DNA of 64,000 bases, taken from NCBI GenBank assembly GCA_012845835.1, contig JABAKD010000016.1, forward strand, positions 10,475,007 through 10,539,006. The letters run 5' to 3'. This DNA comes from Undaria pinnatifida. Lineage: Eukaryota > Sar > Phaeophyceae > Laminariales > Alariaceae. Numbering within the stretch: position 1 is the stretch's first letter; each line of letters begins with the position of its first letter. The notes beneath the pieces were generated by a model. The model ran no database searches. It was not told the DNA's origin and saw only the letters and a list, made by a program, of their open reading frames with translations. Of this stretch, positions 1 to 64,000 are shown piece by piece. A program made the translations under genes and the position numbers.

Positions 1-1384
1 CAGTGCAGGCAATGCGAACCGCGCGATGTCAAGGGTCTAGGGCCGAATGCTCTACGCTAAAACCTAGCAGTAGGCGGCAGTCAAGGCAAACTAAGGCAAT
101 TTGGTGTCCACATTTTTCAAGTGATTAAAGTGCTATCCCCTGACGTCTCTGGTTGTTTAAGGCCACAGGCTTTAGAGGGAACACAGCAAGAACAACAAAG
201 TATCTGGAGGTTATCCCCTCTCACGGCAGGCGTCCCCTGTGCAGTAGTAGAATAATTTCGTCCATACTGTTAATAAGGGCAATACTGCAGGTTCGAATCC
301 TCTAGAGTGCCTACTCGGGCTCGTGGGGGCTTTTTTTTGCGCAAAAAGTAAACATTGACTTGCGGAAACCACGAGAGCGAGAGTTAGCAAAACTCGATGA
401 AAGTGGACAAGCGTACAAAGCCGAAAAGTAAGTGTGGATGCAATACTCTATGCGCGATAAAAATGAAGACATGTACGGGAGGGAAGGGGCGAAACCTGTG
501 GCCACGGGTTGTCCAGAAGGTCGCTGAGGATAAAGCCTCTCACGGGTTGAGCAGGAGAGTATAAGTGAACCTTGACAAAACAAAACTGTGGGCGCAAAAA
601 GGTGCGGTGGGTGCGATTGATGAACAACACGCGGCATACACAGCATACATAATCCGCATAGTTCGCCCTCAACGGAAGGTTGCAAATGGCATCTTCGCGC
701 GCATGTCCGACACGTATGGCTTCATCCGCAACAAACAACCGATGTATATATGACATCTCGGAGCTTATTTACCTGAGTAACGACCATACAATCGGTCTAT
801 GAATCACTAACTTAACGGCAGACGTATTTACCCTGATCAGGGAATTCCACGGATCGTGATCCGACCCGCGGACCCGGCCAGGAGGTTTTCAAACTTTTCA
901 CACGTCGACTCGGATCTGATCAGGAGGTGAATGGAATCTGACGGGTGGAGTCGGGTCGGGCCAGGAGGCTTTTTCATGTCACTGTTTGGTTGGGATAACC
1001 CTGACCCGATCTGACCCTGGCAAGGAGTGACCCAACCCACTAAAACCCTTGGAATCATTCAACTATGTAAGAACTAGAGCTAGCTTTAGCCTCTCTTTCT
1101 CCTGTTGCTAGGTAGCCTCAACTGCCAGATGCTGCCGCAACAAAGAAGAGAAACACCATGCGCTCGTAAGCCTCCATTACAGCACCACCATGTTTTGGGC
1201 CCAGTAAAAGCATAAGACCATGGAAAAATAAACTGTAACAGCACCCCGCAACCCTCACTGTACAAACCCCTATTAATAAACCGTATAATTTCCTTCAGAA
1301 CTGCGCCCACGTCTTTGGGTGCACAAAATACTTGGAAAAAGTGTGGAGAAGCCCAATTTATCGGCAACGGGGAAGAGACTCAAC
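1..1384. other. Non-coding flank with a SINE-like repeat
   Basis: I see no credible gene here. The short open frames are unrelated to each other and lack family motifs. The stretch at about 840-1040 has several GGGTCGGG- and CCAGGAGG-like words but no clear period. The only structured piece is the SINE-like repeat at about 240-540, listed separately. Confidence 0.5.
240..540 (+). repeat. SINE-like dispersed repeat, copy 1
   Basis: A perfect Pol III B-box-like word, GGTTCGAATCC, lies at 290-300. It is followed by a tail with GAGTGC, CTCGTGGGGGC and AGTTAGCAAAACTCGATGA. The same series of words occurs on the opposite strand at about 36120-36360, so this is a dispersed family. The B box suggests a tRNA-derived head. 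I cannot fold a full tRNA cloverleaf upstream, so I do not call a tRNA gene. Boundaries are approximate. Confidence 0.45.
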
Positions 1385-1758
1385 TGTTATATGGCTTAGT
1401 TTGGGTAAGCTATAGGTTAACCTTTTGCAAGTGGTCAAACGGACTAATACCCAACTAATACCGCAGCAAATGGCGTCGTCGGCAGGACCATGTTTTTTTG
1501 TATTGTGAGTTCAAGCCCCATATCCACAATGATAAACTTGTTCAGACTTTCCTTTTGTCGAACTTAAAAAAATACTCTCTCCGGTATCCCCAGGAAATGA
1601 AACCGCTTGGATATTGACAGGTCCGCCCGAACATATCCGGCCGACCTGCTATCCCGCTGTTTCAGGGGGGAAGAGTGTTATAAGGTCAGTCTGGTTAAGC
1701 TATAGGTCAACCTTTTGCAAGTGGTCAAACGGACTAAAACCCCACCAATACCTTAGCA
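1385..1758 (+). mobile_element. TRIM-type miniature LTR retrotransposon, copy 1
   Basis: This 374 bp element has 84 bp (1385-1468) and 83 bp (1676-1758) terminal direct repeats. Both start TGTTATA and end in CA. It is bounded by the 4 bp target-site duplication CAAC (1381-1384 and 1759-1762). Two bases after the left LTR is a primer-binding-site-like TGGCGTCGTCGGC (from 1471). A polypurine tract, AGGGGGGAAGAG, ends right at the right LTR. It encodes no protein and must be moved in trans. It also holds a worn tRNA B-box-like word (AGTTCAAGCCCC). Its LTRs differ more from each other than those of copy 2, so it looks older. Confidence 0.85.
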
Positions 1759-2509
1759 CAACCCTCCGAGTATCATACCATGTCACTGCCGCAGGGATTA
1801 ATCATGCTACCATATAGGAGACTTCCGTTTGGACCCTTTTGATAGACCGCCCCGCCACACTACAACCGATAAAACAAGGTCAACATCAACCCTTTTAGAA
1901 CTGTGATACACTAACTCTAAGTTAATAGCCCCGAAGCAAGGTGAGTGAAGGTTTAAAAAAGGTTCACCCAGGAAGAACGGTTTCCGATTATTGCATATTT
2001 ACAGAAAGCGGCCGCCGAACAAACAAAAAGAACGGAAACTCGCCAACTCCTCAACAAACGGTTTCCTTTTGGTCGAACATCCTCGGACCATTCCTACGTG
2101 CCCGCGTTCTGTACACTAGGTGGCACGAAAATCTCTCCGACAGTTTCGCACCGGCTGGAAGTCACGCAAAATCTACCTCAGGTTCTACAGTAGGCTCCAC
2201 AGCAGTAGCAGTAGGTCCATTGGGTACACCCAAAAACTCCGCCCTTGAATCCCGCCCAAAGACTCCTCCCAAATTCCCCGCCCACAGTCTCTGCCCAAAG
2301 CTGTAGCGCAGTCTACTCCCCGTGTCATACAGCGTCCATTATGTTTCCCCTCGTCTTTGAAAGGAAGACATCTAGCTGTGCTAACGTGGTGTGTTAGAGA
2401 GCGCCAAGCTGAGTTGACAAATCTACCCGTTTGAAAAGGCACCCAGCCGTGCAAATACATTATCCCTTGACACACAGTTGAGGCCAACGCATATCGACTA
2501 AGAATACAA
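1759..2509. other. No recognisable feature
   Basis: The longest open frame (1941-2306 on the plus strand) starts with no family motif, has no partner elsewhere in the window and reads like random sequence. I see no repeat structure here. Confidence 0.4.
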
Positions 2510-2873
2510 TGCAAGATGTCTGATCAACCTAAGCCGTCTTATCAACAGTCTAGGTCCATCGGTGATTCACGGAAGACTCATTACAGAGCCACACTCCGTA
2601 AGAGCCTACTATTAAAGGGATTCACACGGGAGAGCGTTGGGCCACTCGACAAACCTATGGAAGCCCCAGGGCTGGAGTTCTTTGGGTTCCCATCAGACTT
2701 TCATCGGTGTTCTACATTCTCCTCCCATCGGACGTCCATGAAACTTTCATAAGTATTCCATCCTCCCATGACAGCCCCATGGCGTACCCGTGAAAGGCCC
2801 ATCGGTTCCCGCGAGACACCCATGGGAGGCCAATAGGAGGGCTACAGACGCATTTGAGCCCCATACGGGCGCA

Positions 2874-3248
2874 TGTTAAGGACTTTAGTGGGGTATTAGT
2901 CCGTTTGACCACTTGTAAAAGGTTAACCAATAGCTTACCCAAACTAAGCCTTATAACACTCTCCCCCCCTTAAACGGCGGGATAGCAGGTCGGCCGGATA
3001 CACGGGCGGACCTGTCATTTACTCAAGCCGTTTCATTTCCTGGGGATACCAGGGAGAGTGTTTTTCAAGTTCGACATGGGGAAAGTCTGAAAAGTTTATT
3101 ATTGTGGATGGTGGGGATCGAACCCACGACCCAAAAACCCATGGTCCTGCCGACGACGCCATTTGTTAAGGACTTTAGTGGGGTATTAGTCCGTTTGACC
3201 ACTTGCAAAAGGTTAACCAATAGCTTACCCAAACTAAGCCTTATAACA
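2874..3248 (-). mobile_element. TRIM-type miniature LTR retrotransposon, copy 2
   Basis: This 375 bp element lies inverted relative to copy 1. Its two 85 bp LTRs (2874-2958 and 3164-3248) differ at one base by eye. The flanking 4 bp duplication is CGCA (2870-2873 and 3249-3252). On the minus strand the order is LTR ending AACA, two bases, primer-binding site TGGCGTCGTCGGC, a T-arm-like hairpin (GTGGG-TTCGATC-CCCAC, perfect 5 bp stem), polypurine tract of seven G plus AGAG, LTR. The unoccupied site is visible in copy B near 44335. It has no coding capacity. Confidence 0.9.
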
Positions 3249-3356
3249 CGCACGTGTGACCCACGAACCAGCATCATTAAGCCATGAGAGTCCCATTGGA
3301 GTACCATGCGATCATCGTGATATCATTCCAACCCTATGAGAGGCCAATGGTAGACC

Positions 3357-5821
3357 GTGGACTATAAGAACCTTATAATCTACCCCATTCCCCCTGCTCA
3401 ATATTGTTGGTCCGGTAAATTATCGTGTTTGTTGATCCCTACGAAGCGTTGAGGGCTTACCCGTTGAGCTGACAATAGTGGGGTAGTGGAGTCACCGGTA
3501 TAAAGACAAGTAAAGGACGTACACATATATATTACATTGCTTCTAGCCAAGGCGCAGCGTGGAAAGGAGACGACTCACTCGGTAGAAGAAGCACAACGAG
3601 GAGTGACGGCAAAATAGCCGAAATTATTCCACCATCCCGATATACCGCTATGATATAGCCAACGTATCACTGGAAACCCCTACTATACTCAACTCTGTCG
3701 TCATATCCGTATCATATCCAAGCATACTATCAACAGCCTCCCTGCTTCTAAAATATACGGTATGATGCTATAGTCTATTGTCATATCATCAGGGTAAAAC
3801 GATTTAACGAAAAATACAGTCAATCAATATCCTCCCAGTACTACTGTGACAAGAAAGAAATATTGCAGCACCATAGTCCTTGAAAATCACTCCATAAATC
3901 TAGAGATACATTTCAGGGACAGTATCCAACATCAATCTTCACGAACCTAAGATCCAAGTCGTAAAATTCTAAGTCGAAGAACAAAAACCTAAATCCAAAA
4001 TCAACAGACCGAAAACTCAAATCTGAAATCCAAATTCAAAACCCCCAAAACTCAAACATCGGCCTTTTAGTCAGCACTCAGCCTTCCTTACACAACGGTT
4101 GTCAGCTCCATAGAATAGGGGTGCCAACAAGTAAGTGTGATCGGACAGCAGTCTCAAAACTCGCTTCCGAATAGACAAATAAATGCGTCCCGGCTGGGTA
4201 CATACTAAAAATCCATTCAGATTCCAAATGCTCCAGTCCAGAGCAAAATAATGTCATACTAGACAACGCAATAGTGAAAGATTATTATTTCAAAAGTCAA
4301 GAAACATTTACTTGCCTCCCTAAATACCATGCACTCTACGAACATCCAGCTAACATATGCAGAATAATCCGTCAAGAAACAGTTCAAATCAGCTCGCGAA
4401 AAAGTCAGTCGCCCTTGGGTTCAGATGTATCAAACTCGTCGAGTTTGCGACATTTTTCCTACTTAACGAGCCATACCCCTCGTAAGTGGTCAAGCGAATC
4501 CTACCCCGCACAAGCGGTAACAGGTGGGCGTGATCCCTCCTTGCAGGATTAAAACTACACGATTTGGCTCTGCTGCGTCTCATTACGGGGCTAGTTGAGA
4601 AAACCATAAACTGATTACGCTGGGATGACCCCGGGTAGTTTACCAAAACCCGTTGCCGTCCCCAAGTCCCAGAATATCATATATCATTGTTAAACAGTAC
4701 AAACAGCAAACCTAGCGTACTAAATCATGATATATTTTACCATTCTCCCAAAACCAAATGTTCATAACAAAATCCCGGTGAAAGCAAACATACCAACTGC
4801 AGTCTTCCAGTCAGTGTACCTTGCTCGGTGAATTCGTGTTCCTAGCCACCGCGCTCAAAGCGTTCGCAATGTCCGGACGTGTCTGGTTAGCAAGCCACAT
4901 CAAGCGTCCGACCAGCTCGCGAAAAGGCCAGTCTGTTTGAGACCTTCCTCGAGTGGGTTTGTCCCACCCGAACTAACGCATACCTGGTATATCACCATTC
5001 ACCGCAAACCCCGCAAAAATGTATAAAATCCCGCAATATGTCACTATATTGCAGAGTTGACTCGACAACTGTTTGATGCCGGTATAGCACGAATTCAACC
5101 GCGTGTTTTTTTCTGTTTCAGAGTACCGATAGATCAAAGCGCAAACGCCTCGCTACACGTGACGAGGTTGTTATATCGAGGGTAAAGTTTTTCCGCATGT
5201 TCCTTCCCGTAAGAGCGACACGTAGTATCATAGTGCTGCAAGAGTGTTAGTCCATGCTGCTACTTGATAAGCTACCGCGATAAAGAAATGACGATCCTTC
5301 AAAATGTTTGGCAACCTTGACTAAAACGCGTATATAGGATACGGTATCAGGTAAACTCCATAACAAACGCAGGAATATTGACTATTTTCGTCTGTACTTA
5401 AAATGCTCGTATACTACGTACATAAAATGTTTGAGAACCTAACCGTGGACTAAATAAACCTAATAATCTACCCCATTCCCCCTGCTCATTATTTTCGGTC
5501 CGGTAAATTATCGTGTTTGTTGATCCCTACAAAGCGTAGAGGGTTTATCCGTTGAGCTGACAATAGTGGGGTAGTGGAGTCACCGGTATGAAGACAAGTA
5601 AAATACGTACAATTACATTTCGCGTTGCTCCTAGCCAAGGTGCAGCGTGTAGAGGAGAAGACTCACTCGGTAGAAGAAGCACAACGAGACGTGACGGCGA
5701 AATAACCCAAATAATTCCACGATCCCGATATACCGCTATGATATAGCCAACGTATCACTGGAAACCCCTACTATACTCAACCGTTATCATATCCGTATCA
5801 TATCCAAGCATACCACCAACA
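3357..5821 (-). mobile_element. Non-autonomous LTR retrotransposon, 2.46 kb
   Basis: Direct repeats of about 378 bp (3357-3735 and 5445-5821) flank 1.7 kb of non-coding DNA. On the minus strand each repeat starts TGTTG and ends GTCCA or GTCCAC. A purine-rich tract, AGAAGCAGGGAGG, abuts the left LTR on the minus strand, which sets the orientation. The flanking GACC (3353-3356 and 5822-5825) is a target-site duplication. The empty site in copy B near 44430 reads TTAGACCAACTG. The exact LTR edge is uncertain by one base. No reading frame inside resembles gag or pol, so the proteins must come from another element. The LTRs have several differences, so it is older than the gypsy element. Confidence 0.8.
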
Positions 5822-7060
5822 GACCAGTTGGGGCATTTTTATGCGAGTCTCATCGAAGACGCAATGGAAGTTCTGTGAGGGCCTTATGTGATTCTGATCG
5901 GAGACCTACACGCTGGCGCTTCAAACCTTTTGTGGGTCTTGTAAGGGAGTCCGATGAAAGCACAATGATGACATGGGTGTCCCATGCAAGACTCATGGGA
6001 CATCCATGGGAGACCCAGGGGAAGCAAAACAGGACAATGGGAGACACATTAGATAGCGCATTGTAAACGCTGGTGAGTCTTATTGGGGTTTCTTGAGAGA
6101 CTGGCAGTTAAGTACGCTACACTTTTGGAATGACATTAAAAGTCCCATCCAATAGAAGACCCGTGGGCCAGCGCTACAAACCCGCAGAAGTCCAATGGGA
6201 GCCGCATGAGAGTCACATGGGAGACCCACGAGAACTCAATGTGAGCGTAAACGTTCCGTGGGAGCCCCTTCAATACCCATAGACCAGCACAAAAAGCCCA
6301 TTGGAACCCGATGGGAGTGTCATGGGAGCACCATGATCCCATGACGATACCATGGCAATACCACGGGAGTCCCATGAGAGACTCATGCGAGACCCATTGG
6401 AGCACCTTATACCGACCCTTGAGAGCCCCATGGCAGGCCCATGATAGACCCACGGACTGGCAGTATAAAAGCACCAGAGTCCAATGGAGTCCTTTGGGAG
6501 CAATACCATTTCGTGTAAACTAGACGTCCCACATGAGACTCATGGAAGGCTTATCGAGACACTTGAGAAGCCCATAGGAGCGGCTCCATGAGCGTCCTAC
6601 GGGAGACCCATTGGTCAACACCGTAAGCCTATTGGAGTTCCATGGTACTAATATCACATGGAAGTCCCTTGGGAGTCCCATGAGCTAAAGCTAGAAAAAA
6701 AACCCATTGGGAGTGCAATGGGTCCTAATGGACGTCCCCATGGTTCTTCGATGGGACCCCCACGGGACATTCATTAGACCATAGTGCTGCCAAGGCACTC
6801 CCCCCATGAGACCATCCATGGGTATCCCGTAGGTCTGCCATGAGCCTCCCGTGGGTCTTCCACGACACCCCTACGGAACGTCCATGGGATCATGATGCCC
6901 GCACGGGATTTCATGGTGGAGACTCGCGTGGGTCTACCATGGGACTTGCATGGAGCTTCCGTGGGAATCCTATGCGACGTCCATGGGAACCTCCCATGAA
7001 TTTTCGATGGGATCGTAGTGCCTCCATGGCACTCCCATGGGACTCGCGTGGGTATCCCGC
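5822..7060. repeat. Degenerate ~10.5 bp (21 bp) satellite tract, copy A part
   Basis: Words such as CCCATGGGAG, AGACCCATGG and CCACGGGAC recur every 10 or 11 bases for over 1 kb. Two steps make about 21 bp, so long frames with a 7-residue periodicity appear on both strands. Those frames are by-products. The same tract is in copy B at about 43660-45110, and a longer one is at 51715-53610. Confidence 0.8.
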
Positions 7061-10000
7061 GAGGTTAGCGTCTGGGTCTCATGACATTTCCAATAACGAC
7101 GGAACAAGGTGCCCATAGACAAGCAAAACACTGATACCGCCACCTCTACCTCATACCCCCCTTTATATACTGTAAGTATCTCGATCATTACCGGTTCTTC
7201 GAACATTTGTGTGACACACCGTTCTGTCTCAATTAAATAATGGTGCGTCCCACTCCACATCTACACTCAACTCCCACGCCCTGGGCAGTAAACGTGAAGA
7301 TTTCCCCCTTCTCCCTCTGGCGGCCTGACGGGCTCGTAGATACTGTTGTATCGATGCACCCTGCGCGACATTGCAACCTTGGGTGGTCACCGAGGTATGG
7401 TGGAAAATGCTATGCTTACAATGGTCCATTGGAACATACTCAGTTCGTGAATGGCTGTCGACTTCGTGTCTCTACGTCAGTTCGCTTTTCCGCGGTGAAA
7501 ACTCTTTGTGTGGAACCCCGGAGAGCGTACCCATCGGCATGGCATGATTCTGGATAGTTTACGCGTGTCCGCATGAATTTTCGCTTCACGACTCTCCTAT
7601 CGTTCATTACGTAGTGTGTGTGCGAAACTCTGATGTAAACTTCATCAGATGTGGGTACATGTTTGTACGAGTAACTTCAGAGATGGTCACTGAACACGAC
7701 GAATAAGGCAAGAAGGCAGCGATTCATCGTGCGGCCACCTCAACAAGGAGAGGCCTGTTTTAGGGCATCGCGCAAAAGAACAAAGTGAAGGCGCGCTGAA
7801 AGTTAATCAAGGTGTGTACTTTGCCAAGAGTACGATATCCCCAGTATATAAAATGGCGACCAGGATTGGTAGTGCGTTGTAACAATACGTGGCTGCTGCT
7901 CCTACGTAGCTGTGCGTTGCACTTTGCTATTCATTATTTATACAGAGCTAACCGATCACAGCCGGGAGCATTGACCACCCTGCCTTGAGCACGTGAGACA
8001 AAACGCATAAAATGGTCTTGACACAAGTTGTCTACATCGAACGTCACTCCTACCTTTTCCGGGTCGCCTCCCCTCACTTCCCTGCCTGCCTCCCTCCCTC
8101 CCTCTTTACTAGCAAACCCTGCCGCATATGTTACCACCGGGGCCAACGTTCAAATTTAGTATTGCGCAACGCGGATAGGGTCCGCCCACCTCGTTTATTT
8201 TGGATCATTTGCGCTTCCGGGAGTTCGTGAAGTTGATCGGGTTATGATGCCCGTTGAATGATGCCCACGCACATTCGAGATAATTCCTCCTAGGGCAGAC
8301 ATAACCAGATTGAGTCTACTCGTAGTGAAGCACTATAGCTATGCACAAGAGCGGCCAATAGTACCACAAAAGAAGAAGCAATCGTTTCGAAACACTAAGC
8401 GAAAACCGAACAAATCTGTTATTCACGTCGCGACAGACGGGAAACATGTATTTTACGATTTTCTGTATTAACACCGCCACAAAAAATATAGCACCACCCC
8501 GGTACACACCCAACAGCGCAGCTATTGTAGCTGAGGTGTCTAAGATCAGTTGACGACAGGCAGTCCAGCCACGAGCAAACGTCCTCCCGAGTCTGCCAAA
8601 GTAGCAGAATCAAGAATGGTTGCGAGTTATCAAAATACATACGTCGCACATGCGGAACCAGAGCTACGCGCATTATCCCTTGACATGCGAAACAATAACA
8701 AGGTCAAGATATACCTGGTAATTTGTAGAAAGGCGATGTACTAAATTACGACGGACTGCTGCAGTGATAACACTGTACACCGCTGAGGCGCCACGACCGA
8801 CGCGTGTCGATTCCTTTCTCGGTTTAACAGTCGAGGGGATGGTGCGTTCAGGAGAACAACGCCTCATTGCATGTAGTTTCAATTATTCCGCTGTTTCCTC
8901 CCCCCTCGCCCCAGTTGATTTCTCATCGACAAGACCGACCCCGCAATCTATCTATCTGCACCGAAAGCGAGAGGTAGCGATTCGACGCGCCTCTGAACTC
9001 TACGGACAGCCCTACAAGAGGTCATTCACCGTGCGTCTACGACAGTGCTACAACTGCCACCGACACCACCCTAGAAGCATCTCGACTCGACGTCGACCTT
9101 TAGACTGTACGACGACATATTCTCTCACACTCACTCGCTTCGCGTCATGAACCGATCCGACAACCCCCGCGAGCCATTTCGCCATGAACCAGAGGACAAG
9201 GTGAGGAGGCATCTACAATCTGTCTACTCTAGCAGGTAGTGAATGCGCGCCCGATATCGAGTCCGGGATGGCCGCTCGTTTCAAGACACGGGAGGAATTT
9301 TCGATTTCATAATGTTTGAGGCTTGTTCAAGTTCGTATGTATATAGTCTATATAACACCGGGGCGGCGAGTCTCTGTGTAGCCTGGAGTATGGAGCGGCG
9401 CAGGGATGGAGAAAGTAGATGCGGACGTCTGTACCTGGTATCTGGTACTTCGAAGTACGTATGTAGCGGTGCCGCGTCCTATAATCCCGGTGGTGTGGGG
9501 TCGTGTTGTGCTCGTTCAGAAGACTGCATCATTTCTTGGCCGTCTCACCTACCTTTGGTTTGCTACATCAATTCGCCCGACAAGTGTTTGTGTTAGCCTC
9601 GTATAGTACAGGCTTCCGAAGCTAGCCCACGCTAAGAATCCCGGTGCTACGCTGTACCGCGGAGGGGGTGATGTTTTTCAAGTTCTACTGTAGTCCGTAC
9701 AGCAGCGAAATACCGAGGTGATATATTTTAGGGCGCGTTTTGTTGCTTTGGGGTGGCGCGGGCTAGGAGACCTAAACTAACGATCGACCGTGATAAGGCG
9801 ACCTTCAGAATTGTATCCTCGTTTCGGGTGACCAACTACTTTGAGTAAGTGTACAAGGAGCTTCAACCGCATTGAAATTCTACGAAGAAATCGAGTTTTT
9901 CGTGCTGTGCAATTAGCGATGCACGTCATCATTTGCTGTGTGTATCTTTCTCGCCTTCGATGCAGACGGCCTACGCTACTCCAACAGAAGGACAACCAAT

Positions 10001-11080
10001 ATCCAGTACTACGTTTCGTGTGGTAGGACAGGCTAGCTGCCTCCCTCTGTCCTAGATCGATGATGTGCCGGATTTGGGCAGGTTTGACCAGGGGGTGGAA
10101 GATGCAAAGTCGCGAAGAACGAAACAAATCTACCGAGAACGCTACTTTTTTCACTAGAAAGCTTATGTGTCACCGGAAACGGGTACAAACCGAACACCGG
10201 GCCAAGCGCCTGCGGAAACATCTCGCCACTCTGGTGTTGGAGAACGCAGGCTCTGAAATCCATTCGTCCATGCATGGGGTTAGTAGTCTTTGTGTCTGAT
10301 ACGAGCTCATAGCAAAATGACCAAAGGCGCCAGGAGACGGTAGTTCGGTCGGCGTCAGTCGCACAGTTATGATACCTTGTACCAACACCAGTGTGTTACG
10401 TCTAGACGGCTGTCCGTCGTAGGTCACAGGTCTAGACTAAATTAACACCCTTGACTCTTCTATTAGACTAATAATAGCGATTTCTGACATGTTTGCTGCG
10501 AACCTCATTGGCCACTAAAATAATTGCGCCGCATATATTTATTTTCCTATTTTTTCGTCCACTCTTCTCGTGCGTGTTTCTTCCACCGCTGTTTTCCCCA
10601 GCGATCGGGACCAAGATCTCGGGGCCTACTGCTCGACGTGCTTGCAGCAGGAGTCGAAGCTGGGTGAGCGCTAATCAATTTGTGTGTCGCGTGGTAGTGC
10701 CGTGTGGGGCCGTGTTGATGTGCTGTCCTCAGCAAGTGATCGCATCGGGTCGAAGTTTTCCTTGTAAAAATGTTTTTTTTTTTGAGCGGCCGTAATACCG
10801 CGCAGCTTGCAAATATAGTCTATTTGAGTATCGATAACTCAAATGATCGCACTCACAGCTCTGGACGTCTTTGAGGTATACATGCTTTTTTTATAAATAA
10901 ATGTAGTCTAGACTATTAATAGTAACTTTGGAAAGGATTTATTAATAGTTAGTTGTCAATTTTCGTCTAAAACGTCGAAAATCTTCCTTGCTTTATGGAT
11001 GGAAGCAAGCCATATGGGAGAGAAGATATTCAGGCAGTCGACTGTCGGTGCAGGTAGGTGCAGGTGCATGCACTTACTGT
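7061..11080. repeat. Body of duplicated segment, copy A, non-coding
   Basis: About 4 kb matching 45110-50040 in copy B. Only short frames exist here and they are not preserved between the copies, so I see no protein gene. A TATA-like promoter element is conserved (7845-7853). The segment ends at 11080, where the gypsy element begins, and resumes at 27281. Confidence 0.6.
7845..7853 (+). promoter_or_regulatory. Conserved TATA-like box
   Basis: TATATAAAA follows GGTGTGTACTTTGCCAAGAG. In copy B a TATA box (ATATATAAAG, 45958-45967) sits in the same context, about the same distance from the same upstream word. Conservation between diverged copies is the only support. The transcript it would make has no obvious reading frame. 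Confidence 0.35.
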
Positions 11081-11349
11081 TGTGAAATTAAAGGTGGGGG
11101 GCACAGAGTGCCCCCTGCAGGTCTGCCAATTGAGCAGGTCTTCGGAGAGTACTCACTTTCGTTCCTTCGTAGAGATGTAGCTTTATTCGTTTCCACCAGA
11201 GCCCGGGATAGCTTCTGAGATCGGAGGCGCGTGCCTCCGATCTAATTCCTAACTTCCCCGAATATAAACCGCCAACCTTATCATACGAAACCCATCCAAA
11301 TGATCTCAAAATCGGATACCTACAGGCCTTTCGAGGCCGTATCTTAACA
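11081..11349 (-). repeat. 3' LTR of the gypsy element
   Basis: A 269 bp terminal repeat, intact. It holds a 26 bp inverted repeat at its centre (AGATCGGAGGC and its complement) and an AATAAA polyadenylation-type signal on the minus strand (within CGAATAAAGC). It matches 27068-27280 base for base by eye, except for a 5 bp addition near 27075. Confidence 0.9.
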
Positions 11350-12205
11350 CTAGCCCACCCTGATGAGTCGCATATGCAGAAATATGGGAGATTCGGGGAA
11401 ACTCCGGTTCTACGAACTAGACTATGAGTCGAAGATGCGGCTCCTCAAACCCCACTCCCACACCTCTAACCGTCTGGCTATGGAGCCAGGAACACGCGAA
11501 GAAAAGCAGTAGAAAGAAAAGCAGACCCTACAGCAAGGCAATAGTCACCCATCAAAAACCTGCCGCATGCCGCCGGTGTGGCGGGGGGGGCAGAAAAGGC
11601 TCTAGAACCTGCCGCATGCCGCGGGTGTGGCGGGGGGGGCAGGAAAGGCTCTACGGTAAACCAATCACAGACAAGGTACTATGGCGAGGCGAGCCCTCGT
11701 CGATATGGAGGGGAACACAGGCGCTAACACAAGGGAGAAGTCATGCGAAAAACCTCCCGCGGGCCATCGGCAAGGCGGGGGGTTAGACGAGGAAACGACG
11801 AATACCCGGGATGGAAGTTGTCAACACATACTGCCCCGCTAGGGGAGGAAGTATTTAGACGACAAAAAAAAACAAAGCAGAACAAATACAACACACAAAA
11901 CATAAAAGAAGACACACAGACCCGTATACTGGTCGCCCCCCGGCTCTGGGCTGAGGAGGGCGTCGGCAGGGCGAATTTGAACTATGACAAAAAGACGGCA
12001 ACCCTGCGCCTCAGATAGCGGCGTTTTTCCCGAACCCTGACCCGGCACTGAGCAGGGGGTTCGGCAGGACAGAAAAAAAATGGAAAGAACCGCCCCAAAA
12101 CTCGATGAAGACCCTGAGGACACTACGAACGACCCAAAGACAAAGACGCAAAACTCATACCTCAAAAAAATGAAGAACTATCGAGAAGCGGTGGTGGCTT
12201 GGAAG
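11350..12205. other. 3' untranslated region of the gypsy element
   Basis: No coding match. A 49 bp unit (CCTGCCGCATGCCG, then GGTGTGGCGGGGGGGG) is repeated at 11559 and 11608, with a worn third copy near 11745. Next to the LTR, the minus strand reads CAGGGTGGGCTAG, a short weak polypurine tract. Several A-rich runs lie at 11860-11910 and 12070-12180. Confidence 0.55.
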
Positions 12206-12910
12206 TCAACTGGCCACGGCCGCGCCTCGAGATTCGTCTACGTTACGTTGGATTCCCCGAGGAAACGCACTGGCGATGTGAACTTGCAAGCACCAAGAGC
12301 CTCGTACGGCTCCCGTTGAAGTCGTGTAGCGCGCCGGGGGAAGAGGGAGTTTAATCGGTCCCGGGTCGTCCAGAAAGCGGACCAGGTATACCTTGTCCTC
12401 GGTAGTGCTCGCGCTGATTTTTCCTAGCCACCATAAACCATCGTCTCCCTTGTACCAAAAGTGGGCTCCCTTAGGAAGTATGGTGTCGTGGTAGCGACGG
12501 AGCCAATCGGTGCGGGAAACACAGGCGTAGCCCGGCGCTAGGAAACGTTCCCCGTTGTTGCGGGAGAGCTCACGCTGTGCCGCCCCGATCCGCATTCGGC
12601 GGTAAAGGCGGTTGGTTTGGCGGTGCTGGTCCGGGGTTCCGGCCCAATAACGCAAGATGTGGGAGCGGGAGAGGTGAAGGTCCATTTCCCGCTCCCAGGA
12701 CGGTTCGGAGAGTCCCGCCCAATGCGTCTTGTATAGCACCGCGATGACGCCACCTCGCCCCCGTACCGACTGATGACCAGTGATCTGCTCCACCTCCAGC
12801 CGTTGGAGGGGAGTCGAAACGTCGTCTTGAGTGACGTGGTACGGCGGGGACTTCTTGGAAAATTTGTTGAGCACATACTGTGTCAGCCCCGCCGGTAGGT
12901 ATTTGGGCAT
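12206..12910 (-). CDS. Integrase C-terminal chromodomain with SH3-like tail
   Basis: It has an ATG at 12910 but is more likely the continuation of integrase in a shifted frame. Residues 38-90 match a chromodomain: LEVEQITGHQ, then a beta strand, KTHWAG (equivalent to VKWKGY), SEPSWE (equivalent to ENTWEP) and a C-terminal helix SRSHILRYW. Two of the three usual aromatic-cage positions (W64, W72) are present. Chromodomains on gypsy integrases direct insertion to marked chromatin. A second compact beta-rich segment at about 146-195 (KGAHFWYKGDDGLWWLGKI, then YLVRFLDDPGP) resembles SH3/Tudor-like folds in its spacing of aromatics. That second call is inference. Confidence 0.8.
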   Translation of the reverse strand: MPKYLPAGLTQYVLNKFSKKSPPYHVTQDDVSTPLQRLEVEQITGHQSVRGRGGVIAVLYKTHWAGLSEPSWEREMDLHLSRSHILRYWAGTPDQHRQTNRLYRRMRIGAAQRELSRNNGERFLAPGYACVSRTDWLRRYHDTILPKGAHFWYKGDDGLWWLGKISASTTEDKVYLVRFLDDPGPIKLPLPPARYTTSTGAVRGSWCLQVHIASAFPRGIQRNVDESRGAAVAS

Positions 12911-15528
12911 GTCCCCGCTGTCGTGGGGGTTGGCCAGGGTTTGCAGCGCTCGATAGCCACACGCCGACGAGCGTCCGAACCAGGTAAGTCGGAAGGGAGA
13001 TCCAAATAAAGGAGGTTGCTCCCGAGCGGCGAGCCGTCCGGGGTCTCGGCGGCGGAGCAGGGACCGACGGCCAGGACCTTGTATGGGCCCGTCCAGTTAA
13101 GCGCGAGTTTGGCCTTGAGTACCTTGGCGTCGGTATTCGCTTTCACACCCTGGCGGATGGTAGAGGCAGAATTGTATACCCATGCCCAACCACCCACAGT
13201 GAAGTTAGGTGCTGGACGCAGCGCGTCGGCGAGGGCGGAGTTTCTGCGGTTAACACGGGAAACGGTGAGGGCGTGGTGTGCGCGGACAATGTCGTTCGCG
13301 CGCTTTTGCCGGTCGGTGGCCAAATCGCAATAGGCCAGGTGGTCACGGGCCAGATTCTGGTGTCCCACGACACCTTTGCGGTCGAAAATCGTCAGGGGGA
13401 GCCGTGGGAGTCTGCCCATGTGGACCTCGTTGGGCGCCAAACCCGTCGCCGCGCTGACAGAGTTGTTGTAAGCGAATTCGACGTGGGGCAGATGCAAGTC
13501 CCAGTCGTCTTGTCGCTCGTTGACGACCATAGCTAGCATTTGTGCCATAGTGTGATTTACCCGCTCAACGCCCCCGTTACAGTTGGGATGGTAGGAGCTT
13601 GTAGCAAGCTTGTGTACACCTAACAGCTGATATACAGCTTGTGAAAGCTTGGAGCAGAACTGCAGTCCGTTGTCCGAGAGTATGGTGCGCGGGCACCCCC
13701 ACAAGGGGATGTATTGGTTCACCAGGATATTGGCTGTACCTTCCGCCGTGAACTCAGCGGCAGTGACGGGGAACATGTCGGCCCGACGACTGAAGCGATC
13801 GGTGAACAGCAGGATGTAGGTGTTGCCTCGCGGTGTGACCGGAAGGGGGCCGAAGTAGTCAACACTGACGGCGATACCTGGACCTTCCGGCAGAGGCATT
13901 GTGATGATGGGCCAGCGGACAGTCAGCCGTGGGGTTTTTCGCGCTTGGCACTTCAAGCAGTGGCGAAGCCACCACCGGGTACACACACTCATGCCAATCC
14001 ACCAATAAAAACGCTCCAGCATGCGCAACGTGCGCGTGGTGCCAAGGTGGCAGGAGGCCGTCGAGTGGCAAGCTTGCATGATCCAAGGGCGCATGAGCAG
14101 GGGAACGTAGATGTGAACTGGCTCGTTGTTTAGCAAGCAAGCAGCTCGCCCCACAGAGTTCGGTTTGTCAGAGCTTGTTTGCGGGAGTGTCGGTTTACGG
14201 ACGAGCAGGACAACGTCGTCGTCGGTTGTATGTAGTCGACCCTTATCCGCCAGTTCCTGGATGTCTGAGAGAGAGGGACGCTTGGGCGAGGGGTAGCATG
14301 CCAAGAAGTCCGGTGGCAGGGCCGACGGCCGGCCGATAGAGATGTAACGTATCGTGGCGTGGCACGTCGGCTCTGCGTGTTGTTCGCGCTTCCAATCAGC
14401 ATGTGAATAACGCGCGACGGAATCCGCGAATCGCAACTCAGCAGCGTCGCCGAGGGCATCCGACCTTGTAAGTGTAGCCGGCGTTTCACCAGGAGGAGTC
14501 GTAAGCCGTAGGAGCGGAGTTCCCATAGGCTCTGCGTGGTCGTGGTCGGACGGAAGTGGTACCGTGCGGGCCGGCGGGTCGGCAAGAGTAGGGGTCGCGG
14601 CGACTGACGGAGCCGACCGCGGCCGTCGGGCTCGCGGCGGAGTTGTAACTCGTCTGGGCGATGACTGGGGAACCCCGCCGGGCCCGAAGCCATAGTCGAC
14701 AGCAGGGGGTGCCTTACCAGCTGCTGTAGCTGAACGCCGGCGCGTCCGAGTGGAGATGCGGTCCGAAAAGGGCGTCATCGTCTGGGGCGCCGGAGATCCA
14801 GGCGAGGTTGGGACGGGCGCGGTCGGGCCCCTGGGCTCGACGGGGTTTGTCCCTTGTACCGAGCTCCGGGAAGGAGTCGGTTGGGCCACTGATGTCGTGG
14901 CAGCCGGGGCTTCGGCGGAGTCCTCGTTGGTCATGATGGGTACAGCAAAAACCGAAGCGAAATTGTAGTCGGCTGTACGCGAGCCCCCGCCTCGGCCGGG
15001 CGAGCTATCGACGGTGGCGGTGGATGCAGAAACACGAGCGACGAATCTCCTGGAAGGAGCAGGAAGGTCGTCAAGCCTCATACGTGGACCGTGTGTGCGA
15101 AAATCGCAAAAGTCGGCAAGAGTGAGAGGAAGCCCACCTAAGGCATTACTTTCGGTGCGGGGCATTAGCCCACCCAAGCCGACACCCGGTATCGGAGAAG
15201 AAGGAGTGTACAGCCCGCAAGCCCGTATGAGGTATATACCACCATCCTCAACAGGGGTAAGGCTCGTCGAACCATTGCGGTCGTGTTCCGTGGCAGGCTC
15301 CGGCAAGCGAGACAGGAAGCCAGCGTTGCCGTTTGCGCTTCCTTTTCGGTATTCGAGGGTGTAATCGAATGCGGTGAGGAACTCGAGCCATCTCTGGACT
15401 CGGCCGTTGTGATTCCCCACTTTGCCTATGTTTTCCAGAGCCTTGTGGTCTGAGAATATTCGGAACTTGGTGCCCCAAAGGTAGCCGCGGAGGCGCTTGA
15501 GAGCCCAGACGATGCTGCCAGCCTCCAA
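12883..15528 (-). CDS. pol: RNase H C-terminal half and integrase
   Basis: The meaningful sequence starts at about 15528 (LEAGSIVWALKRL), although the frame is open to 15696. RNase H continues with FRIFSDHKALENI and a closing motif reading ANGNAGFLSRLP, where family members normally have Asp in place of the Gly before FLSR. A ~330-residue Pro/Ser/Arg-rich insert follows. Integrase has an HHCC zinc domain (H544, H550, C580, C583 of the open frame) and the catalytic triad D613, D675, E711 with the D,D-35-E spacing (VDYFGP, LSDNG, GGVERVN). A GPY-type module (LNWTGPYKVL) lies near residue 870. The frame overlaps the chromodomain frame by 28 nt. Confidence 0.92.
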   Translation of the reverse strand: MEAGSIVWALKRLRGYLWGTKFRIFSDHKALENIGKVGNHNGRVQRWLEFLTAFDYTLEYRKGSANGNAGFLSRLPEPATEHDRNGSTSLTPVEDGGIYLIRACGLYTPSSPIPGVGLGGLMPRTESNALGGLPLTLADFCDFRTHGPRMRLDDLPAPSRRFVARVSASTATVDSSPGRGGGSRTADYNFASVFAVPIMTNEDSAEAPAATTSVAQPTPSRSSVQGTNPVEPRGPTAPVPTSPGSPAPQTMTPFSDRISTRTRRRSATAAGKAPPAVDYGFGPGGVPQSSPRRVTTPPRARRPRSAPSVAATPTLADPPARTVPLPSDHDHAEPMGTPLLRLTTPPGETPATLTRSDALGDAAELRFADSVARYSHADWKREQHAEPTCHATIRYISIGRPSALPPDFLACYPSPKRPSLSDIQELADKGRLHTTDDDVVLLVRKPTLPQTSSDKPNSVGRAACLLNNEPVHIYVPLLMRPWIMQACHSTASCHLGTTRTLRMLERFYWWIGMSVCTRWWLRHCLKCQARKTPRLTVRWPIITMPLPEGPGIAVSVDYFGPLPVTPRGNTYILLFTDRFSRRADMFPVTAAEFTAEGTANILVNQYIPLWGCPRTILSDNGLQFCSKLSQAVYQLLGVHKLATSSYHPNCNGGVERVNHTMAQMLAMVVNERQDDWDLHLPHVEFAYNNSVSAATGLAPNEVHMGRLPRLPLTIFDRKGVVGHQNLARDHLAYCDLATDRQKRANDIVRAHHALTVSRVNRRNSALADALRPAPNFTVGGWAWVYNSASTIRQGVKANTDAKVLKAKLALNWTGPYKVLAVGPCSAAETPDGSPLGSNLLYLDLPSDLPGSDARRRVAIERCKPWPTPTTAGTCPNTYRRG

Positions 15529-17279
15529 ATTAGAGGAGTCCAATGCCTTTCCGAGTCGAGCGTAGCTCGACTGATGTATGCGATGGGTTTTATGGAGCCG
15601 TCCGTCTGCTCCTGTTCGAGAGCGGCTCCGAACCCGTCGATGCAGGCATCGCAGTACACATGGAACGGGCGAGTGCCGTCGGCGACGGCGTCCCAATCAG
15701 GGAAAACGAGGACCGGCGGGGTCGTGAGCTCCGCCAAGATTTCTCTCACCAACTTCTCCATATCAGGCGTGAAGGCAAACTTTACCCCCTTCCGAAGGAG
15801 TGCGTTAATAGGACGAAGTCTTTTCGATAAGTCGGGCAAAAATTTGCGGTAATAGTTGATACCACCCATGAGTGCGCGCACCTGCTTAACGTCAGTGGGC
15901 ATCGGCATATTGGTCAATGCCGACACTTTTTCCAAATTTGGGCGTAGGCCTGCTGGAGAAATGGAGTGGCCTAGAAAGTTCGCATTGGTAGCGCCCAAAC
16001 GCGCCTTCGAGGGGGAAAGCTTGAGATTGTGCTTTCGAAGGCGTTCGAAGAGAGAGCGAATCGTCCGAACATGCGATACCGGGTCGGAGTCGAACACGAT
16101 GACATCGTCGAGGTAAGCTGCCACCTGTGTCAAACCCTTGATCACCTCATTGATAACCTTGACGAACCACCCAGGCGAGGCGCTGCTGCCCTGGGGCATA
16201 ACGAGCCACTCATAAAGGCCCGTGGGTGTGCAGAACGCTGTAAGGGGAACTGTGTCCTTGTGTGCCGTTATCTGGTGGAACGAGGAAACCAAGTCGAACA
16301 GGGAAAACACCCGACCTGAGCCCAAGGAGTCCAGGACCTGGTCCACGCGCGGAATCGGCAGTTGACTGAGCTTGCTAATTTGTTTGAGCTTCTTGTAGTT
16401 CACCGTGATCCTCACACCGCCAGATTTCTTCGGGATGACCACCAGCGGGCTCGAGTACGGTGAGGTCGAGTGCTGAATCAGCCCAGCCGCGAGGTACTGG
16501 TTAAGGGTCGCGTCCACTTCTCTGGCCAGTATAGGGTTTATGCGATGGGGCCGTGAAGTGGCCGGAGCGCTGCCCTCCGGAACCGAGATTTCAAAGGGCA
16601 TTAGGGAGCATGACCCAAAGTCCGTCTTCGAGGTGGAGAACACGTCAGAAAAGTCGCAGAGCACATCCCCCAGTTGCTCAATGGTCGGGGGGTCCCAACC
16701 AGGGTCGTGTAAGTCGAACGCAATCTCCCGCAGGTGCGGTGGGAGTCGGGCCCAGACGCGTAGAAATGCAGCACGTTGGACCGGGTTCAAACGTTCCATA
16801 AGCGTCGGCGAGGGCGACGGTACGGCGGGAACTATCTCCTCCGCGCCGGTCGGGCTCGCGACCGCAGAGACCTGGCTGTCCGAAGTCTGGCCAGGGTGAG
16901 GACCCGCAGCCTCGATAGGGTGTTGCAAGGCACCCAGCGGGATGCGCAAAAGTGGGGCGTCGGCGACCCCGATAAGGTCGCCTGGCTCGAGGTCCGCGAC
17001 ACCTATGACGGGAAGCACCTGTCGTCCTGAAGCAACAAAGTGTTTCTGTCCCGAAAGAACATCCGGCTGCGGCAGTATGTCGACAAGATAGTGTCCTGTG
17101 AGCGCAGGAAAGCCGTTACTGCGCACCAAGTTGACCTCGAGCAGTTGGGGCTCGTCCGACAAAGTGACGCCTGTAGAGCCATCATAGCGAAGATGGAAAG
17201 CACCGTTCGATGCTGCGGGGTCGACGGCATAAGCCGCTACGCCTGCTGTGGCGTGGTGGGACAACGTCAGCTCGCCCAA
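15426..17279 (-). CDS. pol: Reverse transcriptase and start of RNase H
   Basis: A 617-codon frame without an ATG start. It continues the protease end, probably through a -1 shift or indel. RT lies at about residues 255-440, with a VVIPKKSGGVR-type finger, FSLFDLVSSFHQI (first catalytic Asp), a MPQG motif and YLDDVIVF (catalytic Asp pair, residues 390-392). The connection ends in NFLGHSIS and YYRKFLPDLS. RNase H begins at about residue 540 with VYCDACIDGFGAAL and runs to ERHWTPL near residue 582. After that the reading frame is wrong and the match jumps to the next frame near 15530. The final ~35 residues are therefore out-of-frame sequence. Confidence 0.93.
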   Translation of the reverse strand: MGELTLSHHATAGVAAYAVDPAASNGAFHLRYDGSTGVTLSDEPQLLEVNLVRSNGFPALTGHYLVDILPQPDVLSGQKHFVASGRQVLPVIGVADLEPGDLIGVADAPLLRIPLGALQHPIEAAGPHPGQTSDSQVSAVASPTGAEEIVPAVPSPSPTLMERLNPVQRAAFLRVWARLPPHLREIAFDLHDPGWDPPTIEQLGDVLCDFSDVFSTSKTDFGSCSLMPFEISVPEGSAPATSRPHRINPILAREVDATLNQYLAAGLIQHSTSPYSSPLVVIPKKSGGVRITVNYKKLKQISKLSQLPIPRVDQVLDSLGSGRVFSLFDLVSSFHQITAHKDTVPLTAFCTPTGLYEWLVMPQGSSASPGWFVKVINEVIKGLTQVAAYLDDVIVFDSDPVSHVRTIRSLFERLRKHNLKLSPSKARLGATNANFLGHSISPAGLRPNLEKVSALTNMPMPTDVKQVRALMGGINYYRKFLPDLSKRLRPINALLRKGVKFAFTPDMEKLVREILAELTTPPVLVFPDWDAVADGTRPFHVYCDACIDGFGAALEQEQTDGSIKPIAYISRATLDSERHWTPLIWRLAASSGLSSASAATFGAPSSEYSQTTRLWKT

Positions 17280-18287
17280 ACCCGATTATCGAGAGGACGA
17301 GGGGGCAGGGCGCGGTACGAACGGATGTTGAAGCGCATCCAACTGTCGCGGCCCAGCAAGACAGCGTGCTGCATGACCGAAGGAGGGACCACGCATGCCC
17401 ACACCGCGAGAGAGCATGTTGGTTCTTTTTTGAGGAAGAATTGAACGCTCAGACGGATGTGGGTCGCGGTCCGTAAAGGGGCGGATTCGCCAAAGCCACC
17501 CCAGGAGCGAGGGCTGCTAGGCCGCTCGCACGTCGATGAGGCGGCGCCTACCGATAGCATACGATCCAACACGTCACGACGGATGAAGGTTTGGGGGGAG
17601 CCAGTGTCAAGCAGCGCTGTACATATGTAGGGCGCAATAGCGTCCCCTCCGCTATGTATTGCAATATCGGTAGTGAAAGAATCGTCGTCCAGGGTCACGG
17701 TACCCCCAACGAGGCAGGGGCCATGTTCTGGCAGTGCGCGGTCTGAGGCGCCGCGAGAAGCTACCGCCAAAACCTCCGGGCTTTGATCGGCGGGTGTACC
17801 CGAAAAATAGGCCGAAGGAGGGCCTTGGGCAGCGCCGACCGCGGTCCCCAAGCGCGACTGCTGAGCGGACGAAATTTCATGGATTCCAGCATTCCCGGTG
17901 GGCCTGCGGAATCGACGAGGGGAGGCCGGGTGTGGCGATCCGTCCTCGCAGTCGCGAATTGCTTCGCGAACGGCAGAGAGTGCCTCACCGAGCAAATTTT
18001 TTCCTCTCCACTTGTGTGGATCCTTGGCGTGGGGGTCGTCCGCCCGGAGACCAATACCCCACACAGTGTCTAGAGGACTGGCCTCTGCCAGAAATTTGTT
18101 GCCAGTGCTCAAAAGGTGATTTTTCATGGCTGGGTTCTGCGTAAATTTGGCATAGTTGCCAGATAACACGGCATTTTGCTTCTCCCTGTCCCAAACGGCG
18201 GCGTCAAAATTGCGCACACCTCGACCGACGCGTTTGTGTGTGCTGGGGTCAGACGATGACATGATGAGCTCCACTGCGCGATGGTCT
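17267..18287 (-). CDS. NADAR domain, C-terminal part, and aspartic protease
   Basis: It opens without an ATG and continues the NADAR fold: SSSDPSTHKRVGR, then VRNFDAAVW, GNYAKFTQNP, LAEASPLDTVWGIGL, and WRGKNLLGEAL about 100 residues in. These are in the family's order and spacing, ending at about 17950. After a ~100-residue spacer comes a retropepsin-like aspartic protease: catalytic LLDTGSPQTF at about 17610 and the second conserved ALLGRDSW-type motif (VLLGRDSW) at about 17350. The protease would process the Gag-Pol precursor. The frame ends 13 nt into the RT frame, which is reached by a -1 shift. NADAR between Gag and protease is not part of standard Ty3/gypsy organisation. Confidence 0.88.
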
Positions 18288-18725
18288 TTAAAAAGCCGCC
18301 TTTTCAGCCATCATAAACTGCTCCGCGCAAGAATATGAGACGTCGTCGACGACAAACGACGAAGGAGACCACTGCGAGAAAAAGGACGGCGGTTGCCAGA
18401 ACAACACTACTTTGTCTGTAGAGTATTCGAGGGAAGGGTCAAAAGTCGACGGTGCCAACCCGTCGGAGGCCGTGTTAGGTATATGAGCTTGTAATGTCCC
18501 CGTCTGGGGACACCAGTCTCTGGCACTTTGGGCCTGCAGTGTCCCCGTCTGAGAACGCCCGGCCTCGGGAGCACGGCGCGAGCCCGAACCCACGGGTGGT
18601 CGCGTCGTGGCCTTGTCGCTCTTTGGCGTAAAATCGCAAGGAACTGCTCTCACTGCACCCGAAGGGACAGGGGGCTCGGAGCTGTTACTGAGACGACGAG
18701 AGGCGCGATTCTTCCGTATCTTCAC
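18288..18725 (-). CDS. NADAR domain, N-terminal part
   Basis: The last 45 residues match the start of the NADAR (YbiA/DUF1768) fold: LFWQPPSFFSQWSPSSF, then a VVDDVSYSCAEQFMM stretch and MAEKAAF. In this family the FxN/Q-F-S and CAEQxMMxxKA motifs line the nucleotide pocket. The first 100 residues are linker with a short duplicated QTGTLQA. The frame stops at TAA (18290-18288) in the middle of the domain. The rest of the domain continues in the +1 frame directly after a run of five T on the coding strand (18294-18290). NADAR proteins cleave N-glycosidic bonds: riboflavin-pathway intermediates in YbiA/COG3236, and ADP-ribose on guanine in DarT1-linked NADARs. Which applies here is unknown. Confidence 0.85.
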   Translation of the reverse strand: MKIRKNRASRRLSNSSEPPVPSGAVRAVPCDFTPKSDKATTRPPVGSGSRRAPEAGRSQTGTLQAQSARDWCPQTGTLQAHIPNTASDGLAPSTFDPSLEYSTDKVVLFWQPPSFFSQWSPSSFVVDDVSYSCAEQFMMAEKAAF

Positions 18726-19560
18726 GAGAATAGCGTCCAGCTGATCGGGCTGGAGGCCGTGGCGTCACCACTGGCCCGTTGCGCAGTGTCGGATCTATAT
18801 CCTGTGCCACTGGGGCAGACGTAGCCTGATGCACGTGGGTTAGCGTGCTTAAAGACGGAGCAGGGTCCGTAGACCCTGTGGGCGTCTTCGAGAGCGGGGC
18901 TCGGGCAAGCGGAAATAAATTCTTCGCCCGAGAGGGCTCCTTCCCGTTAGCCTTCTTGGAGGAGAGAGACGAGGTAGCTAAGCTTGTCGGCTCCTCCTTG
19001 ATGGGAAAAAGGATAGAGCGCCCGCTACTATCGCGAGGAGACACCGACTCAAATCTTGGAAAAGATCTCGGTGCATATGGGGTGGCTTTCCCACACCTCA
19101 AGCCAACCGCCGCTTTACGGTCAGGAAGAGGTGGAGACGAACCCGTTCGCGTATGGGGGCGACGCGTCGTCGCCGCAGTTTTCTTGCTGCGCGACGCGTG
19201 CCTTAGGGGAGCGTGCAAGGTGCAGGCTCCTGAGTCATGGTTAAGGGGGGCAGCGTTAGGGGCGCGTGCCTCCGTTGTCGAGCTTGAGCCACGGCAGGGG
19301 TTAACGGCGTTGGAAGCACTGGTCCCCATTGCCGAACTCGGACCATGATCGAGGGGGGCGTCACTGTGGGCGCACACCCCCTTCGTAGAAAATGTAACCT
19401 GGCTGGGGGGGGGCATACTGGGAGCCCTGGTCCCCACCGCCGGCACTGCGCCGTGAAAGTCATCAGGCGCCGTAGGAGCCGTTGGGCTCTTGACAGAAGT
19501 AATTTGTGCCGCGCCACGTGTAAGGCGAACGACAGGCACACGAGCATCTTGTGAAATCAA
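18685..19560 (-). CDS. Pro/Ser/Thr-rich linker between Gag and NADAR
   Basis: About 290 residues of low complexity, rich in Pro, Ser, Thr, Ala and Arg, with short semi-repeated blocks (SSTTEARAPNA, SSAMGTSASNA) and no recognisable fold. It is in the same frame as the preceding fragment but separated from it by a stop near 19624. It overlaps the next frame (NADAR, N-terminal part) by about 40 nt in +1 register. In a working element it would be part of a long Pol precursor. Such disordered linkers are common between retroelement domains. Confidence 0.5.
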   Translation of the reverse strand: MISQDARVPVVRLTRGAAQITSVKSPTAPTAPDDFHGAVPAVGTRAPSMPPPSQVTFSTKGVCAHSDAPLDHGPSSAMGTSASNAVNPCRGSSSTTEARAPNAAPLNHDSGACTLHAPLRHASRSKKTAATTRRPHTRTGSSPPLPDRKAAVGLRCGKATPYAPRSFPRFESVSPRDSSGRSILFPIKEEPTSLATSSLSSKKANGKEPSRAKNLFPLARAPLSKTPTGSTDPAPSLSTLTHVHQATSAPVAQDIDPTLRNGPVVTPRPPARSAGRYSREDTEESRLSSSQ

Positions 19561-19623
19561 AGGAAGTGTCTCCGACAGTGCCGTCGGCGTACGGGTCGGG
19601 TGTGCCGTACCGCCGTCGCCCTG

Positions 19624-19959
19624 TCAGTTGCCAGTGCGAAAGGTACCTGGTTGGCGCGCGTTGGGGTTTCCGCTCGGATTGTGGGTTGCCCCGAAACGTT
19701 TCCCCGGAGCAGACACGGAAGCCGAGGAGGCTGGCGAGGGCGGGACAGCACCTTGTTGGCCAGGCGTGTATGTGCTGTTGTTGTTACCGCTGTGGCTGTT
19801 TGTCTGTCCCTGATCCCCGTGGGTACCCTCGTGATTAGTTTGAACGATTTCGGCGATTTTTGTTGTACGTTTGCGAGCGAGAAGAGCGTCCGTCGCGGCG
19901 GTAGCTAACCATACGTGCTTGCCACCGTCGGAAAACGTCATCATCGCCAAGTTGGCCAA
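19624..19959 (-). CDS. Gag-linker continuation frame
   Basis: This frame overlaps the gag end by 125 nt in +1 register and begins with no ATG, so it could be reached only by frameshifting or after an indel. It encodes a short hydrophilic stretch rich in Gly, Asn, Ser and Pro and stops at 19624. I see no domain. It may be the start of the linker that leads to the NADAR and protease regions. Confidence 0.4.
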   Translation of the reverse strand: MANLAMMTFSDGGKHVWLATAATDALLARKRTTKIAEIVQTNHEGTHGDQGQTNSHSGNNNSTYTPGQQGAVPPSPASSASVSAPGKRFGATHNPSGNPNARQPGTFRTGN

Positions 19960-22576
19960 GTTCAGGGTTTAGACAGCCACTGGCGTTGATAAAGGGATGC
20001 CTACAGTTGCGTAAGGAATGAGTGTCTTCGTGACAGTTTAGGCAATGACCCCTGTTTTCTCGGAGAGCCGCGGCGCGGGCAGAGGGCGTGAGGAGGCCGC
20101 TCCAGAGGGGAGGGTCGTCGGTCTTAAACGAGGCACTAACAGCGAAAACTTCTGCATAGTGTTGTTCTTCTAGGGGCCAGCAGTTGGACATTTTGTCGAG
20201 CCAGGGGTCGGTGGAAGCAACAATCGGCATGACAATCGGATTATTGCTCGAACCCGTCTGCCAAGAAGGCGACTGGGACAGCACTCGGCCCTGGCCGCGC
20301 CCATGAACGACGGGCCGGGGCCCCGACGGGGCGGATGACCGCGATCCCGTCGAAGAAACAGGTAGAGAAAAATGTTTTTCGCCGTTGACGGCAGGTGTCT
20401 TATTATGCGCCAAGTCACTGAACGCTTTCCTCATGGCATCTAACGAGGCGTATGGCCGTGGGTCCGTAGCCTTCGAGCCAGGGTATAACGTAGGCATGAG
20501 CGTCGGAAACTGCTCGTTGACCGCCATCCTAACCACCTCCAGCACGACATCCGTCCCCGGGGACAAAACACGCTCACTCCCCGTGACTGCCGATACTAGC
20601 ACACGGAACTCCCGACTGAAATCAGAAAAAGGCGTGCCGTTACACACTCCAAAAGTGTGCAACTTAGTGTAGCCTTCGCCCGTGTCGACCCGGTCAAAGT
20701 GCTTCACGAGCAGGCGTAGCAGGAGGGTGAAAGCCTCGGGCCCAGATGCTCCTCCGTCCAACGCTCTTGACACCTGTCCAAAAAAATCGTCGATCAAGGT
20801 GGTCATGCGAGCGGTCGTGGGCCTGTCAGGTGTTATGGCACGATTGAATGCCAGGCGGAGGGGGCGGATCCAACCGGGAACCCACGCGGGGGCACGTACA
20901 CCCTCTTGGCAACGGTCGTCATAGCGCATGAGTATGTCAGTCATGGCAGACCGAACCGAACGTGTGAGTTGCTGTGTGCCGTCAGACTTGTTCAAAGAGG
21001 CGGGGAACGGTAGCACAGAAATGCGTGATACGTCCTTGTGGGAGAGCTTAACATAGGCGCGCCTAACCGAGTCATCGAGCGTGGATTTAGCTAGAGCCGC
21101 GGCGGTAGCAAGTTCGGCGGTACGCTCGCGAGCCAAATCCGAAGAAACAGGCTTGGTGTGGTCACCCGACACAGTTAGTTTGCTCAGCCGGTCGGCGGAC
21201 GAGGCAATATCCACCAGGGAAGGAGTTACTTGCCTCCTGCCAGCTACCACGGTCACCTCCCCGTGGTCCGTGTTCGAGCTCGAAGACGAGCGGGAGGACG
21301 TTGACGACTCGTCCCACGCTGAGGGCCCTCGTGTGCTGTTTCGCCGTCCTCCGGTGCCTCCTCCCGAGCTGCGACCGCCGCCCCGGTTGGTTCGGGCCTG
21401 GTTGCTCCCTTGGCGGCGCTGTGGGCCACCACCCGTACCCGACGCTCCTCCCGCGCTTCCGCCACCGTTGCCACCACCGCGGCGATTGTGGTGGCCACCA
21501 CTCCCACCGTTTTCCCCGTTTCCCCCACTCTGGCCGCCACCACCCCCGGAGTTGCCACCTCCACGGTTGCGGTCCCCCCGATCACGGCTGCCACCGCGCC
21601 GCTGTTTGGTGGAGCGCCTTCCTTCCAGCGCTTCCTTTGGAGTCGGCCACAGGACTGGGTCAGGGGCGTCGTCGTGGGCCAATCTTAAGGCTTTGACCAA
21701 AGCGAGGGTAGGTGCTCGCCTCATCTGCCCGAAGGCGGACGAGTTGTCCCGGCGAGCCCAGACTGCTCCGACCGAAAGGTCTTCCGCCTTGAACGACGAC
21801 CGTCGCTCTGAAGATAGAAGGGCCTTGGCCGCTGCTATCACCGCCTCCGCCAGATGCGCCGAGAACTCGACCCTCGGCGTGGTAGCCATGTACTGGACGC
21901 TGCCAGACATGAAAACGTCGTCCCCGGGTCGTGTATCTTGGGAGGCAACACTCAGCGGGCGCGCCGAGGAAGGGGCAGCTCTCGCCGGAGTCGATGTAGC
22001 TGAGAGGGCAACGGCTTGGCGTGCCCTCTCGACCGCGCGGGATGCCTCACGAGCAGCGGCCCTCGCCTGGTCGATGGCGTGATCCTCACGGCGTCGACGT
22101 TCGTCATCTAGACGTTTGCGTTCCTCTCGTCGAAGCAGGGTCGCATTGGCTTCGTCGAGAGCTCTTTGGGCCCGAGAAATTTCAGACTCTGAGTCTAAGG
22201 GGCCAGCATGGGAGCGCTGGTCTCCGTAGCTCTGGGGAAGGCGCTCTGTCGAGCGCGGAGAGGTCAGATGTCGACGGTGGTGCTCTGAGGACAGCTGGAG
22301 ATGCTCCCTCGAGGCTGGGGATATTTGTCGTCGTGATGTCTCCGCGCCCGGTAGGAGTTTTTCCGCCTCGTCGACCGGCGAGTCGGGGTGGTCAGACGGT
22401 GTGCCGTGTTGTTGACTCGTGTTGGAGTCACTATCGTCGTCCAGGTTTTCGGCGCGTCCTCCTCGTCTCGATTCGCGGGACCTCGAGCGTTCCCGTCCTT
22501 CTCCCTGGGCCTCCTGGATGGGGCGCGCGGAGGACCGCAGCCTGCCCGAGTAGCCCCCATCGTCGCTGGTGGACAT
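19835..22576 (-). CDS. gag: Gag polyprotein of the gypsy element
   Basis: It should form the virus-like particle and bind the element RNA. I start it at the first ATG (22576, MSTSDDGGY), giving 913 residues. The N-terminal third is charged and rich in Arg, Glu and Ala, with a probable coiled coil at about residues 110-190. A long Arg/Gly-rich stretch follows (about 340-430), resembling RGG RNA-binding tails. The middle (about 520-760) is the likely capsid part. Near the C-terminus a zinc knuckle reads CLNCHEDTHSLRNC, exact CX2CX4HX4C spacing. The frame ends about 40 residues later. A +1-shifted frame overlaps the last 125 nt and continues into the linker. Confidence 0.88.
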   Translation of the reverse strand: MSTSDDGGYSGRLRSSARPIQEAQGEGRERSRSRESRRGGRAENLDDDSDSNTSQQHGTPSDHPDSPVDEAEKLLPGAETSRRQISPASREHLQLSSEHHRRHLTSPRSTERLPQSYGDQRSHAGPLDSESEISRAQRALDEANATLLRREERKRLDDERRRREDHAIDQARAAAREASRAVERARQAVALSATSTPARAAPSSARPLSVASQDTRPGDDVFMSGSVQYMATTPRVEFSAHLAEAVIAAAKALLSSERRSSFKAEDLSVGAVWARRDNSSAFGQMRRAPTLALVKALRLAHDDAPDPVLWPTPKEALEGRRSTKQRRGGSRDRGDRNRGGGNSGGGGGQSGGNGENGGSGGHHNRRGGGNGGGSAGGASGTGGGPQRRQGSNQARTNRGGGRSSGGGTGGRRNSTRGPSAWDESSTSSRSSSSSNTDHGEVTVVAGRRQVTPSLVDIASSADRLSKLTVSGDHTKPVSSDLARERTAELATAAALAKSTLDDSVRRAYVKLSHKDVSRISVLPFPASLNKSDGTQQLTRSVRSAMTDILMRYDDRCQEGVRAPAWVPGWIRPLRLAFNRAITPDRPTTARMTTLIDDFFGQVSRALDGGASGPEAFTLLLRLLVKHFDRVDTGEGYTKLHTFGVCNGTPFSDFSREFRVLVSAVTGSERVLSPGTDVVLEVVRMAVNEQFPTLMPTLYPGSKATDPRPYASLDAMRKAFSDLAHNKTPAVNGEKHFSLPVSSTGSRSSAPSGPRPVVHGRGQGRVLSQSPSWQTGSSNNPIVMPIVASTDPWLDKMSNCWPLEEQHYAEVFAVSASFKTDDPPLWSGLLTPSARAAALRENRGHCLNCHEDTHSLRNCRHPFINASGCLNPELGQLGDDDVFRRWQARMVSYRRDGRSSRSQTYNKNRRNRSN

Positions 22577-23019
22577 GGTGCCTAGGTGTAGTGAAGGGGG
22601 GGGGGTAGGAACGACGCGTGAAGAAGCTATGGAGACAGATAAATTGTTGTGGTGTTCCTGCTCCAAGGAGCGATATATCTGTGTTTCAGCAAACAGCAAC
22701 AATATGGGCCTTAAAGCCGTCCAGCCTTAGTGATGGTAGCAGCCACGTCAACTAGCCGTATAAGAGGAGTACAGCAGTAACAAGGTACCAATCATCATAA
22801 CCGCAACATAAGAGCAGCGCCCAGTCTGACCGTAGGGTATATGGGTAACGCCCGCACGAACCGCAGCACAAGGAGCCAAAACTGGGCAGCACTGACCCCA
22901 ACCGCAGTGCAGGGGGTGCAACACAGTAAGGGTACGTCTGCAGCCATCGCACTTAAACAGGCATCATTCGACCTAGGCTGGGGGAGGTAGCACAGGAGAG
23001 CGTCGCCCAAAACGCCCAC
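22577..23019. other. Leader between the array and gag
   Basis: It contains decayed relatives of the 84 bp unit (to about 22950), then about 110 bp directly before gag. On the minus strand the open frame extends upstream of the gag ATG to 22702 but has no further ATG. Confidence 0.5.
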
Positions 23020-24520
23020 GCTCATCGGACCAAAACGGGCAGCATTTACCTTAGGTGTAGTGTAGGGGTTATCACAAAAAAGGTTCGCCCAACACGCCGA
23101 CGCTCAGCGCATCAAAACAGGCAGCATTTACCCTAGGTGTAGTGTAGGGGTGGAGCACAGTGTAAGATCGCCCAACACGCTGACACTCAGCGCACCAAAA
23201 CGGGCAGCATTTACCCTAGGTGTAGTGTAGGGGGGGGAGCACAGTGAAAGGTCACCCAACACGCTGACACTCGTCGCACCAAAAAAGGCAGCATTTACCC
23301 TAGGTGTAGTGTAGGGGTGGAAGCACAGTGTAAGATCGCCCAACACGCTGACACTCATCGCACCAAAACGGGCAGCATTTACCCTAGGTGTAGTGTAGGG
23401 GGGGGAGCACAGTGAAAGGTCACCCAATACGCTGACACTCGTCGCACCAAAACAGGCAGCATTTACCCTAGGTGTAGTGTAGGGGGGGGAGCACAGTGAA
23501 AGGTCACCCAACACGCTGACACTCGTCGCACCAAAACGGGCAGCATTTAACCTAGGTGTAGTGTAGGGGTGGAAGCACAGTGTAAGATCGCCCAACACGC
23601 TGACACTCATCGCACCAAAACGGGCAGCATTTACCCTAGGTGTAGTGTAGGGGGGGGAGCACAGTGAAAGGTCACCCAACACGCTGACACTCGTCGCACC
23701 AAAACAGGCAGCATTTAACCTAGGTGTAGTGTAGGGGGGGGAGCACAGTGTAAGATCGCCCAACACGCTGACACTCATCGCACCAAAACGGGCAGCATTT
23801 ACCCTAGGTGTAGTGTAGGGGTGGAAGCACAGTGTAAGATCGCCCAACACGCTGACACTCATCGCACCAAAACAGGCAGCATTTACCCTAGGTATAGTGT
23901 AGGGGGGGGGAGCACAGTGTAAGATCGCCAAACACGCTGACACTCATCGCACCAAAACGGGCAGCATTTACCCTAGGTGTAGTGTAGGGGTGGAAGCACA
24001 GTGTAAGATCGCCCAACACGCTGACACTCATCGCACCAAAACGGGCAGCATTTACCATAGGTGTAGTGTAGGGGGTGGAAGCACAGTGTAAGATCGCCCA
24101 ACACGCTGACACTCATCGCACCAAAACGGGCAGCATTTACCATAGGTGTAGTGTAGGGGTGGAAGCACAGTGTAAGATCGCCCAACACGCTGACACTCAT
24201 CGCACCAAAACAGGCAGCATTTACCCTAGGTATAGTGTAGGGGGGGGGAGCACAGTGTAAGATCGCCAAACACGCTGACACTCATCGCACCAAAACGGGC
24301 AGCATTTACCCTAGGTGTAGTGTAGGGGTGGAAGCACAGTGTAAGATCGCCCAACACGCTGACACTCATCGCACCAAAACGGGCAGCATTTACCATAGGT
24401 GTAGTGTAGGGGTGGAAGCACAGTGTAAGATCGCCCAACACGCTGACACTCATCGCACCAAAACGGGCAGCATTTACCCTAGGTGTAGTGTAGGGGGGGG
24501 AGCACAGTGAAAGATCGCGC
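23020..24520 (-). repeat. 84 bp tandem array in the gypsy leader, about 18 units
   Basis: Units start near GCAGCATTTACCCTAGG at 23121, 23204, 23288, 23372, 23456 and so on, with a period of 83-84 bp. Because 84 is 28 codons, a long frame of 28-residue repeats is open on the minus strand. It lacks a convincing start and ends with the array. A distinctive variant (GGTATAGTG with CGCCAAACACG) recurs at 23891 and 24229, showing a higher-order four-unit duplication. The array lies between the primer-binding site and gag, where packaging and translation signals normally sit. Confidence 0.9.
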
Positions 24521-25813
24521 AGCCAACCGTATAAAAATGGGCAGCATCTACCCCCACAGTAGTGTAGTGGGGGGTAGGACAGTATACGTTCGCGCACCAA
24601 CCGTAAAAAAAAAAACGGTCAGTGTAACCCCCCAAACAAAGTAGTTTCCCCCGACCGCACTGAAGGGGGACGGTCGCGCCTACAGTAGTGCTGATTGCTG
24701 TAGTATCACTGCTGTGTTCACAGATAACGGTAATTTCAACCGCACCAAGATGGGTAGTGTAGTACCAACACCAGCTGTAGAAAAATGTGCACGCTCACAA
24801 TCGAATAGAAAGGCTGTTTGCCCTTAAAGGTACCGCATTAAACGGGCTGTTCTCCACTGCACTAGTAAAAACTGTGAAGCGCAGTATCTCCGCGAACTGT
24901 GTCGTAAGCGCTCTGTAACGGGCAGTAGCTGTCCGAACATGTGCAGAGAAGAAGAAAAAAAAAAAATCCAGCGTAGACCCTAGCAATATCGTGAAGGGCA
25001 GCACATGTACCGGCAGGAAGACGGCCTAACGCCCGGACAGCTGAAAAAAAAATCCGTACCCACTCCCACCGATAAAGGGACAGTTACGTTGACAGCAGTG
25101 CGGAGTGCCGCACGGTCACAGCTGTGCATACACAGAAAGTGGTATTATAGTCCCCGCGTACCCATGAATGGGAGAATATAGGGCATCGCACACACCAACA
25201 GCCTTGCCCAAAAAAAGCCAGCACAGAGTTTCAGCGTTCACTAGGTTCAAGTTCTAGTCACGGAGGGGCCAGGACGAAAAAAAAAACCTCTCGAATCGAA
25301 CTTGCAAGGAGCACTCGCACAGCAGTGGGGGCTGTCAGAGCTGCGGTGCTGTAACTGTGGACGCTGGGGCAGTGAAGGGTCGAGCTATGTGGTGTATGAG
25401 CAGGAGCAAAGTAGGCGGCTTGGCTGCTGTACCATGACTTCTACAGCAGAGAATCCGGCGGTATATGGCAGGCATTGAGAGCGAGCCCATTGTGCTGCAC
25501 TGTAGTTGGCACCTCTGCAAAAATGATGGTGGTTGAAGCTACGCGACGGACAGCAGTAGTGGAACGCTGTTGATCGAGAAAGATCGGAGAGGGGTCCGAG
25601 GTGCCAAATTCGTAGCTTGTACTAATTTCGGCAGAAAGGGGGCACAAGGGCAGATGCTTGTTCGACGCACAAGAATGATCGACGTACGTACTGAAACCCA
25701 TACGATAACGCGTGTACTGGAAAATTTGCCAAACGAAAAAGCCCAAACATTCCACGAGCACCGCCTGTTTCTTCCCAGGTAGATCACAAAGGAAGGAGCC
25801 CCGACATGAGCTC
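24521..25813. other. Gypsy leader, degenerate repeat and unique sequence
   Basis: The first part (to about 24800) holds worn relatives of the 84 bp unit (GGGCAGCAT, AGTGTAGTGG). The remainder has scattered A-runs and short antisense frames. I see no gene. Confidence 0.5.
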
Positions 25814-26482
25814 CTAGAGCACGGTGCCCGTAGTCCAAGGGGGTCCCGCGAAGGACGGTCTGGCACCAACAGCAAGGATGTGCTCGGCGATGGGCTCTCT
25901 CAGCGAGCGAAGTCCCCTTCGAATGTCATTCGAAGGGTTGATTCCAGTATGCTTGTCCGTGGCATGCGTGCATATGCCTCCGAGCCCCAAAGCGCGAAAA
26001 AAAAGTACGAGTCGATGGCCGATCTTGGGGCTTGTGCTGGCGACTCGCGGATATGTGCTGTGCAACATGCTGGCAGAGCGCGGAGCAAACAAGTCTGATG
26101 GGTGGGGCTCGGGCAGTTCCACTGCGGAGTGGTCTATGACCAGCTGGCGGTGAACTGATGCGGCCAAAGGCCGGGACGAGGGGTGTGCTCCGAAGAGCAG
26201 TGTCGTCCGCCCGTACTCGGAAAGTGTCCTCTGTGTGGTGCGTGCCCAGCAACCAACAGGAGGGACCAAAATTCGAGACGAGGAGTGTGCTCCGCAGAGC
26301 AGAGTCGTCCGCACGTACTTGGAAGGTGTCGTCCGTGTGGTACGTGCGCGGCGACCAACAGGAGGGGCCCCTGCCATCTCACTGCTGTTGTGGTCGCCGT
26401 TGTAGGAGGAAGGGCGCTCCCTCCATTGAGAAGCCACCCGAGAAGGAACAGGGGTTGTGGGCTCGATGGAAAGCAAAAGCAA
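25814..26482 (-). CDS. Possible upstream ORF in the gypsy leader, with 34-residue repeats
   Basis: An open frame of about 220 codons in the sense direction of the element, just downstream of the primer-binding site. It includes two tandem 102 bp (34-residue) repeats (from about 26175 and 26277) with the shared words PPVG, ARTT and RTTLL. No known domain is visible. Several other frames are open in the same place, so it may not be translated. It could be a leader peptide, a decoy ORF or nothing. Confidence 0.2.
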   Translation of the reverse strand: MLLLSIEPTTPVPSRVASQWRERPSSYNGDHNSSEMAGAPPVGRRARTTRTTPSKYVRTTLLCGAHSSSRILVPPVGCWARTTQRTLSEYGRTTLLFGAHPSSRPLAASVHRQLVIDHSAVELPEPHPSDLFAPRSASMLHSTYPRVASTSPKIGHRLVLFFRALGLGGICTHATDKHTGINPSNDIRRGLRSLREPIAEHILAVGARPSFAGPPWTTGTVL

Positions 26483-26537
26483 AATCGCTACGAAAAAAAA
26501 TCAAGAGAAACCGGAAGAACGCTGCCACAATAGCACA

Positions 26538-26555
26538 TCAAGCTCGACGACGCCA
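26538..26555 (-). other. Primer-binding site of the gypsy element
   Basis: On the minus strand, two bases after the LTR end (CACA, then AG), the sequence is TGGCGTCGTCGAGC. TGG pairs with the CCA end of a tRNA, and the position is right for a primer-binding site. The core TGGCGTCGTCG and the two-base spacer are the same in the TRIM family. I cannot name the tRNA. Confidence 0.65.
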
Positions 26556-26557
26556 CT

Positions 26558-27280
26558 TGTGAAATTAAAGGACCCCCCTGAAACGGCGGGATAGCAGGTC
26601 GGCTGGATATACGGGCGGACCTGTCATTTATCCAAGCCGTTCCATTCCCTGGGGTACCAGGGAGAGTATTTTTCAAGTTCGACATGGGGAAAATCTGAAA
26701 AGTTTATTATTGTGGATGGTGGGGATCGAACCCACGACCCAAAAACCCATGGTCTGTCGACGACGCCATTTGTTAAGGTTATTAGTGGGATATTAGTCCG
26801 TTTGACCACTTGCAAAAGGTTAACCAATAGCTTACCCAAACTAAGCCTTATAACACTCTCCCCCCCTGAAACGGCGGGATAGCAGGTCGGCCGGATATAC
26901 GGGCGGACCTGTCAATATATCCAAGCCGTTTCATTTCCTGGGGATACCGGGAGAGTATTTTTCAAGTTCGCCATGGGAAAATCTGAAAAAGTTTATTATG
27001 GTGGATGTGGGGATCGAACCCACGACCCAAGAACCCATGGTCTGTCGACGCACATTTGTTAAGGACTTTAGAGAGTACTGTACTCACTTTCGTTCCTTCG
27101 TAGAGATGTAGCTTTATTCGTTTCCACCAGAGCCCGGGATAGCTTCTGAGATCGGAGGCGCGTGCCTCCGATCTAATTCCTAACTTCCCCGAATATAAAC
27201 CGCCAACCTTATCATACGAAACCCATCCAAATGATCTCAAAATCGGATACCTACAGGCCTTTCGAGGCCGTATCTTAACA
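26558..27280 (-). repeat. 5' LTR of the gypsy element, chimaeric with TRIM sequence
   Basis: The two ends match the 3' LTR: 26558-26572 and about 27068-27280. The 47 bp that should lie between them is replaced by about 495 bp of TRIM sequence: an incomplete TRIM body, a full 85 bp TRIM LTR (26771-26855), a second body, and 15 bp of another TRIM LTR (27057-27071). LTR pairs arise from one template, so this difference arose during or after integration. Confidence 0.8.
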
Positions 27281-28586
27281 CTGTGCAGTTCACACGCATG
27301 GCATGGTGTCCCTGGCGTCAGGTGTACAACAGTTGGGGACGGTATCGCAAAACCTCCGAGCGTTCAGAATGAAATCGAAATTCCGGAAAAGCGAGCTGGG
27401 CGAGGCTGCCTTCTTCCATTCCGAAATATAGACTACGCAAACAAGTTTACGACAACAAAATTATTGCTTCAAAAAGTTACCGGCAAATCGATAGATAGGC
27501 CTACAGCAGTAAGTTTTTCATCCTACGAGTAAAGGTGCTAGCAGAGCTGTAAGCCGGCTGGATTTCACGGGTGCTCTCGAGTATTACCCGGTTTTCTAAA
27601 ACCCGTCACGGGTACGAATAGCATTTTTTACTTGCCGAGTTTTCGGGTCCCGGGTACCCGGGTTTGCTCGGGTATCCGGGTATCTGATTGTTTATTTAGG
27701 ACACTCCGAGGACGGCAATGTATCATTTCCTAAACCACATCGTCTGCAAGTACCTCGTGCATATTATCACCCAGGAAACCGATTTCAAAATGAGAAATGA
27801 TGTCTCACATTTAAATTTAGCGTTTCACACCATGCTTCGTACACCACACATATCCCCCGCCAATAGCATCGGGGTATGTGCTGTCTGAACGGCAGCGCAA
27901 TGAGCATGCTACAACAACAACAGCAGTCCAGCATACGTCCAGCAGGACTAGCAGGATAACAGCCGAGGATCGAACTTGACGGAGGATGAAAGCGAGGCTT
28001 TACAAAGTTTTTCCGACGTTGCCGCACATTCGGACAGCAGCAGCCGCATTCGATTTCTACTCATAACATGATGGTTTTCACCCTCGGTTTTCCGTCTTTT
28101 ATTTTTGGTAGTTTGCATGCTTGAGGTTTCGGCACCGTACACATTAGCACCACTCGCATCCCTTTTTTTTTGTCAGGTTTTTTAGCCTCGGTATTTCCCC
28201 CCTCTTTGTTATTTTCATGCCATCTCTTTGCAGGTTACAGCAGCACTCGTAATCGTTTGGTTTACCGCTCACTGGGTGTTCTTGCGCCTGCTTTGTTATT
28301 AGACATCCCTGAGCTATTATTTACTGGGGACCCGGGTACTCCGCTGCTAGACGGGTACCGAGTAGTTGGCTGCCAGACGAGTACCCGACTGTTAAACGGA
28401 CACCCGGAGACGAGTACCCGACTGTTAAACGGACACCCGGATAACCGTCCAAGTTACCCGGAAATTAGTACGAGTACCCGGATATTTCCCCCCATGCCAG
28501 AAGTTGGCGTGTACGCTCTTCACACGGGTGCTTGGCGGAAATGGCCATTATTAGCCATATATAACTAAAAACGACAGGTACATAAC
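27281..28586. repeat. Remainder of duplicated segment copy A, with ACCCG/CGGGT clusters
   Basis: Up to about 28100 it matches copy B at 50100-50960. Two stretches (27560-27690 and 28320-28490) are dense in CGGGTACCCGGGT-type words. A 33-34 bp unit (GACGAGTACCCGACTG and on) is tandemly repeated at 28376-28441. No protein gene is supported. Confidence 0.55.
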
Positions 28587-28855
28587 TGTTGAGATACGGC
28601 CTCAAAAGACCTGTAAATGATCGGTATTGAGATAACTTGGATGGGTTTTGTATGATAAGGTTGGCGTTTTTTATTCGGGAAAGTTAGGAAATAGATCGGA
28701 GGCACGTGCCTCCGATCTCAGAAGCTATCCGGGGCTCTGCTGGAATTGAACAAAGCTACGCCTCTACGAACGAAAATAAAGTAAGTACTCTCCGAGGACC
28801 TGCTCAATTGGCAGACCTGCAGCGGGCACTGTGTCCCCACCTATAACCTTACACA
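28587..28855 (+). mobile_element. Solo LTR of the gypsy family, opposite orientation
   Basis: 269 bp, the same length as 11081-11349, reading TGTTGAGATACGG at its left end. It includes the left extension (TGCTCAATTGGCAGACCTGC) that the chimaeric 5' LTR lacks. It differs from the element's own LTRs at many positions, so it is an older family member. The central 26 bp inverted repeat is a perfect palindrome here (28678-28703 region). I cannot identify a clean target-site duplication. Confidence 0.75.
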
Positions 28856-30319
28856 AGCCTTCTAACGCTAGACTTTAGTGAATCACGCTATTAATAGCTA
28901 AAATTCAAAATCATTCTCGCGATTGTGATAATTAGACTATGCCTTTATGCTCGCGTCTCAACGTCATTTTTTTGTCTACTGCTGCTGCTGTCAGTGCAAA
29001 CGCGACTAGTAAGAACCTACTGCTGTATGTTTTGGCACGTATCATACAGTGGTAGATCTCAATGGGGGCTCAGTACGGCTTACCAGGCATGGTGTAAGAT
29101 GTATGAGACATGAGATAGTTTTGCACATCGGACCGACCAAACCTCAAGTTAGCTCGTCATGTACATCGTGTGGGGCGGGAAGGTCCCTGACATATCTAGA
29201 TGGTGTTTGCTGGGTGGGATCTGTATGCCACGACTCTTCTTGCGCAAGTGATAGCCTGGTGGGATTTGTACCATACAACTCTCTTTCTTGTGCAACATAT
29301 AATAACGCCCAACAACAGAGGACTTGGATGATCCACGAAAATGTTGTGATCAGCTGGAAATATGTGGATAGTTTGGAATGGACGACTGAATCAGCTCAAG
29401 TAAGTCTCTTGTTAGCATTTACGCATACCAGGAAATCTTGGAGCAAAACCCCGGGGAAGAAATAAGGCCGTCCCCGGGGTGGGAGAAAAGCCTGATAGCT
29501 CTACAGAAAAAACAAGAGATCCCACTAGCATCGTCGGCTCCCGTGCAGCAGCAGCTAGAAGAAAGAGCAGGAAGCGATAATAAGGGAAAACAGAGCCTAC
29601 TTCACAACCATGGCGACGAGGTGCCGCATTGATTACCATCGAATCAACGCGGGGGTAGTAGCCCTGGTTGAGTCTCCGGCTGATCGCAGCAGAGAGGCCT
29701 CTTTGATCCCAAACTATGTACGAGTTAAAGCGTCGGCGAACTGTTACAGCGGTATAAATAATGAACATTTATTTACCATAAAACGGCATGTATGTCGCCC
29801 CTGTTTTCCCCTACTCCATTTTTTAAGCCCTACCCCAACATCTACACCTAGTGGCACCCCCCCCCCTGTACTCAGCAAGGCGTTATACTAACTTTAAAAC
29901 AGATTAGATAATAATGATGGAAAACCGGCGACGGACCATATTTGCAAAACCCCAGCATCCCATCCCCCCCCCTCTCCGCCTCCCCATGAAGCCTACCCTG
30001 AACCTCGACCCAAATCTGTATTTGACTATATATATATACATTTTTTTTTTCAAAAGAAGAGTAGGACCCCTCCCAATGAGAAAAAAAATACACATATATA
30101 TGGTATATTACAAGTAAGTACAAAAAAGCAGCTTGAAAAGATGCGTATTGACCCGAAATTCGTAAAACTCACACCACCTGACATCATGAAAATGTTCAAA
30201 AATAATGTTGATTAGCGTACAAGTATCAAACTGGAACAACAGCAGTGGCTTCGTTTCCCATTGCTTTTTTGGGGGGAGTAGCCGACTGTTATTCTTGAAT
30301 GCTGTATTATATCAACCCA
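28856..30319. other. No supported gene
   Basis: Open frames at 29049-29465 (plus) and 29412-29768 (minus) overlap other open frames and carry no motif I recognise. From about 29990 the sequence turns AT-rich with TATATA runs. Confidence 0.4.
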
Positions 30320-31345
30320 TTAGATAACTAGTAATACTCTGTATTTAGATAACTCGATATTAAAGCAAAAAAAATACAGAAAAAACGAATAAAAAAATAA
30401 AACAAAAAACCAATTAAAAGAAAAAAAATCAAAGAAGCTTCCAAACAAAAGCACAAAAGTATAAAATATATATAATACCAGGTATATATTATAAAAAACA
30501 AATGAATTAAATGAAAAAATGTGTAAAATATATTTAAAAACTGAAGAATATATGAACAAAAAACAATCAAACAAAAAATATGAAAAAATTAAAAAAAATC
30601 AAAAAAACAAAATTACCAGAATAAAAAAAAATGAACAATGAGTGAAAGAAGAGAAAAATAAAAAATAAAAATAAAAAAGTAAATAAACATATAAAAATGA
30701 CTAAATGAATGAGAAATAAAAACCATATAAAAAATGAATGAATACCTAATAACTGAAAAATAAATTAAGCTATATATATATAAAAAAAATACAAAAGAAA
30801 ATAAATACATGAATAAATAAATCCATAAATAAAAAAAATAAAAAAGTAAACGAATAAATAAATAAACGTAAAAAATTAATGAAAAAATAAATATTAAAAT
30901 TAATGAAAAAATAGAACATATGAAAACATAACCTAATGAGTAAATGAAGGTAAAATAATAATACATATTTTTATATATTTTTCATGAATTTATACCAAGT
31001 AATAAATTGAAAAATGTACATAAGTACACGAAAAAAAAAATGTATGAATGAATGATTATATATACATGAATAAATAAAGAAAACAAAATGAACACACCAA
31101 TAAAAAAAAAAAAAAAAAAAAAAAATGAATAAATAGTTGAATAAATAAGTAAATAAATAAATGAATGAAGAAATGTATATATATATGTAAAAAATAAATA
31201 AAATAAATAAATAAATAAACAAATAAATAAACAAATATATGAACAAATACATATACTATACAGAATGTTGAATGAATTAATAAACAAAGAAATAAATAAA
31301 CTAACCTGAACTAAACTTGAAACTAAACTAAACTAAACTAAACTA
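30320..31345 (+). repeat. A-rich AAATAAATAA microsatellite block
   Basis: About 1 kb in which the plus strand is mostly A with T and very few C or G, built of AAAT, AATA and AAATGAA words. It ends in AAACT repeats (31310-31345). Long frames of Tyr, Phe, Leu and Ile on the minus strand follow from the composition and are not genes. Confidence 0.85.
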
Positions 31346-31544
31346 AAATAGAATATAATATAATGAAATAAGCTACCTACCATACATACGATAGATCTGT
31401 ATTATTGTGAAAACTATAGTAATAAATCATAAAATTGATATGATGTCATATCTAGCTCAAAATTGCCCACCTACATATAGTAAAAATACCAACACCAACC
31501 ACTATAATGGAGAACAACAAAACATATAGACTATATATATGTAA

Positions 31545-32060
31545 CACCCCGCGTATAGCCAACCCCTACATCTATGCGACCTAAAGCCCTCCCCCCCCGC
31601 CCCCGCCCCCCCCCCGCCACATTCCCCCTCCCCCACAAGAAATATTTATAGTTTCCACCCTGCCCCACCCGTGCCCTTCCCCCCTTCCCCCCCCCCCTCC
31701 AACCCCGCTCGCTTTTGATCGTAACCGGGCCCCCACGTCCTTAAAAACTCCCCCCCCCCTCACCGGTTGTTCGACTTACAGGATTCACTTGTTAAACGGA
31801 TACATTTCCCTCCACAGCTGTCAGATTTTGTCCCCCTCAGAAACGGGTTTTATAGTTTCCGCGCACAGACTGACTAACATCACCCTGTTGACCCTGATAG
31901 CTACACTGTAGTTGTAAGGGGAGTCGCCGACCTATATCCTTAATGAGGACACACAACTCGTAATACACGCGATCGGAGTATCACACACAGCTTGCAAAGA
32001 TGAGTTTCGACGAAATCTTCGATCTCACAGCTGGAGTGTATTTTCATCTTTTAGAATATA
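31545..32060 (-). repeat. G-rich inverted repeat, left arm
   Basis: Includes a ~300 bp conserved unit (31763-32060, with CACAGCTGGAGTGTATTTTCAT) and a C-run block (31590-31760). It is the inverted partner of about 34725-35470. A third, solitary copy of the 300 bp unit is at 54474-54775. Confidence 0.75.
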
Positions 32061-33523
32061 TGTCTAATTCGAACTTCGCAGAGACATGTGGGTGACATTA
32101 TATCTCCATACCTAGGCACGTTGGCGGTCCGTTTCTACCGTTTGGGTCGAAACAATGGTGGTGATGAATTTTTTTGTATAGACGTGTTCGTCATCGATCG
32201 GGAAGCCATGAGCAATACGTACGCACGATAGACTACTCTGGATCCCACGTTCTTGGCACTGACTGGGTGATCGGCACCGGCAGTGTCCCCAAGGACGCTC
32301 TTCGCTCATCTCCTGCCGTTGAACAAAACACGGACATATTGCGTAATCGTGGGTTGTGGTTCTCACATTAACTCTAGTCCGTGGTCACAGGACATGCTCT
32401 GATCACTCTGGCGTGGAAAAATACGTTAGGAAAATATAACACAAATAAGAAGTTCACACAATAACTGACTACAGTTAGTATCAAATTGTGACCTCTTCCA
32501 GGTCTTTTCAGGCCACACTCGGCCACGACTCGGGTCCGTTCCGCTTCGGGAGCATAGGCCAAGGCATAGAGGTGAGGACTAGTGCTGGTCAGTAGGGAGC
32601 GCACGTGTGATTACCCCTTTGTATCCGTGCTGAAGGTACTTACTTTCGTTTCAGCCATTGTTCATGTTATACTGCTGCAGCTTGACTTGTTGTTCGAGCA
32701 TTGTTTATGCAAACCGTGGCGAGGGGGGGCGAGGAGGGGAGGGGACATGACGGGACAGGACGGGACGGGGGTTGTGATGATACTTGTTTTACAGTGACTA
32801 TGTTTTACAGATTTCGGTGGGTGGATGGCTGAAGGGGCTAAAACCTCTTGGAGGTCTATGGTGATGCTACTGATGCTTCGCTTGGTAATACTGCGGTAGA
32901 TGTATGCTACCATATCAACAGTAGCAGTGATACTACTGTTGATATCTCGAGTTGATGCTACAAATACTTTCAACAGTTGTAGTGAAAGCGTGTGGTATAC
33001 CAGGTAGAATGCGATTCCTAACGTCATGGAGAGCTACGCTACGTAGCTCTCTCTCTCTACACGGCCGTAGTGGGCAACGACATGAGCTTTGACTATTTAT
33101 GTAATCACGGAGGTATACTATCTGTTTTCGTTGGTACCGATGAGTCGCTTCGTGTAAGTGTGCTAAAGGCGTGCTGTTCTTGAGTCATCCGACAAGAAGA
33201 CCGAACAAAACGCGGACAAATTTTGTAAAACAAACAACTTATAAGGGTCCAGGGTAGATCTCCGCTGAAAGGTTTGACACATAAGACGTTGGTGAAAAAC
33301 AAACAGTGTTGGGGTAAATAAATGCTGCATGTAGATATCCGCTTAAAGGTTTGACACATGAGACGTTGGTGAAAAACAAACAGTGTTGAAGTAAATGCTG
33401 CATGTGTTCGATGGCACATACAGCTTCTCCTTTGGAACACTTGCGATGCTTGAAGAAATGCTCGCCGGCATGTCCTCGCCGCGTTGATATCACCGCGGCA
33501 CGTTCTACGCTTCGACCGCGTGC
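32061..33523. other. Interior of the inverted-repeat block
   Basis: No convincing gene. A perfect 13 bp stem with an 8-base loop is at 32912-32945. A 77 bp tandem duplication (GGTTTGACACAT units at 33271 and 33348) lies at about 33255-33409. A G-rich stretch (GGGGCGAGGAGGGGAGG) is at 32725-32770. Confidence 0.5.
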
Positions 33524-34003
33524 TCATAACGCACGCTTCAACTTTTGTACGTACAGGTGTTCGAGGTATGTCTGCTGATCTGCTTCGCTGTCCTGTCGTT
33601 TGGGAGCTGGATTTCCGGCCGCCGCGGCCGCCATGTCCCCGCCCCCCTCCACGAGCAAGCTAGCAAGTCCCTCGGCAATTTCGTTGTCGTCAAGTATGCG
33701 ACAACTGCCGCCATCAGGCAAGGTCTCCCCACCGCGACAGGCTCTAGAGCGAAACGCAGGGAGAAGGCCTACGTCTTCGGGGTCAGCACCCAACCCGGGG
33801 CGGACGAAGACATCGAGAATGGCGCTAGCGCGCCCAGCCCCCCCACCCTCCCCCTTCCAACCATTGATGAAGTGCTGCAGAACAGTGTGCGAGGGTTCCG
33901 CGAGAAATGGTGGCCGACCCGTTACACGGCTACCGCTAACGAAGACGTTTGTGCCATCGAGATGGAGGGCGACTTTGAGGGTATCGAGGGTCGTGGAATG
34001 CAC
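33524..34003 (-). CDS. Hypothetical protein within the inverted-repeat block
   Basis: 159 codons. The composition is protein-like: MHSTTLDTLKVALHLDGT, an EGLASLLVEGGGD stretch and an acidic tail. It matches no family that I recognise. The plus strand is also open here, so the coding direction is not certain. It sits midway between the arms of the inverted repeat, where a transposon gene would be expected, but no DDE or HUH motif is visible. It could be one exon of a larger gene. Confidence 0.3.
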   Translation of the reverse strand: MHSTTLDTLKVALHLDGTNVFVSGSRVTGRPPFLAEPSHTVLQHFINGWKGEGGGAGRASAILDVFVRPGLGADPEDVGLLPAFRSRACRGGETLPDGGSCRILDDNEIAEGLASLLVEGGGDMAAAAAGNPAPKRQDSEADQQTYLEHLYVQKLKRAL

Positions 34004-34724
34004 CCGGAAGCAAAGGTGTGAGGCACGGCACGTGGGATGCGTGATTATATTCCTTTCCCTCCTCCCCTCCTCTCCCGTTCCACCCCTCCCTCGTTCCCCC
34101 GCTTCCCCGCTCCCACTCCCTTCCTCAATCTGTCCCCTTCTCCTTTTATCCCCTCTTTCTTCGTGCCGGCCGAGTTTTGTTTTTTTTCGTCAAAATATTC
34201 CATTTTCTAGTTATCTCCTCCGTTTTGGGGTCGCGTTGTAACTGATATCGTCGTTTCGCCGATAGGCTGTATCTTGGTATGGCCATAAACCACTATGGGC
34301 CTACCAGAAACAGGAATAATTCGGTTCATAAACTCAAGCAAGGAGCCATCCCACGAAAGGGGTGCAGCAGAAGATTCTGAGAATTTTCTGAGCTCCTAAC
34401 ATGAGGATTTTGCTCAAACTCTTACCCGACCGAAACAAGCCTTCGAAGGCCTTCTTTCCAGCAACACGCCCAAGCTTCTATGCCTTGATCCCAGACCAAA
34501 TCATACTCGAAACTTTACTAGAATCACCGGAACTTCCTCATATGAGTGGAGCTCAACCGACCAGAAACCTTTAGGCTCAACAAGTGAAACCCCTTTCGTG
34601 GGATGACCCGGAAAAAGCATCACAGACAGTGTGAAATAGGCCATCTAAAAAAAACCGTAAGAAGAGGATTAGTGAGAGACAGCTCAGCCAAAACTATCCC
34701 AGTTAGAAACTGAGCATTATTATA
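34004..34724. other. No recognisable feature
   Basis: The first 150 bp are CT-rich (CCCTCC words). The rest has no repeat or frame that I can support. Confidence 0.4.
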
Positions 34725-35950
34725 AAAAATGAAAATACACTCCAGCTGTGAGATCGAAGATTTCGTCGAAACTCATCTTTCTTTGCAAGCTGTGTGTGAT
34801 ACTCCGATCGCGCGCATTACGAGTTGTGTGTCCTCATTAAGGATATAGGTCGGCGACTCCCCTTACAACTACAGTGTAGCTATCAGGGTCAACAGGATGA
34901 TTTTAGTCAGTCTGTGCGCAGAAACAATAAAACCCGTTTCTGAGGGGGACAAAATCTGACAGCTGTGAAGGGAAATGTATCCTTTTATCAAGTGAATCTT
35001 GTAAGTCGAATAACCGGTGAGGGGGGTAGGGCGGAGTTTTGAAGGACGTGGGGGCCTGGTTTTGATCAAAAGCGAGCGGGTTTGGAGGGAGGGGGGGGGG
35101 GGGGGGAGAGGGGGCAATTTCTGCATGTAAGCTATAAATCCTTTCGAGGGGATAAATCTGACGGTTTTCGCACCAGTTTATTATTGACGGGGGGGGGGGG
35201 GGGGTTGGGGCGGGGGGGGGGGGGGCGTGTGGGGCAGCTCAATATGTGCCTGGAAACTATACATTATTTTGAGGGGATAAATGTGACGGTTTTGGAAATA
35301 ATGCATCAGTTTATCATGTATATCCTGGGGTAAGTCGTACAATCAGTGAGTAAAGAGAGGGTGGAGTGTTCGAGGGGGTGGGGTTGGGATGGGTTGGGGG
35401 GGAGGTGGGGGGTGGGGGCGGGGGGGGGGGGGAAGGAAGGGCTTTAGGTGAGGGGTTTGTTATACGTGTGGTGCTAGGTCTAGGCGATGGTGCGGGTGAT
35501 GGGGAAGAAGGGGGCGTTCGAGGCGGGGGGGGGGGGACACAGCGGCATGGATGGCTCTCGAAAGATACTGAGGTGATATCCTGTGCATGAAGTGTTTATT
35601 AATGTGGCGGATTTCGATATTTGGTGGGGCGTTTGAGTAAGGGAGAGCAAGAGGGGGGGGGTGGGGGGGGAGATTTTTTAGGAGGTTTAGGTCACAAATA
35701 ATATTCAAATACACTTCGGCTGTGAGATCAAATATATGTAGCAGCTTGTTATACGCGTGGTGCTAGGTCTAGGCGATCGTGCAGGTGGTTGGAAAAGAGG
35801 GGGCGTTGGAGGGGGGGGGGGGGGGGGAGAATTGAAAACTTCGTCATGGATGGTCAGAAAGATAATGACGTGATATCAACTGCGTATAGGTGTTTATTAC
35901 TCAGGCCGATTTTGATTGTGAGTGGGGCGTTTGGACAAACTAGGCGGAAG
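34725..35950 (+). repeat. G-rich inverted repeat, right arm, with G-run minisatellite
   Basis: 34725-35025 is the 300 bp unit (inverted partner of 31763-32060). Beyond it are G-runs of 8-20 bases (35090, 35190, 35420, 35530, 35810) separated by related spacers. A ~290 bp unit with GTGGTGCTAGGTCTAGGCGAT is repeated at 35470 and 35758. These G-runs are strong quadruplex candidates. Confidence 0.75.
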
Positions 35951-36119
35951 GCATTATTGTTGAGGGGTGGCGCTAAGGTATTTTGATTTTTCAGAAATGC
36001 TGCACAGCGGCGGGTGCTATACTAAGTCTTACCATATAGCAGTCTATGCTCAAGGTCGGTGAGTGAGACCAAAACTAAGAGTGAGGATTTTTTTTATACC
36101 CCCATTTTTTTATTTGTTT

Positions 36120-36430
36120 TTTGCACACACACATCTTCTTTCCAGCTTCTGGACAAGCCGTGGTCACAGGTGTCGTACTTACCCCCCCCCAGGTTCTTCC
36201 CTTCAATTTCTTCGCGCGTAGGGTTCAGCAATCCCACTGCTCGTCGGTTTTTCATCGAGTTTTGCTAACTCACGCTCTCGCGCTTTTCGCAAGTCAATTT
36301 GTGCACAAGAAAAAGTCCCCACGAATTTATAAGAGTGTATGCACTCGGGGGGATTCGAACTCACGAAACTGACCTATACCAGACTCGAGGATAATCTGAC
36401 ACGCCACCGGGGCGACCGGTTGTATTACAA
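36120..36430 (-). repeat. SINE-like dispersed repeat, copy 2
   Basis: The inverted match to about 240-540. On the minus strand GAGTTCGAATCC is the B-box-like word, followed by GAGTGC, a CGTGGGGAC word and a worn AGTTAGCAAAACTCGATGA. The similarity continues to about 36130 (CACGGCTTGTCCAGAAGCT). No complete tRNA fold is seen. Confidence 0.45.
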
Positions 36431-36612
36431 TAACCTGTCGAGGTTAGGCGGCGTGCTCCAGTGGCTGAGTGCCTCGCTCGAAACAGCGCTTTAACGTAAG
36501 TTGTTGGCGCACGGTAACAAGAAACTCCACGGCGGTGTACCTTAAATCGCGAAATCAAACGGCAACAAACCTAATGACTCGCATACAAACAAAAGGGTAG
36601 CCACTCGCGCGA

Positions 36613-36948
36613 ATGGCCGTGAGGCTCGCAAAGCTACCCCGTACCGTATGGTTGATCACTGTCGTTTCCGCCTTGCTTCAGGCAGGTTTGCCTTGCTTTA
36701 CCCCAACTTGTCGAGCCCAGGCTTTATACGCGACAACTCGACCTTGTCTATTGACTATTGACTTACGCGTGCTTGGTATGTTAAGGAAGCTGCCGAATCA
36801 TGCATTGTCCAACCGAGATGCCTATAAAATCGATTGGTGCGAGAATGGAAACAACAACTGGCGAACTTGTTCGTGCCCTGAAGACACAGCATATACTCAC
36901 ACCCCAGACGCAAACAAAGCAGCATTGTTAGCCACGCGTATAGTATAG
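36613..36948 (+). CDS. Hypothetical small protein with signal-like N-terminus
   Basis: A 111-codon frame. The first ~28 residues (MAVRLAKLPRTVWLITVVS and on) form a basic-then-hydrophobic segment like a signal peptide, followed by a Cys-containing region (CENGNNNWRTCSC). I know no family with this pattern. There is no promoter evidence, and chance cannot be ruled out. Confidence 0.2.
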   Translation: MAVRLAKLPRTVWLITVVSALLQAGLPCFTPTCRAQALYATTRPCLLTIDLRVLGMLRKLPNHALSNRDAYKIDWCENGNNNWRTCSCPEDTAYTHTPDANKAALLATRIV

Positions 36949-37419
36949 TCTGTTATACTAGCCCCTTTGGAGCCCTCGCTTTCCTTAATAAAATACTTGG
37001 TATTGGTGGGGGATCCATTTCATGTTTCAAAGGTAACTAGTCGATCACGATCCTCAGGCGTTCCTTGAGCACTCCTTTACTGCTGCCGCGTGTACGTGTC
37101 TTCCACCTCTTCTCCGTTTGGTCGGAATTGACATTCACTACTTTCGCTCGCTCCGCAGGCTTTCCTCGACAACCACGTCTACCGCCGCCCCTCCCCTCGC
37201 AGCATCAGCCGCACACACCTTGCGGTATAACAACACATCTGCTTTCTTCCGCCGCCATCCGCAGCCAACGCCGCCGACTCCTCCCCTTCCAGTATTAGTC
37301 GCATATGCGCTGCGTTTGAAGAAGAGATCTGTTTCCTTCCGTCGCCATCGACGACCAATGTCACCACCGCGTCGTTCAACTCTGCGGCTAAAGAGGCTAC
37401 CGGGCCCGCCCGCGCAGGC

Positions 37420-37917
37420 ATGCGGGACGACGACATGGCGAGGTCCATTACCGAAGAAGTTATTGCCTCTCTTGCTTCGTCCACACCGATGGTCTTGAGG
37501 CCCAAGCGGCTTTTCAAGTATCTCGCATTGGTGGGAGAGGAGGATCCAGAGGCTGTTCTCTCACGGGTCGAGTCTAATTTTCCGCTCTGTCAGGAATTGG
37601 CGATAGAGTCGGCGTCGGCGGACATGGAGCCCGTTAGTCTTAGTCTTCCCGGCGGGATTCCCGGAGGAGAGCTAAAAGTAAGCGAGCCCGGATACGAAAG
37701 CGATGGTGAAGATGATGACGATGACCACGCCCGGTCCAGTATCTTGATCACTGACGGTCTTTCTGTCAGATTCGAGCGAACAGTACATCAGCAGCAGAAG
37801 GAGGAGGAGGATGAGGGAGAGGAGGAAGAGGAGGATGTGAAACGACATATAGACCATCAGTCTGGCTGGCGGGGTGACTATAGGAAGGCGAAGCGCAATC
37901 GGGCCCAACCACGGTGA
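37420..37917 (+). CDS. Hypothetical acidic protein or exon
   Basis: 165 codons from the first ATG. The same frame is open from about 37229, with no ATG further upstream. The N-terminal half (EEVIASLASS, RPKRLFKYLALVGEED) looks like ordered protein. The C-terminal half is acidic (DGEDDDDDH, EEEDEGEEEEE) and merges into the purine-rich tract downstream. The upstream extension overlaps an 84 bp tandem duplication (37176-37344). It may be an exon, since a CCGCAG acceptor-like site lies at about 37155, but the frame there is closed. Confidence 0.25.
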   Translation: MRDDDMARSITEEVIASLASSTPMVLRPKRLFKYLALVGEEDPEAVLSRVESNFPLCQELAIESASADMEPVSLSLPGGIPGGELKVSEPGYESDGEDDDDDHARSSILITDGLSVRFERTVHQQQKEEEDEGEEEEEDVKRHIDHQSGWRGDYRKAKRNRAQPR

Positions 37918-38640
37918 CGACGCCAACGACACGCGATATGTCAGCAGTAATAGATTCGCTGTCCTGATTGAATCGAGTAAGGAAGAGGAGGAATGAGGAT
38001 GGAAGTAACGAGGAAGGGCAGGAGGAATATCGGCAGGAGGAGAAGCAGGCCGAGCAAAGGAATGAGGGGATGGATGGGATGAGGAGGAGGGGGATGAAGA
38101 AGAGATAGAGGAGGAGGCAGAGACGACGGATGAGACGGAGGCGATGAGAATGGAGGAGAAGGAGGAGGCAGAGACGTAGGATGAGACGGAGGCGAAGATG
38201 GTGGAGACGGAAGACGACGAGTCGCAGGATATGCAGGAGAGATGGAACGAGATGGAGGAGGAGTGGGGGGGGCTGGAGGAGTGGATAGAGGAAGAGGAGG
38301 GCAGGTGGTGAGGAGGAGGATAGCTCGTCGTTGTTTTTGCCGGTTCCGGCTCCGGCCGTGAAGGCGTCGGACGGAGAAGAGCCTGGCTGACGGGGTGATC
38401 GAAGCAGAAGACGAATGGGTCAAACAAAGGCGACGCCGACGCCGACGTAGATGTCCTGTCCGGCAGCTCGCACGTCGACAGTCTCTTGCGAGGTTCGAGC
38501 GAGCACGAGGAGAAGGAGGAGGAAGAGCAGGGGGAGCAGGATGAGCAGGATCAAAAGGAGTAAGAAATGGACGTGGTGATGGAGATGGAGGAGTACCAGA
38601 AGTATCAGTAGCAGGGGCACGAAGCGCACGTTTGGAGTTA
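37790..38640 (+). repeat. Purine-rich GAGGAGG tract
   Basis: Long stretches of the plus strand are almost all G and A (37795-37840, 37975-38330, 38500-38560), built from GAG, GGA and GAT triplets. A 51 bp unit (AGGCAGAGACG) is duplicated at 38115 and 38166. Strand-asymmetric purine tracts can form triplex DNA. The Ser/Pro-rich minus-strand frames are by-products. Confidence 0.7.
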
Positions 38641-40099
38641 GCCCATACGGCCGGATATTCAACCTAATATGTTTGTTTGTTGTATTGTAGGTATATGTAT
38701 GCCGTTTAGTATATGACAAGCGCTGATTGATCGACCGTATGCCCCGGGTAGGGGGGGGCGTATTGGAATGGTGCGATGGGGTTGCGGTTGTGGCTTTGTT
38801 GTTCCCATTATAGCACGAATACACAGGAGTGTGTGCATCATCTCGTTTCTGTACCATAGCACCTTGATGTTGTTTTTGTTCATCTACCTGGCCTGGCTCC
38901 TACATATATTCTATTTGTGTAGTGTACCACTGTGCGTATGGCAGGATGGGGTTTTGTAACACAGAACGCTGTGTTTTTTCCGCGTTTTTAAGTTCCAGTA
39001 CGCCTACTTCTGTACTGATGATACTGCATTTATATTTGTAGGGTAGCTGTTTTCCTCGTTTTCATTTTCGTTATTGTTTACGGTGAACCCGCCACATCAG
39101 CTAGCTGTGAGTTTATCCAAACTGATCAAAACACAGCATTTTTTCCTAGCTGATTGCATGCAAATTATATTGCCTGTACTGTGTCCCAGTGAGTAGCGCA
39201 TCCCTTGCGCGCAGATGTCAACCGTTAGAAACGCACTCTGGTACGTACTACTCCTGGTATAGCTGTACGTAGTCCACGTGTATATGCCTAGAACCAGGGA
39301 TTGTTGCAAAATGGACTAGAGAGGGAGTATACCGGAGGGAATGCTAAAGAGCGCGGCGTCGCGATGGATCAGCTTAATTAGGATAACGAAATTAATCCCT
39401 TCGTTCAAAATGGCAAATGAAGCTTCAACCGATATTTGTTTTACTTTTGAGGGCACAAAGGCCAATGGGTAGTGACGCGATAAAAGAAATTATTTGTTTA
39501 ACACGACAGGAGGGTTAACCTGGTATGTATCATTACTTTTGAGGTCATTGAGGCCATTTTTCATGTATGAACCTTTCATTTGGGAAGCACAACATGTACT
39601 GATGGCTACCACTCATGCTGCGGTGAGCAGACAGAGTCATAGCAATCATCTGTGTACTTCGAACCTTCATTTGTTCAGGACGTAGCCCACAAAATACCAC
39701 TCGAGACCAATATTTTAAAACCGAGTTCGGTCGTTCGTGCTATTCACCTTCAATTCACAAGGAGGGGTAATCCTTGGCGTTTGCTCTCGGCATTCTCGAC
39801 CCCGGACACCGTGAGACGCAAACCATCGCCTCCGTTGGCTTATCTCATCACGTTACGGGGCCTCCCCGGGTGTCCGTCTTTGTAGCGCCGGTTGTGTCTA
39901 GTGGTGTAGTATAATCGGCGTCGGCCTTCTCTCGGGGAGCTATGTCCTTCTCTAAACAGTTTTGAATGGAATATACAACCTCGAAGCCGTGTTTTACTAG
40001 CACGACAGTTGATTTCGACTCGAGCACCTAGTAAAGAGGATACCCCGTGCCAATCACCCGACTGGGCGACACTGGGTTGGCGCGGCTTGGTCAGCAACA
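38641..40099. other. No supported gene
   Basis: Short frames only. A TTTTCCGCGTTTTT-type word and several TTGTTT runs are present, but I see no repeat family or motif. Confidence 0.4.
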
Positions 40100-40332
40100 C
40101 AAATCGAATATTCATAATCATGATCATTGCCATTGTCATCCTGGTCATCATCGTTATCATCATCATGGTCATCATCATGGTCATCATCATGATCATCGTC
40201 GTCACCATCGCCATAATCACCATCGTCATCATCGTCCTCGTCATCATCATCATCATCATCAGCCTTTTCAGGATCAATATCCCAGTCACTATTATCATCA
40301 CAATCATCATCATCGTCGTCATCGCCGTCCAT
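40100..40332 (+). repeat. ATC/GTC trinucleotide microsatellite
   Basis: An imperfect (ATC/GTC)n run of about 220 bp. It opens frames of poly-Ile/Val, poly-His and, on the minus strand, poly-Asp. The poly-Asp frame would suit an acidic protein tail, but no ordered sequence adjoins it. Confidence 0.8.
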
Positions 40333-41049
40333 TAAGCCAATTTCCCCCCCAACGTGTGTCAGGACATGATTTTTTCCTTTATACGACGAAGACCGAATGC
40401 ACTACTGGTAGGCCCTTTTTGATGTTCGTAAAGCGAAAGCCGACAAAAAAGAGGGTACTGCATCGAGCACGACCCTCGCCCACAGGATTGTTTTGTGTGC
40501 AAAACACCAGAAAACAAAGCAACAGACATTGCGATGTTTATTGTGTTTGATAGAGAGAATGAAGCACGTCTGTTTCGGGAATCGAGATCTCAGGGGATTG
40601 TAGAAAAAGGCAAACGAGACCCTAGGACCGGTGTCGGTTGCAGCTAGTTGCGCGCAGGCTAGCAGGGGAACGCCGAGCCCGAGCGAGTTGGGACGTTTGC
40701 TGATAACGTGGGCAGACATGAGGTAGTTACCAGATAGGCCAACCAAGCCAGGAATTCGAGTATTTTATTTCCCACCCGCCTGCCCCTATATTTTATTTCG
40801 AATGGGGGAGGGGGGAGGGGGGGAGCCGGGGTTCCACGTACATTTATATATATATGTTGTTGGTGTATTCTCATCCGTGCACTCAGCGCGAATGGTGACC
40901 TGAGTGGTCACCGACATAATCTGGACAGAACATTGCTCTACAAACGCCTTTTCTGGATAATAACTTCCCGTCCGTTCATCCGACAACGATGTCCGCTAGC
41001 AGGTCGGTAATTTTGCCGACTTCCTCTCCGTGGCGTCAAACCATTTCCA
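40333..41049. other. No recognisable feature
   Basis: It includes a G-rich run at 40803-40830 and TATATATATG at 40847. No gene is supported. Confidence 0.4.
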
Positions 41050-43551
41050 CCGCATGTGAGACACGTTGATGGCTACGCTCATCGACGGACATTTGTCTCG
41101 AACGAAGGTACTCTAGTGACTTCACATTCACGATTAGGAGTAGGAGGCAGCTGATCCTTCTCGATGAGCACTGTCTGCGCGAATGTGAACCGCCGCTTGT
41201 GGACCTGCAGCCGTGACACCGAAGAGTGTAATTTATTACGGTGCTCTGGCGACGTACAGTAGATTTTCGGAAGCCTCCTCATTCCATGACACTGTCCATA
41301 CGGAGGTCCCTGTCGAGGTTGGAACTCCGAGACCGGTATGACTCGGGACATGTTTCCGGGCCTCGCCCTCAAACAGGCGACCGCACTGGGTCCTATTAGG
41401 CGATGTTCTCGAGCTTGACGAACAACTCGTCCACACCCGGAAGGTGTGCCAACTCGGGGAGCTTGTCCAGAGAATCAAGATACCGTTGATGCCGTACCCG
41501 GTTTACCTGTTTCTCCTCCCCGTCTTGCGGTTTATGTAGCTATGTTTGTTTCGGCGTCGAGTCCGCAAAAACTTCCCAGATCAGGCTGCCCTTAAGCTCA
41601 TACCCCATGCGCTGTAAAAACGCCTAGTCCGGTCAGCTTTCGGGGAATATGTTCACCATCGCCTCCTCAGATTCCCCGTGGATAACGCAAGGGTACCTAA
41701 CGCTACTCCAGATGCGGCGGACGATTTCAGCACTGGGCTCCTCCCGTTTCACCATCCACCGCAATGGGCCGGGAGGTCAACGGCGATGTTGGGCACCGTC
41801 CCCACTAAGCGCCAGTGGTCGCTAACATCCACCGTGAGTATGTCGACGACAGTCTAAACCTTCAGCCCCCGTGGATAGGCTCGTCTGCGACGACGATATA
41901 CCCGATATCCCTTGAAGCTCGGTATTCAATGTACAATATCCACTGTACCATGGAGCCGGTGGCGACTAGGTTGACCTAGTGTTTGTTTGTCCAACGCACG
42001 TAGCAGTATAGTTTCGAGTTTCCCCGCCCCTCCGCCTTAAGCTACATTAAATGGCGCTATTCACAGCGTTGCCACTGTTGAATGTGGGCATGTCAATCAC
42101 ATTTACTCTCCCCCCTCCGCGGTGCAAACGTGGCTGCCTCCTATAAGGTCAATATCTGCCGGCGAAGGTACGTTCTCCTCGCAGGAAAAACGACGGTCTT
42201 GCTGGGGTTGGTGGCAATACACATCGTTGACGGATCGTGCCGGTGAAAGCACCCAGACCCCCCAGTGTCAGGTGCGATGTTTGTGATACCGATGCCGATA
42301 CTGCCATGATCGTCCGTTAGCCCCGGTAGTCGTTTCCGGCCCATTCCGCCCTTCTGTCGGACCTGGCTGCCCTTGACATCCGACCAGACCCAATTGGTCG
42401 GCCTCGTCTACGTCTCGTAGCGGGGCTGTTGCCCCACTTCCACACCTTTTGGCCTGCTCGCAGGCGCATGCTATACGGTAGGAGTGGCCGTGATGCGTGT
42501 GGGGCTTCTAACTGAGGGAGAGCTCTGTACCTCGCCCAAACTGTGACTTTGAGCGAAACGATTAAGGTACAATCCGATGAACAGTCCCTTGGCTTAGGTA
42601 TACAGGGAATGCCTTAGCACAATGCGAACGCAATCCCGACTACGTTAGGATATTTCATCCGTTAAAGAACCCCGTCAATCAGAAAGGGCCCGGACCGAGA
42701 GTGACGCCACAATTGTGTAGAACGCATACGCAACTATTGAAGAAGATTTACATTTGGCACTGGGCCAAGCCAAGGAGATACCCAAGTGCCCTGGTGGTGT
42801 AAAACCTCAGCTTCCGGCGGCAGAATTTCTGCTGCACGCGGTTTTACGAACCGCACTTGCCTGACCCCGTGAGGCCCCCATCCGTCGTCGCCGCTCCCCC
42901 GCTCGGATGAGCCGGCGCCACCACCTCGAACGCCGGGAAGATCGGTTCCTTTTCTTGGCGACACTTGGACTCCTAGGCACCAGAGGGTCAGGCGCGATTC
43001 CCGCACGCCATCATTGTGCGCGATAAACTCTTGTACACGGGGCGAAGCTTACAACCGACGTCTTGCGCAGGAGGCCCCGAAGGCGTCCAAAGGGCCTACA
43101 ATAGTTGATGGCTGCGTGCTCCCATCTTCCTACGAACGTAGCGTCGCGATATGCCTTTAAAGGCAGGCTAACATCGTCTCAGATCAGGCCACGCAGGACT
43201 ATTCAAAGGTTTGGGTTTTCCCCGTGGGCACTCACCATTGGCTCAACCGATCTTTAGGAGCCAGCCGCTTCGTAGTGTTTCCTGTTCTCCAGGCGAGAAC
43301 CACCCCTTTAGAAAGTACCGATGAACCGGAAGACATCCTGTGCCGCCGATTATCGCTCGTCTATCTGGGGTAGGGTTTGCCCCTCGGCGAAATGGATACC
43401 GGATGAAGGGGTTGGCTCTCAGTCGTCCAAATGGCACGACATCGATGCCGGACCTCCGGTCGTTGACTTGTCGCGCAAGCCCCTCTGAACGTTCTCGCGT
43501 GCATCCCGTGTCCACCATCCTACCGTGAGTAGATGGAAGCTGGACAGGCAC
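41050..43551 (-). pseudogene. Decayed reverse-transcriptase relic
   Basis: Read on the minus strand, fragments in several frames resemble one RT lineage. At about 42330-42150 there is an LTDDHGSIGIGIT-type segment followed by ATNPSKTVVFPA, the usual partner of the active-site strand. Then comes VNVIDMPTFNSGN (about 42085), resembling the following conserved turn. Further downstream is YLDSLDKLPELAHLPG (about 41490-41440). About 43320 upstream is a PVHRYFLKGW stretch. Stops and frame changes interrupt every part, so it is a dead copy. The family (DIRS-like or LINE-like) cannot be fixed by eye. Confidence 0.4.
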
Positions 43552-43659
43552 GCACGAGGCCGTTCTCAGTGTCCCACGTTGGTTTGCTCAGGATGCGACT
43601 ATCATAGTAACCACACAGATCCTCGCCAGAGACCGGGTCCCTCTCGCACATGACCCGTG

Positions 43660-45110
43660 CGGTGTGTCGGTTTCGGTAGCCCCATGGGAATCCCATGGGA
43701 CACCAATACCCATGGGGCGTCGGTGGGATTTGCATGGGATATCCATGGGAGACTCATGGATCAGAACTGTAAATCTATGGGAGTTTCTTGGATTTTCCAT
43801 GAGTCACCCGCAGAAATCCCGTGGAAGTCCGACATGTCTCCCACGGGTCGCCCATGGGACTCCCACGGAGGTTCTCCATGGGGTAACTCACCCACCCATG
43901 GCGGTTCCATAAGTTATCACGGAATCCAATGGGAGTCTCATGGGAGACCGAAGAGAGATCCACGTTTGACTCACGGGAACCCCACGAGAACCCACTGGAG
44001 GCCCGTAGGAAGCCCGTGAGAGACCCATCGGAGACCCATAGAGAGCGCAACAATCAATAAGAGCCTAATGACATTTACGCGGGAGACCAATGCGCCAGCC
44101 CCAAAAACCTATGGAAGTCCCAGGGCTGGGGACCTTTGGGCTCCCATGAGACCTTCATGGGTATTCCACACCCTCCCATCGAAATCCCATGGGAATTCCA
44201 TGGGTATTCCACCCTCCCATGGCGGTTCTATGGCTTATCCGTGAAACCACCATTGGACTCTCGCGGGAGGTGCATGGAAGGCTAGTAGGAGCACTACAGA
44301 CGCGTTTGAGCCCGATACGAGTTCAACGGGTGACCCATGAGCCATAATTAGTAGGCCATTACAGTCCCGTCCCATGGGAATGCCATGCGAGCATCATGAC
44401 ATCATAAACATCCCACAGGAGGCCCGTGTTAGACCAACTGGGGGACTTTAATGCGGGTCTCATCGAAGACCCAACGGGAGCTCCATGGCGGCCTTATGGG
44501 GTAATATCAGCGACTTTTACGTCCGGGCTATAAACCTATTTTAGGGCTTCCACGGGAGTCCAATGGGAGCACAATGGCTACGTGGAAGTCTGATGGAACG
44601 AGAGACCCATATAAAGCCCATGGAAACACTTGGAATCCTTTGGAGGAGCTTTATGAACGTCCGATGGGAGACCCATTGGTCAACGCTGTAAAGTTATTGG
44701 AGTTCCACGGGAGTCGCACGAACGTACTATCGTCACATGGAAGTCCCGTGGGAGTCCCATGGACCAGAACAGAACGAGACGTGTTTACCCCTGGGGGTGC
44801 TATGGGCCTTTCATGGAACTCCCCATGGTTTCCGACGGGACTTCCATGGGGCGTTAGTGCTACCAAGGTACTCCTATGGGACCATGGGTATCCCACGGGC
44901 GGATCTCCCACGGGCCTCCTACGGGACTTCCATGGAATCATGGTGCTTGGACGGGACTTGGTCGTTGAAACTCACGCGGGTGTACCATGGGATTCGCATG
45001 GAGCTTTCGTGAGAATCCTCTCAGACTTCCATGGAAACCTCTCGTGATTTCTCGATGGAGTCGTAGCGCCACCATTGGACTCCCACGGGCCTCTAGTGGG
45101 TCAAGCCGTT
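43660..45110. repeat. Degenerate ~10.5 bp satellite tract, copy B part
   Basis: CCCATGGGA, AGACCCATGG and CCACGGGAG words recur at 10-11 bp steps. From about 44040 it aligns with the copy A pieces at 2510-3356 and 5822-7060. The part at 43660-44040 has no clear copy A partner. Confidence 0.8.
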
Positions 45111-48100
45111 GTTTTGGGGTGAGGTACGTATTGGTGTCCCATGAAATTTCCATCAACGACGCGACAAGGTTTCCATAGAGAAGTCAAATACTGATATCGC
45201 CACCTCTGCCCCCTACCCCCCTTGACGTACTGTAAGCATCACCGCTGCCACCGATATTTTGAATATTTGTGTGACATATTGTTCCACGAAGTCATCGTGC
45301 GTCCCGCGTAAATCATCGTGCGTCCCACTCCACATATACGTTCAACTCCCACGTCCTGGGCAATAGCGCTCAAGAGTTTTTTCCTTCTCTCTCTTGCGGC
45401 CTGACGAGCTGGTGCAAAGTGTTGTATAGGCGACATCGCGAACTTGGGTGGCCGCCGATATGAAGAGGAGAACGCTCTTCTTACATGGTCCATTGGTAGA
45501 TATTCAGGACGTGCATGGTTGTCCACATTTGGTCGCATCGATAAATCTCTTTTCCGCGCCGAAAACAGTTTCGACGGAACCCAGAGAGCGTACCCGTCGG
45601 CATGGAAAATTTCTTGAATATCTTACCCGTGTCTTCGTGAACTTTCGCTTCTCGACTGTCCTATAATTCATTGACGTAGTGTGTGCGAAAATATGACGCA
45701 AACTTCATCAGATGTGGGTGCATGTTTGCACGAGTAGCGTTCGAGATCATTATTGTACACGATGAAGGCAAGAAGGCAGCGGTCCATCGGGCGTTCACCT
45801 CAACAAGGACAGCCTATTTTCAAGGCATCACGCAAAAATATGATCAAAATTAAGACGCACTGGGGTATATGTTTATACCGGTATAACTTGTGACTTCCGC
45901 AGGCGTGCTGAACGTTAGTCAAGGTGTGTACTTCGCCGAGAGTACCATACCCCCAGCATATATAAAGGCAACCAGTATCGATAGTGCGTAGTGACAATAT
46001 GTGGCTGCTGGCCCTACGTACCTGTGCGTTGCACTTTGCTGTTCGCTATTTACAAAGAGATGATCGATCAACGTCGGGAGCATTGAACACCTTGCCCGCA
46101 GCAGGTAAGACGAAACGCATGAAGTGGCCTTGACACAAGTTTTATACGTCGACACCCACTCTTACCTCTTCCGGGTCGCCCTCCCCTTCCCCCGTCCCCG
46201 CCTCCTTCTCTCCGTCTCTATGGTAGCAAACCCTGCCGCATCTAATACCACCTTGGGTTGTCTCGTGCGAGGCCAACTGTCAAAACCAACTTTGTACAAT
46301 GCGAATACGGTCCATCGACCTCGTCAATTTGTATCATATGTGCTTCCGGGTATTCGTGAAGTTCATCAGGTTATGATGCCCGTTTCAATTACCACGGACA
46401 CAATACATGCACTACCACCGCCGGTAAACAACCCACCTCCGGTAAACAACCAACAGCGCAGCTGTTGTAGCTGGGGTATGAAAGATTGGTCGATGGGAGA
46501 CAGTTAAGCCACGAGCAAACGTTCCTTCCGAAAGTCTGACAAAGCAGCAGCATCAATAATGAATTTGAGTTATCAAAATTGATACGTCCTTCGTATACTA
46601 CTTTAGATGCGCATACAACTCTCTTGGCGTTCGCATGAGCGGGGGGAACGTGAAAAAGACACATTGCTCATCTTGGAATGATACGTTTTGCGTATAATGC
46701 GGAATGCCTGGTAGCGTTTTGAAAACGAAGTGTCCCAATGGACGAAAACGGAGGGCGGAGGCTTTAGCAGAACATGCAGAGGGCCACTACACAATCTATG
46801 CACTTTGCCCACCGAGTAAGTAGCAGTAAGAATCGCGGTAATGTTTATCATTGTATGTATCAATACCATAGATTGGCCACCATATTGACTGTGATAGAGA
46901 GGTATGATGCACTGAGATAGGAGGGATACCAACAACATGCTGTAGGAGGGGGGGAAGGTGTACTAAGTTTGTGCATGGCCGTAGTCGTATGGCCGTAGAC
47001 CCTCGCATCTCTATGATTTCGGGACGGAGCACGTTGGGGTTTCGCCAAACAGGCAGACATTTCGCTTGCAGGGTGAAGTGAACTGCATCCTTCCAAGAAC
47101 CGCTCGTAAGACGGACTTCGGCACCTTGTGCCTACTTTCTTACTTATGGATGACAGTGCCAATGAGTTATACTTTGCTTTGTGGTGTGGCCACTCCAGAG
47201 ACAGCAATGGGTATTACTATGTAACTGTCGCGTAGGTGCCTTACCATATTCACACTACGTGATGCGATTATTCCCCTTGTGCGGAGATAGGGTTTTCCAC
47301 CCCACGCAGTATGATCTAACTCGATAACCATCATGGTGACCGCCAAAAAACAAAACAAAAACGGTACCCTGGTTGTCTAGCTCACGGAGTGATTGGCATG
47401 TTTTACAGCGTCGTTGCCAACCAACGCCAACCCTAATATACATGAAACGTTTTCCAGCATTTTCATAACGCTGGAGGGGGGAGGGTAATACTGTAACGAA
47501 GAAATGGAGGTAACAGGCCTTTCCACGAAAGAAAGTGCTGAATAGAGAGCAGCACAGGGAAATCACAGGTAAGAATACTCGATCCACATCGCTCGGAAAC
47601 ATATACGGTATCAAAACAACGTGCATCCTTGCCCGTTGACAAGCGAAACAATAGCGACGGCAACATGTACCTGGTATCTGATAGAAGGGCGTACCAACTG
47701 TACTGAAGTACGACGGACTGCTGTAGTGAGCACTGTGCATCGTCGGGGCGTCACGACCGACGCGTTTCGATTTCTTTCTCGGTATATCCGTGAAGGGGAG
47801 GGTGTATTCAGTCGAACAACGCATCATTACATGAATTTTGTTTTAATCCGCTGCTCCCTCTCCCGCTCGCCCCAGATGCTTTCTCATTGACAACACCTAC
47901 CCCGCAAACTAACTTTCTGCAGCGAACTAGAGGTAGCAATCCGACGCCCCTCTGACATTCTACGAACGGCTCTACGAGAGGTCCTTCACGGCATCTACTA
48001 GAGTGTTACAACTACTATCGCCACCTTAGGAGAATATCGACTCGACATCGACATTTTGGCTGCATGGCAACACGTCTCACACTCACTCGCTTCGTGCCAT

Positions 48101-51000
48101 GAACCGATCCGACAACCTCCTCGAGTCACTTCGCCATGAACCAAGGGACAAGTTGAGGAGGCGTGAATGTTCTGCATACTGTGGTAGGTAGTAGTTGTTA
48201 GTGCTTTCGCGCTCTATGACAGCGGGGGGCGTGTCGACGATGGCCGCTCGTTTCAAGACACGGCAGGAAATGTTTTCGATTTCATAACCTAGGCATGCTG
48301 AGACAATCGCTTGTTCGCATTCGTTTTTATCAGGCCAGGACGGCGAGTCTCTGTGCAGTCTTGAGTATGGAGCGGCGAAGCGGCGGAGAAGGTAGATGTA
48401 GACGTACGTACCTGGTACCTGATGAGCATGTATCGTTGTTGCGTCCTATAACCCCAGGGGTGTGGGGCCGGGTTGTGCTCGTTAAGAAGACGGCATCATT
48501 TCTTGACCATCTTGCGTACCTTGGGTTTGCTTCATCAATTCGCTCGACAAGTGTTTGTGGTAGCCTCGTATAGTACAGGCTACCGAAGCTAGTCCACGCT
48601 AAGAACCCCGGTGCTACGCTGTACCGCGGAGGGGGTGCTATTTTCCAGCTCCTACTGTAGTCCGTACAGCAGTGAAATACCGGTGTGATATATTTTAGCG
48701 CGCGTTTTGTCGCCTTGAAGTGGCGCGGTGAACAGCGACCCAAAAGATCTAAACAAACAATCGACCACGAGGAGACGGCCTTTGGAATTGTATCCTCGTT
48801 TTGGATGACAAAATACTTGGGAATAGTGTACGAGGAGCTTCAACCGCATTGAAATGCCTCGAAGAAATCGAGTTTTTGTGCTGTACAATGTGCGATGCAT
48901 GTCATCATTTGATGTGCGTATCTTTCTCGCCTTCGACGCAGACGGTCTACGCTACCACACCAGAAGACAACCGAGATACAGTACTGCGTTACGTATCGCA
49001 GGATACAACAAGGTAGGGCTAGCTGCTTTTCGCTTTGGTCTCGATCGATGATGTGCCGGATTGGGAAAGGTTTGGCCAGGTGGTGCTTGATGCAAGGTCG
49101 CGAAGAACGAATCAAATCTGCCGAGAACGCAATGTTATGACACTAGAAAGCTGATCTTGTCGGGAACGGGCACAGCGCTAACATCGGGCGGCGCGTCTAT
49201 CGACAGCATCTTCTCAAAACCGCCGATTTTGTTGTGTGTGCCCCCCCTGGTATTGGAGAAAATCCGATAAGAAATTCATTCATCTCATGCATGGGATTTG
49301 TATTATTTTGTGTCTTATACGAGCTCATCGAAAAATGATCAAAGACGCCATGAGGCCACCGTTTGGTCGGCGTTAGTCACACGCCAAGGACACCATATAG
49401 CAACACCAGTATACATACTACGTCTAGACGGCCGTCCGTCACAGGTCACAGGCCTAAATTGAAACCCCTTGATTCCTCCTGACTCCTGATTCCTGATATG
49501 TTTGCTGCGAACCCCGTTGGCCAATAAAATAATTGCGCCGCACACATTTTCTCATTGACCCGTTTCTCATTTTGTTTGTTTCGCGCTTTTCGAAGTTCGA
49601 TTGGCGTTGCTTGTTACTCGACCGTTTCAATACACAATCATCATGGGGTTCTGGCAACAACGCGCCCTTTCCCAGAGTTAATCGGTGCTTTTCTATGACG
49701 ACCCTCTCGCGCCGGGACTTGCCGCAATTCCGGCATCAAGTGCCGCATCTTGCTCCCGTGATGCACATCGCCAAGCTTCCAGATCGGCGTTGTTTTTGGT
49801 TTGCTCTTTCTACCTGCTGCGAGTACCGAGCACTTCTTTAGACCGAAGTCGTTTTCTCTCGTGCATGTTGCCTCCGCCGCTGATTTCCTCAGCTATCGGG
49901 CCGAAGGCGTCGGGGCCTACTGTTGGACGTGCTTGCATCAGGAGTTAAAAGCCGGGTGAGTGGTAGCGATGTGTGTCGCGTGGTAGTGCCGTGTTGCCGT
50001 GTTGCCCACGCCAAGTGATTGAACCGTGTCGAATTTCTTTCTTCTGTGGAATTTGAACTGTGTTTATCTTTCCGAACTTTTCGTCGTAAACTGTACAACA
50101 CACTCATTGTTTCGGAAATTTACCGACTAATCGGTAGGCCTGCGGCGGTAGGAGTAGATCTCTAGATGTGCTACTCTTTTGCCCCTCACCCGAGTGTTCT
50201 CGTTGCCCGGCTCGCTGCTAATTCTCCACATCACGGGTACGAATGACACTGCATACTTGCCGAGCTTTCGTGCCTCGGTTATCCCGGTTGGCTCGGGTAC
50301 CGACGCGTGCTGCGATAGAGGTGCATCACTTTTTTTTTTAGGTTCCTCATTTTGGGAGCTTAAGATGAGTCCTTCTTAACCTAAAAACTGAGTTTTGGAC
50401 AAAAATCAAAAGCTGTTATGATACCGGATGAAAAATTCCATTGCTTAGGTACACGACGAGAATCACGCGAAATAAATGACCTACTTCCGACGATGTTGGG
50501 TCAAGAGTTAAGGAGCCCCGTCCTTCAGAAACCATATCAGACTAAAAATGCTATCTCTATCGTAGCACGCGTCTCCCCGGGGATCTGCTCTTGTTGATCT
50601 TGGATACCTCGGGGATGGTATCTTATCGTTGTATCGGAAACCCCGGGGATGGCATGTTATCGTCCCCTGAACCACACCCTCTGTGCCGAATGTTCGTACA
50701 CATTATCTAGAAACCCTTTTTGAAATAAAAATGATGTATTTTCACGCTTTACACCATACACACCATGCATACCCTCCCCCCGACAACATGGAGGTACGCA
50801 CTGCGGGGCCGGCAGCGCAATAACTACGTGACAGTCGAGGAGCAGTAGTAGCAGTATAGCAGCCAAGGGTCGAACTTGACGGAGAGCGGGGGCGAGCCCT
50901 GCAAGTTCGGAAAGCAGCAGTTGCATTCGCTAATAATAGTAGAGTAAGAGTATATTCAACCCCTTCGCGAGTATTGCTGCTGCCAACGAACAAATACGAG
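44040..51000 (+). repeat. Segmental duplication, copy B (uninterrupted)
   Basis: About 7 kb that matches copy A with the three LTR elements absent, thereby showing their empty sites (near 44335, 44430 and 50040). It has about 1 kb at 46600-47610 that copy A lacks. The frames it contains are short and not shared with copy A. Confidence 0.8.
45958..45967 (+). promoter_or_regulatory. Conserved TATA-like box in copy B
   Basis: ATATATAAAG in the same context as the TATA box at 7845-7853 of copy A, preceded by AAGGTGTGTACTTCGCCGAG. The downstream transcript is unknown. Confidence 0.35.
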
Positions 51001-51019
51001 TACCTTGTAGCATCTAAGT

Positions 51020-51073
51020 CTACTGCACCTCGAAGCGATATTTACTCTACTGCACCTCGAAGCGATATTTACT
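51020..51073 (+). repeat. 27 bp tandem duplication
   Basis: TCTACTGCACCTCGAAGCGA and the seven following bases are present twice in direct succession, exactly. Confidence 0.85.
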
Positions 51074-51714
51074 CGGAACGGAGGCGCAGTCTTAAAACGG
51101 TGCTAGTAAGTGGTGAGAAGGAATACCAGGGAGATATCGCGGTATGTCTTCAGTAGGAGACTACTGATAGCCCACTATATCTCTTCGTTGCGTTTCACTG
51201 TGGCTTTTTTTGTTGTTGTTCAGCAGACTCTGTGTATGAGCAATTTCTCAACCCAAATTTTGTTATGCTGCTCCATGTTGGTGCTTGGATGGGAAAAAAG
51301 TGTCGTCCTGTCATTTTTTATCCGACAATGAGCAGCGTGAGTATCAGCAGCTAAATTAAGCCATGCTGAAATAACACAATATACCCAAACGACGAAAAGT
51401 AATAGCGTACAAACAACTATGATCGTCTGTCTCACTTTGCTTGCTGAATACTGACAAGTTTCTGTTTTATGCAACCGTACTAGTTCGCTGGTGCTACTAC
51501 AAGACTTGTACTCTATTCGTTTGCCTGGGCAGCTCCTCTTGGCAGCCGAAGAGCAAGTGGAGTCGAAGAGCATCTACGATGCCGAGGGTGACGCGGGAGA
51601 GATCTTCATCTTCCAGATATGTATCATGGTATCATACCACATAATCTTCCGGGCATATGTTATACCATATGATATCATGTCATATCATATCTTATCACAA
51701 TAGGTGGATCGACG
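51074..51714. other. No supported gene
   Basis: It ends in an ATATCAT-rich stretch (51625-51700) of imperfect palindromes (CATATGATATCATG). Open frames are short and lack motifs. Confidence 0.4.
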
Positions 51715-53610
51715 GGAGACCTACACGAGACTCACGGGACAGCCATGGGTGGCCCTGGGAAGACCCATGGTAGACTAATGGGCGACCCGTGGAAATAACA
51801 ACCAACCAGTGGATCGCCCGTGGGCTTCCATGGTTTAGTTTTTCTCGACCAAACTTCCCCTTGGAATCCCTTGGGTCGCCCATGGGCAGCTGATGGTCCA
51901 AAACGTAACATCATAGAGCCCGGGGCTCTACAGGTTTTGAATTTCAAGACAGCGAGGTCCATGTAAGGCGCCGATGGACTTCCGTGGACATGGATAGGTT
52001 AGCCAGGGTAGTCCATTGGTGCCCATGGGTGCCCATGGCTCGCCAACGTGCTCCCATTGGTGTCCGATGGGTAGCCACATGGGTCACTCATGGGCTTCCA
52101 GGGATTTCCATGGGTCTGCCGTCGGCTTCCATGGATTTGCATCGATCTTTCATGGGCCATGGATCCCTCGTGGTCTCTTATGGTGCTCACGTGGGTTTTC
52201 ATGGATCTCTCGTGGGCTTCAATCGGCTTTCATGGGTCTCCCGTGGGTCTCCCATCATTATCTATGTATGGATCCCTTGGATTTCCACGGATCTCCGGTG
52301 GTGGCCCATGGGTGCCCTTGGGTGCCCATGGATCTCCCATGGGCTCCGATGGACTCCAAGCGACCTCCGATGGGGGGTCCGTGTACGTCCATTGGTTTTC
52401 TGTGGGATTCTATGCGTCTCGCTTGGGCTTCCATGGGTCTACCGGGGGCTCTCATGGACTTTCACGGGTTTCCCGTGGGTCTCCGGTGGACTTACATGTG
52501 TCTACCGTGGGCTTCCATGGGCTTCAATGGGTTCCCCATGGGTCTCCCGTGGGCTTCCATAGGATTCCGTCGATTTCCGCGGTCTGGCTCTCATGGCTAC
52601 CTCCTGGTATCTCATTGAAGCTGTGGATTCCCATCGACTTCCACAGGTTTATCGTTGACTCCCATAGACTCCCATCGATCGTCTGGGGAAGACCAATGTA
52701 ATTCCATCGATTTCCCATGGCTCTCTCCTGGTATCTCGTTGACCCCGTGGGCTCCTATCGACTTCCACGGGTTTCTCGTGGGCTCCCATCGACGCCCATG
52801 GATCTCCTGTTGGAGACCTACGGTAGTCCATCGGTTTCCCGTCGGCTTCGGTGGGTCTCTCGTGGCCTCCCTACGGAATTCCATGGACTTCCATGACTCC
52901 CCTATTGGCTCTCATGGGTCATTTATCGACTCTCACAGGTCGCCCGTGGGTTGCCTGTGGGTCGCGTGTGGATACCCATGAGTTGCCATGTGTTTCAATT
53001 GTTAGGAAAAGGGTCTCCCATCAAATTCTCATGGTTAGGACAACCACAGATGAATGACCATGGACTTCCATGGGTCTCCTATGGCCCTCCGGTGTACTTC
53101 CATGGATCTCCCATGGGTTTCCATGGGCTTCCCGTGGTCTCCAATGGGACGTTCATGGGTCTCCCAGAGGTGTCCCATGGATCACCCGTGGACTGCATGC
53201 ACCTCCCGTGGGAATTCATGGGTCTCTCGTGGTTTACCATGGGTCTCCCGTTGGTTTTCATGGAGTACAATGGGTCTCCCATGGGTCTCGCGTGGGTTTC
53301 CGTGGACCTCCCATGTGCTTCCATGGATCTCTCGTGGTCTCCCGTGGGACTTCCATTGGTCTCTCATGGGTGTCTCATGGGCCGCTTATGGGCCTCCCAT
53401 GGGCTTCCGGTGGGTCTCCATAGTTCGCGCCAGTGGGTGTCCAAGGGTTGGCCATGGGTCTCCCATGGATGCCCATGTGCTGGCAGGGATAGCCCGTGGG
53501 TGTCCATGGGCCGTCCACGGGCTCCCACGGGTCTCAAATACTTTGGTCTCCTGTGGGATTCCCATTGGTGCCCCACGGGTCGCCCATGGGAAATACCATG
53601 GGAGACACAC
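51715..53610 (+). repeat. Degenerate ~10.5 bp satellite tract, longest block
   Basis: Nearly 1.9 kb of ATGGGTCTCCC, ATGGGCTTCC and GTGGACTTCC words. Successive TGG positions are 10 or 11 bases apart, averaging about 10.5. Three plus-strand frames stay open for 190-230 codons with Trp, Gly and Pro in 7-residue cycles because two steps equal 21 bp. They resemble no protein family, and I do not call them genes. Confidence 0.9.
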
Positions 53611-53831
53611 GCATTTACGAAATCCCTACTCGTTGCAAGAATTTATGTCACATGATCTAGATCATTGGCTTCCATACATGAACACGTATCCCGTGTATGT
53701 ATCCTACCGAATACCGATTCGCAGGCACCAGCACGCATAGAAATGCCACTAAAGATGAAGTCCAATCAGCAGCCTGTATTCGTTGTTCGTCTCCATGTAT
53801 AACTCCAACCGAGTTCCACTACTCATTCCCG

Positions 53832-53905
53832 TGTGGCATATTATAAAAATGAAAATACACTCCAGCTGTGAGATCGAATATTTTGTCGAAACTCATCGTT
53901 CCTGA
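53832..53905 (+). repeat. Fragment of the 300 bp repeat
   Basis: It matches the first ~70 bp of 54474-54775 (AATGAAAATACACTCCAGC and on). Confidence 0.7.
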
Positions 53906-53915
53906 AATATTTTTT

Positions 53916-54121
53916 GACATCGCTAATTATAAGAAAGATATACGTATTGCCAAATACAGCAGGCGAGGTGATGTGGTCATGCACTGCCACCGCCATCATG
54001 TAGTTACCATGATTTTCTGACATCGCTAATTATAAGAAAGAGATACGTATTACCAAATACAACATGCGAGGTGATGTGGTCATGCAAGGTCACCGCCATT
54101 GAGCACGAGAGGGAGAAATGC
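53916..54121 (+). repeat. 103 bp tandem duplication
   Basis: Units start GACATCGCTAATTATAAGAA at 53916 and 54019. A third worn copy lies at about 54396-54465, just before the next 300 bp repeat. Confidence 0.8.
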
Positions 54122-54144
54122 GAATCGTCAGTGTTTTGAAAGGA

Positions 54145-54228
54145 ACGCTTGGTGTACACGCGCTCAACTACGTGACATCGTTAGGGACGCTTGGTGTACA
54201 CGCGCTCAATTACTTGACCTCGTTAGTC
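54145..54228 (+). repeat. 42 bp tandem duplication
   Basis: Two units beginning ACGCTTGGTGTACACGCGCT at 54145 and 54187, with few differences. 42 bp keeps the frame open, but no gene is evident. Confidence 0.8.
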
Positions 54229-54473
54229 ATACTTCGCTTGGCATAGGTTGGGAGGCGATCATGCAGACGGTATGTACGAAACACCGTACGTAATGGGTTG
54301 GTAGTGTGGTTTACCGCATTTTTAACATATATATATATCTGTCTGTGCTTCCTTTTCAAATTATTATTGTCTCAAATGTACGATTTCACGCCCATGATCT
54401 GAGGTCGCCAATTTTAAGACAGGGATACATCTTACAACTACAGCAGGCGGGGTGGGCATGCGATGTCATATAT

Positions 54474-54775
54474 ATTATAAAAAATGAAAATACACTCCAG
54501 CTGTGAGATCGAAGATTTCGTCGAAACTCATCTTTGCAAGCTGTGTGTGATACTCCGATCGCGCGCATTACGAGTTGTGTGTCCTCATTAAGGATATAGG
54601 TCGGCGACTCCCCTTACAACTACAGTGTAGCTATCAGGGTCAACAGGATGATTTTAGTCAGTCTGTGCGCGGAAACTATCAAACCCGTTTCTGAGGGGGA
54701 CAAAATCTGACAGCTATGAAGGGAAATGTATCCTTTTATCAAGTGAATCTTGTAAGTCGAATAACCGGTGATATA
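54474..54775 (+). repeat. 300 bp dispersed repeat, third copy
   Basis: Nearly the same as 34725-35025, and the inverse of 31763-32060. This copy stands alone, without the G-run extension. It contains no tRNA-like box, and I see no clear LTR-type ends. It could be a MITE- or solo-LTR-type element. Confidence 0.75.
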
Positions 54776-56241
54776 TGTGATATATGTATTACCGTAACTA
54801 TTAGTATGAATGCATGCCAGGCATCAAGAAGCAGATTACCGAATGCTCAAATCGTGCTTCGGTAGTACAGGGTAGCATTATTTGCCAAACTAAGATAGGC
54901 ACCCCGCTGATATCCGATTGTAATTATCTCGCATGACGTATCGGAGACCCTTGAAAGTTCGCAGAAAGTCTAGGTACCTTCGAGCTCGGTCGCGTCAACT
55001 CGCAGACCAGTTAGCAAGCGGGACACTCCTAATCTACCACAACAGGTCATAGTTATCCTTGCAGCTCCAACTCCACCCTGACTACGAGTCTCTATCGCAC
55101 ACACGCAAATACCCAGTCAATCATATAAGAAATTAGACGTGAAGTTTGTCCCTAAAGGATCCTGCATGTTACCGACGGCATCACGAGTTCATTGGTAGCA
55201 ACGCACGACGAACATTCAGTCCCTCTCCCACCCTGCTCGGCGAACAAAGCATCCAACCACAGCTCGAGCGTAGCTGCAACTCATACTCCATGAACAACGC
55301 AAATAAAAAACCCGAGAATGTTCAACGGACAGTGTCTCTGTCGTGTGCCTGAGTATCACCCCCCCCCCTTCCCCCCGCGCTCTGTCACACGACAGGCGGG
55401 ACATCGCAGATCGAGAAATAAAGCATCACGTTGCAATATTTTAATCCAGCACGACTCCGAAAAACATAAGACCTCCAAATAAACTCAAGTCCTGATCCGC
55501 AAACCAGAACCAGTCTCCATTTCCGCTGAAACAACAAACTCGAACCCCCTCTTCCTGTCACTTTTAGACAAGAGTTATAAAAGGCATATAGCATTTCGCC
55601 CACAGGTGCCGCGTATAGACTCAGCTGTGAAGTTTCGTCTCCTTGTCCTGCTGCATACGATATTTTTCAAATACGTCACGTGTAAGGAAATCGCATAAAG
55701 CAGGCCAGAGTCCAAGATCCAATGGCTCAACTCAAGTGCACCCCATCTACCAGGCACACAACACGCGGTGCTTGTATGATGTTATTTCCATGCTGATACC
55801 GCGAGAATTTTGCACTAATAGTCTAGCCGAAATACCACTATATCTAAGAGAGTGACCAAATATCTACTGCGTTGCGCAGTGTCGCTGAGCGTGCTTGAAT
55901 ATGCATTGCGGTTTTGATGTGTTCAATAGTCACGCGGTCTGCCCTCAGGCCGTGACGAGCACAATAAAGTAGGCATCTGTGGCCAAGGTGAGCAGGAGTC
56001 CATCCTCATACAAGCGGTGTCGGTATATCACGGCACTTGTGTCTCGTATCATTTTGTCCCCGACCCTGCTCGTATCGTGTTGTCAAAGAGTATTTTCCAC
56101 GCGCATGAGTCGCACCGTTTGGTCACGGGCTAAACCCGACAGGCCATCACACAGTTGCTTTACTTTAGCAGCCGACGACAGATACTCAAGACCGGTAACC
56201 CCTCGCCCCATGGAATAAACCCAATATCCGGCGACCAGTAT
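54776..56241. other. Intergenic region downstream of the membrane-protein gene
   Basis: No supported gene. Runs of C at 55361-55377 break an otherwise ordinary sequence. The part next to 56241 is the probable 3' untranslated region of the minus-strand gene. Confidence 0.4.
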
Positions 56242-57826
56242 CTAGCCGCCGCCAACTGCAAATACAATCCATTGTATGCTGTATATCAAAAACGTAATTA
56301 ATGAAATTGCCTTGTAAATATCATGGCTGCCATCCGAGAACATGCAGAGTAGTATGCGCTCCAACGTGGATTGCCCCCGAACATGGGCGAGAAAGTAGAT
56401 AGTCAAGGGAAGCCTGCAAAAAAATGGGAGTCAACTACGTTTCCATGATGTCATCCTGCGGAGGAACAACACCGACGTACATTCTGCCACCGTTTGAAAA
56501 TGAACGAGCGACAGGAAAACCAGAACACGTACCGCTAGCAATTTTGGACAAACCGTTGTAGGTACAAAGCCCATTTGAAGCACCAAAGAAAATCGATCCA
56601 ATATTGAGCGCAATAACCACAACTCCAAATATCGAGGCCAGTGCAACAAACCAAGAACTGACTACTGTTACTTCTCTTTCTGAACTCTTGAAAGGATAGT
56701 CTTGTGGAGAAGTGGGTTTCTTGTACTCGGTGAAGACGTTCCCGTTTAGCTCGGGAAGGGTAGGCCAACTCTCTTCCGAACCAGCGAGGTTACCGTACGC
56801 CAAGAAATCGAAATCGTCAGTTGTACCCTCGGTTTCCAAAAAGGATTCGGAGGAGCTGTAGCATTCAGACATAGTGTCACATGCATCGCTGACCAGGAGC
56901 ATGGAAACTATGGCTCCCAAGGAGAACTCAGAAAACCTGAAATGCCCTTTCCTAAACGGACCCTGCAAATAGTTGTTGCTCCCGATCGCTTTATTGGTCA
57001 GCTCGGTCGCTACGGAGTACACGTAGTGTTCGTCTTCTACCGAAACAGAAATCGCAGCACTCTCGGCTCCAAGTCCACGATACCCTGAATTGTTAAAAAT
57101 TACAACTCGAGATTCTTCGCCACGGTACGATTGCCCCAACGCGTAATGTATGGTGAGAGAATCACTGTAACCTGCCGCAACACCACCACCAAAGCTATTA
57201 GCCCAATTCACTTCCTCGTATTTACACTGTTCAACAACTGTATCCAAATCAATCGCCAAATCTCCAGCGGAATCAATCGTCCACTCGGCCGAGCCAAGCC
57301 AAGATTGAGTGCATTCAAACACGTCGAATCTGTCCATTGAAGTTGCAGAATTATTTTCCCCTGTTCCAATGGAAGGTAAACCATTCTTAATCATCTTGTA
57401 ATCGTCGTGAACTTCAAGCGAAATACAAGAGCGAACTGCCGCACCAAAGATATTAGGAACCGGACCATCAGTAGAGAAGAGCTCACTGGAGTTGCCCGAA
57501 GAAAAACGACGCCCTCCACCCAGCGTCAACGCGGGTGTTTCCGAATACACTGGGGCTGAAACACCGAGCAAGCCAAACTCTAAAGTAGCCGCTATCAGCT
57601 GAGCCAGTGCAGTAAGAAACAATGTCCAGAATCCCACGTAATTCCGTACAGAGTTCATTGACCTCCTGCTAACTCTGACGGCCTTGCCGGATTCAATATG
57701 CTTCTCTATGGACTTACTCATGAGCCGAGGATAGGTAAGAGAAGTTATAGTGTAGAGCGCAAGGGCGATGACCATACCCGCCAGACCAGAGACAATATCA
57801 CTCGAAAGACCCAGAGTGAATGCCAT
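56242..57826 (-). CDS. Multi-pass membrane protein, tandem paralogue 1 (one intron)
   Basis: Two exons: 57826-56481 and 56413-56242. The 67 nt intron (56480-56414) starts GTACGT and ends TTTTTTTGCAG. Splicing gives 505 residues, whereas reading through stops early at 56435. Splicing adds a hydrophobic C-terminus (ISLITFLIYSIQWIVFAVG) that read-through loses, which supports the model. Predicted membrane segments lie near residues 10-35, 64-92, 395-425 and 480-500. The ~300-residue loop between the second and third has paired Cys (FECT, EQCKYEE, DACDT) and probable N-glycosylation sites, so it is likely outside the cell or lumenal. I recognise no family. The ATG at 57826 is also the position that aligns with the paralogue. 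Confidence 0.8.
56414..56480 (-). other. Spliceosomal intron
   Basis: Donor GTACGT and acceptor TTTTTTTGCAG, 67 nt. It falls after the second base of a codon. The joined codon is ATG, and exon 2 then stays open to a TAG at 56244-56242. Confidence 0.75.
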
Positions 57827-57918
57827 CCTACCAGCTCCCTGGGACAGCTCTCTGTGGCAGACACATCAAAATGGCAGACGAGGGGGAAGGTTTACACACA
57901 TGGTGTGTTGTCACCTGG

Positions 57919-59309
57919 TTAGGAATTCTGCGCTGGTTCTTCCCGGAAATTTCGGGATACTTCATCCCGGACGAGCCCAATGCGTCTCGTTTCACCACTA
58001 CCAATCAGAGAAATAACCGAAAATGCAGCTGGATTTTCACTGTCTCTCAATGTACGAGATAACCCGTCGTAGGTCCAAAACCCCTGCTTTTTCCCAACCG
58101 TCAGTGACGCTATGGAAAGCAAAGCTACCAAAGATACCAGAATGCATGCCAGGGGGACAAACCACGACCGTATCAGCGTAGAGTCACGAGTGCCTTTCTT
58201 GAATGTGTAAAGTTCAGGTTGGGTACTCTTTTCCGTCTCCGTGTAGGTCACGCCATCATAGGAAAGATCAGGCCAGTCCTTCTCGGACCCCTGTGGGTTG
58301 TAGTACATCAAAGCCGACCCGCTCGTGATTTCGCTCTGAAACCACACACTGGAGAAGAAGTACACGTCGCCAAGGGTGTCATCGAAATACCAAGCCTCCA
58401 TTATCAACACTATGGACACAATGCCCGACAGGGAATACTCAGAAGATCTGTAATGACCTTGCAAAAAACGGCCGGATAAAGATTTTGCGTCTTCGCTATG
58501 CTCCATGCTGTTTGATAAAGAATACACGTAGTATCTATCTTCTTCCGATATCGATATGCCGGTGACACCACTCCGTGTAATGTTTACAAGGACAACCGGG
58601 GAGTCTTCTCCTCTGAACGATGTCCCCGAACCGTACGAGATAGTGACATTCCGACCCCACACGGAGGCTGCAGCTCCAGGTACGTACCCCCAAGAGGCGT
58701 CTTCGTATCTAACCTGTTCGGTTACAGAATCCATTGGAATTTCAAGGCTTCCAGCAGCATCTATGGACCACTCTGCCGAACCAATCCAAGATGACGCGTG
58801 CACTCGAATACGTCGAAGGTTTCGATTGACTTCTCAGAAGAATTCACGGCTATGGCCGGATACTGGTTTTTAATCATGTAAAAGTCGGAAGTAATTTCCG
58901 TAGTGATACACGACCCAATGGCTGCGTCGAAGAAGTAGGGCAGAGGATAATCACCGTCCAAAAATATACTGCCATTGCCATATCCAAAACGACGCCCGCC
59001 TCCGAGAACCACGGAGGGCATTACGGACGACAGAGGTTCAGTGAATCCCAGAACACCGAACTCCAAAATGAAAGCTGCCAACCAAACCAAGATCGTCAAA
59101 AACTTGGTAAAGAAACCGGACCAGTTATAAACCTTGTTGATGGACCTCGTACTGACTTCGATGGATTTTCCACTCCACACAGAATCAAGCAAGGATTTCC
59201 CAATGAGTCTGGGATAGACAAAGGAGAAGATTACCCAATTAACTGCGGCTAGTATGAGCGTCAAAACACCACCGAAGATGTCGCTCGAAAGGCCGAAGAC
59301 CATCGCCAT
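57919..59309 (-). pseudogene. Membrane protein, tandem paralogue 2 (frameshifted, lacks last exon)
   Basis: Starts at 59309 (MAMVFGLSSDIFGG) and aligns with paralogue 1 throughout: LGGGRRF near residue 100, FECT, IGSAEW, SWFVPLA. The reading frame shifts between FECT and IGSAEW at about 58785-58800, where the copy has either two extra bases or one missing base relative to its neighbour. The downstream frame then runs to 57919. It ends with a divergent hydrophilic tail, and only 92 bp separate its stop from the ATG of paralogue 1, so the C-terminal membrane exon is missing. Sequencing error could explain the frameshift but not the missing exon. Truncation by tandem duplication is my preferred explanation. 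Confidence 0.75.
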
Positions 59310-61059
59310 TGTCCTGCTGTGGGGTATAAACTGTCAAGTGGCACAAGGAAAAGAAGAGGGCAGAAGAGGGGCACATCAGATGCGCATTTCACATTATTCT
59401 TCAATATCTAAAGAAATAAAAGAAAGCGCATCTCTTGTACCCCGTAGTTCACCGGTACTATCGCTATCATGAGAAGTACCAATGCCGCTTTTGGGATAAC
59501 GCTTATCGTACCCCTCGCTTCACGTTCGTTCTCTGCACTTTTTCTTAACAAAACGGAGGGTTCATGTTTTTTACGCTTGCAGACAAGTCTGGTTTTACTA
59601 TATGGTATTGACGTGTGTGACGGTAGCATATTCGGAGATGCGGTAGAACTAGTCGTTTCCCGAAAGGGTATCAAAAATGGTATATGAACGCCACTCTGGG
59701 GTCTCGTATTCCAAACTGTGACCAACGGGGCAAGTCCCCCTGTGCCAGTTCATGGTGTTCTGTTAATAATATACATTGGTGATAATATCTACCCTGTCTC
59801 CGTTCCCCTTGCCGCCTCGGTAAGGCATGCTGCGAAGCATGCTCTAGCAGGCTTGTAGCGAGTGGGGGGGTCTTTCTGGCGGGTGTAAAGCCGAACTCAC
59901 CCTCAAGGAGTGATACCTTCTTGCTGCTGCGTGTGGCCGCGAGGCTTAGGCGTGGCGGTAGAGTTGGGTCGTACGTGGTGCGTTAGGTATGGTCACCTAC
60001 GATTCGAGCGTCTTTTTAGGCAGCAGTGGCGGAGCAGCAATGCTTAATCGGGATGCTCGTGCGCGAAGGCAGGCGCCACCACGAACCACGCTGCGGCGCC
60101 GTCTCGGTTTGGGTTGAGGGGACTGCGCCGGCAGGAGGCTGGATTCGACGACGAAGGAAGAGGGCGACTGCCCGTCGACAGGAGGGGAAGAGACGGATTG
60201 AACTCTCCCTGAACGAGAATTTTTGTTTTTCAGGTCGGCACCGCAAGCTGCGTGGAGCATTTTGTTTTTTTTGGGACGGGGGAGAAGGGGAACCGATTGG
60301 AATTGAGTGTGAACGAGAGCAAGTGCGAAGGAGCGGGCCGAGTGAGCTAAGGCGATGAGGCGGCCATGGAGAACCACAGCAGGAGGATGGCAAACGGAGA
60401 CCCACGACCCGCACGCACACCATCATCATGAGAGCAGCGATCGTTTTTTTTCAGGGTTTTTTTACGAGGCAGTTGCACAACATGTTACTTACGTCACTGA
60501 TATTTGTAGAGTTCGTAGAAGAGTTGTATACCCTTCATGGGGAACGAACCCCCGCAATTTTCAATTTTCAGGCACGGGCGTCGTAGCTGCGCTGCAACCT
60601 GTCGAATATCTCGGGAAGGCGGGGCGATCATTGATGTTTGTATTGTGGTTTTTGGTTCGGTTGTTCTTGTTTCACTACATGCCCGCGGGTCTTCACTCTG
60701 ACGGCACTCCAGACAGCAGGCGCGTTCGTCTGTGCTCACGATTACCGTGCGGTTCGTACGGTTCAGACAGCCCAACCGCTGTAGTTTGTAGCCGCGAGAT
60801 TGTTAGTTGTGGGAACGGGGGAACTGCATGCTGTAGTTGAGTGGATACCCGCGGCCATGTGAGTTCAGTTTGCACATTGGATATTTTCACTTGTGCGCCT
60901 TCGTATCGTGCGTTTTAGGCGGGAAAGCGTAGTATTTACCGAACGAATTTTGATTTCTTTTGGTTTTTCGGATCTTCCTAGGGCTCCAGCACCTTTGTGT
61001 GACCACGGACTTTAGTTTTTTAGTCACAAGAGTTAATGTGATAAAACAACAACAACAAC
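59310..61059. other. Upstream region with scattered repeats
   Basis: 59690-59800 (CGGGGCAAGTCCCCCTG, then TTCATGGTGTT) is repeated with changes at about 61540-61640. Open frames on both strands at 60000-60430 overlap each other and are basic and low in complexity. I cannot choose a coding strand. A CAACAACAACAACAAC run is at 61049-61064. Confidence 0.4.
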
Positions 61060-61790
61060 AACAACGTACATCTTCTCTTCTCATCACGATGCCGGCACGA
61101 TGCCGGCACGGGTGTCGAGACCCTTCTCCTCGTGATCGAGCCGAGAAACCCTGCACTCCGGCATACTGTTTTATCCGCTATGTTAGCATGATCGATAAAC
61201 CCGGTGGTGGGGTGCAGACTTGCTCGCGGTAACAGAAGTCACGATATCCGGTGTTCTATCAGGCGGGGAACAGAGAAAAATGTAGATGTATAACGTGCGA
61301 CTGGGGGGCTTTGCCTCTCAGTCACGCGGTGACCCCAACCATGACCATGAGATATATTAGAGGCTACATATTATGCGTATTTTACTTGCTCCGGGAACCA
61401 TAGATTCTACCGCATCTCCGAAGATACGATACAGTTTTACAAACCACAAATAATATACCCATCAGGCTGTGGTACAAGCACATACCAGCATTCCCCTTGA
61501 TTGTAATACAGTCATGACTAAGTCCATTCGAACCGACTACCAAAACATGACGAACGGGGCAAGCCCCCCTTTGTCAGTTCATAGTGTTACTTTAATGTAC
61601 ATAGTCTATACATATTAGTGATAATATCTGCAGCTTTTCTTCTCTTGATGATGCTGACACGAGTGGCGGGAGCCTTCTCCCCGTGATCGAGCTCAGCCAG
61701 CCTGCACCCCGTTATATTGTTTTATCCGCTATGCTGGTACGATTGGACGACGGGATACAGCGTTAACGGCAGGGCAAGACAGCATGGAGG
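61060..61790 (+). repeat. Direct repeat pair, about 150 bp
   Basis: 61075-61210 and 61640-61765 share CTTCTCC-CGTGATCGAG, CCTGCACYCCG and TTGTTTTATCCGCTATG in order. They are diverged copies of one unit about 560 bp apart. Confidence 0.6.
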
Positions 61791-61966
61791 CAACGATTGT
61801 TCGACTCAGCCCAATTCGCCTAGGTATAGCCTATCGTGCGAGGTAGTTAAACTCCAACGTAGATGGATATACAAGCATGGAGGCAACGATTGTTCGACTC
61901 AGCCCAATTCGCCTAGGTATAGCCTATCGTGCGAGGTAGTTAAACTCCAACGTAGATGGATACCTG
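61781..61966 (+). repeat. 93 bp tandem duplication
   Basis: Two nearly identical units beginning AGCATGGAGGCAACGATTGT at 61781 and 61874. The second unit ends at the exon edge of the adjoining minus-strand gene, so it would lie at the start of that gene's first intron. Confidence 0.85.
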
Positions 61967-62572
61967 CTTCGAAAGAGTCACTTTAGTGAGTGGTGCACCC
62001 GGCGGAGAGCTCCTCGCCCATGCTTCGCTCGGCACCCCCGTGCTGAACGCCGACAAGGAGCTGCCTTCGTCGAGCCTGCCCCGCTTCGAGGGGGTGTTGC
62101 TATAAGAGGGAGTCTGGGGTAGGGAAGGGAGCGGGGCGGGTAGGTTGTTCTCCTCGATGTCTGGCAGGTGCCTTGGGAGTGCTGTTGGGAGGACTTCGAA
62201 TCCTTCCGCCCCCCGGAGGCCGCCATGGTTCGGGCTCCACCACAAGTACTCGAGAGCCGCCTGCAGCCAAGCTCGCTGCGTCCGCCGAAGAATGACCGAT
62301 GCGGTACCCCCAGCGCCGGCCGACGTGGTCGCCAACGACAGCAGCGCCGGCGGGTTGTCAGCCGACGATGCGCCGATGCACTCCAGGCAGACCGCCATGA
62401 GCTGCTCCGAAAGGAGCGAGTCAGCTAAAGCGGCCGGTGTCGCCAGAACTTTGGCCGGGCGCCACACCTGGGCTCCTTCCTCCTCCGAGGTCACCGCGGC
62501 GGTGATGGCCTCGAAAGAGTTGAGCGCCGCGACCGAGTTGAGGTCGATGACAGGTGGGTGGTTGCGAGCCAT
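61964..62572 (-). CDS. Unknown protein, first exon, left palindrome copy
   Basis: ATG at 62572. The exon is exactly 203 codons and ends GAAGCAG before a GTATCC donor (61963 down). Without splicing only seven more residues are added before a stop. N-terminal half: MARNHPP, then a helical region (SFEAITAAVTSEEEGAQVW, ADSLLSEQLMAVCLECIG). Later there are an aromatic segment (EYLWWSPNHGG) and a Pro/Ser-rich tail. I recognise no family. The right-hand copy has the same length with about 20 substitutions, mostly conservative or in the tail, so selection on the protein is plausible. Downstream exons are not identified. Confidence 0.65.
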
Positions 62573-62723
62573 GGGTCGCAGTGGTTGGATACAGGCCGGC
62601 GTGGTAACGGCGGCCTTGTCCGGCTGCTGAGCTAACTGTGGTCGAGATCCAGCTTCTATCTGTTCTTGTTGGGGAATCTTGGGCTAAAAAAAAGTGAGAG
62701 GGGCGGCCAGTTCCCGATCATGT

Positions 62724-62847
62724 CTTTTATATATCACAAGGTGACGTCACGTCTGGGATCGTTTCTATATCTGTGTCGGATACTGCTAGATTATCCGGAA
62801 CGGAGATAGGAACGATCGCAATAGTGTGACCTTGTGACATATAAAAG
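62724..62847. promoter_or_regulatory. Symmetric bidirectional promoter
   Basis: TATAAAAG faces left at 62731-62724 and right at 62840-62847, about 160 bp before each ATG. Between them the left arm has TGACGTCA (62742-62749), a full CRE/bZIP site. At the matching place the right arm reads GTGTGACC, so it lacks a full site. The core is GC-moderate with GATCGTTYCTAT words on both arms. Confidence 0.6.
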
Positions 62848-63004
62848 GCATGATCGGGAACTGGCCGCCCCTCCGGAGTTCACCTCTGTTTAGCCCAAGC
62901 TTCCCCAACCAAAACAGATAGAAGCTGGATCTCGACCACAGTTAGCTCAGCAGCCGGACAAAGCCGCCGTTGCCACGCCGGCTTGTATCCAAACACTGCG
63001 ACCC

Positions 63005-63613
63005 ATGGCTCGCAACCACCCCCCTGTCGGCGACCTCAACTCGGTCGCGGCGTTCACCTCTTTCGAGGCCGTCGCCGCCGCGGTGACCTCGGAGGAGGAA
63101 GGAGCACGGGTGTGGCTCCCGGTCAAAGTTCTGGCGACACCGGCCGCTTTAGCTGACTCGCTCCTTTCGGAGCAGCTCATGGTGGTCTGCCTGGAATGCA
63201 TCGGCGCATCGTCGGCTGACAACCCGCCGGCGCTGCTGTCGTTGGCGATCACGGCGGCAGGCGCTGGGGGTACCGCATCGGTCATTCTTCGGCGGACGCA
63301 GCGAGCTTGGCTGCAGGCGACTCTCGAGTACTTGTGGTGCAGCCCGAACCATGGCGGCCTCCGGGGGGCGGAAGGATTCGAAGTCCTCCCAACAGCACTC
63401 CCAAGGCACCTGCCAGACATCGAGGAGAACAACCTACCCGCCCCGCTCCCTTCCCTACCCCCGACTCTCTCTTATAGCGACACCCCCTCGAAGCGGGGCA
63501 GGCTCGACGAAGGCAGCTCCTTGTCGGCGTTCAGCACGGGATCGCCGAGTAAAGCATGGACGAGGAGCTCTCCGCCGGGAGCACCACTCACGAAAGTGAC
63601 TCTTTCGAAGCAG
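63005..63613 (+). CDS. Unknown protein, first exon, right palindrome copy
   Basis: ATG at 63005 (MARNHPPVGDLNS). The exon is 203 codons and ends GAAGCAG before a strong GTGAGC donor at 63614. Reading on adds 13 unrelated residues. Domain layout is as in the left copy. Homology with that copy stops at the splice site. The next exons probably lie beyond 64000. Function is unknown. The mix of a helical N-terminal half and Pro/Ser tail could suit a mobile-element structural protein, but no motif proves it. Confidence 0.65.
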
Positions 63614-64000
63614 GTGAGCGTGAAATTTATTTCGAGAATACAGAACACGGAGTAACAAATTTTCCTGTCCAGACCGCTCTTACACGGTGTTACATACCGC
63701 TTCACGCTCCCACATCATAACGGGTCGGGTCACTTCAATGTTTCTCTGAGAGTTTGTCGGTTTGGGGAAGGACATGCAATGTTAATGAGATCGCGCCACA
63801 AGGGTTACACTACGAAGCAAACCCTACAAGCGGGGTTCAAGCGTATCAGGCCAGTACAACTACTGCAGTACACAAATCCCTCAGTAACGGAACGAACACC
63901 GGAGGCACTGCTACCACCAACGCCTAGCCCTGCCGTTCCCCAACGGACTTCAGATATCCGTCTAAGTTCGAGTTCAACAACCTCGCACGACAGGATATAC
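63614..64000. other. Probable intron start, no further feature
   Basis: It follows the GTGAGC donor of the right palindrome gene. No acceptor with a good continuing frame is evident before the window ends. Confidence 0.4.

Follow-up and report, generated by a model that had tools for sequence, protein, structure and literature searches.

Why would a retrotransposon keep a NADAR enzyme inside its polyprotein, and on what would the enzyme act there? The question is raised by a 64,000-nucleotide stretch of DNA from the brown alga Undaria pinnatifida (assembly GCA_012845835.1, contig JABAKD010000016.1, positions 10,475,007 to 10,539,006 of the forward strand), here called the window. A first-pass annotation had placed a NADAR domain between Gag and protease of a Ty3/gypsy element and proposed that it erases ADP-ribosylation from the element's nucleic acid.

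The element in the window

The element is about 16.1 kb long and lies on the minus strand between two identical 203-bp direct repeats. On the evidence of these LTRs and of the order Gag, protease, reverse transcriptase (RT), RNase H and integrase, it is a Ty3/gypsy LTR retrotransposon. Read in its own direction, it contains a leader, a Gag-like ORF, a linker, NADAR, a protease motif, RT, RNase H and integrase, with the following window coordinates.

27080-27282, minus strand: 5' LTR (203-bp direct repeat), 100% identity with 11149-11351
19835-22702, minus strand: Gag-like ORF (955 aa) that ends shortly after a CCHC zinc-knuckle motif, both identified by direct reading
19624-19626, minus strand: UGA between Gag and Pol (the flanking pieces, 19968-19627 and 19623-18688, are in the same frame; pattern match G000:C22:10494619-10494651)
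18402-19623, minus strand: N-terminal linker of Pol (about 400 aa), of low conservation and here with a single frame change
17954-18401, minus strand: NADAR domain (Pfam PF08719), interrupted here by a frame break
18294-18401, minus strand: N piece of NADAR in the scanned ORFs
17954-18271, minus strand: C piece of NADAR in the scanned ORFs (its frame opens at 18310)
17279-17704, minus strand: aspartic protease region with LLDTGS motif (extent by alignment with the Pol of copy L009)
15960-16436, minus strand: reverse transcriptase RVT_1 (E 9.9e-27)
15367-15773, minus strand: RNase H, over two frames in this copy (RT_RNaseH E 3.7e-10 and 8.5e-13, one per ORF)
13585-14103, minus strand: integrase zinc-binding domain and core (PF17921, E 3.2e-12; PF00665, E 9.6e-8, 32.7 bits, cut-off 32.6)
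12662-12796, minus strand: chromodomain-like stretch at the C-terminus of Pol, under cut-off (PF00385, E 0.02, 15.3 bits, cut-off 25.1)
11149-11351, minus strand: 3' LTR (203-bp direct repeat), 100% identity with 27080-27282

The annotation had seen Gag, protease, RT and integrase around the NADAR domain, and these parts were recovered by the motifs and profile matches above. The Gag-like ORF of the window had no Pfam match, and the protease of this copy was called by its LLDTGS motif (Pfam Peptidase_A2B, E 0.24). At the LTRs of the window element no clear target-site duplication was seen by eye and no primer-binding site was recognised.

The five NADAR motifs named in the annotation are all present on the minus strand at the positions given there. 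The profile search that it proposed, run on both frames, gave a PF08719 match to each piece. The C piece (residues 2-107 of the ORF at window:17270-18274) scored 122.7 bits with E 2.4e-35 and covers profile positions 59-163. The N piece (residues 109-144 of the ORF at window:18291-18725) covers positions 2-50 with E 8.7e-6 and 26.5 bits, which by itself is under the cut-off of 35.1. The two pieces are in different frames. A programmed +1 frameshift at this break was considered and rejected, as other copies carry NADAR in one frame.

Relative to an open Pol frame from its own family, pol of the window copy consists of five frame pieces with one border within NADAR, and its Gag ends earlier than that of copy L004. 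The two 203-bp LTRs show no difference, although pol (12880-19840) is in pieces and Gag stops early. This combination could have arisen if a copy that was already broken inserted recently, by gene conversion or through assembly indels.

The leader is about 4.4 kb long and includes an array of 84-bp tandem units. These units (18 copies listed, one family) occupy window 22974-24624, directly upstream of gag inside the element. Look-alikes of a tRNA 3' half, with T arm and acceptor strand, occur twice in the leader in sense direction (26700-26840 and 26990-27046, minus strand). One of them includes CCA, and both sit in a segment duplicated about 288 bp apart. In these stretches ARAGORN found no tRNA, and Rfam gave tmRNA matches alone, under the gathering score. 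Elsewhere in the window, two very similar ORFs point apart in an inverted duplication (61940-62572, minus strand; 63005-63655, plus strand). Two similar proteins of unknown family are encoded side by side on the minus strand (56435-57826 and 57919-59309), the second over two overlapping ORFs.

Copies, families and the Gag-UGA-Pol junction

In the surveyed genome (511 Mb, 68 contigs), 150 NADAR places were scored of 1454 candidates, and all 150 are over the Pfam cut-off. Their open frames include nine of exactly 2473 aa and five of exactly 2371 aa. Two families were examined further: A, the family of the window copy, with L009 as the example, and B, with L010. In both L009 and L010, NADAR, RT, RNase H and integrase matches lie in a single frame. 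The NADAR domains in these open Pol frames score 170.6 bits in L009 and 165.3 bits in L010 (E 4.3e-50 and 1.8e-48; cut-off 35.1). The integrase core is slightly under its cut-off of 32.6 in both (31.2 and 31 bits), and PF00385 had no match at E up to 0.1 in the L010 and L009 Pols, both of which are cut by the end of the stretch. Gag is open in L010 and is in two frames in the L009 copy. Identity between families A and B is 81% in RT, 55% in the protease region, 47.7-49% in NADAR and 29% in the linker.

The placement of NADAR within a Ty3/gypsy polyprotein between Gag and protease thus holds, both by the PF08719 match in the window and by the same arrangement in open frames elsewhere in the genome. 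It can be refined: NADAR stands at the head of Pol, about 320 (family B) to 410 (family A) residues after the UGA that ends Gag. The annotation had listed a missing profile match, a separate host gene and an assembly join as grounds on which to drop the fusion; PF08719 matches and many genomic copies were found instead. A chance insertion, a host gene or an assembly join would agree with the broken NADAR frame of the window copy. However, several of the 150 places over cut-off lie in long open frames, and two of these frames proved to be Pol; related NADAR-protease proteins also occur in other assemblies. For the family such an origin is already refuted, and we give it next to no probability.

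Seven loci (L072, L073, L074 and L076-L079) contain the linker, NADAR and later Pol parts in broken frames and have no protease or RT match. They match L009 around a gap. In all seven, one frame carries the NADAR match as far as residue 147 of 170, and in six of them another frame continues it. A family of NADAR-only elements was considered and rejected: these seven of the eight fetched loci look like deletion derivatives of family A, and the eighth, L075, has protease and RT. Because some NADAR matches are in such apparent derivatives, the number of matches is not the number of complete elements. Among viral contigs (IMG/VR), four stretches matched a pattern and none of the four encodes a relative.

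In families A and B, Gag ends in UGA and Pol continues in the same frame after this one stop. The junction motif was found in 21 of 28 loci scanned, a set in which L004 and L009 denote a single locus and many copies hardly differ; 20 have TGA and one (L028) has two stops in a row. Genome-wide, the family A junction is present at 109 places with up to 3 mismatches. Among the 100 of these that were listed, 91 have TGA, 3 TAA and 6 a sense codon. The stop contexts are TGA CAG and TGA AGA. When the junctions of the two families were folded, the 119-120 nt from the UGA showed no RNA structure beyond that of shuffled sequences (z -1.00 and 0.30).

An in-frame stop with readthrough is described in the relevant part of PMC10085805 as a route to Gag-Pol, gypsy elements included. 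The elements Tj1 and Tosmo of fission yeasts, treated there, resemble those of Undaria in that Gag and Pol are in frame with TGA between them. They differ in stop context (TGA CT), and no NADAR is named in that part of the report. Since Gag and Pol of the algal elements share one frame parted by one UGA, NADAR would be made only as part of a readthrough Gag-Pol fusion. Ribosomes would read through the UGA of Gag and yield a minor product composed of Gag, linker, NADAR, protease, RT, RNase H and integrase. Judging from retroelement biology, the Gag part would carry this product into the virus-like particle and the protease would cut it there, so that NADAR would act beside the reverse transcriptase.

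Our preferred reading, which we put forward tentatively and rate somewhat below an even chance, is that a Ty3/gypsy lineage carries a YbiA-type NADAR as Pol's first folded domain and that the readthrough product in the particle acts as an N-glycosidase on the RNA or cDNA of the element. The enzyme would hydrolyse an N-glycosidic bond, above all that of ADP-ribose on guanine. Removal of ADP-ribose would free reverse transcription from an obstacle or erase a mark set by host defence. Such erasure draws on features that can be read from the DNA: the domain, its order in Pol, the frame shared across one UGA, mostly kept residues, signs of selection and many copies. Readthrough, packaging, cleavage, substrate and benefit are what we infer beyond them. 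The lack of RNA structure after the UGA counts against it.

Active site, selection and descent

By sequence, the closest solved structure is 8bau, a "NADAR domain-containing protein" (E 8e-15). We take it as the Phytophthora nicotianae enzyme of PMC11543638, with residue numbers that agree after a shift of two. The section of that report on the solved oomycete NADAR gives its ADP-ribose contacts and catalytic residues. These positions were compared in 24 retroelement NADARs, after the long-branch rows P0073 and P0089 were dropped. The Glu of the EAS motif is present in 24/24 rows, the Asp in 23/24 (Val in one) and the Trp in 21/24 (Arg in three). The first active-site Glu (E43 in the P. nicotianae enzyme) is kept in 13 of 15 rows that have a residue at this position; the other two have Lys, and nine further rows are gapped. 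The active-site Lys (K50) is kept in 20 of 22 rows, two more being gapped. From this alignment, the residues that would bind and act on ADP-ribose appear mostly kept. Lys for the first Glu was found in 2/6 family B-like rows, which speaks against the eraser role.

NADAR might instead be kept for structure or for spacing within Pol, without catalysis. The variation of some retroelement rows at single active-site positions (Trp, Asp, first Glu) would suit such a role, but the residues are kept in most rows even though the NADARs of A and B are only 47.7% identical. We regard a purely structural role as improbable.

Selection on the domain was estimated from dN/dS. Between L009 and L017 NADAR has a ratio of 0.15 (dS 1.38), compared with 0.46 in the linker and 0.21 in the protease. 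In all, 14 comparisons were made; their counts pool pieces from different frames, and many pairs are so close that they carry little weight. NADAR stays below 1 in 13 of them (1.02 in the other) and has a lower ratio than the linker in 10. For family A against family B the silent sites of NADAR are saturated, hence pN was used: 0.511 for the linker, 0.480 for the spacer, 0.374 for NADAR, 0.332 for protease, 0.192 for integrase and 0.142 for RT. These values give signs of purifying selection on NADAR. Some of them tell against the eraser role: NADAR is less conserved between A and B than protease, RT and integrase, and its dN/dS is not below that of the linker in 4/14 comparisons and reaches 1.02 in one.

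Under the subtype rule set out in part of PMC11125620, the YbiA subfamily has Glu, not Asp or His, in the last strand. With the EAS Glu taken as the last-strand Glu from the 8bau alignment, the retroelement NADAR is YbiA-type. The NADARs associated with DarT1 (BC4488) carry Asp as the catalytic residue of that strand and are paired with a DarT; neither feature was found here. A six-frame search of the host genome with the DarT profile (PF14487) gave no match; such a search can miss intron-cut genes, and its control matched in 1 of 14 genomes. Other ADP-ribosyl-transferase profiles run on the genome gave a single PARP exon above the cut-off, plus three consecutive Tpt1/KptA matches that resemble the exons of one gene.

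The annotation had also brought in the pairing of NADARs with DarT1, and its interpretation stands in part: the NADAR-Ty3/gypsy fusion, its many copies and a mostly kept active site were all found, and the DarT1 pairing is not borne out, given the missing PF14487 match and the Glu in place of Asp. DarT1-NADAR pairs do exist in bacteria, as the parts of PMC11543638 and PMC11125620 on these systems describe, and the element's domain could by that model be an antitoxin-like antagonist of a DarT1 toxin from host or virus. The absence of a DarT match and the YbiA-type Glu oppose this, as does the rescue experiment in PMC11125620, in which E. coli YbiA gave cells no protection from DarT1. We consider such an antagonist very unlikely. 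The failed rescue and the missing DarT match also weigh against the preferred eraser reading. In its favour, assays described in the same report found that the four NADAR subtypes tested, from E. coli strains and a phage and with YbiA among them, hydrolyse guanine-ADP-ribose in vitro (PMC11125620).

A protein search gave 376 matches. Among the 120 listed, NADAR-protease fusions, nearly all from ENA, were found both near family A and further away, the latter at about 40-49% identity along almost the full query. Contigs that carry such fusions are up to 2.46 Mb long. NADAR proteins without protease or RT were found in Ectocarpus, Pylaiella and Scytosiphon (55-60% identity) and in Nannocystis bacteria (56-61%). 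Four of the brown-algal cellular NADARs (P0137, P0150, P0173 and P0202) have an N-terminal Cys/His-rich motif before NADAR, PGCS..C followed by H.(Y/F)C...HA.

In trees, the NADARs of family A and of the distant fusions group with brown-algal cellular NADARs, with support 87/93 and Chrysoparadoxa inside the group. Without Chrysoparadoxa, support for the grouping is 95/89 (65 rows) and 82/87 (62 rows; P0073, P0089 and P0305 dropped). The family B NADAR is placed among bacterial and environmental NADARs. A single clade of all retroelement NADARs had p 0.066 with 61 rows, 0.0005 with 62 rows and 0.025 with the same 62 when P0184 was counted as a retroelement row; these are three tests on two data sets, with groups named after the first tree was seen. 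One clade of retroelement and brown-algal cellular rows together was not rejected (p 0.238, 61 rows; 0.183, 62 rows), and for this reason two captures are suggested, not shown. A protease tree of 19 rows did not fix the place of family B among the other groups.

No cellular NADAR of the host itself stood out among 150 scored of 1679 candidate matches to the Ectocarpus protein P0137 (top identity 57%), so that the case for capture from the host draws on proteins from other brown algae. Exchange with the algal host seems to fit the family A group better than the published idea of bacterial transfer, which the trees do not favour. Family B may stem from a second capture, though this is not secure. 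The wider proposal is that NADAR was taken more than once, from the host's own gene for A and its kin and from another source for B, and was placed each time at the start of Pol, downstream of a readthrough UGA, with the result that each particle carries an eraser of guanine ADP-ribosylation. This we judge improbable. If true, it would point to an ADP-ribosylation-based defence against retroelements in these algae that has so far gone unrecognised.

Possible substrates and comparison with known systems

Other profiles bear on the substrate. TIGR02464 (NCBIfam; cut-off 73.7) gave 153.1 bits for L009, 148.8 for L010, 95.5 for the C piece of the window and 30.7 for its N piece alone. The name of this profile, riboflavin-intermediate N-glycosidase, denotes a small-molecule activity and on the strength of the profile counts against an eraser. 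PADLOC gave a candidate defence profile without description, PDC-M42C, with 150 and 131.5 bits.

TIGR02464 exceeds its cut-off in both families, and NADAR could accordingly be a small-molecule N-glycosidase. Inside the particle or in the cytoplasm it would destroy a riboflavin intermediate or a NAD-derived signal (e.g. a variant of cyclic ADP-ribose), and thereby protect reverse transcription or quench a host signal. PMC9503650, where it treats NADAR, posits that viral NADARs might prefer soluble ADP-ribose derivatives, and makes this case for phages. Elsewhere, however, the same paper argues that the NADARs of eukaryotic RNA viruses, which like the one in Undaria lie in polyproteins beside the polymerase, act primarily on macromolecular ADP-ribosylation. 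There is also no evident gain from packaging an enzyme next to RT to clear a diffusible molecule. We hold this activity to be unlikely.

The kind of fusion described here was published in 2025 for Ectocarpus (PMC12477816, Genome Biol., September 2025). In a literature search that reached few subscription journals and no preprints, no other listed paper was found to treat NADAR in retroelements. As described in its sections on the lineage, Gypsy-12_Ec32 and its NADAR-containing gypsy relatives agree in domain order with the Undaria element; the likeness is by description, not by sequence. A putative C-terminal chromodomain is reported there, compared with a weak chromo-like match under cut-off here. 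Transfer from bacteria is proposed there; the Ectocarpus genome is of 200 Mb, that of Undaria of 511 Mb. Those sections make no mention of the Gag-UGA-Pol frame, a selection test or kinship with algal cellular NADARs. The present analysis would add the Gag-UGA-Pol layout, the signs of active-site conservation and selection, and the apparent kinship of family A with brown-algal cellular NADARs.

The Ectocarpus authors propose, in the part of PMC12477816 on function, that NADAR processes the RNA intermediate. Near to this would be a role in RNA handling, in which NADAR processes or binds the element's RNA (ends, NAD caps or packaging) and not ADP-ribose adducts. The association of NADARs with RNA-repair systems noted in PMC9503650 is consistent with it, but the residues kept are those of ADP-ribose binding. 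We see it as no likelier than the small-molecule activity.

Other retroelements have recruited comparable enzymes. Tx1 LINEs of the Pacific oyster, also covered in PMC12477816, likewise took up NADAR, but they are non-LTR elements, carry it in ORF1 and have a divergent domain. The preferred eraser reading has a precedent in orchids, where large Ty3/gypsy elements have captured AlkB, an m6A RNA demethylase and thus also an eraser of a nucleic-acid mark. According to the account of its activity in PMC9289625, AlkB is active in vitro; it is an unrelated enzyme in a separate ORF, whereas the algal NADAR is in Pol.

Retroelements seldom keep extra enzymes. A NADAR kept over diverged families with its active site mostly intact would name either a chemical step on which replication of the element depends or a host defence that it has to undo. 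As ADP-ribose on guanine is a substrate of the NADAR family, the eraser reading is directly testable and raises the question of whether algae mark retroelement nucleic acid with ADP-ribose. Nidoviruses and hepe-like and picorna-like RNA viruses lack a reverse transcriptase, unlike the gypsy element. In the account of these viruses in PMC9503650, NADAR is part of the replication polyprotein, as it is in Undaria.
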